A stretch of DNA of 64,000 nt, taken from Punctularia strigosozonata HHB-11173 SS5. Taxonomy: Eukaryota; Basidiomycota; Agaricomycetes; Corticiales; Punctulariaceae. This document shows positions 1 through 64,000 of the stretch, one piece after another. Position 1 is the stretch's first letter. Each line of letters opens with the position of its first letter. The stretch spans positions 474,651 through 538,650 of the forward strand of contig NW_006767433.1 of assembly GCF_000264995.1 (NCBI RefSeq), in the 5' to 3' direction. The translations under genes were made by a program, and so were the position numbers. Under the pieces are notes generated by a model. The model worked only from the letters and a program-made list of their open reading frames with translations. It searched no databases and was not told the DNA's origin.

Positions 1-618
1 GCGAATTTATGTACAGATGTATTGGCTTGGACGAGTCCTCCGCTTCGAGAAACAGGAGTTGGGAGACAATCAGAGCAGAGTCCGAGTCATGTATCTGCGG
101 GACGTCCGCGGTGTCTATGAACAGTGCGATCCACCTTGTTAACTACTTCGAACGTACCGGGCCGTGAAGCATCACAACACGCTCCCTCAACAGACGGGAG
201 AAGATATCGTATGAACGTTCGCCCCGTCCCTGGATGTACTGATGAGCACAGAAACGTCAATCGTCCCACGAATCCTACCGTTTGTTCAATGACGATAGGG
301 ACCAAGCCCGACGACCTGATTTCACTGGTGCACGTCCGTTGGGACAGATGGTGAAACTGGCGATACGCGGGATGCAAGGAAGATTTGAGCGGCCTATTAT
401 AGACATCAGATACAGAACGTCTGAGATTCGCTCTAGCGCAGGGTAGCATTGAGAAATGGTGGAAGGAGGTGGTCTTTGGCAAGTCGCGACCAGGTGACGA
501 ACGCGCCGCATCGCGTGACGCACCTCTGTCTGCAGGACCTCTGTAGCGGCGCCAGCAATCCAGCCTCCACCTTCCAGGCTTCAGCCTTTCAAGCTTCGTA
601 GTCGCGTCGGTTGCCGGT
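1..618. other. Region upstream of the BRL1-like gene, no gene seen
   Basis: Only short, overlapping, low-quality frames occur here on both strands and none shows a recognisable domain or intron pattern. The last 100 bases before position 619 are C/T-rich, as is common just upstream of basidiomycete start codons, so the stretch probably includes the promoter and 5' leader of the gene at 619. The first bases could belong to a neighbouring gene cut by the window edge, which I cannot tell. Confidence 0.4.
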
Positions 619-2305
619 ATGGCTTACAGGAACGCACGTTCGACAGAAGCGCCCATGGACTTCGAGTTCACCTCGCGTCCCAATACACGGCCACTTTGGG
701 CTCAACCGGGCGGCGGAGAACCCAGCACACCGCGTAAACGTATGTCCACCTTCGTCCCAACTCGTCTTGACAGGTTCATCTTTACTGGAGGACTAACGAC
801 GACAATGTTCTGAAGGCACACAAGATGATCTGAACGCGCCTCCCTCCCCATTCGCACCGCGCCCGCCGCAACCATCCTTTGGAGCGAACCAGAGTGTTCC
901 ATTCCTGTTTCAGTCGCCCCAGATGCCGGCACCTCAACCAAACTACCCCTGGGCACCCCCTTCGGGGTTCTCGCCAACAAAGGCATTTCCGCAGCCTGAA
1001 ATTCCGGAGGTGACTATGGGCGAGGCTAGCCCGGAGGTACCGAGGCCGAAACCCGCCGTCTCTGACGACGTGAAGGACAATATCGAGGGTGATGGCCCGG
1101 TCGAAGGCGATAGCAAGACCGATGAAAGGAGGGTAGTGGCCCTCGGCGGACTGAAGAGAGTGTTCAAGAAAAGACAGGCCGCTCTCGCGAGGACTAGACG
1201 AAGAGAAGCGTTGAGTGAAGGAGAGACAGACGGTAGCAGCGAGGAGGAGGGTGAAGAACGAGGCATGAAGACTGTCACGAAGAAAATGACAAACCACTAC
1301 ACACTCAATATGCCAGGCGTCAGTGGTCAAGGAGATCTTCCGTACTTGCTTCTTGGGTGAGCTCGTCATCTCTCCGACACTGTCCTTCGGTATCGTCTCA
1401 GAGCGTGTACCGCAGATACCTTCAATTCTTCTTCAACTTGTCGCTGGTTCTGGTTTTCCTCTACCTGTTGATACAGTTCATCCTGACGGTTCAGAGGGAT
1501 GTCGAACATCGTATATCAGAGTATTCTATGGGTCAGTCCATTTCCGTTGGACATGTCTTGGTCCAGTACTTACTATCGGGTTCAATGTGCAGACGTCATT
1601 CAAGATATAGCACACTGCGCACTACAGTTTCGTACAAATCTATGCGATGCAAATCCCGTTCCTGCTATGGCACATCAGGCAAGCACCTCTTTTCTCCGCC
1701 TTATTCCACTTATTAACTATCAATATGTGCATGCAGTGTGCGTCATGGAAAACATGCATGGATCGGGATCCCACTAAGGTCGGCCGTGCCAAGGTTGGCG
1801 CGGAGTTGATTGCGGAGGTCGTCAATGGATTCGTGGAACCGATAAGCTGGAAAACCTTGGTGAGCTTCCAGTCCCGCTCAGTCGCCTTGGTCCTTCTCCG
1901 CTCCTTATGGGAAAGGGCGCCGTTTTGCAACGCACTAACAGCACACGTTCGTGTAGGCCTTCACCTTGACTTCGCTCTCATTTCTGACGGTGTTCATCAA
2001 CACCCTATTATCACTGTACCGATCCAAACACGCACATTCCTCGGTCACGGCAGCGATTTCCCCTCAACATCATCCCTCTCTTACCGGTGTGTTGTGTTCA
2101 TCCTACACGATTTGTCACCTTCACGTGCGAAACTTCGGTTCGGACCACCGCGATCTCATACGTCCTGCGCTTTTCAGGTTTTCCCCCACAAGTTGGTTAT
2201 GCTCAGCCGCATTTCGCTGTTGCGCCGGCGGCCCCTCACACTTGGCCAAAAGGGGATATCAATGAAGGATGGGAAGCTCGACCTAGGAGAAGACGGTTGA
2301 AATGA
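619..2305 (+). CDS. BRL1: BRL1/BRR6-type nuclear envelope protein, seven exons
   Basis: Likely integral nuclear-envelope protein of the Brl1/Brr6 family, which in yeasts helps nuclear pore assembly and nuclear membrane lipid homeostasis. Exons: 619-739, 816 (or 825)-1356, 1416-1531, 1593-1678, 1737-1859, 1957-2086, 2178-2305. All phases join and give about 414 residues. The N-terminal half is proline-rich and disordered with an acidic/basic stretch. The C-terminal half holds the family core: a first membrane segment (FFFNLSLVLVFLYLLIQFIL), a luminal part with four cysteines (AHCALQ, TNLCDANP, CASWKTCMDRDPTKVGRAKV) and a second membrane segment (LSFLTVFINTLLSLY). The tail is basic (RPRRRRLK). 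The third internal intron starts with GC instead of GT. ATG 619 opens the only frame that splices into the core. The exon 2 acceptor is uncertain by 9 nt. I see no damage; this looks like the only active host gene in the window. Confidence 0.88.
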
Positions 2306-3487
2306 ACTACTGCTCCAGACGATCAACACACGTCAGGCGCTACCTAGACATGGCCGGTGATCACATTCACCAAAGTTAGATTGGACACAACACTTTCGGT
2401 GTAGCTACTTTCGGACATGCGTGGCCCTGCTCCGAGAGGTCATCGCTGGGTGCGATGGTTAAAAAGAACACGAAACAATGTTTTGGCCTTGCGTATCATA
2501 GTCATACAGTTCATAGCTTACATCGTGGGAAAATGCCATTACGCATTTCGAAGTACCAGCTGATGGACTGAAGTGCCTATGCCACCGACTTTGTGCTCGA
2601 TGGCCTCAGAATTGTCTTTCATCCACTAGACAGTGAACATGTGGATTGGGCCTTTGGCCATCTTGCAAGAGACGCGGTGGTGAGCTGCGTGCTTGAGGAA
2701 TGTGTCAAACTCAAAAATATCTGGGTGCTTGAGTGATGACACCTGGTCAAAATCGCTCAGGAGCAGAGTGGCCAGAAAATCCGATTTTCTGGATGAACGG
2801 TCCATGGCTGGTCCATGGCCTTGCCATGTGACTACATTGTGGCACACCAGTCCCGCATTGTTCTGTGGGGGCCACTGCCCATAATCCCTGGAATAAAGAA
2901 CGACTTAATGTGGGGCATAATTGTTACAGGCCTGAGCAAACTGCAGCCCGACAACCCAACATCCCGACATTGTGATGCACCGATGTCAGGTGGCTGTGCC
3001 CATTGGGATCATGCACAAAGAGTATTAAGACCTATAGCTGCATGTAAGGCTACAGGTTGTTTAGTTAATACATGAAAGGAGGAGTACTGTACTTTTACGA
3101 CCATAAGTTCAAGCGGACCCCTTGGGGACAGGGGATACGCTGTAAGTTCAGACCCATGGGAAGTTCATGAACTGATATCAATCAGATTGCTTTGTTCTCA
3201 CAGTAAGTGTCAATAGCTCCCACGGTCAGTAAGGTTCAGCTGAAATGGGAGGGGAAAGGGGACAAAACCCTGATTTAGGTTCAGTTCAAGGGTAGGGGGA
3301 GGAAGGGGGACAAACTTATGGTTGTAAAAGCACAGTATGCAGGGAGTTCTCACCTCCAGCAAACACGCTAGTGTAGTAAACAGTGGAGAGAATGAGACGA
3401 GCACAGCAGGCATATCAACGCACCACATGTGCACCTGTCAAACAGACATATAGGAGGGATACTCATCCTGGTGTTACTGCCCTATCC
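2306..3487. other. Intergenic region after BRL1, one dispersed-repeat fragment, no gene
   Basis: No frame here is convincing. Positions 2626-2760 match a sequence at 56.86-57.0 kb in the opposite orientation (listed separately). The part from 3060 to 3487 lies downstream of the minus-strand Copia coding sequence and may hold the remains of its 3' LTR, but I could not find matching LTR copies on both sides. Confidence 0.5.
2626..2760 (-). repeat. Dispersed coding repeat fragment, second copy near 56.9 kb
   Basis: Read on the minus strand this piece encodes a segment containing DTFLKHAAHHRVSCKMAKGP. The plus strand at 56.86-57.0 kb encodes DTFLKHAAHCGMSCKMAKGP in the same setting, and the nucleotides match at roughly four positions in five by eye. 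It is therefore a fragment of some repeated coding unit, probably of a mobile element because the second copy adjoins a Gypsy relic. I do not recognise the protein. Confidence 0.6.
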
Positions 3488-3545
3488 TCACATTCCTCCT
3501 TGCCATGGAGAAAGAACTCCCTCCTCCTCATCTCCAACAAACCCT

Positions 3546-4076
3546 CTAGAGCATGATCTTCTGTAAACCAAGTTGAAGATGGAGATGAGAAAAGGCGGGG
3601 AAGGGTAAGGCTTTTGTAAAGATGTCTGCAGTGTTATGTGCACTTGGCACATAGACAAATTTGACAATGCTGGCGGTGACCTTCTCACAGGTAAAGTGGT
3701 ACTGCATGTCAATATGCTTAGTCTTGCCATGGTTTGAAGGGTCCTTGGTAATTGTGTTTGAACCTTGGTTGTTGGCAGAGATGATGGTCGGCCCAACTTG
3801 AGGAAATCTGATACCCGCTAGCAGCTGGCAGATCCATACAGCCTCCTTCATCATGCTGCAGGAAGCGACGTATTCCGCTTCGCACGAAGACGTAGACACA
3901 GTAGGCTGTTTCTGCGACGACCATGGGATGGAGCCGGAGCCAAGAGGGAATGTATACCTGGACACGGAGCGGCACGTGTTGGGGCAGTTAGCGTGGTCAG
4001 AATCAGTCATACCAGTCAACTGCAGCTCCTTCTTTGAGCCCAAGGTCGCGAGGTGCCTTGAGGTAGTGTAGAACAT
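3546..4076 (-). pseudogene. Copia RNase H end of pol
   Basis: This is the C-terminal RNase H part of the same Copia pol, one frame off the preceding segment. Recognisable pieces are DSDHANCPNTCRSVSRYTF, STSSCEAEYVASCSMMKEAV, SANNQGSNTITKDPSNHGKT and the ending HIDMQYHFTCEKV...VPSAHNTADIFTKALP. The second acidic residue (Glu in CEAEYVA) is kept, and the Asp normally found in IDNQSA is Asn (SANNQGS). The frameshift lies between 4003 and 4076. Confidence 0.82.
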
Positions 4077-5670
4077 GCATCACTGACTGCCAGTGGACGA
4101 GACCAGGGTTCGCAAGAAACTGACTAAGGCGTTGAACGGCATGAGCAATGTCAGGCTGGGTACCAATCACGAGGTACATCAACGTTCCGATGACTTTTTG
4201 GTAGGGGTAGTTAGCCATTACGGCCTTGTCCTCCGTGGTAACAGGACATTTGAGGCAAGAATGCTTAGTACCAGGAGGCAGAGGTGTGAGATTGGACAAG
4301 TATGCCGCTGTTTGCATAGATATGGCCCAAAGACAGGGGGGTAGGTACGTGGCTGACATGCATGTGCATCCACGACCCATGATAGTCCGATGAGCACTTT
4401 TGCACATCCCGATGTGAGCAGATGAATATGGCACGGAGAACTGTTGGACAGTACTACTTGTGAGGATTAAACACATTGTGGTGCTGTCAAATTTGCGGCT
4501 GTTGTCAGAATGATAGATTCTGACGCGAGTAGATGTCACGTGGAAGATCTCGTCCTCCCACTTCTTCAGCGCAGGGGTGGTGTCCAATTTGCGCACAATC
4601 AGCAGGCTCCAGATGTAAACGGACGACTCATCAACTCTATCTAGTAAATAGAAATAGTCTCCAAGAGCACATATATGGAAAGGACCCTGAAGATCAATGT
4701 ACACCACGTCCAGCATACCCGTCACTCTCACCCCCTCACAAACCTTTGGCATGGCAGTTTTGCTCTGCTTGCCAAGGATGCAATGGTCACATGAGGGTGG
4801 CACTGCAAGCAAGGGGGATATGGGCATACCTTCGACAGTGTGGGTGCACATGGCATGTATCAAGGCGCGGTAGTTGGCATGCCCGAAGCAGCTGTGCCAG
4901 GTCGAAAGGGGTACTGCGGAAGTGGCGATGGGGCAGGTGTCACGTGCAGTGACAATGAATGGTGCTCCCAGGTCATCCAAATGGTAAAGACTATTGTTTT
5001 TGTGGGTTGCACTGGCAACGGGTTGGGTTTCCTGTTTCCAGTAGACGGTGGCGTAACCTGAATGTAATTTGATGCGGTAACCCTGATCGCAGAGACGACC
5101 GACAGATAGAAGAGTGATTGTAGTCTCAGGGACCCACAGAGTGTTTTCCACCAACAATTGATGACCAATTGCAAGCGCAATACACATAGTTCCCACTCCC
5201 GACGAGAGAACCTTTGAGCCGTTGAAGCCACCAATAGCAACATGGAGTGGGCGGAGAGACTCGAAGAGATGCTGACACTTCGTCAGGGAGATATTTGCCC
5301 CAGTATCAAGAGTGTACTCATGCGAGGCGTTGAGTTCCACCAAGCGTCTCTCTTCAGTGGACATTGCACTGGCCAGCCCTATGGCCGTACTATTAGCTGG
5401 AGACAACAGCTCCCAGTTGACAGAGGTTGTGTGCACAGTGTTTGCGACACAACTGCACTTGCCAAAATTGACGTGGGACCACGAACTGGAGTCGATATCA
5501 AGTAAGCAGGGATCCTCAGGAGTCGTTGCAAAAGCGAGGTGAGCAGGCCAGCTGGTAATGGCAGCAGCGGCGGCAAACAAGGGGGAGTGCAACAAGGTAC
5601 CGGTTTGCAAAGAGGGCAAGACCTCTGTGGAGGTATATAGCTTCCCATCCAGACCCTTCACAACAGCCAT
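4003..5670 (-). pseudogene. Copia protease-integrase with RT deleted
   Basis: In order it encodes an aspartic protease (YTLDTGANISL), the GAG-pre-integrase zinc region (WHSCFGHANYR with CDHCILGK) and the integrase core with Asp in VVYIDLQGP and Asp in IYHSDNSRKF. The third acidic residue, normally the Glu of NGVAERxNR, reads Lys here (MCKSAHRTI), so the integrase would be inactive. The frame then jumps from integrase (LTPLPPGTKHS) straight to the end of the RT domain (YPYQKVIGTLMYLVIGTQPD), so the palm with its YVDD box is gone. It shares the register of the upstream gag, separated by one TGA. The next piece (RNase H) is in another frame. Confidence 0.82.
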
Positions 5671-5676
5671 GTTAGC

Positions 5677-6453
5677 TCAGGAAGCCAGAGCAGAGCTCTT
5701 GGGGGACTTCATAGGTTCCCTGTTGCATGCAACCAGAACGGCACCTGGTTGGTCCTTCTTCATACAAGGGGAGGCATTGCAGACCTTACACCAGTAGCTC
5801 AAGAAAGTGTGGTTGTGGTGGTGACCATCTTTCTTGCCATTGCTCGCACCGGAGGCCTTGGACTGGTGAGAAGACGCGTGAACACAGACAGCATTGGCAA
5901 CAGTGGAAGGCTTCTGGCGACCAAGGACCGAACACTCGATTTCTGAAGTCAGCACCTTGCAGCTAGCCAAGTCGTGCATGACGTTGGCAAAGATGTCAGG
6001 GAGATTCACAGACAGGGCATTGATACAAATGATGTTCACGATGTCCTCAATGGTCTTTGGTAGCCGGGCCTTGAAGAGGTGTCGGGTGTCCACATGAACA
6101 GAAGCAATAGTGCTGGATGCGGTCTGTTCGGGACCAGGAGTGAAAGCCATACCAAAGAGGTTCATCCAGATTTCAGCCTTCAGCTTGTCACCAACGGCCT
6201 GATGGCGAAGATGGAGCACCTGCCAGGCGGCCAGCAAGGTGTCGTGGATATCAAAGATCTCACGGTCCTCCGGCGACACGTTTCTCCATAACAGAGATTT
6301 GATGAGTCCATCATTGTGCCTGAATGCCTGATGGATAGTTGCCAGCGCAGGATCAGACAGCACTTCAGGGACTGTGAGGCACGGAGGGGGGTTGACATTG
6401 ACAAAATAGTCTTGCAGGAATATACAACCAAGTTTGTTCAGGAATTGCATCAA
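5677..6453 (-). pseudogene. Copia gag (capsid-like) region
   Basis: A frame of about 258 residues upstream of the protease in a Copia element, hence the gag part. The order and features such as RHQAVGDKLKAEIW and the repeated short acidic and basic helices fit a Copia gag of the UBN2/DUF4219 type. A C-terminal Cys/His-rich patch (KKDGHHHNHTFLSYWCKVC) stands where a zinc knuckle would be, but it lacks the normal CX2CX4HX4C spacing. The frame ends with TGA at 5679-5677, and the pol frame continues in the same register directly after it. The stop is either a mutation or a readthrough signal. Confidence 0.7.
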
Positions 6454-6530
6454 GAAAGCTACTCAGTTATCTGCCGCAAGCGACAGTTGGCGGTCATCTG
6501 GAAGGTCATGAAATGTGCTTGAGTTTGAGA

Positions 6531-6899
6531 TGCAGGGAATGTCTGTGTAGGAGGATGTTGCAGATGCCGTTGTCGCTGTGGTCGGCATGGCGGATGAGGT
6601 ATCCATTAAAACGATTGTGGGTATGGGAACGGGAGAGACCAATCACAAAGCTAGCAAGGGATCTGGAGTGATAGGACACAGGGTTAGTGCCGGTTAGAAC
6701 CCCAGTCACTGCACGAAGTTCTCGACTTGACACCGACTATGTATATTAGTGAAGGACTCTACCAACTTCTCTTGGTTGGATTCACTTACCGATACATGGA
6801 CCCAGAGGTAAGTACGGACAGCACTTGACTACTCTGGAGACTCAAAGCACCCTTCAAGGGAGATGCTGCTCATTGTGACAAGTCTGAAAGTGCCATGAA
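6531..6899. other. Short intergenic stretch, possibly Copia leader
   Basis: This is the stretch between the minus-strand Copia gag and the three-module region. No convincing reading frame, RNA or LTR terminus could be recognised. On the minus strand it would be the element's 5' leader. Confidence 0.35.
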
Positions 6900-8150
6900 C
6901 TACCTACACAATGGCGGGATTGACCCGTACCCAGACCTTCTGGGATACTCCCAATAGGATGGATTTGCCATGTCCATTGGGCAGCTGCTGTTGACACCAG
7001 ACCATGTCAAGCTCCCAATCTGTGCCTGCTCACCTCTAGGACTTCCCCAATCTGTCCATGACCTTGCAACCCATGCTCCCAACATCTTTCGCCCACTCTC
7101 TGCGCCTCCAACACTGCCCTCTGAAGCCAACCCTTACCGACACTCACTCTCAAACATACATCCTTGAGCTGGTCCTAATGGATGATGTTCGACTCTGCTG
7201 ACAAATTCTCCATAGTAGCCGCCAGCTGCTGCCTGGGGAACTAATTAATAGGTACAGTGTCGACAAGTTGACACCTCGCTTGTTCTTTGATGAACAGGAT
7301 TACATCAATATTGTCGACACAGTCCGGGAACTGACCCAGGAACTGGCAGATAATGAGGTACTCACCTACCCTTGTCTCGGTATCAACTGAAGACTGAGAG
7401 CTTCGCGATCGGCACTCGACTTTGACGACAACACAACCAGACCTCCCTATGGACCTTCCAGAATGTGCACAGGCCTTAACGTGTTCCCCAGCCTTCCTGG
7501 ACTGTACTACCCATCTGGAGGGTATGTAGTATCTCTCTCAGAACCGTTGGACAGTCACCTGCACATCAAAGTCCTAATCCATGTCGCTTCACTGCCCAAT
7601 TATCCCAGGATCGTTCACGACCTCTCAAATCAAATACCCCAAACCTACCGACTGCTGTCTGCGCTTGTGACCCCTGAACCACCAACAAATAATTATCGGG
7701 CTTTGCTCATGTACAAAATTGAGCTTGTTGGCCAGGATGACCCCATCCTAAAAGGCTGCTTGCTGAAGGCTGCGTATGATCAGGTTCTCACCAGCACCTC
7801 ACTTCACCACGCAAACACCCCCACCACAAAGCTATATTTCAGCCATAAAATATTCCTGCTGATCATGCAGACCGCTCAGCTTGACATGGACGCCCACGCT
7901 TGCGAGGAAGCTGGTGGCACGTCCCACCAGTTCTTCATGGACCTCCCCAGCACGTACTACCCCACTGATGGGTTTGCCATATCCAAAGGACAGCCACTGG
8001 ACAGCAACATGCAACTCAAGCTTCCCATCTGTGCCACATCGCTGCCAGGCTTCTTGCACTCCATCCACAACTTGTACAAGGAGGCTCCGTACATGTATCG
8101 CCCACTCTCAGCTCCCACAACATCCAACCCGCCTATCCTGGAGTACCCTA
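6900..8150 (+). pseudogene. Unrecognised three-module coding region, broken
   Basis: Three similar stretches follow one another on the plus strand, around 6960-7110, 7500-7670 and 7930-8140. Each carries a version of GGF-(A/V)-hydrophobic-S, then QPLDS, then KLPICA-x-SLPGF, then SIHDL and RPLSAP. The linkers also correspond: IELVGQDD before the third module resembles LELVLMDD before the second. The first module has a stop (SQ*DGFAMS) and others lie between modules, so the whole is a pseudogene unless unseen introns remove the stops. The last module is cut at 8150 by the inverted-repeat element. I do not recognise the family; it has no signal peptide or membrane segment that I can see. Confidence 0.5.
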
Positions 8151-8531
8151 AGGCCCCGATCGGGACACCGGGTTGGGTTAGGTTGGGTTGGGTTCGGTTG
8201 AGTTGAGGCCCGGGCTGGGTGACCCGTGTTACATGTAATGTATTTGTCACCATTTGTCACCATTTGTCACATTAACCTTCGCCACAAATACAATGTAAAC
8301 AGTGCCCAGGTAGACATAATAGACCACTGAGCCTTAGGAGCCATGAGAGGGAGCAGGAGAAAGAAGAGGATACAGTCCATTAATCCATGAATATCTATTG
8401 TAACTTGACTGCTGCTCAACGGCGTGACTCCGAGTTCCTCAGCCTTGCCGGCGTGATTCCCGCATCCACGCCACCTCGACTCCCACACTTTTTGGCGGGG
8501 ACAACCCAACCTGGTGTCCCGATTGGGGCCT
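8151..8531. mobile_element. MITE-like element with about 30-bp terminal inverted repeats
   Basis: The left end (8151-8182) begins AGGCCCCGATCGGGACACC and continues into a GGTTGGGTT tract. The right end (8500-8531) is its reverse complement with two or three changes. The 381-bp element has no coding capacity. It carries three tandem copies of a 10-bp unit (accatttgtc) near 8248-8272. A clean target duplication is not visible (CCTA on the left, AAGT on the right). It truncates the upstream coding module. Confidence 0.65.
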
Positions 8532-8621
8532 AAGTCTTGTACTTATGTGATCGAGCTCATCTTGAACGTCGACCCATGACTTGGCGGCGCCAAAATGAAG
8601 GCAAGTCATTTCCCCCTTCCC

Positions 8622-8709
8622 AGCTCAGGAAAAATCTACATTGCTATGGCAGGCTATATATACTGTAGAGTACTATCATAGTATTACCATAGTACTCTGT
8701 AGCTTCCAT
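8622..8709 (+). mobile_element. Left part of a roughly 110-bp AT-rich MITE split by copy A
   Basis: This matches the left three quarters of the MITE copies at 30422-30534 and 37376-37486 (shared core AAAAATCTACATTGCTATGG). The missing right end is found at 29995-30018, on the far side of the two nested insertions. An AT dinucleotide at 8708-8709 is repeated at 29995-29996. Confidence 0.75.
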
Positions 8710-8871
8710 CATCTGAGAAAATCTAGATCACTATATGGCACTACATAGTGCCATATAGCCTCCATAGGTCTATAGCAATGTCCTTTGCTACCCGTGCTAG
8801 AAATCTGCCAGCCAATGCTATCATAGTGCCATAGGTGCTATAGAGGGTTCTGTCATGGCTACAGTAGCTAT
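8710..8871 (+). mobile_element. Copy A, left part of a TA/AT-targeting non-autonomous DNA element
   Basis: It starts CATCTGAGAAAATC, like the intact copy C at 50287. It continues with the same ctatag-rich filler until the CACTA-like element interrupts it at 8871. The remainder resumes at 28178. Confidence 0.75.
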
Positions 8872-9315
8872 CACGGCGGTTGGATCAGAGTTCCGACATG
8901 TGTTGAATTTATAACCACGCGTGAACCAGATTTTGAAAATTGGTTGCTCAATCACGAAAGAAGGAAACAAATATCTGTATTTTATAATCTCGTGTATTCA
9001 GCACGCCTTTCAGCATTTCCAGAATTAATGAATAGGGAATTTAAAATGAACACCATGCGCGTATCTACAGCTACATTACAAGAACAATTGGGCATATATG
9101 ATACATCAGATCTTCAAGAATGCGAGTGGTGAACGTGCAGATTAGAATTTTGAGTGCGCGATTTTCAACGGACGAGGCGAGAATTTTGAATTCGATACCG
9201 ATGCATATTGAAAGGTCCAGTCAGCGACCCGTGAGCACCCGCTCAGTACCCCATGAGCGGGTCTTCAGCCCCCGTCGTCGAGATCCGCCGGCCGACGTCG
9301 CTTGCCACATATGCG
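8872..9315 (+). repeat. Left terminal inverted repeat of the CACTA-like element
   Basis: This pairs with 27733-28177 in reverse complement. The best-kept blocks are the outermost 50 bp (CACGGCGG, GGATCAGAGTTC, GTTGAATTTATAACC), a central block (GCGTATCTACAGCTACATTA) and the inner 130 bp (GTCCAGTCAGCGACCCGTGA and following). The middle is clearly diverged. AT-rich sub-motifs containing TTTTGAA recur in it and could be transposase contact sites; that part is inference. Confidence 0.9.
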
Positions 9316-9412
9316 AAGATTTGAAGGGCGATGAGCGCTGCTCGTCTCAATCGGGTGATTAGCTAGAGCAGTGGCATATGTTAGTCAATGTCATAAGGAA
9401 GAAGATAACGAC

Positions 9413-12400
9413 TTACAACAACGAACTGACACGGTCGAGGGCGATTGCCACATGTTTCTTGGCCCCATCCATGAGGTGCTGGACCCGCCGATCGAGCTTG
9501 AGCTGCTTCGCCTTCCAGGTAGTCCTCAACGATGGCTGACATGTCTGGGGTGAGCTATATCGCTCAAGCTGATGCTGGAAGAAGTTCTCCGCGTTTTCGG
9601 ACCACCAGCCTCGATCAACGACCAAATTGCGCCACATATTGGGGTGGGGCCACCACGAAAGACCAGTACTAGTTTGACTGATGATCAGCTCGATCTCCGC
9701 GGTCCGTAGTCGATCATCGCACAACTCCACATTGCGGTCGGCTAGGGTGAGCATGATCCTATGGCCATCTCTGTCAGCGTTGGCCGATGGTCCATCCAAG
9801 GCCACGCTGTAGTCGAGCAAGTGATGAACTATCCTCCACAAGATGCCGCCACTCAGCATGGCTGCGTGAAGGACCGAGGGATGGTCCCAGAGATACGCAT
9901 CGCGAACCTCGGTATAGGTGTCGTAGTCGTCAGGGGTATACAAATGATCCACAGCACGAGGGAACGTAGGCACTTGAGGGGCGAACACAATGCTGTTGTC
10001 ATGAACATGTCGTTGAATTTCATACGAACCAAATGTGATTCCCCTCTCGAGCAACCAAATAGTAGCCTCATCGACGACAGTAAGGCTCGGATTGGTGATG
10101 ATCTCGATGACGAACATCGGGTCGCTGAGTCGGAGAAATGGACCTCTTGGTTGGCTTTTGGCGTATGGCGTATAAACACCATCCCTCAGGGCCGGAACCG
10201 AAGCGGACATGTTTACAAGTCCAAAGGCGAGTCAGGCGACTCGCCAGTCATCCTACTGAGTCCCTGCGGTATAACCACGCCTTCGGCGGAGGGTACTTAG
10301 GACCATTCAACGGGGCCTTGATGTGATGCGCTTGTACGATTGACCGCACGAACCCAACAGCTTCTGACGCTGTCTGCGATGGCAGCCCTGCCACAGAATG
10401 AAGATCGCCTTGCCCAAGAGGGAAGAAATATCCAAGGACTTTATAAACCTCTGAGAGGTCCTTGACGTCGAGCGTAGAGTCGATGTCGATGTCGATGGGG
10501 CCGGGGTTGACTTCCAAACGGAAATGATCTCTCAGAAGGTCGACAGGTGATTGAGTCGGAAGCCCCAGGTCATTAGGATACCTGTTGATGGCACGCATAC
10601 GAGGAACAGGGATTGGGGCGGGCGCAGAGACCGCACCAACTCCATCCACGTTCATCGAAACCACATTCAATGACGTAGCAACCTGATCACTTGTAAGTGT
10701 GGGGGCGGGCGTCGAGGCAGGCGCGGGGACGGTGGCGGGCGTCGGGGCAGGCACGGGGACGGTAGCGGGCGTCGGGGCAGGCACGGGGACGGTAGTGGGC
10801 GTCGGGGCAACGGTGTGCTCCGATGCGGCCTTGGCGTCTACGTGCATCGACACCACAGTCGATGATGCAGCGATCTGACGGCTTGTAGGTGCGGGGGCAG
10901 GCGTTGGGGCAGGCACGGGGACGGGGGCGGGGACGGGGGCAACGGTATGCTCCGATGCGGCCTTCATGTCTATATCCATCAAAACTGCGCTCGACGACGT
11001 GTCGCGTGTGCCTGAAAGGGAGTCAAGTTCGTCCACATCCATGTCTGAAGGTAATGATATTGTAGCCGTGGACCAGGAGCCTGGAGCGATCAAAGATAAT
11101 GCTGCAGAGGCAGACGAAAGATTGGACCACGTCGAGGACGAAGGCACATCTGACGACGTCACGGAAAGCCACAGAGATATTGACGTGGCGGAGGGTAATG
11201 TAGACTGTGTTGACGACGTTATCGAGGGGGACGCTGACGGCGGCGACGGACCTGGAAGAGCTGGCACCGCGGAAAGCTGCAAGGTAGGCACAAGCTCCGG
11301 TGACGATCGATATGGGGGCAATGGTGGGTCGAAGTCGCAATCACGATATAAAGCAGATGTGAAGTCATCATCATCGCCAGGAAGGGAGACGGCATCCTCG
11401 TATTCATTGTCGGAGTCGGCATATGGGTCACGACCAGGCCGAGAGCGCTCGACATAAGGGTCAACGAACAGTTCGCTGAGATCCCGTTCATCCAAAACGG
11501 AGTCATATTTGCATTTCCGAGGGGCATAATCTTCCCATAATTGTTCACGCCTCTCATTCGTGACCCTTCTCCTCGCAAACGCACCCGTTTCCGGATCCTC
11601 CTCCCAAACATAGAAAACAGCACTGCCGTGTGGCGACGGCTGAGGAAATGTGCTCGCATATCTCTCCCTGCTCAGCCGCGACTGTTTCAGTGCTGCAACT
11701 TCCAGATGTTCGATGTAAAATTTGTGATAATCACGGCGACGGGTATGGAATGCAATAAAACTTTCTCCTTTGCGCCAGGGTGGGATGCGAGGAACAACCT
11801 GGCCAGCTTTGTAGTTCTTCTTTTCGTAATTGGCGGCCGTGTCTAGAGGCTTCACGTTCCCAGAAATATGGGGAGGGACGACGACGGGTTGTATGCCAAA
11901 TCCTGTAGCGGACGGGACCATCAGAACTGAGGGTGACGCAGGTTGGGATTGAACAGGTTGTGACGGCGACGGAGCAGATGCAAGCCAATCCGTGTTGTCG
12001 ATGGGCCATCCCGAGGGACTAACCCATCTGGAGGGTTCATCCATGCAGTGCCCCATCCACTAGATGATGTTCTGGATGCCCCCGAGGGAGCATTGTGAGA
12101 GGAAATCTGCGATGATACCGGCGACGTCAGATAGCCATCGCTCCCGTACGCAGGCGTGCCCTTGAGATTGCGGGCAGGGGGTGCGGGGCGCCAACTGGAG
12201 GGAGTAGAGCGCCAAGAAAGCTGATGGTTGCCGATATCAAATGCGTCCCATACTTGTTGCTCTGTTGGACGGAGAGCAGGGTTCATCCCAGACGGTAACG
12301 ACATGACGTTGTCGGGCGTACCCCAGTGGATGTATATGGGGACGTTAGAGTTGACGAAGAAATCGAGATGCTCGCGTAACTCCCAATTGGGACGCATGAG

Positions 12401-13093
12401 AAATCCCACTCGTGATGATTTGAAGTGATTCTCGATGATCCACGATTGGCTCAGTCGATCGATGAAGGCTGCACATGTGCCACCACTCATAAGTACACCC
12501 CGCCAGGCCTCATTAGACTTGTTGAGGTTATTGACCAACACCGCTAGATATGCCAGCTTCGTAGCGTGTTGTAAAAGCGACAACCTTGCACACCAAGCGG
12601 CATCGCACGCACGCGCGTCGTCGACAAAAAGATGGTAATTGAACGAATTTGGTTCAGCGAGCGAAGGGATGCGTTTGGCAAGCGTGGATTCGGCGCAGTC
12701 CGGGATGTTCCTGAGGTACAATTCCAGGGTGAAAATTGCGGGGAGGAGAGCTTCTTCCAGACACTGCCAATCCCCAGCTGCCGCCGGGCGATACTGCCCT
12801 CGATACTCCTCCAACTTGACAGCGGAGCGAGGGACGAAACTGAGGGAAGCCAGGAAAGACCCAGGGAAGTGACAAACGGTGGGGAAGAAGGCGGCAAACA
12901 AGCAATCATTGCGAACCCATCCACGCTCGTGCATGGTCTTCAGACGCGTACTCAATGGGGTGTATTTGTCGGATGGTATGTCTTCAGCTGGGGCATGGTT
13001 ACAAGTGGGGGAAGCAAATAACTGCCCATGGCGGATGAATACGTAAAGCATGCTAAACAAACCGTGCGTCAGTGTCGGTATGTCTGACAACAA
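9413..13093 (-). pseudogene. Large W-rich cargo protein of unknown function, about 1,250 residues, broken
   Basis: Three long minus-strand frames lie end to end: 13093-11921 (390 aa), 12056-10248 (602 aa) and 10210-9413 (265 aa). I read them as one gene. The first has a globular, tryptophan-rich part ending in a PIYIHWG motif. The second has a FIAFHTRRRDYHKFY helix, a VFYVWEEDPETGAFARRR segment, WEDYAPRKCKYDS and then repeats rich in alanine, proline and valine. The third has LLERGITF, a GGILWRI motif and LSWWPHPNMWRN. The junction near 12023 needs a 1-nt shift. I found no in-phase intron there, nor one between the second and third frames. Large proteins of this build recur in mushroom genomes as far as I recall, without known function. 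Upstream exons before 13093 are possible (acceptor at TTTGTTTAG). Confidence 0.6.
10671..10950 (-). repeat. Ala/Pro/Val-coding tandem repeats inside the large cargo gene
   Basis: Two roughly 130-bp coding blocks repeat. Each has a serine-rich segment of the VSMHVD-AKAASEHTVAP type followed by short PVPAPTPA runs. The nucleotide unit is ggcgtcggggcaggcacggg and variants. Such arrays often change length between alleles. The antisense frame at 10966-11457 is a by-product of this composition. Confidence 0.75.
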
Positions 13094-14147
13094 AGCAGCG
13101 GACTAACGTCGGTTACCAACTGGAGGGGAACCTGCAAGGGTAGAGAAATTGGAACCGACGCGAGGCGATGCTGCAATCAGAGTGTCAGCCAATATATGGT
13201 GCCAGATGGAACTTCAACGCACCGAATAAGAACTCGACGAAGACGTGTGAGACACCCAGGACGACGCGAGGACGTAAGAAGACCACTCCTCTCAGACGAC
13301 GCGACGAATATGGGCGATGGGGAAACGAGATACGATGGCGCGTAGGAGACCAGTCCCCTACGAACTTCGGATAGGAGACCACTCCCCTACCGACGTAACT
13401 AGGGACGACCGGAAAACAAGAGCAGACCAGGGTAACGACGACGAGGAGGTAACGAAAGCAGGCGAGGTAACAAAGTGCGGAAGATAAGACGGAGTCCGAG
13501 TGAATTTGAAGACTGTTTTGGGGAGTCATGCGCACGGACCACGCGCACGGACCATGCGCAACCAGTCATGCGCGGCCGGTGCTCGGAGTCACTGAGTACT
13601 GCTCACCTTTGCCTTCCTCGCCATCATGTCCTTCGGGCTCGCGATGTGGTTCGCGAGTGCCGCTTCATCATGATCGTCTCGTTTGTCGTCGCCAGGACCA
13701 TGCACAACCAGTCATGCGCCGCCGCCGTTGGTGCTTGGAGTCACTGAGTAATCTCATTACCGCTCACCTTTGCCTTCCTCGCCATCATGTCCTTTGGGCT
13801 CGCGATGTGGTTCGCGAGTGCCGCTTCATCGTGATCGTCTCGTTCGTTGTCACCAATATCGTCACCGACTTCTTTGTCGTTGGCCACATCGTCGCCACGG
13901 ATCTCGTCGCCACGCCTTCAAAGAAACCCCGTCGCCATTGCCACCGCTTGTGACGTGGTTCGTGAGATGGATGTGCATGCTCACCGTGGTGGATCCGTCG
14001 TTGCCACCCCTTTCAAGAACTCTCCCCGTCGCTGTTGTTGCCGCCATTGCCGCCACTCGTGACATGGTTTGCGAGACCTATGTGCGTGCTCACGGTGGAG
14101 GATCCGTTGGGGCAGAATTACGCTTATCCCTATTGTAAGTACAAATA
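13094..14147. repeat. Gene-free cargo interval with direct repeats and palindromes
   Basis: Two direct copies of a roughly 150-bp unit occur at about 13546-13690 and 13698-13855 (starting gaccatgc-caaccagtcatgcgc). Each contains a palindrome: GCTCGCGA-TGTGGT-TCGCGAGT at 13637-13658 and again at 13798-13819. Two weaker versions follow near 13949 and 14052. I see no gene. The same palindrome in the opposite orientation recurs at 22.1-23.2 kb. Confidence 0.7.
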
Positions 14148-16852
14148 TCAATACCCAAACGGCAGAATGTTAACCAGTGCCCAGGTTTCCTCTTTGACAC
14201 GCAGAATGTCGTTGGCGTATTCCCTGCTATGGTCCTGCAGGAATCCGATGTCATATAATGGTCGCGCCAAACCTTTCACCGGACTCCGTTTTGATACTCG
14301 AATATTGTCTGCCTGAGGATGAATGTTCTTCAACCAGGCAGTGCTCCGGTCGGACCTTTGTCGTGGTATCGGTGTTGTACCCTGCTTTGCAAATGCTCCC
14401 CCCGCTTCCACGCGGTACGAGTCGATGGCATCTAGAAAGGTGTCCATGTCCCGGTGTCACAGCATAACGCTCGGCCTGAGGTACGACTGGTGAGTTTCTT
14501 CATCGACGTCGGATTCGTCGGAACTCATTCCGTCAATCCCCAGGACATCCATCGTTTCTTCAGTCGCTTTCCACACCGACTGTTCAACTGAAGTCTTCGA
14601 CGTGCAAAACTTGTGATAGCAAATCTTCTTTTGTCTGTGCCAGCGCTAGTCCATCCCATCAGCCACAGAACGGCCCAAGTCATCAAAAGACCTACCGCTG
14701 TTCTCCTGGTACGCCTCTGACCGTCCTCCGACTGCATTTCTGCATCCTTGTGCATGCGAGTGTCACGCTCGCTATCTCGGCCTGCCAGACCCTTTTCAGT
14801 CGTCTCATACCTCCACGTCTTGGCGTCCGGATCCATCACCATTCTTGGCCTCACCTGTATCCGTTCTGTCCACACCCGTATCCATTTGTGGTAGACGAGA
14901 TCCTCCCAGTACAAAAAGGTCGCGACTGGCACCATCTTGGGTGGTTTCCCAACTTGCCAGATCTCCCGGCTCTGCCGATCCATGCACTTCTGTGCGAGGA
15001 TTACACAGATAGCTCGATTCCAGGCATTATCGGCCGGTGAGACGTCGGTGAACTTGAAAAGGTCGCCCTCCACCAGTCCGTCGGTGCTGCCTTCAAGGAA
15101 CGCATTGACGACACTCTCCGGAGGAGCGGTCAACATTACACTGTCCTTGTCCGTTGCTACTCCAACTTCACTTCGAAATATGTCTCAGACGATAGCCTGG
15201 GATGTAGTCAGCCCGCGCATATATTGGAGGATTTGTAGCCAGCTCACCAAATGATGACGACGGAACGGACCCTTGAATGACTCTCGTTCGAGGTGGAGCG
15301 ACATCTGGTATTGCCAAGCTGCAGCCTTGTCGTTGGACGCTCGCATCACACCACTGGTCGCTGGTGTTGGTGGTGTCGTTGTTGGTGGGCCAGTTGCGGG
15401 TATCGACCCCGTTGTCGGTCGATCCGTATTCATTGCATCTGTGGTGGTTGTTAGCTCCAATGGAGTCACGGTCAATGGATGCAGCCCCGGTACCGCGGTG
15501 GGGGGAGGAGGATCAGCTGGCGACATCGAATGCAATCTGGGTGGTTCTACCGAAGTGGTTGCTTGTGGACCGTGCAATGCGGTACTTGTTGTTGTCGCCG
15601 GAGTAACGGCCGGAGCCGGCGGTTCATCTACTGCGGTCGGCTGAGGTGGTTCAGCCGGCGACGTCGAATGTGATCTGGGCAGTTCCGCTGAAATCATTGG
15701 TGGACTGTGCGATGCGGTACTATTTGTCGTTGCCACTTGTGAGGTTTTGGACACTTCCAGTTCCTGCAATGTTTGCTCGGCAAAGCATCCTCCAAGAAAT
15801 TTATGACTACATACCTCTTGAAACCATCGCAACCGCGCCTCCATGGAGTCCTTCATCATCTGCATTTGTTGTTGAGCCTCGTATAGCTTTGCTTGAATGC
15901 CGACGTAATCTTGCTGCAGCCTGCCGAGTGCTTCATCTTTCTCACCCAAGACCGCTTTCAAGGATCCAATCGTTGCCGTCGAATCGGTGAGTCTATTCTG
16001 CATAGCACCATCTAAACGCTCCATGATGTCCGTCCTCGCCCTCAGATCCGCCACGTCGTGGCTCATCGTGGTCAGCGATGCCGTCCGATGCTTCAGCTTC
16101 TCTTGAAGGCGATCATTGCGCTTCAATTGAATGCTCAATGATGCTCCCAACTTCCTTGCGGATGTTGGCGCTCGGGGTGTCCCAGGGGGTGTGGAGGTGC
16201 GGCCCCGTTTCTGCCTATGGACATCACGCTGGTCTAATGCGAAGTTAGCGCGATCCAAGTATCTCGCAGACAATACCTACTATCGCTCATTGACGTTACG
16301 CTTGATGCTCTTGGCGGTACCCTTATAAACAGTTTCTCTGCCCGCGGTGTGGTCTGCGGTGTGTGAGCGGCAAGCCTTTGCGTGGCCAATGCGATCAACG
16401 ACATACCTTACTCGTTGCCATCGTCATAGTTCCTGCGTTGGTTCCAGTGGTGGAAACGCCGGTATTGCATAATGCCAGAGTGCATCCTATTCAAGGTATG
16501 ATCTACAAACGGTATGAGCTTCTGCGTGGCTGATGCAATATGCGACAGCACCTCGCCCATAGTCAGATCCGTGCTCGTATCCATCGCCGACGACTCCACC
16601 GCAGGAGCTGATTCAGAGGGCAGCGACATATGCATACTCCCTGCTCGCGGCGTGGTCTGCGAGCGGTGTGAGCTTCTGCCGTTGATGTGATGATCGACAT
16701 ACCTCGTCTGTCGTTGAACCCGTGGTGTCCGTCGTCGGCATGGGGTCTGATCCAGAAGACTCAATCGCAGGCTGGGTTGCCACGATCTCTGGGACCTCCG
16801 GAGTTAGGAAAGGCGCAGCGATCCGCTGCATCGTTGGGAATGTCCCGGGCAA
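14148..16852 (-). pseudogene. Coiled-coil, GMSSDESD-motif cargo protein, broken
   Basis: From upstream to downstream on the minus strand there are possible N-terminal exons (16852-16408, acidic, containing TMGEVLSHIASATQKLIPF). The main frame 16273-15185 follows, with a predicted coiled coil (LKRNDRLQEKLKHR to AQQQMQMMKDSME) and then Pro/Thr/Ser-rich repeats. After one in-frame TGA (15184-15182) the same register continues to 14525 with EGDLFKFTDVSPADNAWNRA. A 1-nt shift near 14590 leads into an acidic GMSSDESDVDEE motif. A further stop near 14455 precedes the conserved-looking end PVKGLARPLYDIGF. I recall multicopy mushroom proteins with the same GMSSDES and PVKGL-x-RALY endings, function unknown. 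Three lesions suggest decay. The stated 16273 start is not an ATG; the true start is upstream. Confidence 0.55.
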
Positions 16853-17204
16853 ATCTAAGTCACTTTCGTACGGCGCTGGTGATCCTATGCTGCTCGGGGG
16901 CGGTGTGGCCTAAGGGCGATTAGCCTCTGGAATCACGATGCGGTTTGACTCCATACCTGTGATCCGGGTTCCGACATGCAAATATCCTCCTGGGACATGA
17001 TATCGGACTTGATTGCATACTGCAGAGAGCTTGTCGCGTCGCGTTAAATCCACTGAGCTCCTCGTTACCAGTCACGTGTCAAAACAATTGGCGACGACTG
17101 TGGGTCACAACATTATTCTTTGGCGTTCCAATGCTTCACTGCCCCCTCCCAACGGTTGGAGATGCCCTCCCACAACCGACGTCGAAGATTATTGTTCGAG
17201 ACCA

Positions 17205-17580
17205 ATTTTTTTTGTAGCGATGCGACTTTGGATGTGACATCGCTCATGACTTCCATTCCACGATTTTGTCCCCCCGATGTCGTTGTTCAGAGCTCCCTCC
17301 ATCACTATTCTTTGTGTAGACGTCGTCCTTGCCGTCCTTTGTTTGCAGACTCGTTGTCCACCGTCGCCGCGAATCTGGGGCTGCGACGTTGCTCTCATCT
17401 CTCGACATCGTTTTTTGTGGTAGACGTCGTCCTGCCGTCCTTTTTGTTCACAGACTCGTTGTCCGCCGTCGCCGTGAAACCAGGGCTGCAACGTCGCTCC
17501 AAACCCTCAGTTTTTTTGTTGCCGACGTCGTCTTGCTGGGCTCGTTGTTCGCCGTTGCCGCCGAACTGATAAAAGCCTCT
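17205..17580 (+). repeat. Tandem repeat of about 104 bp, three to four diverged units
   Basis: Units begin at about 17316 (GTAGACGTCGTCC), 17420 and 17521, with a weaker one before them. Each holds a CGTCGTC motif, an ACTCGTTGTCC motif and a T-run. It lies just upstream of the small gene at 17630 and may contribute to its promoter, or may be simple expansion. Confidence 0.7.
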
Positions 17581-17629
17581 CATCAACGATAGACATTCTC
17601 ATTCACAAATCGACAACTTCCACTGCACA

Positions 17630-18096
17630 ATGCCGTCCTCTCGTCATCGCTGCTCCCCTATCCATGGAGAGGTTAGCATGATAACACTTAGTCATATCGT
17701 TTACTGAACATATCTCAGATTCGGAACCTCAGAATTCTGGGGTGCATGTACTCTCGTCGCCTCCCTTCACCTGTGGTGGTGAAGGTGGACGTGGACGATG
17801 ACACTGTAATCCGGTATCCGCTCCTGGAACGTTATGTCGACGACGAAAGGGTGCAGCCCTTCATACATGACTGCATCATGATCTTACGCGAAGGTTCTCG
17901 TGTGCATCGATTTCTCGTGTTCTTCAAGCACCATCTGAGGCTCCGGGTGAACTCAGGTTTACCTGGAAACTCGAATGGCACGGTTCCTTTTCGTGGCAAC
18001 ATCGTAGTTGCTCGCGCAGGCGTGCGCAGACCTGGATGCATCGTTAATATGCGCGGCCGTGATCGTGCACTCGCGGATCTGGGTCTCTGCCTGTAG
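17630..18096 (+). CDS. Small two-exon cargo protein, 139 aa, unknown function
   Basis: Exon 1 is 17630-17671 and exon 2 is 17719-18096. The 47-nt intron has a TATCTCAG acceptor and joins in phase 0. The protein starts MPSSRHRCSPIHGE, continues with IRNLRILGC (a short segment that could be the start of a helix-turn-helix) and ends with a basic C-terminus containing NMRGRDRALADLGL. No stop or frameshift is present. I recall small mushroom proteins with a similar start and a similar NMR-x-RDR-x-LAD ending, but cannot assign a function. It faces the 18304-18762 gene tail to tail, with about 210 bp between them. Confidence 0.6.
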
Positions 18097-18303
18097 GTCC
18101 CTTTTTGTTCAATAATTTGTCGCACGACTGACTCATCCTTAGGTTCACGCATGAGCTGACAAAACTTGGGGGATGCAAGCGGAGATTCTGTATCCCGCGC
18201 AAGTTCTCATTCAATGTAGACACTGCTGGTTCACGCCGTTCCGCTCGACTTGCGAACAAATATATATGATACAAAACATGTAATACACCGTATATACAAT
18301 GAA

Positions 18304-18762
18304 TCACATTTCATTCACGAATAACGAACGGATGCAACCGTGTCGCAAATGTAGATACGGAGATGTCCGAATGGGAAGTAAGACGACAGTTCCTACAGAC
18401 TTGATGGTAACCATTCCTCCATGGTACTGGCATGCATTCCGCTGACCTTCAGCGGTTGCAAAGTAAACGTGCACGCGGTTTTCGGCGGCCCAGACGAATT
18501 TGCGGACTTTGCCGTGGATCTACCTTATTGTTAGCGGGGATGACCAGAGCAAATTTTTCGCCGTTACCTCACTCCATTCATGAAGGGCACGAACGCGGCG
18601 GTGCTCATGCTTGAAGACACCAGTAATCTCCAGTATTTGCTCTGGTACAAGCTGACTGGTTATCTTATGCACATCAAAAATACTACGCATCGCAGAAAGT
18701 GTGTCTTTGCCCTCGTCGCCAGAATCATCCGACCACCCGGATGCTGGTTCTCGTTCAGGCAT
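18304..18762 (-). CDS. Small two-exon cargo protein, 136 aa, unknown function
   Basis: Exon 1 is 18762-18568 and exon 2 is 18519-18304. The 48-nt intron has donor GTAACG, branch-like GCTAAC and acceptor TAG, in phase 0. The N-terminus is acidic (GWSDDSGDEGKD) and is followed by a helical segment with EHRRVRALHEWSE. Across the splice it continues IHGKVRKFVWAAENRVHVYF and CQYHGGMVTIKSVG, a beta-rich stretch that looks like a small barrel-type domain. The intact splice and clean frame argue that it is real. Alternative reading without the intron gives a shorter, less convincing 80-residue frame. Function unknown. Confidence 0.65.
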
Positions 18763-18888
18763 GCAATGGGCGAGGGGAAGAAATGGCGACTGTGCGAGGG
18801 GAAGAAACGGTGACCTCTTATTCTCATGCTAAGGTTTATTATATACAATGTGTCATTGCGTAATATACACGCGCGCTACCTAACTGGG

Positions 18889-19915
18889 TCACAATTTGAA
18901 ATCAAGGTGCTGAGGAACGGGACGTCCTTGACTGTGACGGCCTGCAGTATACTTCAAACGGGCATTGATGAAATCGTCAACGGGCCAGGCATCGATGTAA
19001 TGCTGAACCAAACGCGGGAATGTAGCCTTGACCTCGGCGCGGACGTGCTTTTTAGCATCCTCCCCTTGAGCCTTGAATTGCTTGCGATGATCACAGTGTC
19101 TGGCAACAATGTCGTTGATTGCGTTCTGAGAATCTCATCAGACGGCACTCATCAGGCACGGAGGCAATTCAATACCTTCATCTTAGTGTATTCATCCAAG
19201 GGGATTCCTAACGCGTCGCTGAGTTTATACCCCCCCCTAGACGGGCGTCCTGTGTCCCCAGAAGGTTTGTGGCGTCGAGACGCTTTGCTGTCAGACTCGA
19301 GCTCATCTTCATCGGTATCACCGGTATGGTTCCAATGCACCCGCCGGTGTTCGCTCTCAACCTGGGCCGCGACTCCATCCTTGTCTTCTTCCACGACCGG
19401 TAGAAGAGCAAGAGCGGGCGAGCGCCGCAGCGAAGCAGCACGGGGCGTCCCGGGGGGATGGGACGATGAGCAAGGGGGTTGCGACAATGAGCGAGGGGGT
19501 TGCGACAATGAGCGCGGGGGCTGTGACGACGAGGGAGGAGTTTGTGACGGTGACTGTGTAGCGGTGGACGTTGTGCGTGTCCTCGGCCCAGCAGATGGGT
19601 GAGGTGTCGACCCACGAGAGTCTGGTAAATGTGGACCTGATGCTGGGGCGTCATCATCGGGGGGGGGTACGAAGTAGCACGAACACCGTGCGGCTTTGCA
19701 CGGCACAGTTGGCTGATGAAGTATGGATGCACGGCAACAGCGAGCTTCTTCTGAGTGCGGTCGGGGCCGCCGCCAAACTCAGTAGACGATAGAGTCGTCT
19801 CCAGCAATGTTGAAGGAATAACGGATCTGAAGTCCAGGAGGGGCAGTAGCACATATCGGGGAGGGGGAGGGGACAGCGGTTGATAGTAAGGATAGATGGA
19901 CATCGCTGACTCCAT
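18889..19915 (-). CDS. Ser/Pro-rich cargo protein with conserved C-terminal helix domain
   Basis: The start region (19915 down) encodes a proline/tyrosine-rich segment and KLAVAVHPYF. After a break near 19690 another frame encodes serine/proline repeats (three copies of PPRSLSQ-like units), an acidic DTDEDELESDS stretch and LGIPLDEYTKMK. A clean 50-nt intron (19175-19126, phase 0) leads to the last exon, 19125-18889, with HVRAEVKATFPRLVQHYIDA and then WPVDDFINARLKYTAGR. The break near 19690 coincides with a run of nine C. Either a 45-nt intron there (GTGTTC to CCCCAG, in phase) or a homopolymer indel explains it. The C-terminal pattern resembles a family I recall from mushroom genomes; role unknown. 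About 150 bp separate it from the next minus-strand gene. Confidence 0.6.
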
Positions 19916-20497
19916 GGTGAATGGTGTTGTGGGTCATTGGAGCCAGGCTTTATCATGGAGGATAAAGGAGGTGTTATTGTTTTGAGCCCAATCCATGCTG
20001 GGAGGAACAATAGGTAAACAATAGGTTATTCCCACAATTGGTCCTGTAAGAGACTCGCCGAAGTCACGACGATGAGAGATCCCACGAAGGGAACAATTAA
20101 GGGGAACACTGCGAAGCGACCATATCCAGTCAGGCAACAATTAGGTAGGATAGCACCAAAATGTCATATGACCAATGAGGTGACTACGTCGTCAGGAGAC
20201 TAGCGCGGGGATGACAGAGGGGACCATGGAACAAGGTTGAGCCATGACAAGCCGACAAAGTGACCATCACAGCCAACAATGCCCCGCCAACGAAGTCACC
20301 ACCACAGGCGACATGTTGCAAATAAGCCAACCCATATAATAATGTGTATTGGAGACGGTGACGCCGAAGTCGCAACCACTGGCAACATGTTGCGGAGGAG
20401 CCAAGCCATATAATAATGGACATTGGGGACGTCGCTGACAATTGCACCATCAGTATATATGGCGCCGATATTCTGAGCCTAAAGCTCATAACTTACC

Positions 20498-21823
20498 ATG
20501 TCATCCTCCGACTTCAAGCCCCTGTCCGACCATTTTATCTGCACTGGTCGCATCAACCTTCAGGGAGGCCGGGCCGTTTACCAGCTCGCATTTTCTCCCG
20601 ATGGAAAGTTCCTAGCGTGTGGAGGTTAGATCCCTTAAGATGTTTCGTCACTTCATGGCTGACCTGCGTGCAGGAGAGTTCGGTGCCTGTCTTATCCATA
20701 TTGAAACCACCACCATTCAGAAGAATCATCCCGCGTACGACCTACGGGTTCACGGAGCGGTGATGGCAATGGAGTGGGTTGGCAACACGCTGGTACTAGG
20801 CTCGGCATACGGGTACATGAAGATTTGGGGTCTGCAGAGAGGTGTGCTCGAGGAGTGGCATACGTTCCGCGTTGCGGAAGGGACAGAGGTGACCTCGCTG
20901 GCGATCCGGGGGCAGCCGGCAAGGTTCAAACTGGCAGTCGCGACGAGAGACCACGTTGTCGTGCGACTAGACATAACACCTGACGAGGTGACCGAAATCT
21001 TTGCGGTGCAGTTGGAGAAAACATTTGCCAGGACGGTGGTGTTTACTGGCGACCGAGACGACATCCAACTCCTCGGGATGTTCGATGGCATGATGTACGT
21101 ATATCACTTCAGAATATCGACTCGGAGGTTGACGGTCGAATAACAGGTACACGTTGAAGTCTCATGAAGGGAAGCTGAAGATCAGCAAATCTCGTTCGAT
21201 TTGCAGACTTGTGTGAGTGCGATGATTGCCGCGAAGCCGAACCATCACTGAAACGTTGCCCAGGGGTTACGCAAGTTTCGACTCGGACCACCGAGAAGTG
21301 CTGGTCGATAACACCGACGCATTCGCCATACACAGCACAGAATTGGGGAGCTGCTTGAACGTCTTCTCAACGGGACGGCCGACATGGAAGATACCGAAGC
21401 AAGTGGTCTTTGCGGAAGGGGGGCAGACGGTAATTGTCGGAAGCGACCATGGAGATGTCTACGTCTTTGATAGAGCCGGGGGCCACCCACAAGCAGTCCT
21501 CCACCATCAAGACACTGGATACACGCAGACCATTGCTGTGCGTCGCATGCATCAATATAAATCCCATATCACTAACTTGCATCCAGACATGTTCAACAGG
21601 CAATGGTTGTCTTGTAGCATGTGGAACGTCACTGGATGGAGTGCCCAGCTCTGTATCGATATGGAAGAGCAAGCCCGCAGACCCGCTTCCGTCGAATGCA
21701 CCATTGCAGAATACGTCATCAGAATCTCCCCCAGTCAAACCATCGCCAAAGTCGGAACCGCTTATACTGCGCGTTGTGGCCTGGATCATGGCTTTATGGA
21801 TGATGAAATATTTGCTGGTATGA
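20498..21823 (+). CDS. WD40-repeat cargo protein with C-terminal hydrophobic tail, 374 aa
   Basis: Five exons: 20498-20624, 20674-21094, 21147-21212, 21264-21537 and 21587-21823. All introns are 49-52 nt and every phase closes, giving one uninterrupted frame. Beta-propeller-type repeats are visible: VYQLAFSPDGKFLACGG, VMAMEWVGNTLVLGSAYGYM with KIWGLQRG, TSLAIRGQ with LAVATRDHVVVRLD, and KQVVFAEGGQTVIVGSDHGD with VYVFDRAGG. The end is serine/proline-rich and finishes with a hydrophobic segment of about 20 residues (LILRVVAWIMALWMMKYLLV), consistent with a tail anchor. WD40 propellers are protein-interaction scaffolds, so a role in assembling element or host factors at a membrane is only inference. 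It is the best preserved of the longer cargo genes and lies upstream of the repeat cluster and the transposase. Confidence 0.78.
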
Positions 21824-21859
21824 GTCACCTTGGGGATCGAGCGATCGGCAGTATCTGAC

Positions 21860-23260
21860 GCCCCCATAGACGGGCACAGAGATGCATTGGTTGATGGAGG
21901 ACCTCTGGTACATGAGAGTACGGCCGGCTATTGTCCACACGATACTGCTCTTGTAATCGGCTGATCGCAATGACATAATTGTGACATTCGGAGGCGCTGA
22001 CAGCGTCTGGCGTATACACTGTGGCAGATGGATGAATCCTGTCACTGTAGATAGATGGACGGGGATGATACTCACGAGCATTGACGACCACGATATCGCG
22101 CGACATCCACGCCGATGTCTGGCGTCAAAGCCTACAATGGAGATGGGCCTGAAGCAACGCTCGCGAACCACGTCGCGAGCCTGCAAGCCAAAGAACCTCT
22201 GAAGGAGGGCGATGGCGGAACGTTCGGTAGTGATGACGGGCGGCTCATGGACGGCGACGATGACGCCCGGGTTGCAGGGTCGATTGCACGCTGCGTCAGG
22301 GAGAAGACCTCCAAAGGAGGATGTGGACGATGGAATGGATGGTGGCGATGTCACTGGAGATGGGTCTGAAGCGACGCTCGTGAACCACATCACGAGCCTG
22401 CAAGCCAAAAAAAACCTCTGAAGGTGATGTTCGGTGGTGATGACAGGGTGGTCATAGACGACGATGCCCGGGTCACAGGCTCGAACCGCGTATCGCACGC
22501 TGCGGCTTCCAAATGGCGACGTGATTAAAAACACGGCCTTTTGAAACAAGGGGTGGAAACGAGATCGGTGTTGCGCATTTAGAGGAGCTGGACTGTGGCA
22601 AACAGATGAGTCACGTCACAGTATATGGACAGGGGATGATACTCATGAGCATTGCCGATGTCTGGCGTGAAAGCCTATTGGGCCTGAAACGACGCTCGCG
22701 AACCACGTCACGGGCTTGCAAGTTAAGGACCTCAAGCGACGCTCGCGAACCACATCACGAGCTTGCAAGTCAGGAACCTCTGGAGGAGGGCGATGACAAA
22801 GCGGTCGGTGGTGATGACGAACGAGTCATAGACGGCAATGGCGTTGGGCATTTGGAGGAGCTGAACTGTGGTGAACAGATGAGTTGCGTTACAGTCTATG
22901 AACAGGGGATGACACTCACGAGCATTGACAACTACGATGCCACAGGAGGTTGACGCCAACCAATGACTACGATGTCACACGAGATTGACACCGATGTCTG
23001 GCGTCAAAGCCTGAACGGAGATGGGCCCGAGGCGACACTTGCAAACCACGTCGCGAGCACGCAAGCAAGAGTGGCGATGATGATGCATTTGGTGGCGACA
23101 ACAAGACGAGGATCATAGACGGCGACTCCCGGAGCGGCGCTCGCAAACCACGTCGCGAGCGCCGCAAAAGACGACTACACTGACAATGAAGTATGATGTG
23201 GCTGAAGTCAAGGATGGCAATGATTAGGTAAGGTGATCTAGTGGCTGGAGCACATCATCT
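21860..23260. repeat. Cluster of GCTCGCGA/TCGCGAGC palindromes in minisatellite-like units
   Basis: At least six copies of an inverted repeat with 8-bp arms and a 6-nt centre (ACCACG or ACCACA) occur at 22159-22180, 22376-22397, 22694-22715, 22741-22762, about 23037-23058 and 23139-23160. In the copy at 22376 both arms changed together (GCTCGTGA with TCACGAGC), preserving symmetry. Units also share gatgtctggcgt, gcctgaaac and ggtgatgac motifs. No gene is seen. The centre reads in the opposite direction to the copies at 13.6-14.1 kb. Confidence 0.75.
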
Positions 23261-23816
23261 GTCACTTTTCTCTCCCCCTCCCCTGGCCTCACCTCGGTGT
23301 GTGGTCACTGAGCGCGTCGTCGGCGCCGCACAGCGCAGTTTGGTTGCCTCAGTGTGTGGTCACTGAGTGTGGCATTGGTGCAGTGATCGCCTCGGTCCAT
23401 GGTGACGGAGTGTGCTGCAATTCTGTTGCACCATAACCGTTTCTTGTTCCATTTGCAACAATGCTTTGTATACGTGTTCTGGCCTCGTCCCGCATCCGTC
23501 CCTTTGCCTTGCCTGCGTACGTTGTATTTCGCTTCGAGCTCGCTTATATCATTTCTTACGTTGCTCATCCAGCGACATTGCAACATCGCGACCCATCATG
23601 AATTATCCCTGGAGGGTCTGGCTCTCACAAGACCAATCCTGTCTTGTGCGGTGTACTTCTTTTTGTTGACGCCCGACAATGTGCATTGTACTTTTTACAA
23701 TGTGCGTTGTACTTTTCATCCTCTTTCTTTCGATGCTTGTTATTCATCAGTCGTATTTATGCAGGTAACTTGGTGCTCGATGTTTTCTCCATCAATTCCA
23801 CGACCATCGTCCAGCC
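23261..23816 (+). promoter_or_regulatory. Presumed transposase promoter and 5' leader with repeated GTGTGGTCACTGAG motif
   Basis: Just upstream of the transposase start two close copies of ggtgtgtggtcactgag / agtgtgtggtcactgag occur (about 23296 and 23352), followed by a third diverged one (ccatggtgacggagtg). They are followed by pyrimidine-rich sequence up to the ATG. Regulatory meaning is inference from position and repetition only. Confidence 0.35.
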
Positions 23817-26800
23817 ATGCCGGCACGACGTACCTACCATTCCCAAATGTCGGAGCGCTTGGCCGCTCTGCATATGGTGTCGGTGCCACCTCCCACACTT
23901 CTGGATCTACAGGATATGATTGCTGTCGTCTCCACCGCCATGACCAAATCTCTGAATCGTCCATCCCGCTCCCGACAACGCTCCCATAGCCTGAGACCTG
24001 TGGTGGACTCAGGCGCAACTGGGTCGGGCATTGGGCCTGATCATAATGGCAGTGACTACATCACGCGCAGACAAATGCGCATTCTCCGAAGCATCCAGGA
24101 TGGCATCACGGAGTGCCAGACAAAGTCGACTCAGCCGAGGAGCATCCAACTTTATCTTGAACTTCGAGGACGCCTGGGGGATCTTCGTACAGCCCTGCAA
24201 CAGCTCACTCGTCAAGTCCCATCGATCCAATCCGGCAAGAGCGCTGCAATCGTACAAATCGATGGCCTTGAAGACGAGTTGTATGAGTGGAATAAGTCTC
24301 TGGGATCTCATGTACAATCAATTNNNNNNNNNNNNNNNNNNNNNNNNNNNNNNNNNNNNNNNNNNNNNNNNNNNNNNNNNNNNNNNNNNNNNNNNNNNNN
24401 NNNNNNNNNNNNNNNNNNNNNNNNNNNNNNNNNNNNNNNNNNNNNNNNNNNNNNNNNNNNNNNNNNNNNNNNNNNNNNNNNNNNNNNNNNNNNNNNNNNN
24501 NNNNNNNNNNNNNNNNNNNNNNNNNNNNNNNNNNNNNNNNNNNNNNNNNNNNNNNNNNNNNNNNNNNNNNNNNNNNNNNNNNNNNNNNNNNNNNNNNNNN
24601 NNNNNNNNNNNNNNNNNNNAAGACGAGTTGTATGAGTGGAATAAGTCTCTGGAGTCTCATGTACAATCAATCGTATTTGACAGTGGTAAGCAGCTCGACT
24701 TCTCCTGATCACTGTTGTTGTCACTAACAATACGTGTGCAGCTCATCATTTTGAGCATCAGATTGACCGATACACCGCTTTAGCCCAAGTTCTCATGACC
24801 ATCGCCTTCATCTGTCACATCGTCATGGGGATCAGTCGTCGCAACGCGGAATTCATCGTCGGTGCCATGGTGCTTTGCCTCAACATCGCTAGTTTCCGTC
24901 CTGGAGATGTCGCGCTGCAAACGTCATACCAACATCTCCCTACATCCCTCCAAGCCATCTTGCCGAAGTTTGGTGCTGGTGGTCATTTCGTCGCATATGC
25001 TGTCTGTCCTGTCTGCCATCACACATATCCACCTTCTGTCACCGGTTCATACCCCCAAATCTGTACCAACAAGCCGTTGCCAGATACAGAGTGTCATGAA
25101 CAACTTTGTGACAACAAGGGCAATCCGTTGAAGACGTTCCTCTATCACTCTTTTCCTGATTATCTATCAGGCCTGCTCTCAGACCCAGATCTGAAGAGGG
25201 AAATGGACAACGCGACGTCGTCTGTTGCGGACGCTGCGTTCATGGACCTCAACGATGACACCATCCGAAGCCCCTTCCACGCCTCTTTCCTGCAATCGTT
25301 CCGTGGGGCGGACGGGGAGTTCTTCATGACGGATTGCGCGGATGGTCGTTACGCCTTCTCCCTGTGTGTCGACTTCTTCAACGTTGAAGGGATGAATATT
25401 CGCGGGGCCCGTACCTCCTGTGGCATCATCGCGTTAGCCTGCTTGAACTTACTGGTCGATATCCGCTACAAACCTCAGAATATGTACCTTGCTGGCATTA
25501 TCCCCGGCCCCAAAGAACCACCGCTCACTGCGACTAATCACTATCTTCGCCCACTCATCGATGATATGGTCAAGGCATGGCATCCCGGAATATACGTTTC
25601 TCGGATGGCTCTCCGTCCTCACAGTCGCTTGATGCACAGTGTCATCGCCAATGGTGTGTGCGATCTTCCTGCCGCCTGTAAGACATCATCGCTTGCCCCG
25701 TCTATTTCCAAAATCTTTTGCTCGCTGTGCGACTGTTGGCATGTTACCGATGACAAAGGCAACATCATCAAAGACTGGTGTCGTCTCCTCAATCGCATGG
25801 ATTACGAGGCCTGGAATATGCGTGACGGGTCTGAAATGTGTTCCTTTGCGGAGCGTTGGCGTGATGCGAGCTCAACACGAGAGCAGGATGACATATTTAA
25901 GCGGCATGGAGTCCGCTGGTCAGAGCTGTGGCGGCTACCTTATTGGGACCCCACCATCCAACTCGTCGTCGACCCCATGCATTGCTTGTATGAGGGGCTT
26001 GCCAAGTTTCATTTCACCACTGTCCTTGGTCTATCGGACCCCAGTGTGACAGACGCTGCAAAATCTCAACCGGCCTTCTCATGGATGTTCGCGCTGCCAC
26101 CTATCGATGATGAAGACATTGGACTTGGCGATGTCGATTCCGTCATCAACGTCCCCCCCGACCTCGGACCTGGCGATGCCCATTCCATCATCGACGTCTC
26201 CCCAGACAGTCAAGATGACAATGGCTTGAACATCAATGTCTCCGCTGATGTGCCCGACGTGGTTTGGACGCAGAAGCAGGTGAAGGACGTGCAGAAAGTC
26301 CATTCCTTGTTGACCTCACCGGTTCGGTCTTCGGATGTCTCACCAGGTTTGTCGTTCGGTGAACTTCGGGACCACCTTTTGCAACATATGGCACAATCTC
26401 TGCGCTTCGTAGCAGATGATTTGGATCTTCATGTTCAACCCGTTCATCGTCGTTCACCAACGAAAGCAGAGTTCGTGATCGCGATGATTGAATGGGTTCG
26501 TGATATCTTACCTGTTAAGTTGATTCCTGACTCTTATCTGATCACAGCGCCGCCATCAATCGCTCCAACCGCCAGCGCAACCAGTTTCATCAACTGATAT
26601 GTTACACCGGCTTCGTGAGGTTATCCGAAAGGTCATGAAACCATCGTGGGTTGAGGCCATCCCGGAGGACTTTGGCGCTGCCAGTGCCGGGACACCGAAA
26701 GTGGCCGAATGGCGTACACTCTTCAGAATCTACCTACCGTTGGCCCTTGTTTCCCTACTGTCGGAGGGCACGTCCCCCCAGTTCATGGACATGGTTGATA

Positions 26801-27747
26801 ATACGATGGAACTCGTCCTTGCCTTGATCATTGGCTGCCGTGGAACCACGTCCGAGGAACATGCCGCTGCCTACCATGAGCACTTGCGCAACTACATTGA
26901 AGGGATGCAAGTTCTATACCCGACCTTGCAATGCAACTCGATACACCATCTAGCCTTCCACATCTATGACTTCCTACTCATATTCGGTCCAGTGCCATTG
27001 TGGTGGTGTTTCCCTTACGAGCGTCTCATAGGCAAACTACAACGTACAAATCACAACCACGTCTTCGGCGAGCTTGAGGCAACTATTCATCGCACTTTCG
27101 TTTACACCAGCAGCCTCTTTCGATGGCTGTCGCGACCTTCATGTCCAGACATTGTCCTCGCGTGCAAACACCTCTACGACAAGGTTTACACCAGTCAACG
27201 TGATGACATTCTGATCATGGCCGACGACGAGGACACGTTATCCACCACAGTTCCAGTCCCCGACATAATGGCCGACATCATGAGCGGCCATGTCAAGCTC
27301 ATCGTGCGTAATCATCTGCGGTGTCACCGTCAGGTCTTCAGCACTTGGCGGGCTCACCAAGGTAATAGCCGCGTCGCCCACATTTTCCACCACCAGCTCC
27401 GGGTGGGATGGATTGAATACATATACCGCGACGGAGGCGTGTGGATGTACGCGATACAGCACTTCCGGTGCTCCGAGCCTGGTCCATTTGCAAAGTGGCC
27501 CGCTCTTGGCGCCTTGATATGTTCCATAGACATGGAAGAGGAACTTTTCCCGGTCGAATCCAAGAACGTCGTCCACCATGTTGCTATGTACCCGATATCG
27601 GATACTTCCCTTGCTGCCATTCGTTTAACGCCATCAGTACGTATCTTCTTTCCCTGCCTCCTTTCTTGTGAGTGTCGCCTTGCACGACGTGTCATCGCGA
27701 CACCTCGCCGTCCTTTGACCATCCCTCACCGGTCACATATGTGGTAA
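23817..27747 (+). CDS. Tnp2-family (CACTA/CMC-like) transposase, interrupted by an assembly gap
   Basis: This enzyme would cut and rejoin the element ends in the nucleus. Exon 1 starts at ATG 23817 and runs through the N gap to 24685. Introns are 24686-24741 (56 nt, phase 1) and 26514-26547 (34 nt, phase 0, unusually short). Candidate catalytic residues are Asp at 25371 (CVDFFNVEGMNIRG), Asp at 25971 (VVDPMHCLYEGL) and Glu at 27019 (WCFPYERLIGKL), matching the D-D-E layout of Tnp2 and DUF4218 proteins. Other family marks are HYLRPLIDDMV, a Cys/His cluster (FCSLCDCWHVT, VCPVCHHTYP) and LPYWDPTIQLVVDP. The end overlaps the right terminal repeat by 15 nt. Apart from the gap I find no stop or frameshift once the introns are removed. 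Confidence 0.82.
24324..24619. other. Assembly gap of 296 N inside the transposase gene
   Basis: The roughly 52 bases before the Ns (starting aagacgagttgtatgagtgg) are repeated almost exactly directly after them, with differences only at ggatct versus agtct and at the last base. Real sequence need not be missing: the two contig ends probably overlap by these bases and the gap may be artificial. Merging them would leave the reading frame open. Confidence 0.9.
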
Positions 27748-28177
27748 CTGACATCGGCCGGCGGATCTCGACGACGGGCTTTGAAGACCCACTTATGGGG
27801 TACTGAGCGGGTGCTCACGGGTCGCTGACTGGACCGCTCAATCTGCATCGGTATGGAATTTGAAACTCTCGCCTCCTCAGTCGGAAAAAGAGTAATTGAA
27901 ATTCTATCCTGTGTTTTCACCTCGCGCATTCTTGAAAATCTAACATATCGTATATGCCTAATTGTTCTTATAATGTAGCTGTAGATACGCTCATCGTGTT
28001 CACTTGAAATTCCCCACTCATTAGTTCTTGAAATATCAAAAGGCATGCTGAATACACTTGGTTTTAAAATGTGGGTATATGTTTCCGTCTTTTGTGATTG
28101 AGCGACCGATCTTCAAAATCTCATCCGCGCACGGTTATAAATTCAACACATATCTGAACTCTGATCCCACCGCCGTG
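27733..28177 (-). repeat. Right terminal inverted repeat of the CACTA-like element
   Basis: Reverse complement of 8872-9315, about a fifth diverged overall with conserved outer, central and inner blocks. It includes the last codons of the transposase frame. The outermost bases CCGCCGTG are followed by the target duplication TAT. Confidence 0.9.
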
Positions 28178-28180
28178 TAT

Positions 28181-29994
28181 GTAGGGCACACCTTAGTGCT
28201 ATATAGCTCACACATTAGTGCTACTGAAACTATATATCCTTATGTAAACTCTACAGCAATCATATGCTCAATAGATATTGTAGTCATCTGAATAAAATTA
28301 CTTTTTATTTATTTATTATATATCACTCATAATCAATCAAAATCCTAGTAAAAAAGCATTGATTTCCATCATATTCTATTTAAGTTACAAAAGTACTACG
28401 AGGTGATTATGTAAGCAATGCATACAAGCTGCAGATACGGCAAAGCTGTCGATTTTGCTACTGCAGGTGCATGGCAGGGACTGAGCCGGGCCCGTCGAGT
28501 CGGCTAGTGCTCAGCGTTGGGCGCAGGGAGGAGCCAAAGCCAAAGTGTGGGGGTGGGGAGTAGAAGCGACGCCAAGCGAGACCGCGTTGGCAGCTCAGGC
28601 TTGGCGTTGGGCAAAGAGCGGTGGTGAGGGCGAGGATGGGGGCGACACCGAGCGCGACCGTGTTGGCGGCTCACACTTGGGGCTGGTTGAAGGGAGGCCA
28701 CGAGGGTGGTAGGTGATGCCAAATGCAACCGCATTGGTGACTCGCGTTTGGCGTTGGGCAAAGGGGGGCCGCAAGGGTGGGAGGCAACGCCAAACGCGAC
28801 TGCGTTGGCGGCTCACATTCAGCGTTGGGCAAAGGGGGGCCAGAGATTGGTAGGCAACGCCGAGCGCGACCACGTTGGCGGCTCGCACTCGGTGCTGTGG
28901 GAAGGAGGATGTGAGGGGAAGCCGAGTCCAACCGCGTTTGCAGCTCGAGCTCGGCGTTGGACGGAGGGGAGCAAGAGGCAGGAGGCTGGCAGGAAGGTTG
29001 CACCCAGTGAGACCACGTTGGCAGCTCTCGCTCAGGGCTGGCAAAAGGTGGGCAAGGATGTGGAAGGATGCGCCGAGCGCAACCACATTGGTGACTCGCA
29101 CTCAGGGAAGGGCAGACGGCAGGGGCGGGGGTGGAAGCAGCGCTGAGCGCAACCACGTTGGTGGCTTGCGATAGAGGCAGACGGCAGGGGCGGGGGTGGA
29201 AGCAGCACCGAGCGCGACCGCATTGGCTGCTCACGGCTGGCGCTGGGCGGAAGGCGGGCAGGCAGCAGAATTGGCGCTGAGCACGACCGCATTGGTGGCT
29301 TGTGCTTGGGGCCAGGCAAATGGCAGAGGTGAAAGTTGGGGGCGGCAGGTGGGCACTTCGAGTGCTGGGAGTGGTTTGTGACAGTGAGCGCAGGGACTTG
29401 CACGTTGATGCACGCACTTGCAAGCGTGGCACTGGGCGTACTTGACAGCGCTGAGTTGTGCGCACTTGCCAGTGCGGTGGGCTGAGACGGCAAGCCACAT
29501 TTGCCAGCGCGGAGGGCAAACACGTGTCACGGCCAGGTCACGTGATGCATGGGTGTGCATTGAATCTCTAAGTCCGCGTTGGCCACTGTGTCTCACATAG
29601 TCCACAAGCTCCTTGATACTTAGCAACCTTGTACATAGTTTATTCATGCATATATCTGACAATGTATAGGCTAACATTACAGTTCAAGACCTGAGACTGA
29701 CTTAGATTATGGACGGTGTAAGTTGGGAGCCCTGCTATCACCACTATACAGATACATACCAGATCTATGGGTGCTATATTGACTGCACCTATGAGCTATG
29801 TGTCACTATGTAGCTAGTACTTTGAACTATACTACCTATAGTTACTATATAGCACGATATAGCGACTGACCTACTTCTACATAGCAACCATAGCACTATA
29901 TAGCAACTGGGCAACTTCTATATAGCAGCCATAGCACTACAATAGTGTCCATAGTTCTGAGGAGCAGCTATATAGATCAAGATTTTTTCAGATG
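28181..29994 (+). mobile_element. Copy A, right part of the TA/AT-targeting non-autonomous element
   Basis: This continues copy A after the CACTA-like insertion. It has AT-rich sequence, then a GC-rich minisatellite (28500-29400), then ctatag-rich filler, ending GATTTTTTCAGATG at 29994, the inverted counterpart of the CATCTGAGAAAATC start at 8710. AT follows on the right as on the left. Total length without the insertion is about 1.98 kb. Confidence 0.75.
28500..29400 (+). repeat. GC-rich minisatellite, about 11 units of 60-80 bp, in copy A
   Basis: Units share gcgaccgcgttggcggctc followed by a cgctcggcgttgggcaaag-like stretch and a G-rich tail. The many short frames on both strands that encode Arg/Pro/Ala-rich repeats here are by-products. 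Homologous arrays with fewer units occur in copies B and C. Confidence 0.8.
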
Positions 29995-30018
29995 ATAGCT
30001 ATGGAGTTTTACCAGATG
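29995..30018 (+). mobile_element. Right end of the roughly 110-bp MITE split by copy A
   Basis: It reads atagctatggagttttaccagatg, corresponding to the end of the intact MITE copies (GGGGTTTTGCCAGATG). The left part is at 8622-8709. Confidence 0.7.
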
Positions 30019-30760
30019 AGTGCTGATTTCTCTCTGCGTACTAAGGACGAGTTCATGCTGCATATGTTTATTGCATGGTCCCTGTTCACCCAACTAGCCT
30101 ATTCCGCACATCACGCCATTGACAAACAAGCACATACAAAGGTAAGTACCAAGACTATACTCGATGTGCCCAGGACTTACCAAAATTCAACAGAATAATG
30201 CTATAAAGTAATAATGCTACACATGACCTAGAAGATGTTGACATGGAAGGATCGGATTTCTATGGACCCCCTAGCATCAACATGCTCATCCTTTCACCGC
30301 CGTCACCACTCACACTCAGTGGGCCACTGACCATCTTTCAGATCTGCAGCACTAAGAAGGTCAATGTACCATTGGCTATCAGAGTACTTTTGATGATATT
30401 CACTAGGATTTATATAGACATCATGTCTCAGGAAAAATCTACATTGCTATGGCAGGCTATATATACTATAGAGTACTACCATAGCACTACCATAGCACTC
30501 TATAGCTTCTATAGCTCTGGGGTTTTGCCAGATGGTATATACCCAAGGCACAAGGGTATTGCTATATAGTTGCAGCTAGAGGCAGTCTCACACAGGTGGC
30601 AGAAGGCTATGCACTCAAAAGAGCTGACACTGCTAGCCTTTGTAAATTCTTTTGGCAAGAAATCATATCTAGATATGGTGCCGTTGCTGAAGTGATCACG
30701 GACAATGAAAAGGAAGTTTAAGACACATTCAAACAACTGGTAGACATGTACAGTGATCCA
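30019..30760 (+). pseudogene. Ty3/Gypsy integrase fragment, interrupted by a MITE
   Basis: Positions 30555-30720 encode a typical integrase core piece: IVAARGSLTQVAEGYALKRA, then LCKFFWQEIISRYGAVAEVI followed directly by TDNEKEV (second catalytic Asp) and a stop. The upstream stretch to 30200 encodes DFSLRTKDEFMLHMF and related residues but cannot be placed. The MITE at 30422-30534 breaks the integrase between its first and second acidic residues. No RT or LTR is attached. Confidence 0.7.
30422..30534 (+). mobile_element. Short AT-rich MITE, 113 bp, complete copy
   Basis: Begins CATGTCTCAGGAAAAATC and ends GGTTTTGCCAGATG. The ends are imperfect inverted repeats related to the CATCTGA termini of copies A-C. 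The inside is a nearly palindromic run of tatag and tagcac words. The same element lies at 37376-37486 in reverse and split at 8622/30018. Confidence 0.75.
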
Positions 30761-31250
30761 CTACTCCTGTGGACAGCACCACTCCCTTGGACAACGGCTA
30801 ATTCCTCAACAATGTGACACTCTTTCCAATCCATTATTTTTCTACACATGTATTCACTATGTACCCACATCTTGTAGTGACTATTTTGAGTTTCTGTTTT
30901 GTTGTGCCCGGATGGAAAATAAAAAACCATGTTGTGGCTGTGCAGTCAAAAAAAATTGTTTTGGCTCTTGTGCACCAGGGATTGGTTTAGCCTCAACATA
31001 ATTTACATATCATAATAGTACATGCTTGAATGTACTATCTCATGTTTTTACTGTGATGATACTCCGTGTTTTGAGCTCACAATGTCTAGTACACTTCAGC
31101 CAGGCCTCCAGGACCATTGTCATGTGATGCAGCAGAGGCAGCCAAAAATTTTCCCACACTTATTGCACCCATCGTGCAGCAGCGATCTTGTGCTCTCGAA
31201 GAGCAACCACAATGATCAGAGCTTGCACACACCTGTTTGAACTGTTGCAC
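30761..31250. other. No gene seen
   Basis: The stretch between the Gypsy fragment and the pogo-like pseudogene. Small frames exist but none has a recognisable motif. It may include the left non-coding part of the pogo-like element, but no terminal inverted repeat could be paired. Confidence 0.4.
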
Positions 31251-33710
31251 CATGGTAGGACAACATGTTCCTGCAAAGAGGAAGGAGGAGGAGCAGAGGG
31301 CTATCAAGAATAAGCTCTATGATGAAGCCAAGGAGCTGTACAAGGTAGAGGAGGCTAAGCCCAAGGGTGATGCTACTAAGGGGAGTCTCTGAGCTGTCTG
31401 CAAGATGGTGTCAGATGCACACTTTGCGGAGACAGCTACCCGGGTCAGGCTCCATCCTCAAACCTTGTCCAACCGCTTTCATAGTGCTGTATCTATCAAT
31501 TAGTTTAATAGGACCAAGGAGACACTCACTCTGGAGGAGGATAGGATTGTTGTAGATTTTCTACTAGGTTTGGCCGCTCATGGCTTCCCCCTCAACTATT
31601 CTTGTCTTTGGTAACATGCTGAGACAATTGCTTGAGCTCGACTTGGCACAGAATTTCCTGAGGAGGGCTTGGGTATCAACTGGCCCAATCAGTTTGTGAA
31701 GCCACATCAAGACAAGCTGAAGACTTGCTGGTCACAGCCTCTCGACTCGAAGCAGAGCCATGCTGTTAAACATGCAACCAAGAAGGCATGGTTTGCCCTT
31801 CTGGAGAAGGTATTGGTGGAGGAGGAAATTGATGAAGAGTGCATTTATGCAATGGACGAGACAAGTTTCCAAGCTGGAGAGGGCAAGAAGCAGCAGGTGA
31901 TTGAACGTGCAGGCACTTACCACCAACTCCAGCAGCATAGTGGAGGGAGGCAGCAAATATCATGGCAATTGTCACAATCTGTGCTGATTGTTCTTACATC
32001 CCTCTGGCTATCTTGCATGCAGGTGGTGTATTTCTGCCAACATGGGATCAGGAAACTCCCTTAGGCTCTTTGTGAGTTCATCTGCACAGAATATGAAATT
32101 AATTGATTAATATGGTCTCAGTCTTGGGTATTCTGCAAAAGGTTGGACTGATGGCGAGATTGGTGCATTATGACTTCAAGATTTTGATAATAAGACATGT
32201 GCTAAGGTATAGTCTCATGCTCGTATATTAAGACATAAACTCACTGCATACAAACTAGGCTGGTGACTGCAAAAGACTATTGCTCGTTGACAGTCATAAT
32301 TCACATCACACCATCGACTTCCTTGAATATGCTCAGGCGCACAACATCATGGTCCTCCTGTGCTATCCAGCACATACAAAACATATTATACAGGGTCTAT
32401 AGATGTGGCTCTCAAGAGGTACTGGACAGAAGAACGGGATAACTACAAGCGCGAGTATGGTGAAGCAGTTTCCAAGAAGAACTTTATGGCTATCTACGGC
32501 GCTGCACATGTCTGTGCATTAACCCCTGATAATATCCGTGCAGCATTCAGGAAGGCTGGTATGTGGCCCTATAACCCTGATGTCATCACAAACAGCATGA
32601 TGGTGCCATCTCAGGAGACTTCACAACAAGCATACATGTTTGTTCAGCTGTCACTGTCCACACCAGTTTGCATTCTCGCTGGGGCACTTCACGATCTGGT
32701 AGTTATGTAAGATTCTAATTGCCCCCACCACTCCTCCTACTGCTAGCAGCTCTGCAGCGACCTATGGTTCATGACAGACAGATGCTCCAAATTTCCAGGT
32801 TCCCTCCCAGCTTCAGGAGACATTTGACCGTCTCTCAAAATCCTCCGCATTGTATCTCTTGGGCAACTCCCCTGTCTCATCTGAGCAGCCATATCTGCAG
32901 ATTAATCCTATCACAATCTCACCTGTGAAAGCTTCTCATGCAGATCTCCTATCTCAGGACCCAGCTACTGAGAGAGAAGCACTTTTGCAGCATGCACTTC
33001 AGGATGCTCGTGTGTCAGGGTAAGCGCTGGACCTCCTAGGAGCCACGCAGATCCCTCGGGACAGCGGCGGAGACGCTGTCACACAAGGCAGGGAGGCAAC
33101 TGAGTATATATATGAAGGTACGAGGGAGAATACACATACCTGTCGCACAAGGCAAGGAGGCAACTGAGAGAACAAGTCTGGATTGCTCCGTGGTGCGACA
33201 GGCGACTATATAGTAGCTGAATAATCCATCAGCGCAACGAGAGATGGTCTAATGAGAGAAGAGGAGGGTCCTCGGGCACCCGACACATGACCAATGGAGC
33301 AGCCTAGGAAGGCCGCGTGGCGTGCGAAGGTCCTAGGAGCGCCGAGCAACAGAACAAAATAGGGGAGATGCCAAAAGGAGGGCGCGGGAAGCCTAGGAAG
33401 GCACGGGAGAGCGTGACTGAATAGGGAAGCAGAAGCATTAGAGGAAACGAACAAAACGAGACAGAAGCGGGACCAAAACAGGAACAATGGGACATGAGGC
33501 GAGTGTGGGAGGCGTGCCCTGACATTGTGTCCAAGAGGCATATCTCAAGGGTCAGCTACACGGTCAACAAGCAGGCATGATTTTGCAGAATGTTTATTGC
33601 GAGCGTGTATGCAGGCAGTTGTAAACACGTGAAAAATCAAGATTTTTACATGATTTCTTAGTCTAAAAATGCAGTCACAGACCTAGTGAGAAGAATTCTT
33701 ACCCTTCTGC
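31251..33710 (+). pseudogene. Pogo/Fot1-like transposase (DDE_1 type), several stops, split by a solo LTR
   Basis: The frame starts at 31251 with a basic helical N-terminus (KRKEEEQRAIKNKLYDEAKE) and continues with a helix-turn-helix segment (RVRLHPQTLSNRF). The CENP-B-like region follows (TLTLEEDRIVVDFLLGLAAH, GINWPNQFVKPHQDKLKTCW). The DDE core has Asp in CIYAMDETSFQAGEGKK, a second Asp in LLLVDSHNSHHT, and the region after it (LLCYPAHTKH, FRKAGMWPYNPDV). Stops at 31390, 31610 and 31630 and at least one frameshift near 31980 make it a pseudogene. A minus-oriented solo LTR (33013-33524) interrupts the C-terminus, which resumes to about 33710. The superfamily prefers TA targets, so a relative could have moved copies A-C. 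Confidence 0.75.
33013..33524 (-). mobile_element. Solo LTR, family 1 (TGTCAGGG...CTGACA), 512 bp
   Basis: Termini TGTCAGGG and CCCTGACA with near-identical 5-bp flanks TCGTG (33008-33012) and TTGTG (33525-33529). It is the reverse complement of the copy at 33713-34361 without that copy's tandem array. It interrupts the pogo-like coding sequence. Confidence 0.85.
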
Positions 33711-33712
33711 GG

Positions 33713-34361
33713 TGTCAGGGCACGGCTCCCACACTCGCCTCATGTCTCATTGTTCCCCATTCTGCTTCTGCTTCTGTCCCATTTTGTTCATTTCCCGCAA
33801 TACTTCCGTCTCCCTATTTGGTCACGCTCTCCCTATTTGGTCACGCTCTCCCTATTTGGTCACGCTCTCCCTATTTGGTCACGCTCTCCCTATTTGGTCA
33901 CGCTCTCCCTATTTGGTCACGCTCTCCCTATTTGGTCACGCTCTCCCTATTTGGTCACGCTCTCCCGTGCCCTCCTAGGCTTCCCGTGCCCTCCTTTTGG
34001 CATCTCCCCTATTTTGTTCTGTTGCTCGGCGCTCCTAGGACCTTCGCACGCCACGCGGCCTTCCTAGGCTGCTCCATTGGTCACGTGTCAGGCGCCCGGC
34101 GAGGACCCTCCCCTTCTCTCATTGGACCATCTTTTGTTGCGCTGATGGATTATTAAGCTACTATATAGTCGCCTGTCGCACCGGGGAGCGACCCAGACTT
34201 GTTCTCTCAGTTGCCTCCCTGCCTTGTGTGACAGGTATGTGTATTCTCCCTCGTATCTTCATGTATATACTCAGTTGCCTCCCTGCCTTGTGCGACAGCA
34301 TCTCCACCGCCGTCCTGGGGGATCCGCGCCGCTCCTAGGAGCTCCAGCGCGTACTCTGACA
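33713..34361 (+). mobile_element. Solo LTR, family 1, 649 bp with 19-bp tandem array
   Basis: Termini TGTCAGGG and CTCTGACA with an exact 5-bp duplication TGCGG (33708-33712, 34362-34366). It matches 33013-33524 in reverse and 57051-58270 directly. The extra length comes from the tandem array at its left side. Confidence 0.9.
33808..33962 (+). repeat. Eight tandem copies of a 19-bp unit inside a solo LTR
   Basis: The unit ctctccctatttggtcacg is repeated eight times without visible variation. The sister LTR at 33013-33524 has a single related unit, so the expansion is recent. There are no spacers, so this is not a CRISPR array. Confidence 0.95.
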
Positions 34362-34366
34362 TGCGG

Positions 34367-35640
34367 CTTCTTACCCTTCTTACCCCCCTTAGCTTGCGTA
34401 GAGGGGGCAGGGGGGGCAGGGGGCTGCAGCACTTCAACCTTGGGCACCCGGAGGTCCATGACCTGACCTTCATGTTGTGCAACTATCAGGTCGAAGTCAG
34501 AAAGAAAATCTAATGACACTATCAGAAAAATAAGAGACTACTTACTACGTGCCTCCATCGAGGTCATCACAGACTGCATGGCCGGCAAAGTAGGCTGGAC
34601 ATCGAGTTTGATCTTTGCGGACTTCCACACAATCTTACCCTTGCCACTGATTTCAATTGGGACAAGTTCTTCCTCCGCTTGCTGCTTGTTAAGGAGAGCC
34701 AGGAGCTTACACTCCTTTGCCTCATGATGTGCAATATCACGGTATCAGTTCTGAATGCAGAACTGACAATCCTATATTAGGGGTATCAGTTTGAATCTGA
34801 TCCATTAGCATTCAAAGTATAGGACATCACACACCTTGATAAGCTCCATCACAATGGTGGTGTCCTTGGAGAGGTCGACTTGAAGGGAAAACTTGATCAC
34901 CTGAAGGCGGGGAAGATTGATTCCGAGGAGTTTGATATCCCAGCGTGGCACCTTAAGCTTTTCCTCCTCGATATTGGCACTATAAAGCAATACAAATTCA
35001 ATCTGTATAAGTGAAGGACCTATTGTTCAAAAACCATAACCGACTTACACTCACGACACAATCATCAACTTAGTGATCCCCTTCTTCTTACCACCAGCTG
35101 CATTGAGTGCTGCGATGGCGACCAAGAATTGCCCCTCCAGACACCTAACAAATGTGCAACCTGCACTTGACAGAGTTTTGAGCCGAATTTGGGAAAAAAA
35201 GACCCATCCACAAGATTGACATAAGTGACCCATCTGCTCAGCTTAAGTTTCTGATCAAAGGTACCCTCTGACCAGTTCTCATGCACATGAGGCCATATGG
35301 AGAGTTTCGGTTCAGATTCGGGCTTTAGGGCAAAGCCAATGTAGCCCTGTCCGTTGAACTGCTCGACTGACACAGTGTTCCATCCAATCTATCCTATGGA
35401 CTGATTCAATATAAAGACTATAAGTACGGGTAAGAATGGCTTTCTTACCTGTCACATCCATCACTTCTCCGTGCAGAAAGTCCAAGTCTTTGGGTCTAAA
35501 GAGACAATAAGAACTGCCTTCCTAGCCCCCAACAATTTTGCCTGCGTATCCAAATCCATCCTGGTAGCAAGGGCCTGCACAGAGTCAGACCCCACACAAT
35601 AATATCATCACTGCCACTGCAACAATTGACTGCCTGGAAA
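34367..35640 (-). pseudogene. Multi-exon gene remnant of unknown function, 3' end cut by an LTR
   Basis: On the minus strand several exon-like pieces follow each other with splice-like borders. The order is SVQALATRMDLDTQAKLLGA, then FNGQGYIGFALKPESEPKL, then EGQFLVAIAALNAAGGKKKG continuing to ITKLMIV. An in-phase GTGAGT...TTATAG intron leads to ANIEEEKLKVPRWDIKLLGI, and later come AKECKLLALLNKQQAEEELV and LIVAQHEGQVMDLRVPKVEV. The final lysine-rich segment runs into the solo LTR. Some joints need frame changes, so it is probably decayed. I do not recognise a domain. It could be a host gene or part of an unknown element. Confidence 0.45.
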
Positions 35641-37197
35641 CTCGAGGAGTACAGGCCAAATGAAACAAGAGGGCCAAAGGAAAAGCCCAGACGAGCTGAA
35701 GCAACAGTTGCCGCCACTGCGACAACCAACTGCCTGGAAACTCAAGGGCGTGGTGCAGAAAAGAGGGCTGAGGGAAAAGCATGGATGAGTGAGCCTGTGG
35801 GTCGACAGAACAGAATAATAGCATTACTTGAGGTCGAGGTACAGGCTAGCACATCCCCTGAAAGCTCGACTCTCAGACGTGTGGTGGCCAATTGCAAGAT
35901 GAAGGAACGATGACATGTATGAAGGTGGTTCACATTATGTAATCAAAGCTGGATTCACATGCCTCTGTCGCACCTCCCTGGCTCTCGTAGTACAATTGCC
36001 GCGAGTCAAGCTGAGTCTAGCCAAGTTGACCATGGTGTTGATATCTAGGTTCCAAAGTAAGGAGCCTAAACAAATTGTCGTCAGATGTTACGGATGGTAG
36101 GATCGGCATGGACTCACGAGGCCCGAAGCTTTGCACTTCAGGGTGTTTCCTTTTTGTGGATGCTTGGGCGTCTCTGACCGCGCGCCTATATGACCCAAAC
36201 CTTCAGCACTACACATTAGACCTGCGCTATGTTGCCATACCTAGTCATGATGGAGTACGCGCCAACCGTGGTGACAGTTCTGCAGGGCTTATATAGACCT
36301 TTCACGTCTGATCCCTATACCCAGCGGCATGAGCATGCAAAGTCAAAATAACAGACGATAGTAGCGTACATGGGGACATCACATAGAATTTTGTTGATCA
36401 GGGAGGCCGCACTTTGTGCCACAAGATATAGAGGAATGGGTACTGTCATGAACACTTACTCATGACACTAACAATACGGCATTTGATGACTAAAATGCCG
36501 ATGTACTAGTACGACTCAGCAACTGCGACCCAGATTATGACCTGGACATGACTCATACGACTCTATGGAACATTGTACAAGAACTTTCCAGTAGTCCCTA
36601 CAGCAGTCTATGCTATTCAACAAGTACTTGTACAGTAGTATATAAGATGCTAGCTGAAGCCGATGGACTTCAGCTTGTCCATTTGTTATACACGCCCTTA
36701 GCGTGACAACAATTGATGGCTCGGCGCGATCTCTAAGACTACCGCTCTAAGACACCTGGCCAACCTGTAGCTTTCTGGTCACTGAGGTCATTGTCGGAGG
36801 CAACATCTTGGTGTCTGATGATATCGTGCTCGGCTGCCCCCATCACCAACTGCAACACAAGATTCACCTCAACACATTGTTAGCTTTTGATGGCAGTGGC
36901 ATGCTACCAGTATCGTCAACCACTATGAACTTAGCCATGCGGGCTTTTATGCACTGGAAGATCACATCTCCCCATACTTTCCCAAGCCCAACCATTGTAG
37001 ATCTTGAGTGTAGTCCAGTCCTTGTGACATGTACGTTGTCCCATAAGTACGATACAGGTAACAGGACACACTCAATCTTACCGAAAAGAAAAAGAAAAAT
37101 ATGTACAATCCAAGTCCAAGTTCCAAAGTGATTCTGCAGAATCCGCGCTGAGTCCAAAGTTCAGTTGGGTGTAGGAAACATATGGAAGGTTCCTGTG
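35641..37197. other. No gene recognised
   Basis: A 1.5-kb stretch with only short frames. Parts read as possible exon fragments (for example 35626-35913 plus, glutamate/lysine-rich), but no domain, splice pattern or repeat partner could be established. Confidence 0.4.
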
Positions 37198-37295
37198 TAA
37201 CAGCGTAGGAGGCTGTGTGACGTGCTGTAGCAAGCTGGGAGCAAGGGAATGATGGATTGTAACCACCCCAGACTGATCCATCACCAACCTCAACA
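37198..37295 (-). mobile_element. Internally deleted LTR, family 2 (TGTTG...GCTGTTA), 98 bp
   Basis: It has both ends of the LTR seen in full at 39175-39643 and 43284-43758, but the middle 370 bp are gone. No target duplication is seen. Confidence 0.7.
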
Positions 37296-37375
37296 CGGTC
37301 GACTGCTACGCTACTAAGGGCCAATTTGTCCCGTACAGAGGACCAGTGAGGTGGGCACTGCAACACTTTGCTCAT

Positions 37376-37486
37376 CATCTGGCAAAACCCAGGAGCTATA
37401 GCACCTATAGAGTGCTATGGTAGTGCTATGGTAGTAATCTATAGTATATATAGCCTGCCATAGCAATGTAGATTTTTCCTGAGATG
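37376..37486 (-). mobile_element. Short AT-rich MITE, 111 bp, reverse orientation
   Basis: Starts CATCTGGCAAAACCC and ends GATTTTTCCTGAGATG. Reverse complement of the copy at 30422-30534 with few differences. Confidence 0.75.
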
Positions 37487-37517
37487 TGGCTGCTATTGCC
37501 TTCGCATTGGACAACAG

Positions 37518-37806
37518 TGTTGAGGTTGGTGATGGATCAGTCTAGGTGGTTACCATCATTCCCCTTGGTCACCGCTTTTCTGGCTGCTCTGATCATCCTT
37601 TGATGCTGGTCTCCTTGCTACATGTCTCCCATCTGTTCACATCAGTTGGCATTGGTTGGTTGACCACACAACTGATGCAACCGGTCCAACAGTCAGTTGG
37701 TTGCTCGGATCACTGATTCCAACTGTCCATCTCCACATGCTTGATCCCCATCTCCATAGCTTCGATATCTCCCTTTGTTACTTGTACCATAGCTTCCATC
37801 ATAGCT
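37518..37806 (+). mobile_element. Truncated LTR, family 2, plus orientation
   Basis: The first 289 bp of the family-2 LTR (TGTTGAGGTTGGTGATGG onward), ending abruptly at the zinc-knuckle end of a minus-strand gag. The two therefore face each other, which a simple insertion cannot produce. Confidence 0.75.
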
Positions 37807-38529
37807 ACGCTTGGCAAAGCAGTGCTCCTTGTCATGACCCTTCATCTCGCAGAAATCGCACAGGAGGTCCGCCTTGCTGGCCGTAGGCGTTGCAATGCGC
37901 ATGGCAGGGATTTCTGCAGAGGCAGAGCCATCCTGGCGGCCGTTCCGCGTCTGATGCTCCCGCACAAAGGCTTGAACAATCTCAGACTTGGTGGCATCCC
38001 GCTGAATGAGACCTGAAGTGAAGGAGTCATACTCCAGGGATCGAAGCATGGACATGGCAGCTAGATCTGCGAACAGCTGCTCGAGTGTGTAGCTGTCCGG
38101 GCACAAGTCCTTGAAGGTCTGAACGAGGGTGTCCACCCTGGAGGCCAGGGAAGGCAGGGACTCGTCAAGCTGCTTTCTGACGGCGAAAACAGCGTCCAGA
38201 GCGTTGTAACACGCCCCAGACACCTTCTGGAGGTGGACTGATTGGAGCTTGGCCCAGATCAGAGGTGCATCCAGTTCGATGACGGTAAAATGAACATGCT
38301 GGGATGCATCCACTGCAAGGAACATGGCCCCAGCGGTCTGAGCCGACTTCTCGAGGTAGGTAATATGCTCTGGGTCCCCTGCACTCGGCTCCTTGATGGT
38401 TCCGATGACTATGAACCAGAGCTTGTTCTCAGCCAAGTAGGCCCACATCTCCTTCGCCCATTGGGCATAGTTGACGTCGTTCAGGGGCGTAACTACACAA
38501 GAGGAGGTGAGCTCTTTAGACGAGGACAT
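37807..38529 (-). pseudogene. Copia gag with zinc knuckle, element truncated after gag
   Basis: Starts at ATG 38529 (MSSSKELTSSCVV) and encodes a UBN2-type Copia gag: NDVNYAQWAKEMWAYLAENK, WAKLQSVHLQKVSGACYNAL and AAMSMLRSLEYDSF. A CX2CX4HX4C knuckle, CDFCEMKGHDKEHC, follows. The frame is clean, but all of pol is missing and the following sequence is an oppositely oriented LTR. The LTR at 39175-39643 lies upstream in the same (minus) orientation and is probably its 5' LTR. The 5' leader is 38530-39174. Confidence 0.8.
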
Positions 38530-39174
38530 GGTGTCCTGATGCTGGAGTGAGGTGGAGATAGGTGAAGTAGGTGATATATGGTGGTGATGATGATGATGCA
38601 AGGAGGGCAAAGTGAGCCGAGTTGTGGAGGTGTAGGATGGTGTGCAGTGCGTGTAAGACGTCCCAGGCGCGAAGAAGAGTCTGTCTAAGCTGTCTAACCA
38701 CATAGAAAAGCGAAAAGAGCCCATAGATCACGCAAATCACGCAAAACTAGTTACTTATAGATGGGGAGAGCCACACACGGACACAAACTTGACCCCTGCC
38801 ACACACACAAAGGAATGGATACCCGGTGTGGCTTATTCCAGGGCTGAAAGGCGGCGAAACCAATCAAGGTAGACGGGGATAAACCCACTCCAAGTTCTGC
38901 CCACCCAAGTGTTTATGTGTAGCTGTGGAAGCCCTATGTGTCTACAAGCGCTCGCAGGAGGTCAAGGGACCGTTAAAGCCTGTGGCAGCACGGAAAACGC
39001 GCAGGAGGGGACGGAGGAGGCGCAGGGAGCGCAGAGAGACGCTAGGGAGCGTAGAGCACCGCACAGATGTGCAGGGAGTGCCTGGGGAAGGCAGGAGGGT
39101 TGCAACAGCGGCAGAGACGTGTGTGCAGCAGCAGTAGCGTCGAAACAAGCGGTCAGAGTGCAGGGCTCATAACC
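38530..39174 (-). other. 5' leader of the truncated minus-strand Copia element
   Basis: Non-coding sequence between the minus-strand LTR (39175-39643) and the gag start at 38529, including a GTG/CAC-rich simple stretch near 38590. The primer-binding site was not identified. Antisense frames around 38909-39172 are not supported. Confidence 0.5.
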
Positions 39175-39643
39175 TAACAGCGTAGGAGGCTGTCTGACGC
39201 GCTGTAGCGAGCTGGGAGCAAGGAGGGAATGAAGCTGTGAGTCCAAGTCTATTGAGATACAACTAGGGACAGACGTGGGAGCAAGGGAATGAGGACTCTG
39301 GGCTTCATCCCTGCTCCCCAAATATATCTAGCTATGTGGAAGCTATGGTAACAAGTAACAAAGGGAGATATCCAAGCTATGGAGATAGGGATCAAGCATG
39401 TGGAGATGGACAGTTGGAATCAGTGATCTGAGCAACCAACTGACTGTTGGACCGGTTGCATCAGTTGTGTGGTCAACCAACTGATGCCAACTGATGCCAA
39501 CTGATACCAACTGATGTGAACAGATGGGAGACATGTAGCCAGGAGACCAGCATCAAAGGATGATCAGAGCAGCCAGAAAAGTGGTGACCAAGGGGAATGA
39601 TGGATGGTAACCACCCTAGACTGATCCATCACCAACCTCAACA
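39175..39643 (-). mobile_element. LTR, family 2, full length, minus orientation
   Basis: 469 bp, ends TGTTGAGG and CGCTGTTA on the minus strand, matching the 3' LTR at 43284-43758. The plus-strand pol coding sequence begins directly at 39644 with no target duplication, marking a rearrangement point. Confidence 0.85.
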
Positions 39644-42600
39644 AAAGTGATCTACTCGGCCGGTGTGGGCTCTGTGCGCTTCATGACGCAGATATGAGGG
39701 AAGCCTGGGCGGTTGCTCGAGTTTGAGCGTGTCCTGCATGTTCCTGACCTCGGGTCTAGTCTCCTCTCTGTGCTGTATTTAACTCGTGAACGTGGTTTCT
39801 CTGTCTCGATCGAGCGCGACGTGATCTCCTTCCGCCGATCAGGAGCTCTGCTGTTCACCGCGACGTGCAACTCCAACAATGCCGCTTACCTCGACGGCAG
39901 GACAGTCCCACCTCTGCAGTTGGCTCAGCCGGCGAGTACCATCCCTCTGGACCTGTCCCTATGGCACAAGCGCTTCGCCCATGTCCACCACGGGGTGATA
40001 AAGCAGCTGATCGACCAGGGACTCGCCAAGGGCGTTTTCATTGCTTCCTCTGCACCCCCTGATCCCATTTGCGAGCCTTGCATTGCAGGCAAGCAGCGGC
40101 GTCCCGACGTGCCCAGGATCGCTCAGAACCGCGCCTCCAAGCCTCTGGATCTGCTGCACATGGACTTGCATGGTCCTGTGCCGGTCAGGACTCCGGAAGG
40201 CTACCGGTACTGGCACCTGATTGTAGACGACTGCACGCGCATCTACGGCCTCTTCCTGCTTCGCAGCAAGGCGGATGCTTTCCCAGCTTTGCGACGCTTC
40301 GTCCAATGGGCGGAAAACAAGCTTGGGACGCGTGTTAAGGCGCTCAGGGATGACAAAGGCGGCGAGTGGATGTCCAAGGAGCAGGAGCGATGGTGTATAG
40401 AACGAGGCATCGAGAGGCAGCACACCGTTTGCAACGAACCTCATCAGAACGGTGTTGCGGAGCGAGCTAACCAGTCCCTGGCCAACGGTGCAACCTCTTT
40501 GCTTGTTGAGTCAAGCTTGCCCCCGTCGTTTTGGGGTTATGCCGTCCAAACCTACGTCTATGCGCGCAACAGAGCGCCCACCTCTGCTCTGCCTTCGTCT
40601 CTGACACCCTACATCGCATTCTTTGGGGAGAAACCGGATGTGGACCACCTGAGGGCTTTCGGATGCGCTGCCTACGTGCACGTGCAGAAGGACCAACGCC
40701 GTGGCCTTCAATCCCACACCCAGAAGTGTGTGTTCATCGGTTATCCCTCAGAGTACAAGGGATGGCTCTTCTACAACGCGGAGACTGTTGTCTGTGGTGA
40801 CTTGCCATCTCTCTGGCGCTTATTTCGCGTGGCTGTGGCCGCTTTAGCTTGTAGGCTGTGCTGACAGTTTTACTGGAGAGCCACAGACGAGTTGGGCACT
40901 TCATTCTGCTCACTGTCTGTGCTCTCCAGGTAGGATAGCCCTCTCCATGTATTTACTTCATTCTGCTCACTGTCTGTGCTCTCCAGCTCGTTCTCGAGTG
41001 TTGTCCAGCTGCTAGACGCCCTCAGACAACAGAGACGAAGAAAGTCTTGATCTCCAATGTGGCCATCTTCGATGAACGCAGTTTTCCGGGTTTGAAGTCG
41101 GCCGCATGGGACGTTTCCAAGGACTTCTTGCTCGAGTCGTTGCCTTCGGAGTTGCCGGATCAGGTGGGAGTGGTTCCATCGCCCCCGGAACACCTCCAAG
41201 ACGAGTAGAAACCTGCCGTCCAAGCCTTGCCTGGTCCGGTGGGAGTGGGTGATCCTGCACCCCTTCCAGCAGCTCCTGATGCACCTGCAGAAGGTCCTGA
41301 GCTCCCTGCGCCTGCCCCGCCTCCTGAACATCTCCAGCCTGCTCCACAGGACGCTCCAGGTCCTAGTAGAGGGTCCAGAACGCGTCAAGCGTCCAAGCGT
41401 CGTGCCAGCTCTTCACCACCTCCAGAGTTTCGTCGCAGCACCCGGCACAGGACTCCACCCAAGCCTTGGTGGGAGGTTCCTAAGCTTCGCCCTCGCGAGC
41501 CAGCTCCTGTCATCGAGTCCGAGAGCTCCGAGAGCTCTGAGGACGAGCTGAATTTGCTCAGGCCGGGTGCAGATGACCCTGACTTGCAGGAGGCTCATAT
41601 CGCCACTGCGGTCGAGGCAGGCATTGACTTCTTGGCCGGTGACTTCTTGGCCGGTGACTTCTTGGAGTTAGACAACGCTTTCCAGCACGCATTCGAGACC
41701 TGTCCTCTCAAGGCGGCTGCTCATAGCCCGGAGCCTCGCTCATACAAGGATGCCATGCGTTGTCCTGACTTTGACAGCTGGCATCAGGCGGCCGTTGAAG
41801 AGATCGAAGCACACGTGCGCAACGGGACTTGAACCCTCGTTCAGCTGCCTCCAGACCGGAGAGCCATAGGCTGTCGTTGGGATTTCAAGGTCAAGCGCAA
41901 TGCAGACGGTTCCCTAGAGTGCTGCAAGGCTCGATTGGTCGCCAAGGGCTTCAGCCAGCGCCCTGGGCTTCAGCCAGCGCCCTGGGCTCGATTACAACGA
42001 GACCTTCGCCCCTACAGCCAAGTGGGCGACGAAGCCGACGCCGTAGACATTCCCAATGCGTTCCTCCACGGGGATTTAACGCAGGACGTCTACATGCTTC
42101 AGCCTGAGGGCTTCGAGCAGGGTGACAAGGACATGGTCTGCAAGCTCAACCGTTCTCTGTACGGTTTGAAGCAGGCCTCACGAGTCTGGTACCAGAAGCT
42201 GGACGGTGCTCTGCAGGAGATGGGATTCGCTCGCACCCGGTGTGATCACTGCGTGTTTGTTTGGAGAAAAGGCACCACCCACATCATTGTGCCGGTCTAC
42301 GTCGACGATCCGACGATTGTTGGCAGGACCAAGGCAGACAAGGATGCCGTAAAGGCTGAACTTGCTCGCCGCTTCAAACCGCGTGATCTCGGGCCCATCT
42401 CCTTGCTACTGGCCGTCGGTATCACTCGGGACCGTGCCAAGCGTCGGTTATCCATGGATCAGCGCCGTTACACTCAGGACATGCTGGACACCTTTGGAAT
42501 GACCGACTGCTCGCCGGTGCTCACTCCTATGGATCCAAACACTCGCTTGTCCGCGTCCATGTCACCCCAGACTCCGGAGGAGAAGGCAGAGATGGTGGGA

Positions 42601-43311
42601 GTTCCCTACATCAATGCCGTGGGCGCCCTGCTCTACCTGGCCATTGCCACTCGTCCAGACATTGCCCATGCGGTGGGAGTGCTGTCCCGGTTCTCTAAGA
42701 ACCCAGGTCCGCGTCATTGGACCGCCGTGAAGCATCTATTTCGCTACTTGAAGGGCACGCTTGACTACAAGCTGACCTTTTGGCCGGACGAGTCAGGAGA
42801 GCCGTTCACCTCCTTTGTGGACGCCGATCACGGTGGCAACCCTGACGACGGGCGCTCTACCTCCGGGTTTGTGCTCAAGATCGGCTCTGGAGCTGTAAGC
42901 TGGTCCAGCAAGCCCCAGACGACCGTTGCACTGTCTACAACCGAAGCCGAGTATGTGGCAGCCTGCTATGCCGGCCGAGAGGTCCTTTGGCTTCGCAACT
43001 TGCTCTCTGAGCTCGGGTTCGAAGCTACAGCCGCTCCCTCGAGACTCCGGATAGACAACCAGTCTGCCATCTCTGTGGCCAAGAACCCAGAACACCATGG
43101 GCGCATGAAACACCTTGATTTGGCGTTCTATTGGCTCAGGGACACCGTTGAGGCCGGTCTCATCACTGTGGACTACATTCCGAGGTCCCAGATGCCTGCG
43201 GACGCTTTGACCAAGGCTCTAGGTGCTGCCAAGGTCGCAGAGTGCGCCAGGATGATGGGATTGACTTCTCCATCAGGTGGGAGTGTTGAGGATGGTGATG
43301 GATCAGTCTAG
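39644..43311 (+). pseudogene. Copia pol (protease end, integrase, RT, RNase H), 5' truncated, few lesions
   Basis: It begins inside the protease (FERVLHVPDLGSSLLSV). The GAG-pre-integrase zinc region is complete (LWHKRFAHVHHG, CEPCIAGKQ). The integrase triad is intact: Asp in LHMDLHGPV, Asp in LRDDKGGEW, Glu in NGVAERANQ. RT has VDIPNAFLHGDL and a normal YVDD box, and RNase H has VDADHGG, STTEAEYVA and RIDNQSA. Lesions are an early stop at 39692, a 246-bp insertion (40786-41031), a TAG at 41207, a TGA replacing a Trp codon at 41830 and a 19-bp tandem duplication near 41949 that shifts the RT frame. A 15-bp in-frame duplication near 41630 repeats DFLAG. The 3' LTR follows a GGTGGGAG purine tract. 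Confidence 0.88.
40786..41031 (+). mobile_element. 246-bp solo LTR-like element (TGTTGTCTG...CAGACAACA), TSD GAGAC
   Basis: Perfect 9-bp inverted ends and an exact 5-bp duplication GAGAC (40781-40785, 41032-41036). It contains two copies of ttcattctgctcactgtctg followed by tgctctccag. A second copy of the same length lies reversed at 46435-46680. TG...CA ends with a 5-bp duplication point to a small solo LTR or TRIM. It interrupts the Copia pol frame. Confidence 0.88.
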
Positions 43312-43758
43312 GTGGTTACCATCCATCATTCCCCTTGGTCACCGCTTTTCTGGCTGCTCTGATCATCCTTTGATGCTGGTCTCCTGACTACATGTCTCCC
43401 ATCTGTTCACATCCGTTGGCATCGGTTGGCATCAGTTGGTTGACCACACAACTGATGCAACCAGTCCAACAGTCAGTTGGTTGCTCCACTGATTCCAACT
43501 GTCCATCTCCACATGCTTGATCCCTATCTCCATAGCTTCGATATCTCCCTTTGTCACCTGTTACCATGGCTTCCATCATAGCTAGATGTATTTAGGGAGC
43601 AGGGATGGAGCCCAGAGTCCTCAGACTTCGACTCACAGCTCCATTCCCTTGCTCCCAGGTCTGTCCCTAGTTATATCTCAATAGACTTCGACTCACAGCT
43701 CCATTCCCTTGCTCCCAGGTCGCTACAGCGCGTCAGACAGCCGCTTCCTACGCTGTTA
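43284..43758 (+). mobile_element. 3' LTR of the plus-strand Copia element, family 2
   Basis: 475 bp from TGTTGAGG to CGCTGTTA, directly after the RNase H coding end and a purine-rich tract. It contains a 38-bp direct repeat (cgactcacagctccattccc) at about 43630 and 43688, separated by a short spacer. The pol frame reads 28 nt into it. Confidence 0.85.
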
Positions 43759-43775
43759 GGCAAAGCTAACCCCGT

Positions 43776-43807
43776 TCCTAGGAGCTCCAGCCCGTGCTCT
43801 GACAGCT
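43776..43807 (+). mobile_element. End fragment of a family-1 LTR
   Basis: The sequence cctaggagctccagcccgtg followed by ctctgaca matches the last 30 bp of the family-1 LTRs. It abuts the truncated left side of copy B. Confidence 0.6.
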
Positions 43808-45224
43808 ATGGGTGCTATAGATCACGCTGCAATGGCTATATAGCACAGTGCCAATGCTATGGGCACTACAGACACTATGGCAATTTGGTAGTCATTATTT
43901 GCTCAATGGATGCCATGATTAATCAGACAAAAAACTAAAATACTTATGAATATATCAATAATGTTTGAAAGCAAATATTTGCTTTGCATAACAACCATCT
44001 ACAATATTACACTACTAGTGCTAGATGAACATCCCTGCCAGCTTACATAAGCATTCCATACAAACATAACCCTATGTGGAGGTGGCAAGGCAGTTCAACA
44101 AGCCACACCAGGTGTCAAACGGTGGAGGCAGAGGCAGCGAGCCTCACCAGGCTCGTTGAGAGTCGGAGGCAGCGGAGGCAGCAGAGGTAGAGGGGGAGGC
44201 AAGGGTGGAGGTGGAGGTGGGGACAAGGCAAACAATGAGCAATGTGGGGCTCATCAAGGAGCTGGGCAACAGGCAAGGACAGGGGAGGCAATGCTAAGCC
44301 TGACCATGTTGGCGGCTCAGGCTCGGTGCTGTTGAAGGGAGGCGGGAGGGAGGCACGGCCGAGCCCGACCGCATTGGGGGCTTGGGCTCGGGGCTGGTCA
44401 AAGGGGGGCAGGAGGCAAGAGGACAAGCCCGACCGTGTTGGCAGCTTGGGCTTGTGGCTGGTCGAAGGGCGGTGGGAGGCAGGGAGGTGAGGCCAAGCAC
44501 GACCACGTTGGCAGCTTGCACCCAGGGCTAGTTGAAGGGCAGCGGGAGGTGATGCCAAGTGCAACCATGTTGGTGGCTCGCGCTCAGGGCTGGTCAACAG
44601 GTGAGGGCTCGACAAGCCAGGCTGGGCTGGTTGAGGAGGCAGAGGCGGGGGAAGCTTGATAAGCCATGTCAGGCTCGTTGACAGGGAAAGGCGGTGGGGT
44701 TGCAGCTTGTCAATGGGCTGTGGCTATGTCAGACATTGGTCATGTGACCATTGGTTGGTGTCAATGTGGCCACGTCAACATTGGTCATGTGACCGCTGGT
44801 CCAAACCTGATTTTTGCTAAGTCCATATTCCTAGTACTGTGTCATAGTTCATGTTTATATATAAGCTTATATGATACTATGCACTGATACTGTACAGGCT
44901 GACTATTACCCCAAAACTAATGAAGATCATAACATAGTGTGAGTTGGAAAGTCTGCTATAGTCTCTGTATAAGTATGTACAAAAACTATGGGTGCTATAT
45001 GGACACCACTATGAGCTATGCATTGCTATATAGCTGGTGTATTAAGGTATAAACTACTATGTAGCACCCCATAGTGACCGTCACAGTCTACATAGCACCC
45101 CATAGCAACTGTCATAGTCTACATAGCGCTCTATAGCAGCTAGCTGATCACTCCATAGTGCACATAGAGCTACTACTATAGCAACAATAGTTCAAAGGGG
45201 CAGCTATATAAATTTGTTCAGATG
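43808..45224 (+). mobile_element. Copy B of the CATCTGA-ended non-autonomous element, left end missing
   Basis: Begins within the ctatag-rich left arm (gctatgggtgctatagatca, as at 50430 in copy C) and carries a GC-rich minisatellite at 44290-44620. It ends at TTTGTTCAGATG (45224). The left terminal repeat is replaced by a family-1 LTR scrap. On the right it abuts an exon-like minus-strand sequence. Confidence 0.75.
44290..44620 (+). repeat. GC-rich minisatellite in copy B, about five units
   Basis: Units contain cgaccatgttggcggctcag-like cores followed by gggctggtcgaaggg, as in copies A and C but fewer. Confidence 0.75.
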
Positions 45225-45700
45225 TGGATAGCACAAGATCAATGCGTGCCCACAACGCTGATACATTGGCATCCAGCCGGACACCATTTGGTTGACTTGT
45301 CACCGGAACCTCTGGGTACCAAGCGAAGCGCCCTAGGATGGGGCCAACAAATTCAGGTGCTTTTGGTATGAATGCAAGCTGAGGGAAATCATCATACGAT
45401 GTGAGACGTGACCGTGCTCTGAAGGCATGCTCAAAAAACAGAGATTCATCAAATTTGATTTGGCCGTAGTGGGAAAATGGTTGTACAGAGAAGTTGTACC
45501 ACAAGTAGTATGTGTTTGAGTTTGGGTCCCTCATGGTGCCATGCTTTTCAAGCTATTACCTTGGTTAGTCCTAGCAACATGACACTGGAAATCCAACATA
45601 CCGGTTGAAGATCCATGTTGCACAACCCCCACTCTCGCAGTATGTCTAGTACAAGCAGTCCCTTCCCTTCACAAGCCAATGGTGTACACCTGGGACATGT
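45225..45700 (-). pseudogene. Exon-like fragment of an unknown gene next to copy B
   Basis: On the minus strand, after a plausible intron (GTATGT at about 45600 to TAG at about 45553), the frame 45534 to 45225 encodes a compact globular-looking segment. It contains TYYLWYNFSVQPFSHYGQIK, FRARSRLTSYDDFPQLAFIP and APEFVGPILGRFAWYPEVPV. The frame runs straight into the end of copy B, which probably interrupted it. No domain recognised. Confidence 0.45.
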
Positions 45701-46434
45701 TAATTCACTAGTATGTGAAGGGAAAGCTTGGGACATACCTGCAAAAAAATGCGGCAGCCTGGAATCCAATGATGCACCCAGTCTGAACAGAATCTGACCA
45801 AGCTGAACCCTGCGAGCACAGACAATGTTGCCTCAGGTACCCAGGCTGTCACATGGCCAGTCGTACATCTGAGCACAGTGAACGCAAAGACAAGCGGAAG
45901 CGAAGTCGTTGAGTTTTGCCTCTGCACGCACGACACGTCATCCTCTGTGTCTCACGATCACTACTACAATATAGATGCTGCTCATACAGCTCATGTAGCA
46001 CTACATCCAGTCTATTATACCCTACTAATACACCACGTCGTACTTTCTCTCCAACATTGTGCTTGCCCTGCTCCTGATGCAGATCCTCAGCCCGTGTTCG
46101 CGCTCCATGTTTTGGTGCGGTACCAGCAGTTCTTGAGGACAACAGCCCTGAGACAACTCTTCTGCGATGTCCCCTCGAGCATCCAGATCTGAGCATGCAG
46201 TCTCTCATACTCGAGAGGGGGATGAGACAGACCCACCCTCCGCCATATGATCTCGTTTTGTCGGGCACACCCTCAGTAAACCACCTGTCCGCACCCAGGC
46301 CTCCCACAGTTCCTCAAGCGATCATAACTACCAATCCACTGCCAGCGTGGGCAGCCACTTCTAAGGTCCAGGGAAGTACTTGGCAAGGAGGAACACCCGG
46401 TGGCCCCCCTGGTCGTCCGTCGGACCCCAGCCCT
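45701..46434. other. No gene recognised
   Basis: Mixed sequence upstream of the 246-bp element. Short frames on both strands include one with ARTRAEDLHQEQGKHNV and one with WAATSKVQGSTWQGGTPGG. It may be the gag region of a degraded retroelement, but this could not be shown. Confidence 0.35.
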
Positions 46435-46680
46435 TGTTGTCTGAGGGCATCTAGCAGCTGGACAACACTCGAGAACGAGCTGGAGAGCACAGACAGTGAG
46501 CAGAATGAAGTAAATACATGGAGAGGGCTATCCTACCTGAAGAGCACAGACAGTGAGCAGAATGAAGTGCCCAACTCATCTGTGTCTCTCTAGTAAAACT
46601 GTCAGCACAGCCTACAAGCTAAAGCGGCCACAGCCACGCGAAATAAGCGCCAGAGAGCTAGCAAGTCACCACAGACAACA
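46435..46680 (-). mobile_element. 246-bp solo LTR-like element, second copy, TSD GCCCT
   Basis: Same length and ends (TGTTGTCTG, CAGACAACA) as 40786-41031 but in the opposite orientation, with an exact 5-bp duplication GCCCT (46430-46434, 46681-46685). A few substitutions separate the copies. Confidence 0.88.
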
Positions 46681-46762
46681 GCCCTTCGCCTGGCTCCAAG
46701 ATGTCCGCAATCTGAGCGTCATTCTGCTGCAAGGCATCCCCTACATTGTCACCCCATTCCAC

Positions 46763-47169
46763 TAACAGCATAGCAGGCTATCTGACACGCTGTAGCAACC
46801 TGGGAGAAAGGGAATAGAGCTGTGAGTCCAAGTCTGAGGACTCTGGGCTCCATCCCTGCTCCCTAAATACATCTAGCTATGATGGAAGCTATGGTAACAA
46901 GTAACAAAGGGAGATATCAAAGCTATGGAGATAGGGATCAAGCATGTGGAGATGAACAGTTGGAATCAGTGATCCGAGCAACCAACTGACTGTTGGACTG
47001 GTTGCATCAGTTGTGTGGTCAACCAACTGATGCCAACTAATGTGAACAGATGGGAGACATGTAGCCAGGAGACCAGCATCAAAGGATGATCAGAACAGCC
47101 AGAAAAGCGGTGACCAAGGGGAATGATGGATGGTAACAATCCTAGACTGATCCGTTGCCAACTTCAACA
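46763..47169 (-). mobile_element. Solo LTR, family 2, 407 bp, TSD TCCAC
   Basis: Ends TAACAGC and CTTCAACA on the plus strand (TGTTGAAG and GCTGTTA on the minus). An exact duplication TCCAC occurs at 46758-46762 and 47170-47174. This copy fixes the true limits of the family-2 LTR. Confidence 0.9.
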
Positions 47170-47369
47170 TCCACAGCTCATTATTCCACTCCCCAGCGTC
47201 CCATTCGACACATGAACCGTTCCTGCCAGTTCAGGACCTCCTCGATGCTTCCTCCTACGATGTCTGCAGCACTCAGGACACCGTTGCCATCGATTAGGAG
47301 CAACTTTCGGCATCTACACTGATGAGGCTCACCCTAACTCAATTCTACACTATCCTTGCTGTCTCTGGC

Positions 47370-48935
47370 CTCTGTGCTTGTCCTACACCATTGCCTATTT
47401 GCCTACAGCCTCTACACCGCTGCCTATGTCCTCCAGCACCCAGAAGGTCACCCCGCTGGGGGAGAACAACTACAACACCTGGATGCCCAAGATGAGGGCC
47501 TACCCCGCTGAGCAGAAGGTCTGGTTCATCATCTCTGGCGAGGATTCGAGGCACTCAGACAACGCTGGGGCCGTGGCATAGAGGGATAAGGCTGCAGTGA
47601 CAGTAGGAGCTAGCTATCTGTAGGGTGCTGGAGCCGGGTCAGAGGGTGCATGTGGTGGGGATTGAGATAGATCCGGTGAAGATGTGGGCGAAGTTGGCCG
47701 AGGTCCACCTCCAGAAGGCATCTAGTGTGCATTTCAATACCCTGGACACCCTCCTCGCCATTAGAAAGGGTGCTGACGAGTCCCTCCCTCCCTCATTGCT
47801 CGAGTCGACTCCCGCACCAAGAACTCAAGGCCCTTTGTCCAGAACATGTCAAGATCGGATGCAAACAAAGGGGAACAAGGTCGGAGGACTGAAGTCCGAA
47901 ACATATATACAAAGAATAGAGCAAAAGAGAAAGGAGAACTCAAAGGTAGAGCCAGAGAGGAGTCAGAGACGCATCGGTGTTGAGTTGATAGGTCAGAAGC
48001 ATTGGTGAAGTCGAGATCAGATGCGGACCAAGCCTAAGCTTGTGCGCTAGGCTGCTACGTGCTCTGAGTCCACAGGAGAGAGAGGATGAAGCTTAGTTGA
48101 TATTCGAACTGACTATCTACGGTACAGTTCGACGGTTTATATACATAAAATAGAACAATGGCGAAGTCGGAGATGTGGAGATTGGAGGCGCCGTTTGGTG
48201 CGCAAAGGAAATATACGGAAATGAGAGATAATGCATGGAACACAAAGGGAACATATCTAAGGAAGAGACAGAAAGGATGGACCAAGGGATCCATCGCAAG
48301 CGATGGGAAACTAAAGTCTACAAAGGGAAACTATGATGTCAAACAAAGGGAACAGGAATCAGGAAAGTCGGAGTTGAATCCATTCAAAGATCTGGAACCA
48401 CCGGGACATTGAGCCACCAGTGGCCCGGTGCATGTGATAGACAGATCCTGCCCTCGGCCAAAACAGGAAGGGCAGGATCGGTGTCAGCAAAGAAGTCGGC
48501 AAAGAGTTGGAAAACGGGTTGGAGAAGATCAGTGCATATTGGTGATGATTGGCGGAGCGGATTGGCGTAGATCGGTCTGGATTGACATGTAACGAAACAC
48601 TACAGCATCCCCGACCTCGACAACGACCTCGCCGCCATGTCTATGCTCCGCTCCCTGGATCCAGGATATGCCGAGTTCACCTCTCCCTTGTCCGCTTCGA
48701 CCCCAGCCGCTCTGACGTCGTTTAGGCCTTCATCCACGAACATAATCACTGCCTGCCATGCGCCGGAGCCACTGACAACACCGCCTATCGCGCTCAGGCC
48801 GCTCCCGGCTCCTCCGCCACCCAGGACGTCCTTTGCGACTTCTGTGGCTACAAGGGTCACTCCATCGCCGGAGCGCCGCCAGCAACGCCGCAAGGAGATC
48901 GCGGACTGCTGTCGTGCTATAAATGTGTAAGGACA
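47370..48935 (+). pseudogene. Copia gag relic split by a solo LTR
   Basis: ATG near 47426 opens MSSSTQKVTPLGENNYNTWM, a Copia gag start. After stops the reading resumes at 47625 with KMWAKLAEVHLQKASSVHFN, similar to the gag at 38.2 kb. A solo LTR (47847-48592) cuts it, and it resumes at 48600 with DLDNDLAAMSMLRSLDPGYA. The zinc-knuckle region near 48840 (CDFCGYKGHS in one frame) is out of frame. No pol follows. Confidence 0.7.
47847..48592 (+). mobile_element. Solo LTR, family 3 (TGTCAAGATCGG...), older copy
   Basis: Starts TGTCAAGATCGGATGC and matches the copy at 57146-57893 along its length, including the AGTCCGAAACATATATAC TATA-like region. The terminal CA is lost (...GACATGTAAC). Flanks GAACA and GAAAC are only similar, so this is an older insertion. 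It lies inside a Copia gag. Confidence 0.75.
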
Positions 48936-49300
48936 CACAATAGACTCAGGTTTCCAGGGTCTGTGAGAGACTCAGGAGATCACCTGATTTGTTCGGGTGA
49001 GGGATGTATTGTGTAGAATGGCTGTGTACCAGAGGCGAAGAGGATGTGGAGAGGATGACCTAAATAGGAAGGTCAAAGACTAAATTAGAATGGGCTCCAC
49101 GAGTGAACTCCAGAGAATGTAAGAGAAAATAAAGCAGACAACGATACTGCAACTATTGCAGTGGATAGACGAATATAGTGCCACTTAGCACTATAGGGAC
49201 AGATTCAAGGGGAAAAGAGTACTTGCTCATTACTACTACAAAGACAGTACTTATACCTACTGGGTCGCAGCTATGTTACTTCTGAAATGAACTATATACA
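48936..49300. other. No gene recognised
   Basis: AT-moderate sequence after the gag relic containing a gactcaggtttccagggtct segment and no credible frame. It might be LTR remains but no partner copy was found in the window. Confidence 0.35.
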
Positions 49301-49329
49301 ACAGTTCATATACAACTCTTTAGTTCTAA

Positions 49330-49640
49330 CGAATGATCTACTTGATAAACGAGGTGGCGATAGTCGATATACGAGAGATTGAAACGAGGTACTTGCGATC
49401 TATCTACTTTGAGTACTGGTACAAAACACAAACACAAGACAGCCTAAGACGATATACGAGCACGATGATGATGACGATATACGAGGAACTAACAATCTAC
49501 TAGATGATGGCGATATATGAGTTTCCTGACGATATACGAGGGTCCTGACGATATACAAAGTTCCTGACAATATACGACATGTAGAGCAAGCAATATACAA
49601 ATGGGCAACAATATACACAAATCTAAAACGACACTAGTCC
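49330..49640. repeat. Degenerate array of the CGATATACGAG motif
   Basis: The 11-bp motif cgatatacgag or close variants occurs about ten times, several embedded in a roughly 19-bp unit (gttcctgacgatatacgag). It overlaps the 3' side of the minus-strand gene remnant that follows. Confidence 0.65.
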
Positions 49641-50284
49641 AAGCGACGACAACGAGGTACCCTACTCCTGAATCAATGGGCATACAGCTTCTTGAAGCGG
49701 TGATATGGTAGTATGCATCAGTCATTTGTCCAAAAATATTATCGTGCGAGCGGTATCTCTTGTGTAGCCGAGTGACATAGATGATGTAGTCTCTGACCTT
49801 CTCTTCCAGGACGTATGAGATACAGGCGCTAGCAGCCATTATCTTGTTTCCAAACATAAGACGCAAACATATTACGTTGCCGGGCTGCAGGATGTTGGTA
49901 GCAAATGGAGGACCATCGAGTAGGAAGAAGATTCGTGGACCATGTAGCCATGGGTTGAGTGCTACGAACTGCAAACATAGAGGAGGTGCATGAAGGAAAA
50001 AGTCAGCTGCCTCGATAGGCCGGTAGGGAGAAGCTCTGGGCGGACACATCTGGTATTCTGGTACGAATTCGACAGTAGTAGTGACGTGGGCCTTGGGGCG
50101 GACACAGAGCCCTGATGTACTGAGGGAGCGACAACCTCTCGGCCTGTGCGAGAAGCGCAGTGGTCTTGTTATTGGCTAGCGGAATGTGTTCGGGCGGGTG
50201 AGGATCGACGGAGAAGGGCTTCACCCATTTCGTTAGACTACACTGTATGTATTTGGCAATTGCTTTAAACACCTGCATGTTGAC
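49641..50284 (-). pseudogene. Gene remnant of unknown function next to copy C
   Basis: Minus-strand frames read VVNMQVFKAIAKYIQCSLTK, EHIPLANNKTTALLAQAERL and, one base out of register, VTTTVEFVPEYQMCPPRASP. Further on come LNPWLHGPRIFFLLDGPPFA, NILQPGNVICLRLMFGNKIM and EEKVRDYIIYVTRLHKRYRS. The composition and length suggest a real protein, but I do not recognise it. The 5' side is cut at 50285 by the TA target of copy C. Confidence 0.45.
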
Positions 50285-50286
50285 TA

Positions 50287-52055
50287 CATCTGAGAAAAAT
50301 CCCATGACTATACAGCACTACATAGTCCAATATAGCATCCATAGACCCATAGCAATGTCAATTTGTATGGGTGCTATAGAGCTGCCTGCAGTTGCTATAG
50401 AGGTACCTGCCAGTGCTATAAAGTGTTATGGGTGCTATAGATCACACTGCCATGGCTATATAGCATAGAGCCAATGCTATGGGCATTACAGATACTATGG
50501 CATTTTGGTAGTCATCATATGCCCAGTAGATGCTATGATTAATCAAACAAGAAACTAAAATACTTCATTAATATTTGAATTTAGTAAATATCTGGATTGC
50601 ATAATAACTGTCTACAATATTACACTAGTGCTACCGGCCAGCTTACATAAGCATCTCACACAAACATAATGCTACATCGGTAGAGTTGGAGGCGAGGGCA
50701 GCGGCCAAGGCCGAGCCTGACCGCATTGGCGGCTCGGTCTCAGGGCTGGTCGAAGGGCGGCGGGAGGCAGGCGCAAGAGGCAGGAGCCAACACCAAGCCT
50801 GACCGTGCTGGTCGGAGGTGGGCACAGGGGACAGGATACAACACCAAGGCTGACCGCGTTGGTGGCTCAGGCTTGTGGCTGGTTGAAGGTGGACGAGGGG
50901 GGTGGGAGACAACGCCAAGCCCGACTGCGTTGGTGGCTTGGGCTTGCGGCTGGTCGTAGACGGGCACGGGGTGCGAGAGGCGACACCGAGCCTGACTGCT
51001 TTGGTAGCTCAGGCTCAGGGCTGGCAGAAGGCGGGCGCGGGGGGCGCGGGGGGCGCGGGGGGCGGGGCATGAGAGACGACACCGAGCCTGACTGCTTCAG
51101 CGGCTCGGGCATGGGACTGGTCAGAGGCAGGCATGGGGTGTGAGAGGCGACACCGAACCTGACCACTTCGGCGGCTTGGGCGCGGGGCTGGCAGAAGGCG
51201 GGCAGGGAGCGCGGGGCATGAGAGGCGACACCGAGCCCGACCGTGTTGGCGGCTTGGGCTCGGGGCTGGTCAGAGGCGGGCGAGGGGGGCGGAATACAAC
51301 GCCGAGCGTGGCTCGGGCCCGGCACTGGCAGGAGGCGGGCGGGGGCGTGGAGGGGTGGGAGGCAACACCGAGCCCGACCGCGTTGGCGGCTCGGGCTCGG
51401 GGCTAGTCGAAGGCGGGCACGGGATGGGGTGAGAGCCACACCGGGCTCGTCAATGGGGGAGGCGGCAGGGTCGCGGCTTGTTGAGGGCGGGGCAGACAGG
51501 GGCAGGGGCATGGACAGGGTGTCATGAACTTGTGTTGGGCTGTGGCCACGTCAAACATTGGTCACGTGACCATTGGTTGGTGTCGACGTGGCCGTGGCAA
51601 CATGGGTCACGTGACCACTGGTCCAGAACCCGAATTTCTGCTAAGTCCACATTGATCCTAGTAGCTATAGTTAATGTGTATATATAAGCTTATATGATAC
51701 TATGTGCTGATACTTCACTGTACAGGCTGACTATTACCCCAAAACTAACAAAGATCATAACATAGTGTGAGTTGGAAAGTCTGCTATGGTTTCTATATAA
51801 ATATGTACCAAAACTATGGGTGCTATATAGACATATATCCAAAGCTATGGGTGCTATATGGACATCACTATGAGCTATGCATTGCTATATAGCTGGTGTA
51901 TTAAGCTATAAATTGCTATGTAGCACCCCATAGCGACTGTCATAGTCTACATAGCACTCTATAGCAGCTAGCTGATCACTCCATAGTGCACATAGAGCTA
52001 CTATAGCAACAATAGTTCAAAGGGGCAGCTATATAGATTTGGGTTTTTTCAGATG
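50287..52055 (+). mobile_element. Copy C, complete CATCTGA-ended non-autonomous element, TSD TA
   Basis: 1,769 bp from CATCTGAGAAAAATC to GGTTTTTTCAGATG, flanked by TA on both sides (50285-50286, 52056-52057). The terminal repeats are about 14 bp. Ctatag-rich arms surround an AT-rich part and a GC-rich minisatellite. It has no transposase, so it must rely on one supplied elsewhere. The TA duplication suggests the Tc1/mariner/pogo group. Confidence 0.82.
50690..51470 (+). repeat. GC-rich minisatellite in copy C, about nine units
   Basis: Units of 60-90 bp share ccgaccgcgttggcggctcg and a gggctggtcgaaggcgggc core. One unit contains a triple ggcgcgggg run near 51030. Arg/Gly- and Pro/Ala-rich frames here are compositional by-products. 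Confidence 0.8.
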
Positions 52056-52144
52056 TAGGTAGTTGGTGAGTACGGTGGGGGTTGCCTATTCCTGAACGCG
52101 TGTTGTGGGCATGGCATCTACGCATCACGACTTTCTAATCACGT

Positions 52145-54666
52145 GATCACAATATGTTGTGAATTTGTGTGTTTAGGCTATGTCCGAGCACCAAACAGAT
52201 TTGGTGCGCAACACCGCAAGTCAGGATATCGCACGCCGCGCTCTCAGACCGCCAAGGCCGCCTCTGAGGCCCAGGACGCCCCTGGCTCTCCCCAGACCGC
52301 CGGACAGGCCATCCACATCGAGCTGGTTGGCAATGCAAGTGTCTCCTCATCATCTGAGCCCCTCCCCGCTGTCCTAGACGTCCCCAGCACTGATTGGACC
52401 GCCGATACTGCTCATACAACACCTCACCATCACTGATTTGTCTCCTACATGCCCTGCAAGGTCCCCATTTGCCTCGGCGACTCCAAACTCGTCTACGCTG
52501 TTGGTATTGGCTCCGTTTGCTTCCAGCCAGTGGTGGAGGGTCAGGAATCGCATCTAGTGGAGTGGACCAGTGCTGTATCTCACTCAGCACAAATCCATTC
52601 ATGTTGTGATCACCAGGGGCCTTATGGCTCTCATTTGAGGCACCACCACGCTGTTCACTGTGTCTGTGAGTGATTCCAATGCCACCATCATCAACGGGTG
52701 CACCCTGCCGGCCCTGGAGCATGCCCAGCCCGCCAGAACCTGCGCCTTGGACCTCGAGCTCTGGCATCAGCGCTTCAAGCACGTCAACGTCGACTACGTG
52801 CGCTGGATGCTGAGCGACAGTGTCTCTAGCCTCAAGCTCAACTCGGACGCTGCTCCAGATGCCATCTGCGAGCCTTGCATCTCGGGCAAGCTGCACCGGC
52901 CTCCTGTACCTCTGAGGGCATCCCGGCATGCATCAGAGGCCCTGGGTCTAGTTCACATGGACATCCATGGCCCTATCCCTGTCCAGACACCTGAAGGGTA
53001 CCGATACTGGGTGATCTTCATCGACAATGCCCACCGCTTCTGGGTGGTGGTGCTGCTCCAGCTCAAGAGCGACACGTTCCAGGCCTTCCTGTGCTTCAAG
53101 GCCTTTGCTGAGCAGCTCACCAGACAGAAGATCGGGGCACTGTGCGATGACAAGGGTGGTGAGTTCATCTTGAAGGAGTGGGACGACCTCTGCACCTCCG
53201 AAGGCATCCGACACAAGCACAGCGTCTGCAACGAGCCCCACCAGAACAGGGTCGTGGAATGCACCAACCGGACTCTGGCCGAGGGCGCCACAGCTCTCCT
53301 GAGTGAGTGGGAGGAGAGGCCACAGCACTTGTCCTTCTGGATGTTAACGTAGGCAACGCACCTGAAGACCCGCAGGTGTTCCACAGAGGGCTTGATCCTG
53401 TACCAGCCAAAGTTGTGATGAGAAGAGGAGGACAATTTATTTTTGCATTTTTCATTTCTAAATATGGACTTATCATTTTCCTTTTCCCACCTTTCCTTTT
53501 CCAAAGTCACGTGACCTTCAGTGGCAGCAGTACAGCATCATTGACACTGCCCTGCACTGCCCTGCACTGCCTTGCACAGCCTTGCACAGCCACCGGAGTT
53601 TTATTCTGCTTACTCATGAACAATGACTCGTTATTCCTTCTAACTCCTTGATTCATAATCCTGACCCACCTAAGTGGGTCGGTCTTACTCATCCTTGTGC
53701 CCTGCATGTGATTCTCTTGTACTATTCTTGGACCATGGATTTGTGTATATAAGACCCCTGTAGCTTGCCCTAAGTCCCCATCTCAACCTCTTGTGTCTTG
53801 GGGACTTAGGTGAGTAACCGTCTCTGTACTAGATACTATGCTAACTTGTGTCTTGGGGACTTAGTGTGTGACCTTGAGTCCATTAGGTGTCCATTGCGTC
53901 GCTGTCGACCTCGTGTCCAGTGACCTTGAGTCGAGCTCAGCTCCTCTTTACCTGCGTATACTCTTGCCTATAGTAAGTGCCGACGACGCTGCCTTTCCCT
54001 CCGACTCTACCCGATTGCTTGGACATTCCGACTGTCTAAGTGATTGGTAACCCCAACGGGCGTTCCCCTGCACGTCGCTCGTCACAAAAGTAGGGTGTTG
54101 CCCCCTTGGGCAGGGCAGCGGAGGGGGTCCTGTTGTGCACGTGGACATAGGCAGCGACAGCAAGGCCCCAGAATGATGGAGGCAGGTTGAACTCTGAGAA
54201 GTGCATCTTCGTCGGCTATGCAGAGGACTACAAGGCCTGGCTCTTCTACAACCCAGACACCCGCAAGCGGATCATCTCTAACGCCGCTATCTTTGACAAG
54301 CAGTACTTCCCCAGAGCGTGTTCTACTGCCAGCTGGGACTCTGCTGCCTCCGACTTCCTCCTCCGCGCCCTGCCTTTGCTGCACAGCACTCCTCCCTCTC
54401 CTCCTGACACACCTGTGCAGGTTCCGGGGGGAGATATGGCACTACCGCCACTTCAGGATGCCCAGGACATCTCTGAACCGGGAGGAGCTCTGGAACTGCC
54501 CTATGTGCCACCTGTCGCTCCTGCCGGAGTCGAGACACCTCCGCCGTCTCCTCGGGCTTTGTCCTCGCCTCCCACTGGTTCTGCCTCGCCTGAGGCCTCC
54601 CCATCGCCTGTCCCTCGCTCTGCAGCGCCGTCACCGGACCCGGAGCGCCCTCCTACACCAGCTTGA
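52145..54666 (+). pseudogene. Copia relic with an internal inversion and an inserted solo LTR
   Basis: A degraded protease stretch (52360-52640, TADTAHTTPHHH lacking the DTGA box) precedes an integrase frame 52660-53310. That frame has WHQRFKHVNVDYV, CEPCISGKL, Asp in VHMDIHGPI, Asp in LCDDKGGEF and Glu in VVECTNRTL. From about 53308 to 54180 the continuing sequence lies on the other strand: PPSFWGLAVAAYVHVHNRT near 54180-54100, then VEHLRVFRCVAYVNIQKDK near 53400-53310. From 54187 the plus frame resumes with LNSEKCIFVGYAEDYKAWLF up to a Pro/Ser-rich linker. RT and RNase H are absent. Confidence 0.82.
53414..54086 (+). mobile_element. Solo LTR, family 4 (TGTGATGAG...CGTCACA), TSD AAAGT
   Basis: 673 bp, ends TGTGATGAG and CGTCACA, exact 5-bp duplication AAAGT (53409-53413, 54087-54091). 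A TATA-like GTGTATATAAGACC at about 53745 suggests the plus orientation. It sits inside the inverted part of the Copia relic. Confidence 0.88.
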
Positions 54667-56700
54667 TGTATTTGAGCTCGAGAAACCCGTTACGCTCAAG
54701 CTGGGCTGTAAGGGCAGTAAGTCTAAGATTACGCACGGCGGCCATTGTAGGACTGCCCTAGGGACTATCAAAACATGTTGGTATTTTGATGTAGCTAACA
54801 TAGCACACTATGACACCGTTGTCGGCTTACCATTCTGTGCTAAGCATGGGATCACCATCATGCCTGACAAGTGGACTATCAGGCTTTGGGATGGCCTAGA
54901 CATCCCTGCAGAGCTCGAAGGAGGAAGGGTCAGAGGAGGTGACAAATGGGCTTGGCCCACGCCCGCCAAGCCTTGCACTTCCTTTCAGAAGTGAAGTGAA
55001 GGATGAAGAACAGTGCCCGAGACCCAAGGTAGCGGTCTGCTCTCAAGCACTAGATACCAAATTGCCAGACCTAAGTGAAAGAAATGAACCCACTAAAAGC
55101 CGCTTGGCAAGTAGAAGAATTGAATACAAAGAGATCAAGGACATCAAGTTCAAGCCAGAATTTGAGACCGTGTACGAGCAGCACCACACACACCACCGAG
55201 GACACCCAATGGAAGACTCCACGGGGCAAGTGGATACCCCAAACTGCCCAAAGAAGCGGGCACTCAGGAACCAAGAGAAGCGCCACCATCATGCCCCAAG
55301 AAGCAATATCTGACGATGAGATCCTGCGACTACGGGAATGCTGGATTGAGCACATTCAGGACATTACAGGGGATATTCCCCTTAGGTAACCCCTGTATCG
55401 CAAGGTCAATCATAGGATACCGCTAATAGACCCTAACAAGAGATACAAGGGCCACCGCCCACGCTACGCAGAGGCATACCAACACCTTTTACAGGACAAA
55501 ATATAGAAGTACAAGATGGCCGGCTGGTGGGAATGGAAGCCCATTGAGAACGCATTGCTGATGCTATGCATTCCTAAAAAGGATGGGAAGGTACGTACTA
55601 TATTAGATCTGCAAGAACAGAATGACAATACCGTACATAATGTCACCCTGATGCTGGACGAAGACCATATTAGGAATGACGTCGCTCGAGCCCGATACTG
55701 ATCTCAGCTAGATATGAGTGACGTGTATGAGCAAGTCCACATTGAGAAAGGTGATGAGCCCAAGACAGTGTTCTCAACGATTATGGGAACGATGATATCC
55801 CATGTAATGCAACAGGGATACTGTAATACCCCATCAACGTTCCAGAGACTCATGACACATATATTTAGAGACTACATAGGAATGTCCGTACATATCTATC
55901 TAGACAACATCTTCATATATTCAAACACGGTCGAGGAACATGAGAAACACCTGGCATTAGTATTTGCTGCTCTTTGTAAGGCACAGCTATACCTATCAAA
56001 GAGAAAGGTTGACCTAAATTTGGAACAAATAGAATGCCTGGGCCACATAATCGACACCCAGGGAATTCACACAGAGAAAGACAAATTAGAGCAAATCTGT
56101 GAGTGCGGACATTGTGGAGTTATACCAAAGTTGCCAGATCTCTCGGGCTTGTGCAGTACCTCGCACAATTCATGCCTAATGTAGCCACTTAAATATCGCC
56201 ACTGTCAGACATATGTAGCAAGGGAACACCATTTCACTGGAGGCCTATTCACAAGATGTGCTTCAGAATCATAAAGGACTTAGCCTGTAGGGCGCCCATA
56301 TTGAGACCATGAACTTTGATAATCTCGATCCAATCTACATCGTGTGCAATGCGTCAAAGACTGGCATCGGAGCTTGCTACAGACAGGGCCGAGACTGGCA
56401 TGTGTGCCAACCAGCTGGGTTCATGTCTAACAAGTTCAATAATGCGCAATGAGGCTACGCGACGTAAAAACATGGGACACTAATGATCCTTGAAGCCCTC
56501 CTGAAGTGGGAGGATAAACTTATGGGACAAGAAATTAATATTGTGACAGACCATAGAACTCTTGAATTCTTCAAGTCTCAAAAGGATATGGCTTACCACC
56601 AGTGGCGCTGGGCCAAGTACATTAGTAGATTCAACCGTTCTATTGCATATGTCAAGGGTGAGTACAATCTCGTTGCAGGCTCATCCTGAAGATTGTTGGG
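54667..56700 (+). pseudogene. Ty3/Gypsy relic (protease end, RT, RNase H), catalytic residues lost
   Basis: Protease C-terminal part at 54670-54950 (FELEKPVTLKLGCKGSKSKI, YFDVANIAHYDTVVGLPFCA). A linker precedes RT at 55500-56130 (PKKDGKVRTILDLQEQND, MSDVYEQVHIEKGDEPKTVF, GYCNTPSTFQRLMTHIFRDY). The YxDD box reads YLDNIFIYS, Asp to Asn. RNase H at 56300-56690 begins VCNASKTGIGACYRQGRD, again Asp to Asn, and ends WRWAKYISRFNRSIAYVKGE. Stops at 55699, 56182 and 56451 and frame changes separate the pieces. No integrase or LTRs of this element are attached. Confidence 0.82.
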
Positions 56701-57045
56701 CTGGCGCACCTCCCGAACAAGGAGGTCGAGCACCACGTTTGCAACACTCCCATGCATCAGATCTGCACGTTCTTCTTGGAACACACGGCAGAACACTTTG
56801 GCAAGGTTGCCACCCTTGGCAGGTCAATCTCCACAATGTGGCAGCCCGCCCCACTTGAGCACCCAGAGAATTTTGATATTGACACATTCCTCAAACACGC
56901 GGCTCATTGTGGCATGTCCTGCAAGATGGCCAAGGGCCCAATTCACACATTTGCCATTCAATGGATGAAGGATCATCATGAGACCCTTGAACATGAAGTG
57001 GGTGGCACAGGCACTTGAGTCCCTCAGTGAGTCCTGAGTCGTACA
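56701..57045 (+). repeat. Coding repeat fragment matching 2626-2760
   Basis: The frame 56752-57018 encodes FFLEHTAEHFGKVATLGRSI and DIDTFLKHAAHCGMSCKMAK. The latter part matches the minus strand at 2626-2760. It follows the Gypsy RNase H directly but is not a known integrase segment; origin unknown. Confidence 0.5.
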
Positions 57046-57050
57046 GAGTC

Positions 57051-58270
57051 TGTCATGGCACGCCTCCAGTACTCGTCTTTTCCTGTTTCCCTGCATTCCC
57101 CACATGCTCCTTTTACCCTTTCAGATTTCCTAGGAGCTCCCAGACTGTCAAGATCGGATACAGGCAAGGGGTAACGGAGTCGGAGGACCGAAGTCCGAAA
57201 CGTATATACGTAGAATAGAATGAAATAGAAGGGAGGAACTCAAGAGTGAAGTCGGAGCGGAGTCGGAGACGCGTCGGCGTGAAGTCGATAAGTCGGAAAC
57301 GTTGGTGGAGTCGAGATCGGATGCGGACCAAGCCTAAGCTCGTGCGCTAGGCTGCTACGCGCTCTGAGTCCGCAGGAGGAATAGAGTGAAGCTTAGTCGA
57401 TATTCGAACTGACTATCTACGGTACAGTTCGACGGTTTATATGTACAAAAGAGAACAATGGCAAAGTCGGAGAGTCGGAGATCGGAGGCGCCGTTCGGCG
57501 CACAAAGGGAACATTCGGAGATGAGAGATATCGTATGGAACACAAAGGGAACATATCTACGGAAGAGGCGGAAAGATCGGACCGAAAGATCCGTCGCAAG
57601 CGACGGGAAACTAAAGTCTACAAAGGGAGGCTATGATGTCAGACAAAGGGAACAGGAAACAGGAAAATTGGAGTTGAATCCGTTCAAGATCTGGAACCAC
57701 CGGGGCGTTGAGCCGCCGGTGGCCCGGTGCATGTGATAGGCGTATCCCGCCTTCGACCGAAACGGGAAAGTCAGGATTGGCGTCGGTGAAGGAGGCGGCG
57801 AAGGGTCGGAGATCGGATCGGAGAAGATCGGTGTAGATCGGTGACGATCGGCGGAGCGAGTCGGCGTAGGTTGGTCTGGATCGACACGTGACACAGACGC
57901 TCCTTCCATTCTTTCAGGTTTTCTAGGAGCCCCATATATTCTTCTATCCTTTTGGGTCTCCTAGGGCCTCCGCACAATGCACGGCCCTCCGTTCCATGGG
58001 TCACGTGCCCCTAGGAGCCTCCTCTTCTCTCATTGGACCGTCCCTTGTTTGCTGATGGATTATTCAGCTACTATATAGTCGCCTGTCACACCAGGGAGCA
58101 ACTCAGACTTGTTCTCTCATTTGCTTCCCTGCCTTGTGCGACAGGTATGTGTATTCGTCTCATATCTTTGTATATATTCTCAGTTGCTTCCCTGCCTTGT
58201 GCAACAGCGTCTCCGCTGCCATCCCGAGGGATCCACGCTGCTCCTAGGAGGTCCAGCGCGTACCCTGACA
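57051..58270 (+). mobile_element. Solo LTR, family 1, TSD GAGTC, split by a second solo LTR
   Basis: Starts TGTCATGGCACG, ends GTACCCTGACA, with an exact duplication GAGTC at 57046-57050 and 58271-58275. Without the nested 748-bp LTR and its duplication it is about 467 bp, matching 33013-33524 and 33713-34361. Confidence 0.9.
57146..57893 (+). mobile_element. Solo LTR, family 3, 748 bp, TSD CAGAC, nested in a family-1 LTR
   Basis: Ends TGTCAAGATC and CGACACGTGACA, exact duplication CAGAC (57141-57145, 57894-57898). Same family as 47847-48592 but with intact ends, hence younger. Confidence 0.92.
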
Positions 58271-58275
58271 GAGTC

Positions 58276-58626
58276 CATCGGCTGGTACGACACTGCTAGC
58301 ATATCAGGTAACCCCCCCCCCCATCGTCCCTTTTTTTTCCAGGAGGGGGAAAGGTGTAATAGAGTAGTCCATAGATTAACAGTAGAGTATATTCAGAATG
58401 GTCGCAGCTGATCTGCGACTGAGAAATCACAATGTTGCTGCACCTAGTGGGTGCCATATGGTTAATCCTTGGGTGCTTTAACTTCACCATCCAGGCACCT
58501 GATATCCTAGATATGATTATCTACGATATCTACGGTGTCTTGACTATAAAACTTCTTCACTGCACGCCTGTATCTACACTCTATTCTGCTATACTACTGG
58601 ATCCTGCTCTGTTGCCCTGGAGGCGC
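58276..58626. other. No gene recognised
   Basis: A C12 run (about 58309-58321) and a T8 run are followed by unique-looking sequence up to the putative Copia 5' LTR. The homopolymers are likely sites of sequencing error. Confidence 0.4.
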
Positions 58627-58892
58627 TGTTGAATTGGCGCTCTACAGCCACCGATTCACAGGCGCTGGCACAGCCCGCCTTGACTGCCGTCCTCGGCACA
58701 GCTGTATCTATTTCTGACACAATAGGCTGTGCGTTGCTACGTTCCACAGCCTTCTTTATTGTTCTATAGCTTAGCATGTGATTGCACCGCATAGCCACTC
58801 TCTGTAGTATATATACAGGCCTGTCTGAGCGTTGCAATACAAGTCGCTTTACTTCTGTCCTCCACAGACTGAGACTTACCCAGACTCAACCA
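58627..58892 (+). mobile_element. Putative 5' LTR of the intact Copia element
   Basis: Begins TGTTGAATTGGCG and ends ...CTCAACCA, about 266 bp, with a TATA-like GTATATATACAGG at about 58806 and a pyrimidine-rich transcribed part. The partner 3' LTR would lie beyond the window, so the limits rest on TG...CA ends and position only. The leader 58893-59261 follows; the primer-binding site was not identified. Confidence 0.5.
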
Positions 58893-59261
58893 GGTGAGCT
58901 TGACGTCGCCCGCCACTGTGTGCGGCAGCGCAGCTTTCACAGGTTATGAGCCCTGGGCTCGCTGGGGCCTGCGTCGATGACGGTAGCATCCTGCACCGCG
59001 TCCGCAATGCATTGAGACGGTTGCACTCTGCACCGACTCTGCGCCCTGGGTGCCCTGCTCGCCTGAAGCGTTGCCTTTAATGGCTTGACGCTGTGGTGGA
59101 CAGCGCGTAACGCCTCTCGGCGACGCGTAGCACGGCTCAAGGCCGTTGCTCCACTGGTGATCTGCAGCGCTGTCATGCGCTGGTCGTTTAGTTGATTCAT
59201 TACACTGACGACTGTTTCTTTCAACCAGATCTTACCAGCTCTATCAACACTCTACGCTACT

Positions 59262-62200
59262 ATGTCGTCTGCTCTGTACCAGATCGCCGAGCTTACCGGT
59301 GCTAACTACCAGCACTGGGCCTCCGACATGCAGAACTACCTCATGGCGCACTCGCACTGGACTGCGATCGTCAATCCTCGTCCTGCTCTCTCTACGACTC
59401 CCAGCGCTCAGGAGCTCAGCGACGAGAAGGCCTGGGTCGACCACGACATGCAGGCTATGGGCTGCATTAATTTGCGCCTCTCTATGTCTATTCGCTCCAA
59501 CACGTCGGACCTCACGACCGCCGCCGCCATCTGGCAAAGGCTGAAGAAGGACTACGGTTCTCTGGCTCTAGGCAACGTCTACCACGAGTTCTCTGCTCTG
59601 CTGGCAACAAACATCCCTGGCAACTCGCACCCCGCTCCCGCGCTCAACAAGATGCAAGCGCACTGGGACCGCCTCAAGGAGGTCAAGGTCGTTTCGACCT
59701 CTGCCCTCGCTACGGCTCGCTCCCATACTGCCACCGCCAGCATCTCTGCCGCAGGTTCTACCGCGATCCCTGCCACTGAGCCGCTCCCTGAGTGGCTCCT
59801 CGCCATGTTCATCATTGCCAAGCTCCCACTGCAGATGTCGTTCATCAGCCATCTGCAGCAGCAGAAACAGCCTGCCGAACTCGACGTCGACGACATCCGT
59901 CGTCAAGTCATCCTCGCCTACGACCAGAGGCAGCTCCACGCCTCGTCGAGCAAGAAGCCCAGCGACACCGCCAACAAGCTCAGCACTGTCAAGCGCAAGC
60001 AAGGCGATCAGTCTTTCTCTCAGCAGCAGCGCCCTAAGGGGCAGCAGCAGCAGCAGTCCTCGCAGTCGCAGCAGCGCCCTCAGGGGCAGCAGCAGCACTC
60101 GGACAAGCGCCGTCGCGGTCGCTCTGGCCGTGGCAAGGGCAAGGACAAAGGCAAGGGAAAGGCGTACGTCGCCGACTGCGACCACGATGTCACTATGGCG
60201 TCTGTGGCAGTCGCTGCTGACGAACCTAAGCCGGCTCCACGCCGTGCTCCCTCACCGTACGTTGCCGATCGTCGCATGTTCAAACCGGTTGTGAAGGTGA
60301 CTGAACCCTCCACCATTTACCCTAGTGTGAATGGAGCGCTGAAGCTTGCTCGCGACTTAGGGATCAGGCCCATGCCCGAGCAACTGCAAGTCCTCGAGGC
60401 CACCGTTGAACAACGGCACGTGCAGACCCTCAACGAGGAGCGCGACGCCCTCCGCGCCGCCACGCTCAAACACCTACTCGAGTGCCCTGAAGAGGACACC
60501 TTTGAGAACCACCTCGAGCGTAAGCGCCGGATCGAGGCCGTCAACCGCCTCAAGGGGACATGGTGCTACGCCTACTGCGAGGCCAAACCCCCATGCCGGA
60601 CGCAGGCAGACCACAATTTCTGTCCTGCCATTGAACCATTCTGCACCGCGGAGACGCCCTGCCGCACCTTTGCCGAGCACAAGAAGTGTCCGGCCCTCGG
60701 TCTCTCCTCCGTCCCAACGACAACGAGACCAGCAGGCGCGACGGGAGCAAGCCGAAGACCCTCACCCGGTACCAGCTCGGATTCTTCGCTTCGAGGAGTT
60801 CCCCCCACTCCGCCATTCCACGGAACAAGCGACTCGAGCAATGAGGAATGCGGAGCAATCAGCTCGGATTGGAGCCTGGCAAACGGCTCGCCGACCCTCG
60901 ACTCCGATGAGGAGGCCCTCCGCGCCTTCAAGCGCGTCCGCCTCTCTCCCTCCTCTGACGGAGGATCATCTGACTCCTCTTGGACGCCCAGCCGGCCCAA
61001 CCTTATGGACCGGATTTCGCCGCGCCCCACCGGCACCTCGTCAACGCCGCTCGCCAAGCGAATCTCCTCGCGAGCACCGACGCCCGAGTACGTCCCTCCC
61101 GACGCCTCCGACGACGAGTGCGACGACTTTGTCAGCATTGGGTCGCGGAGTGAATCACCTCTGGGAGATGATCCAGGACATGCTGGACCGTCCCGATGGT
61201 CAGGCATGACCGTCGATGACGATGAGGATGTTGGGTATGTCCCTTCCCATCCCTCTACACTAAACATCGCTAACTTATCTGCTGCGTCTTCGCGCGATAA
61301 TATAGCCGCATGTAATATACTCTGCGATGATGTATTGTGTAGCAATAACAATTGTGTGCATTTGCTTTCATACTCTGCGTGCGCCGATTGTAAGGGAAAA
61401 GGAAAACCAAGCCAAGTCTTTTGGATGTGTGACTCTGGAGTGTCGTATCATTTCACAAATGATATAAACGACTTCATTGAGTATAAGCCATTCGATGTGC
61501 CGGTAAGGCTATCAACGGCAAATAACCACACCAACATGATTGGCGAAGGGACTGTAATCCTGAAAACCAAGAAGGATACCGTACAGATTACCGGAGTAAA
61601 GCTTGTGCCTGACATTAATATGCGGCTGCTTTCTCTTGGCCAGTTTCTGCAGAGCGACATGACTGCACTCTGCAATTCAGAGGCAGTAAGAGTGTTAACT
61701 GAACAAGGAGAACCGTTTTTAACGTTCACTCCTCGTGTATCGGGTGATACCATCTATGGTGTCCAGACCCTCCCCGACAAAGAAATAGAGGTTGTCGACA
61801 TGGTCTATGCTCTGGATTACCAGACATGGCACCATCGTTTTGCTCATCCTTCAAAGGATGTGCTTCGACATGCTCGGAAACACATCTCCGGGTTTACACC
61901 CGTTGAGATACCCACCGAGGAACATATATGCCGAGGTTGCGCGCAAGGCAAGATGCCTTTGCGACCCTTTCCTACTCACCCTGTTCGCGCTGAAAGAGCG
62001 TTTGAACTTATCCACTCTGACATCAAGTCATTCCCAATCGAGTCGTATCACAAGCACAAATATGTGATAACGTTCTTGGATGACTACACTTCGTTTGCTT
62101 GGATAGTTTGCCTGCGCACAAAAGATGCGGCACTACCAGCAATTAAACACTTCATGGCAATGGTCAAGAACCAGTTCAGTTCGACCGTTGAGAAGTGGAT

Positions 62201-64000
62201 GTCGGATGCAGGGGGAGAGTATAAGTCCAAAGCCTTGGACGACTACTTTAAAAGTAACGGCATTAAAGTTCTTCAGAGCGCACCCCACACGCCACAGCAG
62301 AATGGTCGTGCTGAGCGGTATACGCGCACTTTCATGGATAAGGCTGAGTCGATGCGCTTTGACGCTTGCTTGCCTGAATCCTGGTGGAATTTTGCTGTCG
62401 AGCATGCAACGCATGTATATAACAGAACTCCGATTGTGCGCCTAAACTGGAAAACGCCATATGAGTTTCTGTATGGTAGACCACCGCGAGTCGATCACTT
62501 GCGAGTGTTTGGATGTGGTGCATATGTTCACCTCCCCGCCAACGTTCGAAAGAACAAGATGTCACCTAAGTCTGAACTTATGATATATATCGGTGTTGCG
62601 GATGGTATGGAAACGAACTTCAAGTTCATGCGCCTACCCAACAATGTGATATTCACATCTGCCCATGCGTTGTTTGACGAGACTCTGTTCCCTAAGTGTG
62701 CGAAGCAAAAACAAACGAAAAATACGCGTATTGGAGGTCCGCGATCCAAAGACACCAACCACCCATTGGGTCAACCACCCATTCCTTGGGACGACGATGA
62801 CGAAATTCCGTCGGCTCCTGTTCCCACTACAACTCCTGAAAAGGGGAAAGGCAAGGCGCCAGACGTGGCACCTGAGCTTCCTTCGACGCCCAAAAGAGAG
62901 CGGTCAAGGACTCCTAGCCCAGTACCGCCTGAACAACCATGGCAATCTCCAAGGAGATCCGGTCGTCTCAGGAAAGTACCGAAGCGAGAGGGCAATATAT
63001 ACGGTGAAAGGAAACATCCTGTTTCCCAATACAAGCAGATTGAGCGTGAACGCGCCTGGAAAGACTTAGTAGAGGGTGGATCCTCACCAGGCAAAGGCAA
63101 AGCGTCACACAAGGTCTCTCGGAAGCAAATAATAGAGAGCGAATTATCGCCTCCAGAGGACGAACCGGCTCCTGTGCCTAGTTTGCCACCTCAGACTCCG
63201 AGAAAAAGCGACGACCCGTCTGCACCAGAAACACCATTCACTGGCTATCGCGAAAGCGCCAGTAAAGCCCCATCCTCGGAATCTGATTCTGAAGGAGATG
63301 CTCGGTTAGCAAAATTATGCCAGGAGGGGGGAGTACAGTTCGTCGAAGCGTTGCTTTTGCGCGCATATCCACTATTCGGCGGAAATCCCAACCAGTCCAA
63401 TGTAAAAGAATGGACATATCGCGATATTCAGCGGCTTAAACCTGCTGAGCAAAAGGAATGGCGTGCTGCATGCCGTGATGAGCTTGAAGCTCTCCGGAAG
63501 CGCAAGGTCTATGACCTGGTTGATCGCCCGCGAGACCGAAAGGTCATTAAAAACCGATGGGTCTTCGACATCAAATCTGATGGTCGAAAAAAGGCCAGGC
63601 TTGTAGCCAAAGGTTTCTCCCAGGTTGAAGGAATCGACTTCAATGAAGTCTTCTCACCTGTAGTTCGTTTTGAGACAGTGCGAATGATGTTTGCACTATG
63701 CGCACTTGAAAACTGGCAAATTCATGCCGTTGATGTGCGAAATGCCTATTTATATGGCAATCTCGACGAAGAAATATATATGGAGCAACCTGAAGGCTTT
63801 AAAGAGCCAGGGCGCGAAAACATGGTTTTCCAGCTTCGCCGCGCGCTCTACGGACTTAAACAGGCAGGGTTAGCTTGGTGGAAAGCCCTCGACCGGTCCA
63901 TGGCCGACCTAGGCTTTAAACGCCTTGTGTCAGACGCTGGTATATTCGTCTACAACAAAGATGGCAATTTCTGCATTGCCGTAGTCTATGTTGACGATGC
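59262..64000 (+). CDS. Copia gag-pol polyprotein, single open frame, runs off the window
   Basis: One uninterrupted frame of 1,579 codons to the window end. Residues about 1-330 form gag (LTGANYQHWASDMQNYLMAH, then Gln-rich repeats and a GRGKGKDKGKGK basic patch). Residues about 435-480 hold two Cys/His modules of the type PCRT-x-A-(D/E)-H-x2-CPA. The protease is at about 724 (MCDSGVSYHF). The integrase zinc region is at about 856-893 (TWHHRFAHPSKDV, ICRGCAQGK). The integrase triad is Asp in IHSDIKSF (about 920), Asp in MSDAGGEY (about 983) and Glu in QNGRAERY (about 1018). A Pro/Ser-rich linker precedes RT from about 1430 (KNRWVFDIK), with VDVRNAYLYG and YVDD at the very end. All visible catalytic residues are present. 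RNase H and the 3' LTR lie outside. Likely an autonomous, recent element. Confidence 0.88.
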   Translation, partial: MSSALYQIAELTGANYQHWASDMQNYLMAHSHWTAIVNPRPALSTTPSAQELSDEKAWVDHDMQAMGCINLRLSMSIRSNTSDLTTAAAIWQRLKKDYGSLALGNVYHEFSALLATNIPGNSHPAPALNKMQAHWDRLKEVKVVSTSALATARSHTATASISAAGSTAIPATEPLPEWLLAMFIIAKLPLQMSFISHLQQQKQPAELDVDDIRRQVILAYDQRQLHASSSKKPSDTANKLSTVKRKQGDQSFSQQQRPKGQQQQQSSQSQQRPQGQQQHSDKRRRGRSGRGKGKDKGKGKAYVADCDHDVTMASVAVAADEPKPAPRRAPSPYVADRRMFKPVVKVTEPSTIYPSVNGALKLARDLGIRPMPEQLQVLEATVEQRHVQTLNEERDALRAATLKHLLECPEEDTFENHLERKRRIEAVNRLKGTWCYAYCEAKPPCRTQADHNFCPAIEPFCTAETPCRTFAEHKKCPALGLSSVPTTTRPAGATGASRRPSPGTSSDSSLRGVPPTPPFHGTSDSSNEECGAISSDWSLANGSPTLDSDEEALRAFKRVRLSPSSDGGSSDSSWTPSRPNLMDRISPRPTGTSSTPLAKRISSRAPTPEYVPPDASDDECDDFVSIGSRSESPLGDDPGHAGPSRWSGMTVDDDEDVGYVPSHPSTLNIANLSAASSRDNIAACNILCDDVLCSNNNCVHLLSYSACADCKGKGKPSQVFWMCDSGVSYHFTNDINDFIEYKPFDVPVRLSTANNHTNMIGEGTVILKTKKDTVQITGVKLVPDINMRLLSLGQFLQSDMTALCNSEAVRVLTEQGEPFLTFTPRVSGDTIYGVQTLPDKEIEVVDMVYALDYQTWHHRFAHPSKDVLRHARKHISGFTPVEIPTEEHICRGCAQGKMPLRPFPTHPVRAERAFELIHSDIKSFPIESYHKHKYVITFLDDYTSFAWIVCLRTKDAALPAIKHFMAMVKNQFSSTVEKWMSDAGGEYKSKALDDYFKSNGIKVLQSAPHTPQQNGRAERYTRTFMDKAESMRFDACLPESWWNFAVEHATHVYNRTPIVRLNWKTPYEFLYGRPPRVDHLRVFGCGAYVHLPANVRKNKMSPKSELMIYIGVADGMETNFKFMRLPNNVIFTSAHALFDETLFPKCAKQKQTKNTRIGGPRSKDTNHPLGQPPIPWDDDDEIPSAPVPTTTPEKGKGKAPDVAPELPSTPKRERSRTPSPVPPEQPWQSPRRSGRLRKVPKREGNIYGERKHPVSQYKQIERERAWKDLVEGGSSPGKGKASHKVSRKQIIESELSPPEDEPAPVPSLPPQTPRKSDDPSAPETPFTGYRESASKAPSSESDSEGDARLAKLCQEGGVQFVEALLLRAYPLFGGNPNQSNVKEWTYRDIQRLKPAEQKEWRAACRDELEALRKRKVYDLVDRPRDRKVIKNRWVFDIKSDGRKKARLVAKGFSQVEGIDFNEVFSPVVRFETVRMMFALCALENWQIHAVDVRNAYLYGNLDEEIYMEQPEGFKEPGRENMVFQLRRALYGLKQAGLAWWKALDRSMADLGFKRLVSDAGIFVYNKDGNFCIAVVYVDD

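Follow-up and report, generated by a model that had tools for sequence, protein, structure and literature searches.

The wood-inhabiting fungus Punctularia strigosozonata carries a genuine DNA transposon of about 19 kb in which six genes lie beside the transposase. On its sequence features, the group to which it belongs is a giant, multi-gene branch of EnSpm/CACTA with long terminal inverted repeats (TIRs) and a recurrent gene core. The reading that we favour, with a probability of roughly 85% and with the genome of this one species as its context, is that the region holds one copy of a giant, self-contained multi-gene EnSpm/CACTA family whose accessory core is recurrent and selected. Since several of the extra genes recur in distant relatives within the genome, they appear to be standing transposon parts and not accidental passengers.

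Borders and insertion site

Copy A occupies positions 8872..28177 (19,306 bp, no strand) of the 64,000-nucleotide stretch that was analysed (the window), as delimited by its TIRs and an empty-site match. Its termini read CACGGCGGT from 8872 on the left and ACCGCCGTG up to 28177 on the right, and a TAT target-site duplication (TSD) stands at 8869..8871 and 28178..28180 (neither stranded). The left TIR (8872..9316, + strand) and the right TIR (27733..28177, - strand) are each 445 bp long, are 82% complementary and form the longest of the 25 inverted-repeat pairs of the window. The CAC...GTG ends, the TAT duplication and the TIRs of about 445 bp that the first-pass annotation had described are all confirmed here.

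An older element, interrupted at both borders, had also been proposed, and this is borne out. With one TAT left between them, the two flanks of A align to 14 uninterrupted target-repeat copies in other parts of the genome, with 81-95% identity across the junction. Of the 19 rows that the search gave, 14 are these copies, two are the flanks of A itself and three match in part; junction spanning was called from the aligned ranges. No junction-spanning match occurs among the window and the eight other loci compared.

Related elements in the genome

At least six related elements, B, C5, C13, C5b, C9 and C27, are found elsewhere in the genome. CAC...GTG termini are present in all six elements with both ends visible (A and five others), and each of the six is flanked by a 3-bp duplication: TAT in A, ATA in B, GGA in C5, AAT in C5b, TAC in C13 and AAC in C9. 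The ends begin with CACG in 11 of 12 cases, the exception being the right end of C5, with CACA. C27 runs off its contig, so that no duplication is visible. The lack of a second copy with the same borders had been named beforehand as an outcome to look for; the search instead yielded five further bordered elements with 3-bp duplications, and the proposal of a giant Tnp2/CACTA-type element stands. Few 9-mers are repeated in the terminal regions of A, C5 and C13. For the more distant tnp2 loci C12, C18 and C14 a search for borders found none; beyond the right end of the C12 gene, 1.7 kb of sequence has no other match in the genome, and the contig ends there.

The assembled elements span 12.7-60 kb, gaps counted. 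B is 95-97% identical to A across 8872-13715 and 24657-28177; WD40, G2, G3, G4a and G4b are missing from it, and that part contains a 3.5-kb gap. The left TIR of A is 99.1% identical to that of B and the right TIR 94.6%, both values exceeding the 82.2% between the two TIRs of A. The difference between left and right TIRs thus predates the split of A and B, and TIR identity was dropped as a measure of age. The main blocks common to C13 (36,290 bp, TIRs of 614 bp) and C9 are 95-97% alike, with TIR cross-matches of 93-94%.

An assembly gap of 296 N (24324..24619, no strand) lies inside the transposase gene of A, with a 52-bp near-duplicate (96%) on either side. This location and these flanks would favour a scaffolding artefact, the two halves having been wrongly joined over the gap. 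Such an error is extremely improbable, given that the TIRs, the TSD and the empty site are all consistent with one insertion and that the same linkage is seen in C5 and C13 with no gap between the genes. C13 has no internal N gaps and C5 none between the transposase and G1, which makes the gene linkage independent of scaffolding.

The transposase

The Tnp2-type transposase gene lies at 23817..27639 (+ strand; 3' end provisional). It matches PF02992 (E=9.1e-7) and, weakly, DUF4218. Its main open stretches are 24690-26597 and 26542-27639, and the start, MPAR, was set by comparison with C9, C5b and C27. The PF02992 scores are weak (28.7 bits in A and 31.6 in C5, against a cut-off of 28.6; 27.4 in C27, slightly under it); the scan covered these three elements, and the transposases of the others align to that of A. 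The D of a VDFFN block and the E of an EWR block occur in all eight tnp2 loci compared, while the D of an I/VDD block and a CxxC occur in seven, C12 deviating; the catalytic roles of these residues are putative. The C5 reading contains one in-frame stop. Between the two clades of elements, transposase identity is about 45-49%.

The accessory genes

The WD40 protein (20498..21826, + strand; last coordinate approximate) was modelled at 374 aa from exons 20498-20624, 20674-21094, 21147-21212, 21264-21537 and 21587-21826, all four introns being GT-AG. The public prediction differs in its last exon, with a length of 401 aa, and otherwise agrees. A hydrophobic stretch lies close to the C-terminus. 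The gene is present in six of the seven elements. A PDB sequence search returned two weak chains, each a WD-repeat protein, and a protein search gave nine matches, two from Punctularia and seven weak. The protein searches (WD40, G1, G4a) detect only proteins with 5-residue words in common and may thus overlook distant relatives.

Two of the proteins are large. G1 (9413..13051, - strand) is conserved in its N, middle and C parts. In C5 it is one open frame of 1152 aa, predicted publicly as PUNSTDRAFT_133529 with 1116 aa; in A it is broken by frame shifts near 12000 and then near 10250, and in B two TGA lie within the matched stretch. It was found in five of the seven elements, with short or weak matches in C13 and C9; C9 lacks a 1.18-kb block that carries much of the C-terminal part of C13's G1. 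A search for G1 in C5b, which contains 13 kb of N, found none, and neither G1 nor G2 was seen in C27. Among the 8000 candidates with most shared words, the protein search gave two matches, Punctularia itself and the metagenome protein P0002 (33%); G1 was not found in viral contigs. A PDB sequence search with the G1 alignment gave three matches to ubiquitin hydrolase 28 (E 0.0015-0.0024); they fall in the low-complexity middle and were judged to be noise. G2 (approximately 14148..16909, - strand; conserved part 14154-15349) has a coiled-coil-like N-terminal half, according to weak Pfam matches, and was found in five of the seven elements. Its C5 match contains two in-frame stops at which introns are possible.

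The remaining proteins are smaller. G3 (17630..18096, + strand, 142 aa) and G4b (18304..18762, - strand, 137 aa) are by-eye spliced models with one intron each and, among the seven elements, occur in A and C5 only. G3 is 72% identical between the two. It has relatives at C18, C12 and C11, and three of its five matches lie outside proven elements; those in C12 and C18 are about 13 kb from tnp2, which is suggestive, and only that, of linkage. In A the frame of G4a (18889..19915, - strand) shifts at a poly-C run and is thereby broken, perhaps through a sequencing error. In C5 the gene corresponds to PUNSTDRAFT_133527, a two-exon prediction of 315 aa with which the model agrees. It was found in five of the seven elements (short or weak matches in C13, C27 and C5b), and its protein search gave two matches, Punctularia and P0013 (86%).

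The six extra coding units of the first-pass annotation are these, G1, G2, G3, G4b, G4a and WD40; that reading had missed the gap in the transposase gene and the broken state of G1 and G4a. The check that it proposed, whether the same six genes recur between TIRs, finds all six and tnp2 shared by A and C5, and subsets in C13, C5b, C9 and C27. In C5 the readings of G1, G4a and WD40 are intact, though the copy as a whole is not clean; it offers material for direct tests. Copies A and B, which are related to it, are probably inactive. In the public annotation three accessory genes pass for ordinary genes of the fungus, one named 'WD40 repeat-like protein' and two 'hypothetical protein', so that counts of lineage-specific mushroom genes may include many transposon parts.

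Recurrent core or cargo

The copies of 36-60 kb have grown at least partly through nested transposons. Transposon-domain matches occur in three of the ten C13 ORFs and two of the four C9 ORFs scanned; a phage-integrase match in C13 comes after an RVT_3 match, and it and a KDZ match within C9 are taken as nested. Among the C13 ORFs there are also matches to the central domain of S-adenosylmethionine synthetase and to the HEAT domain of elongation factor 3; the HEAT match falls in a 1.36-kb block that the sister copy C9 lacks. These two matches, the absence of the HEAT block from C9 and the large size of the elements would fit a Starship-like cargo carrier, whose transposase moves changing, host-derived genes perhaps useful to the fungus. 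We consider this unlikely. The core genes recur in elements whose transposases, from one clade to the other, are about 45-49% identical, the scanned ORFs of A contain no tyrosine recombinase match, and the extra DNA is in part nested transposons. Moreover, all six genome-wide matches of WD40 and all five of G2 lie in element loci, with none elsewhere in this genome at E<=0.001; the other outcome named beforehand, that the internal genes are host genes found elsewhere, is thus at odds with these two queries.

It might also be supposed that the TIRs of an ordinary transposon recently came to bracket a chromosomal gene cluster and then mobilised it, once. The scanned accessory proteins have no recognised transposon domain, WD40 being the sole notable match, as such trapping would have it. 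Yet four of the six genes occur in both transposase clades, and a host version of WD40 or G2 was not found in this genome, so that recent trapping is very unlikely. One capture that predates the clade split, with the genes later adopted into the core, agrees with the multi-gene family that we favour and forms part of that explanation.

Co-divergence and selection

Divergence of WD40 follows that of tnp2 in six elements (Pearson 0.95, reached by 7 of 720 permutations, on few independent points). Leaving out C9, a near-twin of C13, gives 0.92, reached by 6 of 120 permutations. The idea of Starship-style 'cargo' in the first-pass annotation is not supported, in view of this co-divergence and the recurrence of the core genes; the analogy is weak because the gene core is stable and not a changing cargo.

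Between A and C5, NG86 selection estimates, which are rough with synonymous sites near saturation, are 0.06-0.07 for tnp2, 0.08-0.15 for WD40, 0.05 for G3, 0.11 for G4a and 0.10 for G4b. For G1 and G2 the synonymous sites are saturated and dN/dS is therefore not given. Third codon positions are the most different in all 11 A/C5 stretches. At the level of sequence, the A/C5 comparisons suggest purifying selection on the element genes. Recent copies look largely unselected, with NG86 estimates of 1.08 for A/B tnp2 and 0.80 for C9/C13 WD40 exon 4 (exon 2, 0.12). Cut-and-paste elements of the superfamily are as a rule small. At least four extra genes have here been kept beside the transposase across two old clades, which indicates that they do something for the element.

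Possible roles of the accessory proteins

In the proposed mechanism, a Tnp2-type DDE transposase would act on long TIRs starting with CAC and make staggered insertion cuts of 3 bp. Between the ends lies a recurrent core of WD40, G1, G2 and G4a, joined in the A/C5 clade by G3 and G4b. On the favoured reading these genes have passed down together with the transposase, and selection has, within what is measurable, kept them as working parts. Most likely their role lies in the life cycle of the element itself, cargo of benefit to the host being improbable. WD40 and G1/G2 may partner the transposase as scaffolds or by binding DNA ends, or may instead counter silencing.

We tentatively suggest, as one possibility, that the group is an unrecognised Agaricomycete branch of EnSpm/CACTA built as an obligate multi-protein machine for movement or escape from silencing, and able to gain host-like sequences. 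Besides Tnp2, such a machine would comprise the WD40 protein as scaffold, a pair of very large proteins and one smaller partner, all kept across deep divergence. That the accessory genes are a module dedicated to anti-silencing or counter-defence, and not transposition helpers, is rather doubtful; this view overlaps with the favoured multi-gene family, which allows both roles. Other fungal DNA transposons are described as having captured TET/JBP genes, for which escape from methylation silencing has been proposed (PMC12730594), and the rough selection estimates of the accessory genes resemble that of the transposase. Against such a module, the scanned proteins (G2 in pieces) contain no TET/JBP or other chromatin-enzyme domain.

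Comparison with known systems

Plant CACTA elements have short TIRs and many subterminal repeats, and classical ones carry one or two genes, unlike the seven of A and C5. Polinton/Maverick elements have a 6-bp TSD and a protein-primed polymerase; here the TSD is 3 bp, and the scanned ORFs of A have no polymerase match. The cargo of Starships is variable between elements. The present elements resemble Starships as giant fungal elements with many genes, and differ in their DDE-type transposase and recurrent core, the host-like C13 fragments being an exception to stable content. The Starship captain is described as a tyrosine recombinase (PMC13066641), for which no Pfam match was found at E<=1 in ten ORFs of A, or at E<=0.1 in a few further ORFs of the window. 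The earlier contrast between Starships in Ascomycota and the present element in Basidiomycota is not clean, the same source reporting Starships in the basidiomycete Tremella fuciformis (PMC13066641).

Plavaka ends are given as TGT..ACA or CATCA..TGATG (PMC12730594), unlike the CACG..CGTG seen here; the scanned ORFs of A have no Plavaka Pfam match, and ten of them no match to the KDZ transposase (PF18758). Fungal EnSpm and Plavaka elements with a TET/JBP gene are known, the EnSpm with CAC..GTG ends and a 3-bp TSD (PMC12730594). As described there, these elements are likewise CACTA-like with an additional gene, though the proteins scanned here have no TET/JBP match. EnSpm transposases are characterised by C(2)C and H(3-4)H motifs beside the DDE residues (PMC12730594). 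The likeness to EnSpm/CACTA lies in the CAC...GTG ends, the 3-bp duplications and a PF02992-type transposase with a CxxC block; the usual content is 1-2 ORFs (PMC6431247), whereas TIRs here are 445-614 bp long and enclose up to six accessory genes. The soybean CACTA Tgmt* (20.5 kb) is similar in size, tnp2 domain and 3-bp duplication and differs in its imperfect TIRs of 13 bp (PMC2613891). Among the published accounts compared here, the nearest precedent comes from the red alga Chondrus crispus, whose enlarged En/Spm families measure 16-20 kb and have 4-5 ORFs (cited in PMC6431247). Compared by description, these share superfamily, size class and the presence of several ORFs; the Punctularia elements belong to another kingdom, have seven genes in the A and C5 copies and reach 29-60 kb, as assembled, in others.

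Insertion borders of element A

The strongest proof of the borders of A, the element at window positions 8872-28177, is its empty site. When the two flanks of A are joined with a single TAT, 14 places in the genome span the junction uninterrupted, with identities of 81-95%. This search gave 19 matches in all; the remaining 5 comprise the two flanks of A itself and three partial matches, and no junction-spanning match was found in the window and the eight other loci compared. These uninterrupted sites bear out the proposal of the first-pass annotation that A interrupts an older element. That annotation had also placed both ends of A, its TAT duplication and its 445-bp terminal inverted repeats (TIRs) correctly.

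Related elements in the genome

TIR and transposase searches across the 33.6-Mb assembly detected at least six further elements. Element B (C1:2913461-2926207; 12.7 kb, including a 3.5-kb gap) is flanked by the target-site duplication ATA. C5 (C5:1118682-1139080; duplication GGA) contains two N gaps, both flanked by duplicated TIR pieces, apparently an artefact of assembly overlap, so that its true size would be about 18.9 kb. C5b (C5:2214684-2243997; duplication AAT) spans 29.3 kb, 13.2 kb of it N, and C13 (C13:737898-774187; duplication TAC) occupies 36.3 kb without gaps, between TIRs of 614 bp (94% identical). C9 (C9:29956-90044; duplication AAC) reaches 60 kb, a span that includes an insertion, carrying 5.8 kb of N, within the left TIR. 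C27 lies on a contig of 24.7 kb, on which no termini are visible, with inverted repeats of 457 bp (99.6%) near the contig ends. Three additional transposase loci, on C12, C18 and C14, yielded no element borders. A 381-bp TIR fragment at C4:2606424-2606804, near a contig end, is 99% identical to the right TIR of A and has no element body alongside.

Gene content and order

Comparison of A with its diverged relative C5 reveals seven genes: the large G1 and G2, the small to medium G3, G4b and G4a, a five-exon WD40 gene and the Tnp2-type transposase (tnp2). The six extra coding units counted in the first-pass annotation are thereby correct. The public protein PUNSTDRAFT_133529 is identical across 97% of the C5 G1 frame, which identifies the species as Punctularia strigosozonata HHB-11173 SS5 (Corticiales, Agaricomycetes). 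The spliced model of C5 G4a equals the public prediction over all 315 amino acids, and the WD40 model agrees with its public counterpart as far as the last exon. At the Pfam WD40 cut-off of 27 bits, the A protein passes (28.4) and the C5 protein falls below (21.5).

The transposase is present in all seven elements (A, B, C5, C5b, C9, C13 and C27) and WD40 in six, B being the exception. G2 (A, C5, C5b, C9, C13), G4a (A, C5, C5b, C13, C27) and G1 (A, B, C5, C9, C13) occur in five each, counting as present the short or weak matches of G4a in C13, C27 and C5b and of G1 in C13 and C9; G3 and G4b are each confined to A and C5 (2/7). C9 lacks a 1.18-kb block that holds much of the C-terminal part of G1 in C13. 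Absences of genes from single elements are not firm, since B and C5b have gaps and some 24 kb of the C9 interior lay outside the comparison.

In whole-genome searches, where counts are lower bounds because only the best candidates were scored, a WD40-exon query gave at least six matches and a G2-piece query at least five, those listed all lying within the elements. G3 gave at least five, of which three of the five listed (C18:376692, C12:1061450 and C11:227844) lie outside proven elements. Those on C18 and C12 lie some 13 kb away from distant tnp2 genes, a hint that a second clade with several genes may exist.

Gene order changes while much of the gene content stays. C5, C13, C9 and C5b share one arrangement, with the transposase at one end and WD40 directed away from it; in C5, C13 and C9, G1 occupies the far end. 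WD40 points towards the transposase in A and C27, and the middle block of A is inverted relative to C5.

Divergence, selection and reading frames

Transposase identities define two clades, {A, B, C5} and {C9, C13, C27, C5b}, 45-49% identical to each other. WD40 distances track those of the transposase over six elements (Pearson 0.95; 7 of 720 permutations reach this value) and also when C9, a near-twin of C13, is omitted (0.92; 6 of 120), both correlations resting on few independent points.

In the comparison of A with C5, the transposase has a dN/dS of 0.06-0.07, WD40 one of 0.08-0.15, G3 of 0.05, G4a of 0.11 and G4b of 0.10, values that are only rough because synonymous sites are near saturation; saturated cases (G1 and G2 in A/C5, two WD40 pairs) are left out. 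Elsewhere the ratio is 0.17 for G2 (C13 versus C5b), 0.13 for tnp2 (C9 versus C27), and 0.80 and 0.12 in two exons of WD40 (C9 versus C13). For the A and B transposases it is 1.08, the value expected for copies decaying without selection. Their main stretches are open in A, with an in-frame stop in the second stretch of B, and G1 and G4a are broken in A. Given this ratio and the broken genes, A and B are probably inactive. In C5 the G1 and G4a frames are open, the transposase reading has one in-frame stop and the G2 match has two, for which introns could account; the C13 transposase match has three TGA.

Nested sequences

Transposon sequences are nested in C13, and two of its ORFs look like enzymes of the host. 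One, EF3 HEAT-like (C13:768051-768671), lies in a 1.36-kb block absent from the sister element C9. At only 48% identity to the single other match in the genome, this ORF did not arise from that match by recent copying. The other (C13:755912-756730) matches the central domain of S-adenosylmethionine synthetase. KDZ transposase and CxC2 matches in C9 (C9:47474-49523) are apparently nested. A repeat at window positions 33013-34361 and 57894-58271 is also present inside B, C13 and C9, and so probably represents a different transposon for which these elements are insertion targets.

Mechanism and comparison with published elements

Ends, target-site duplications, empty sites, a Tnp2-family transposase and multiple insertions are all in evidence. 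The transposase would move the element by cut-and-paste, and the accessory proteins may serve the element itself; no cargo of benefit to the host was recognised in the element parts scanned. Among the matches listed from the CC-licensed PMC literature there is no multi-gene giant CACTA element from Basidiomycota. The closest of them is the En/Spm of Chondrus crispus, 16-20 kb with 4-5 ORFs as cited in PMC6431247.
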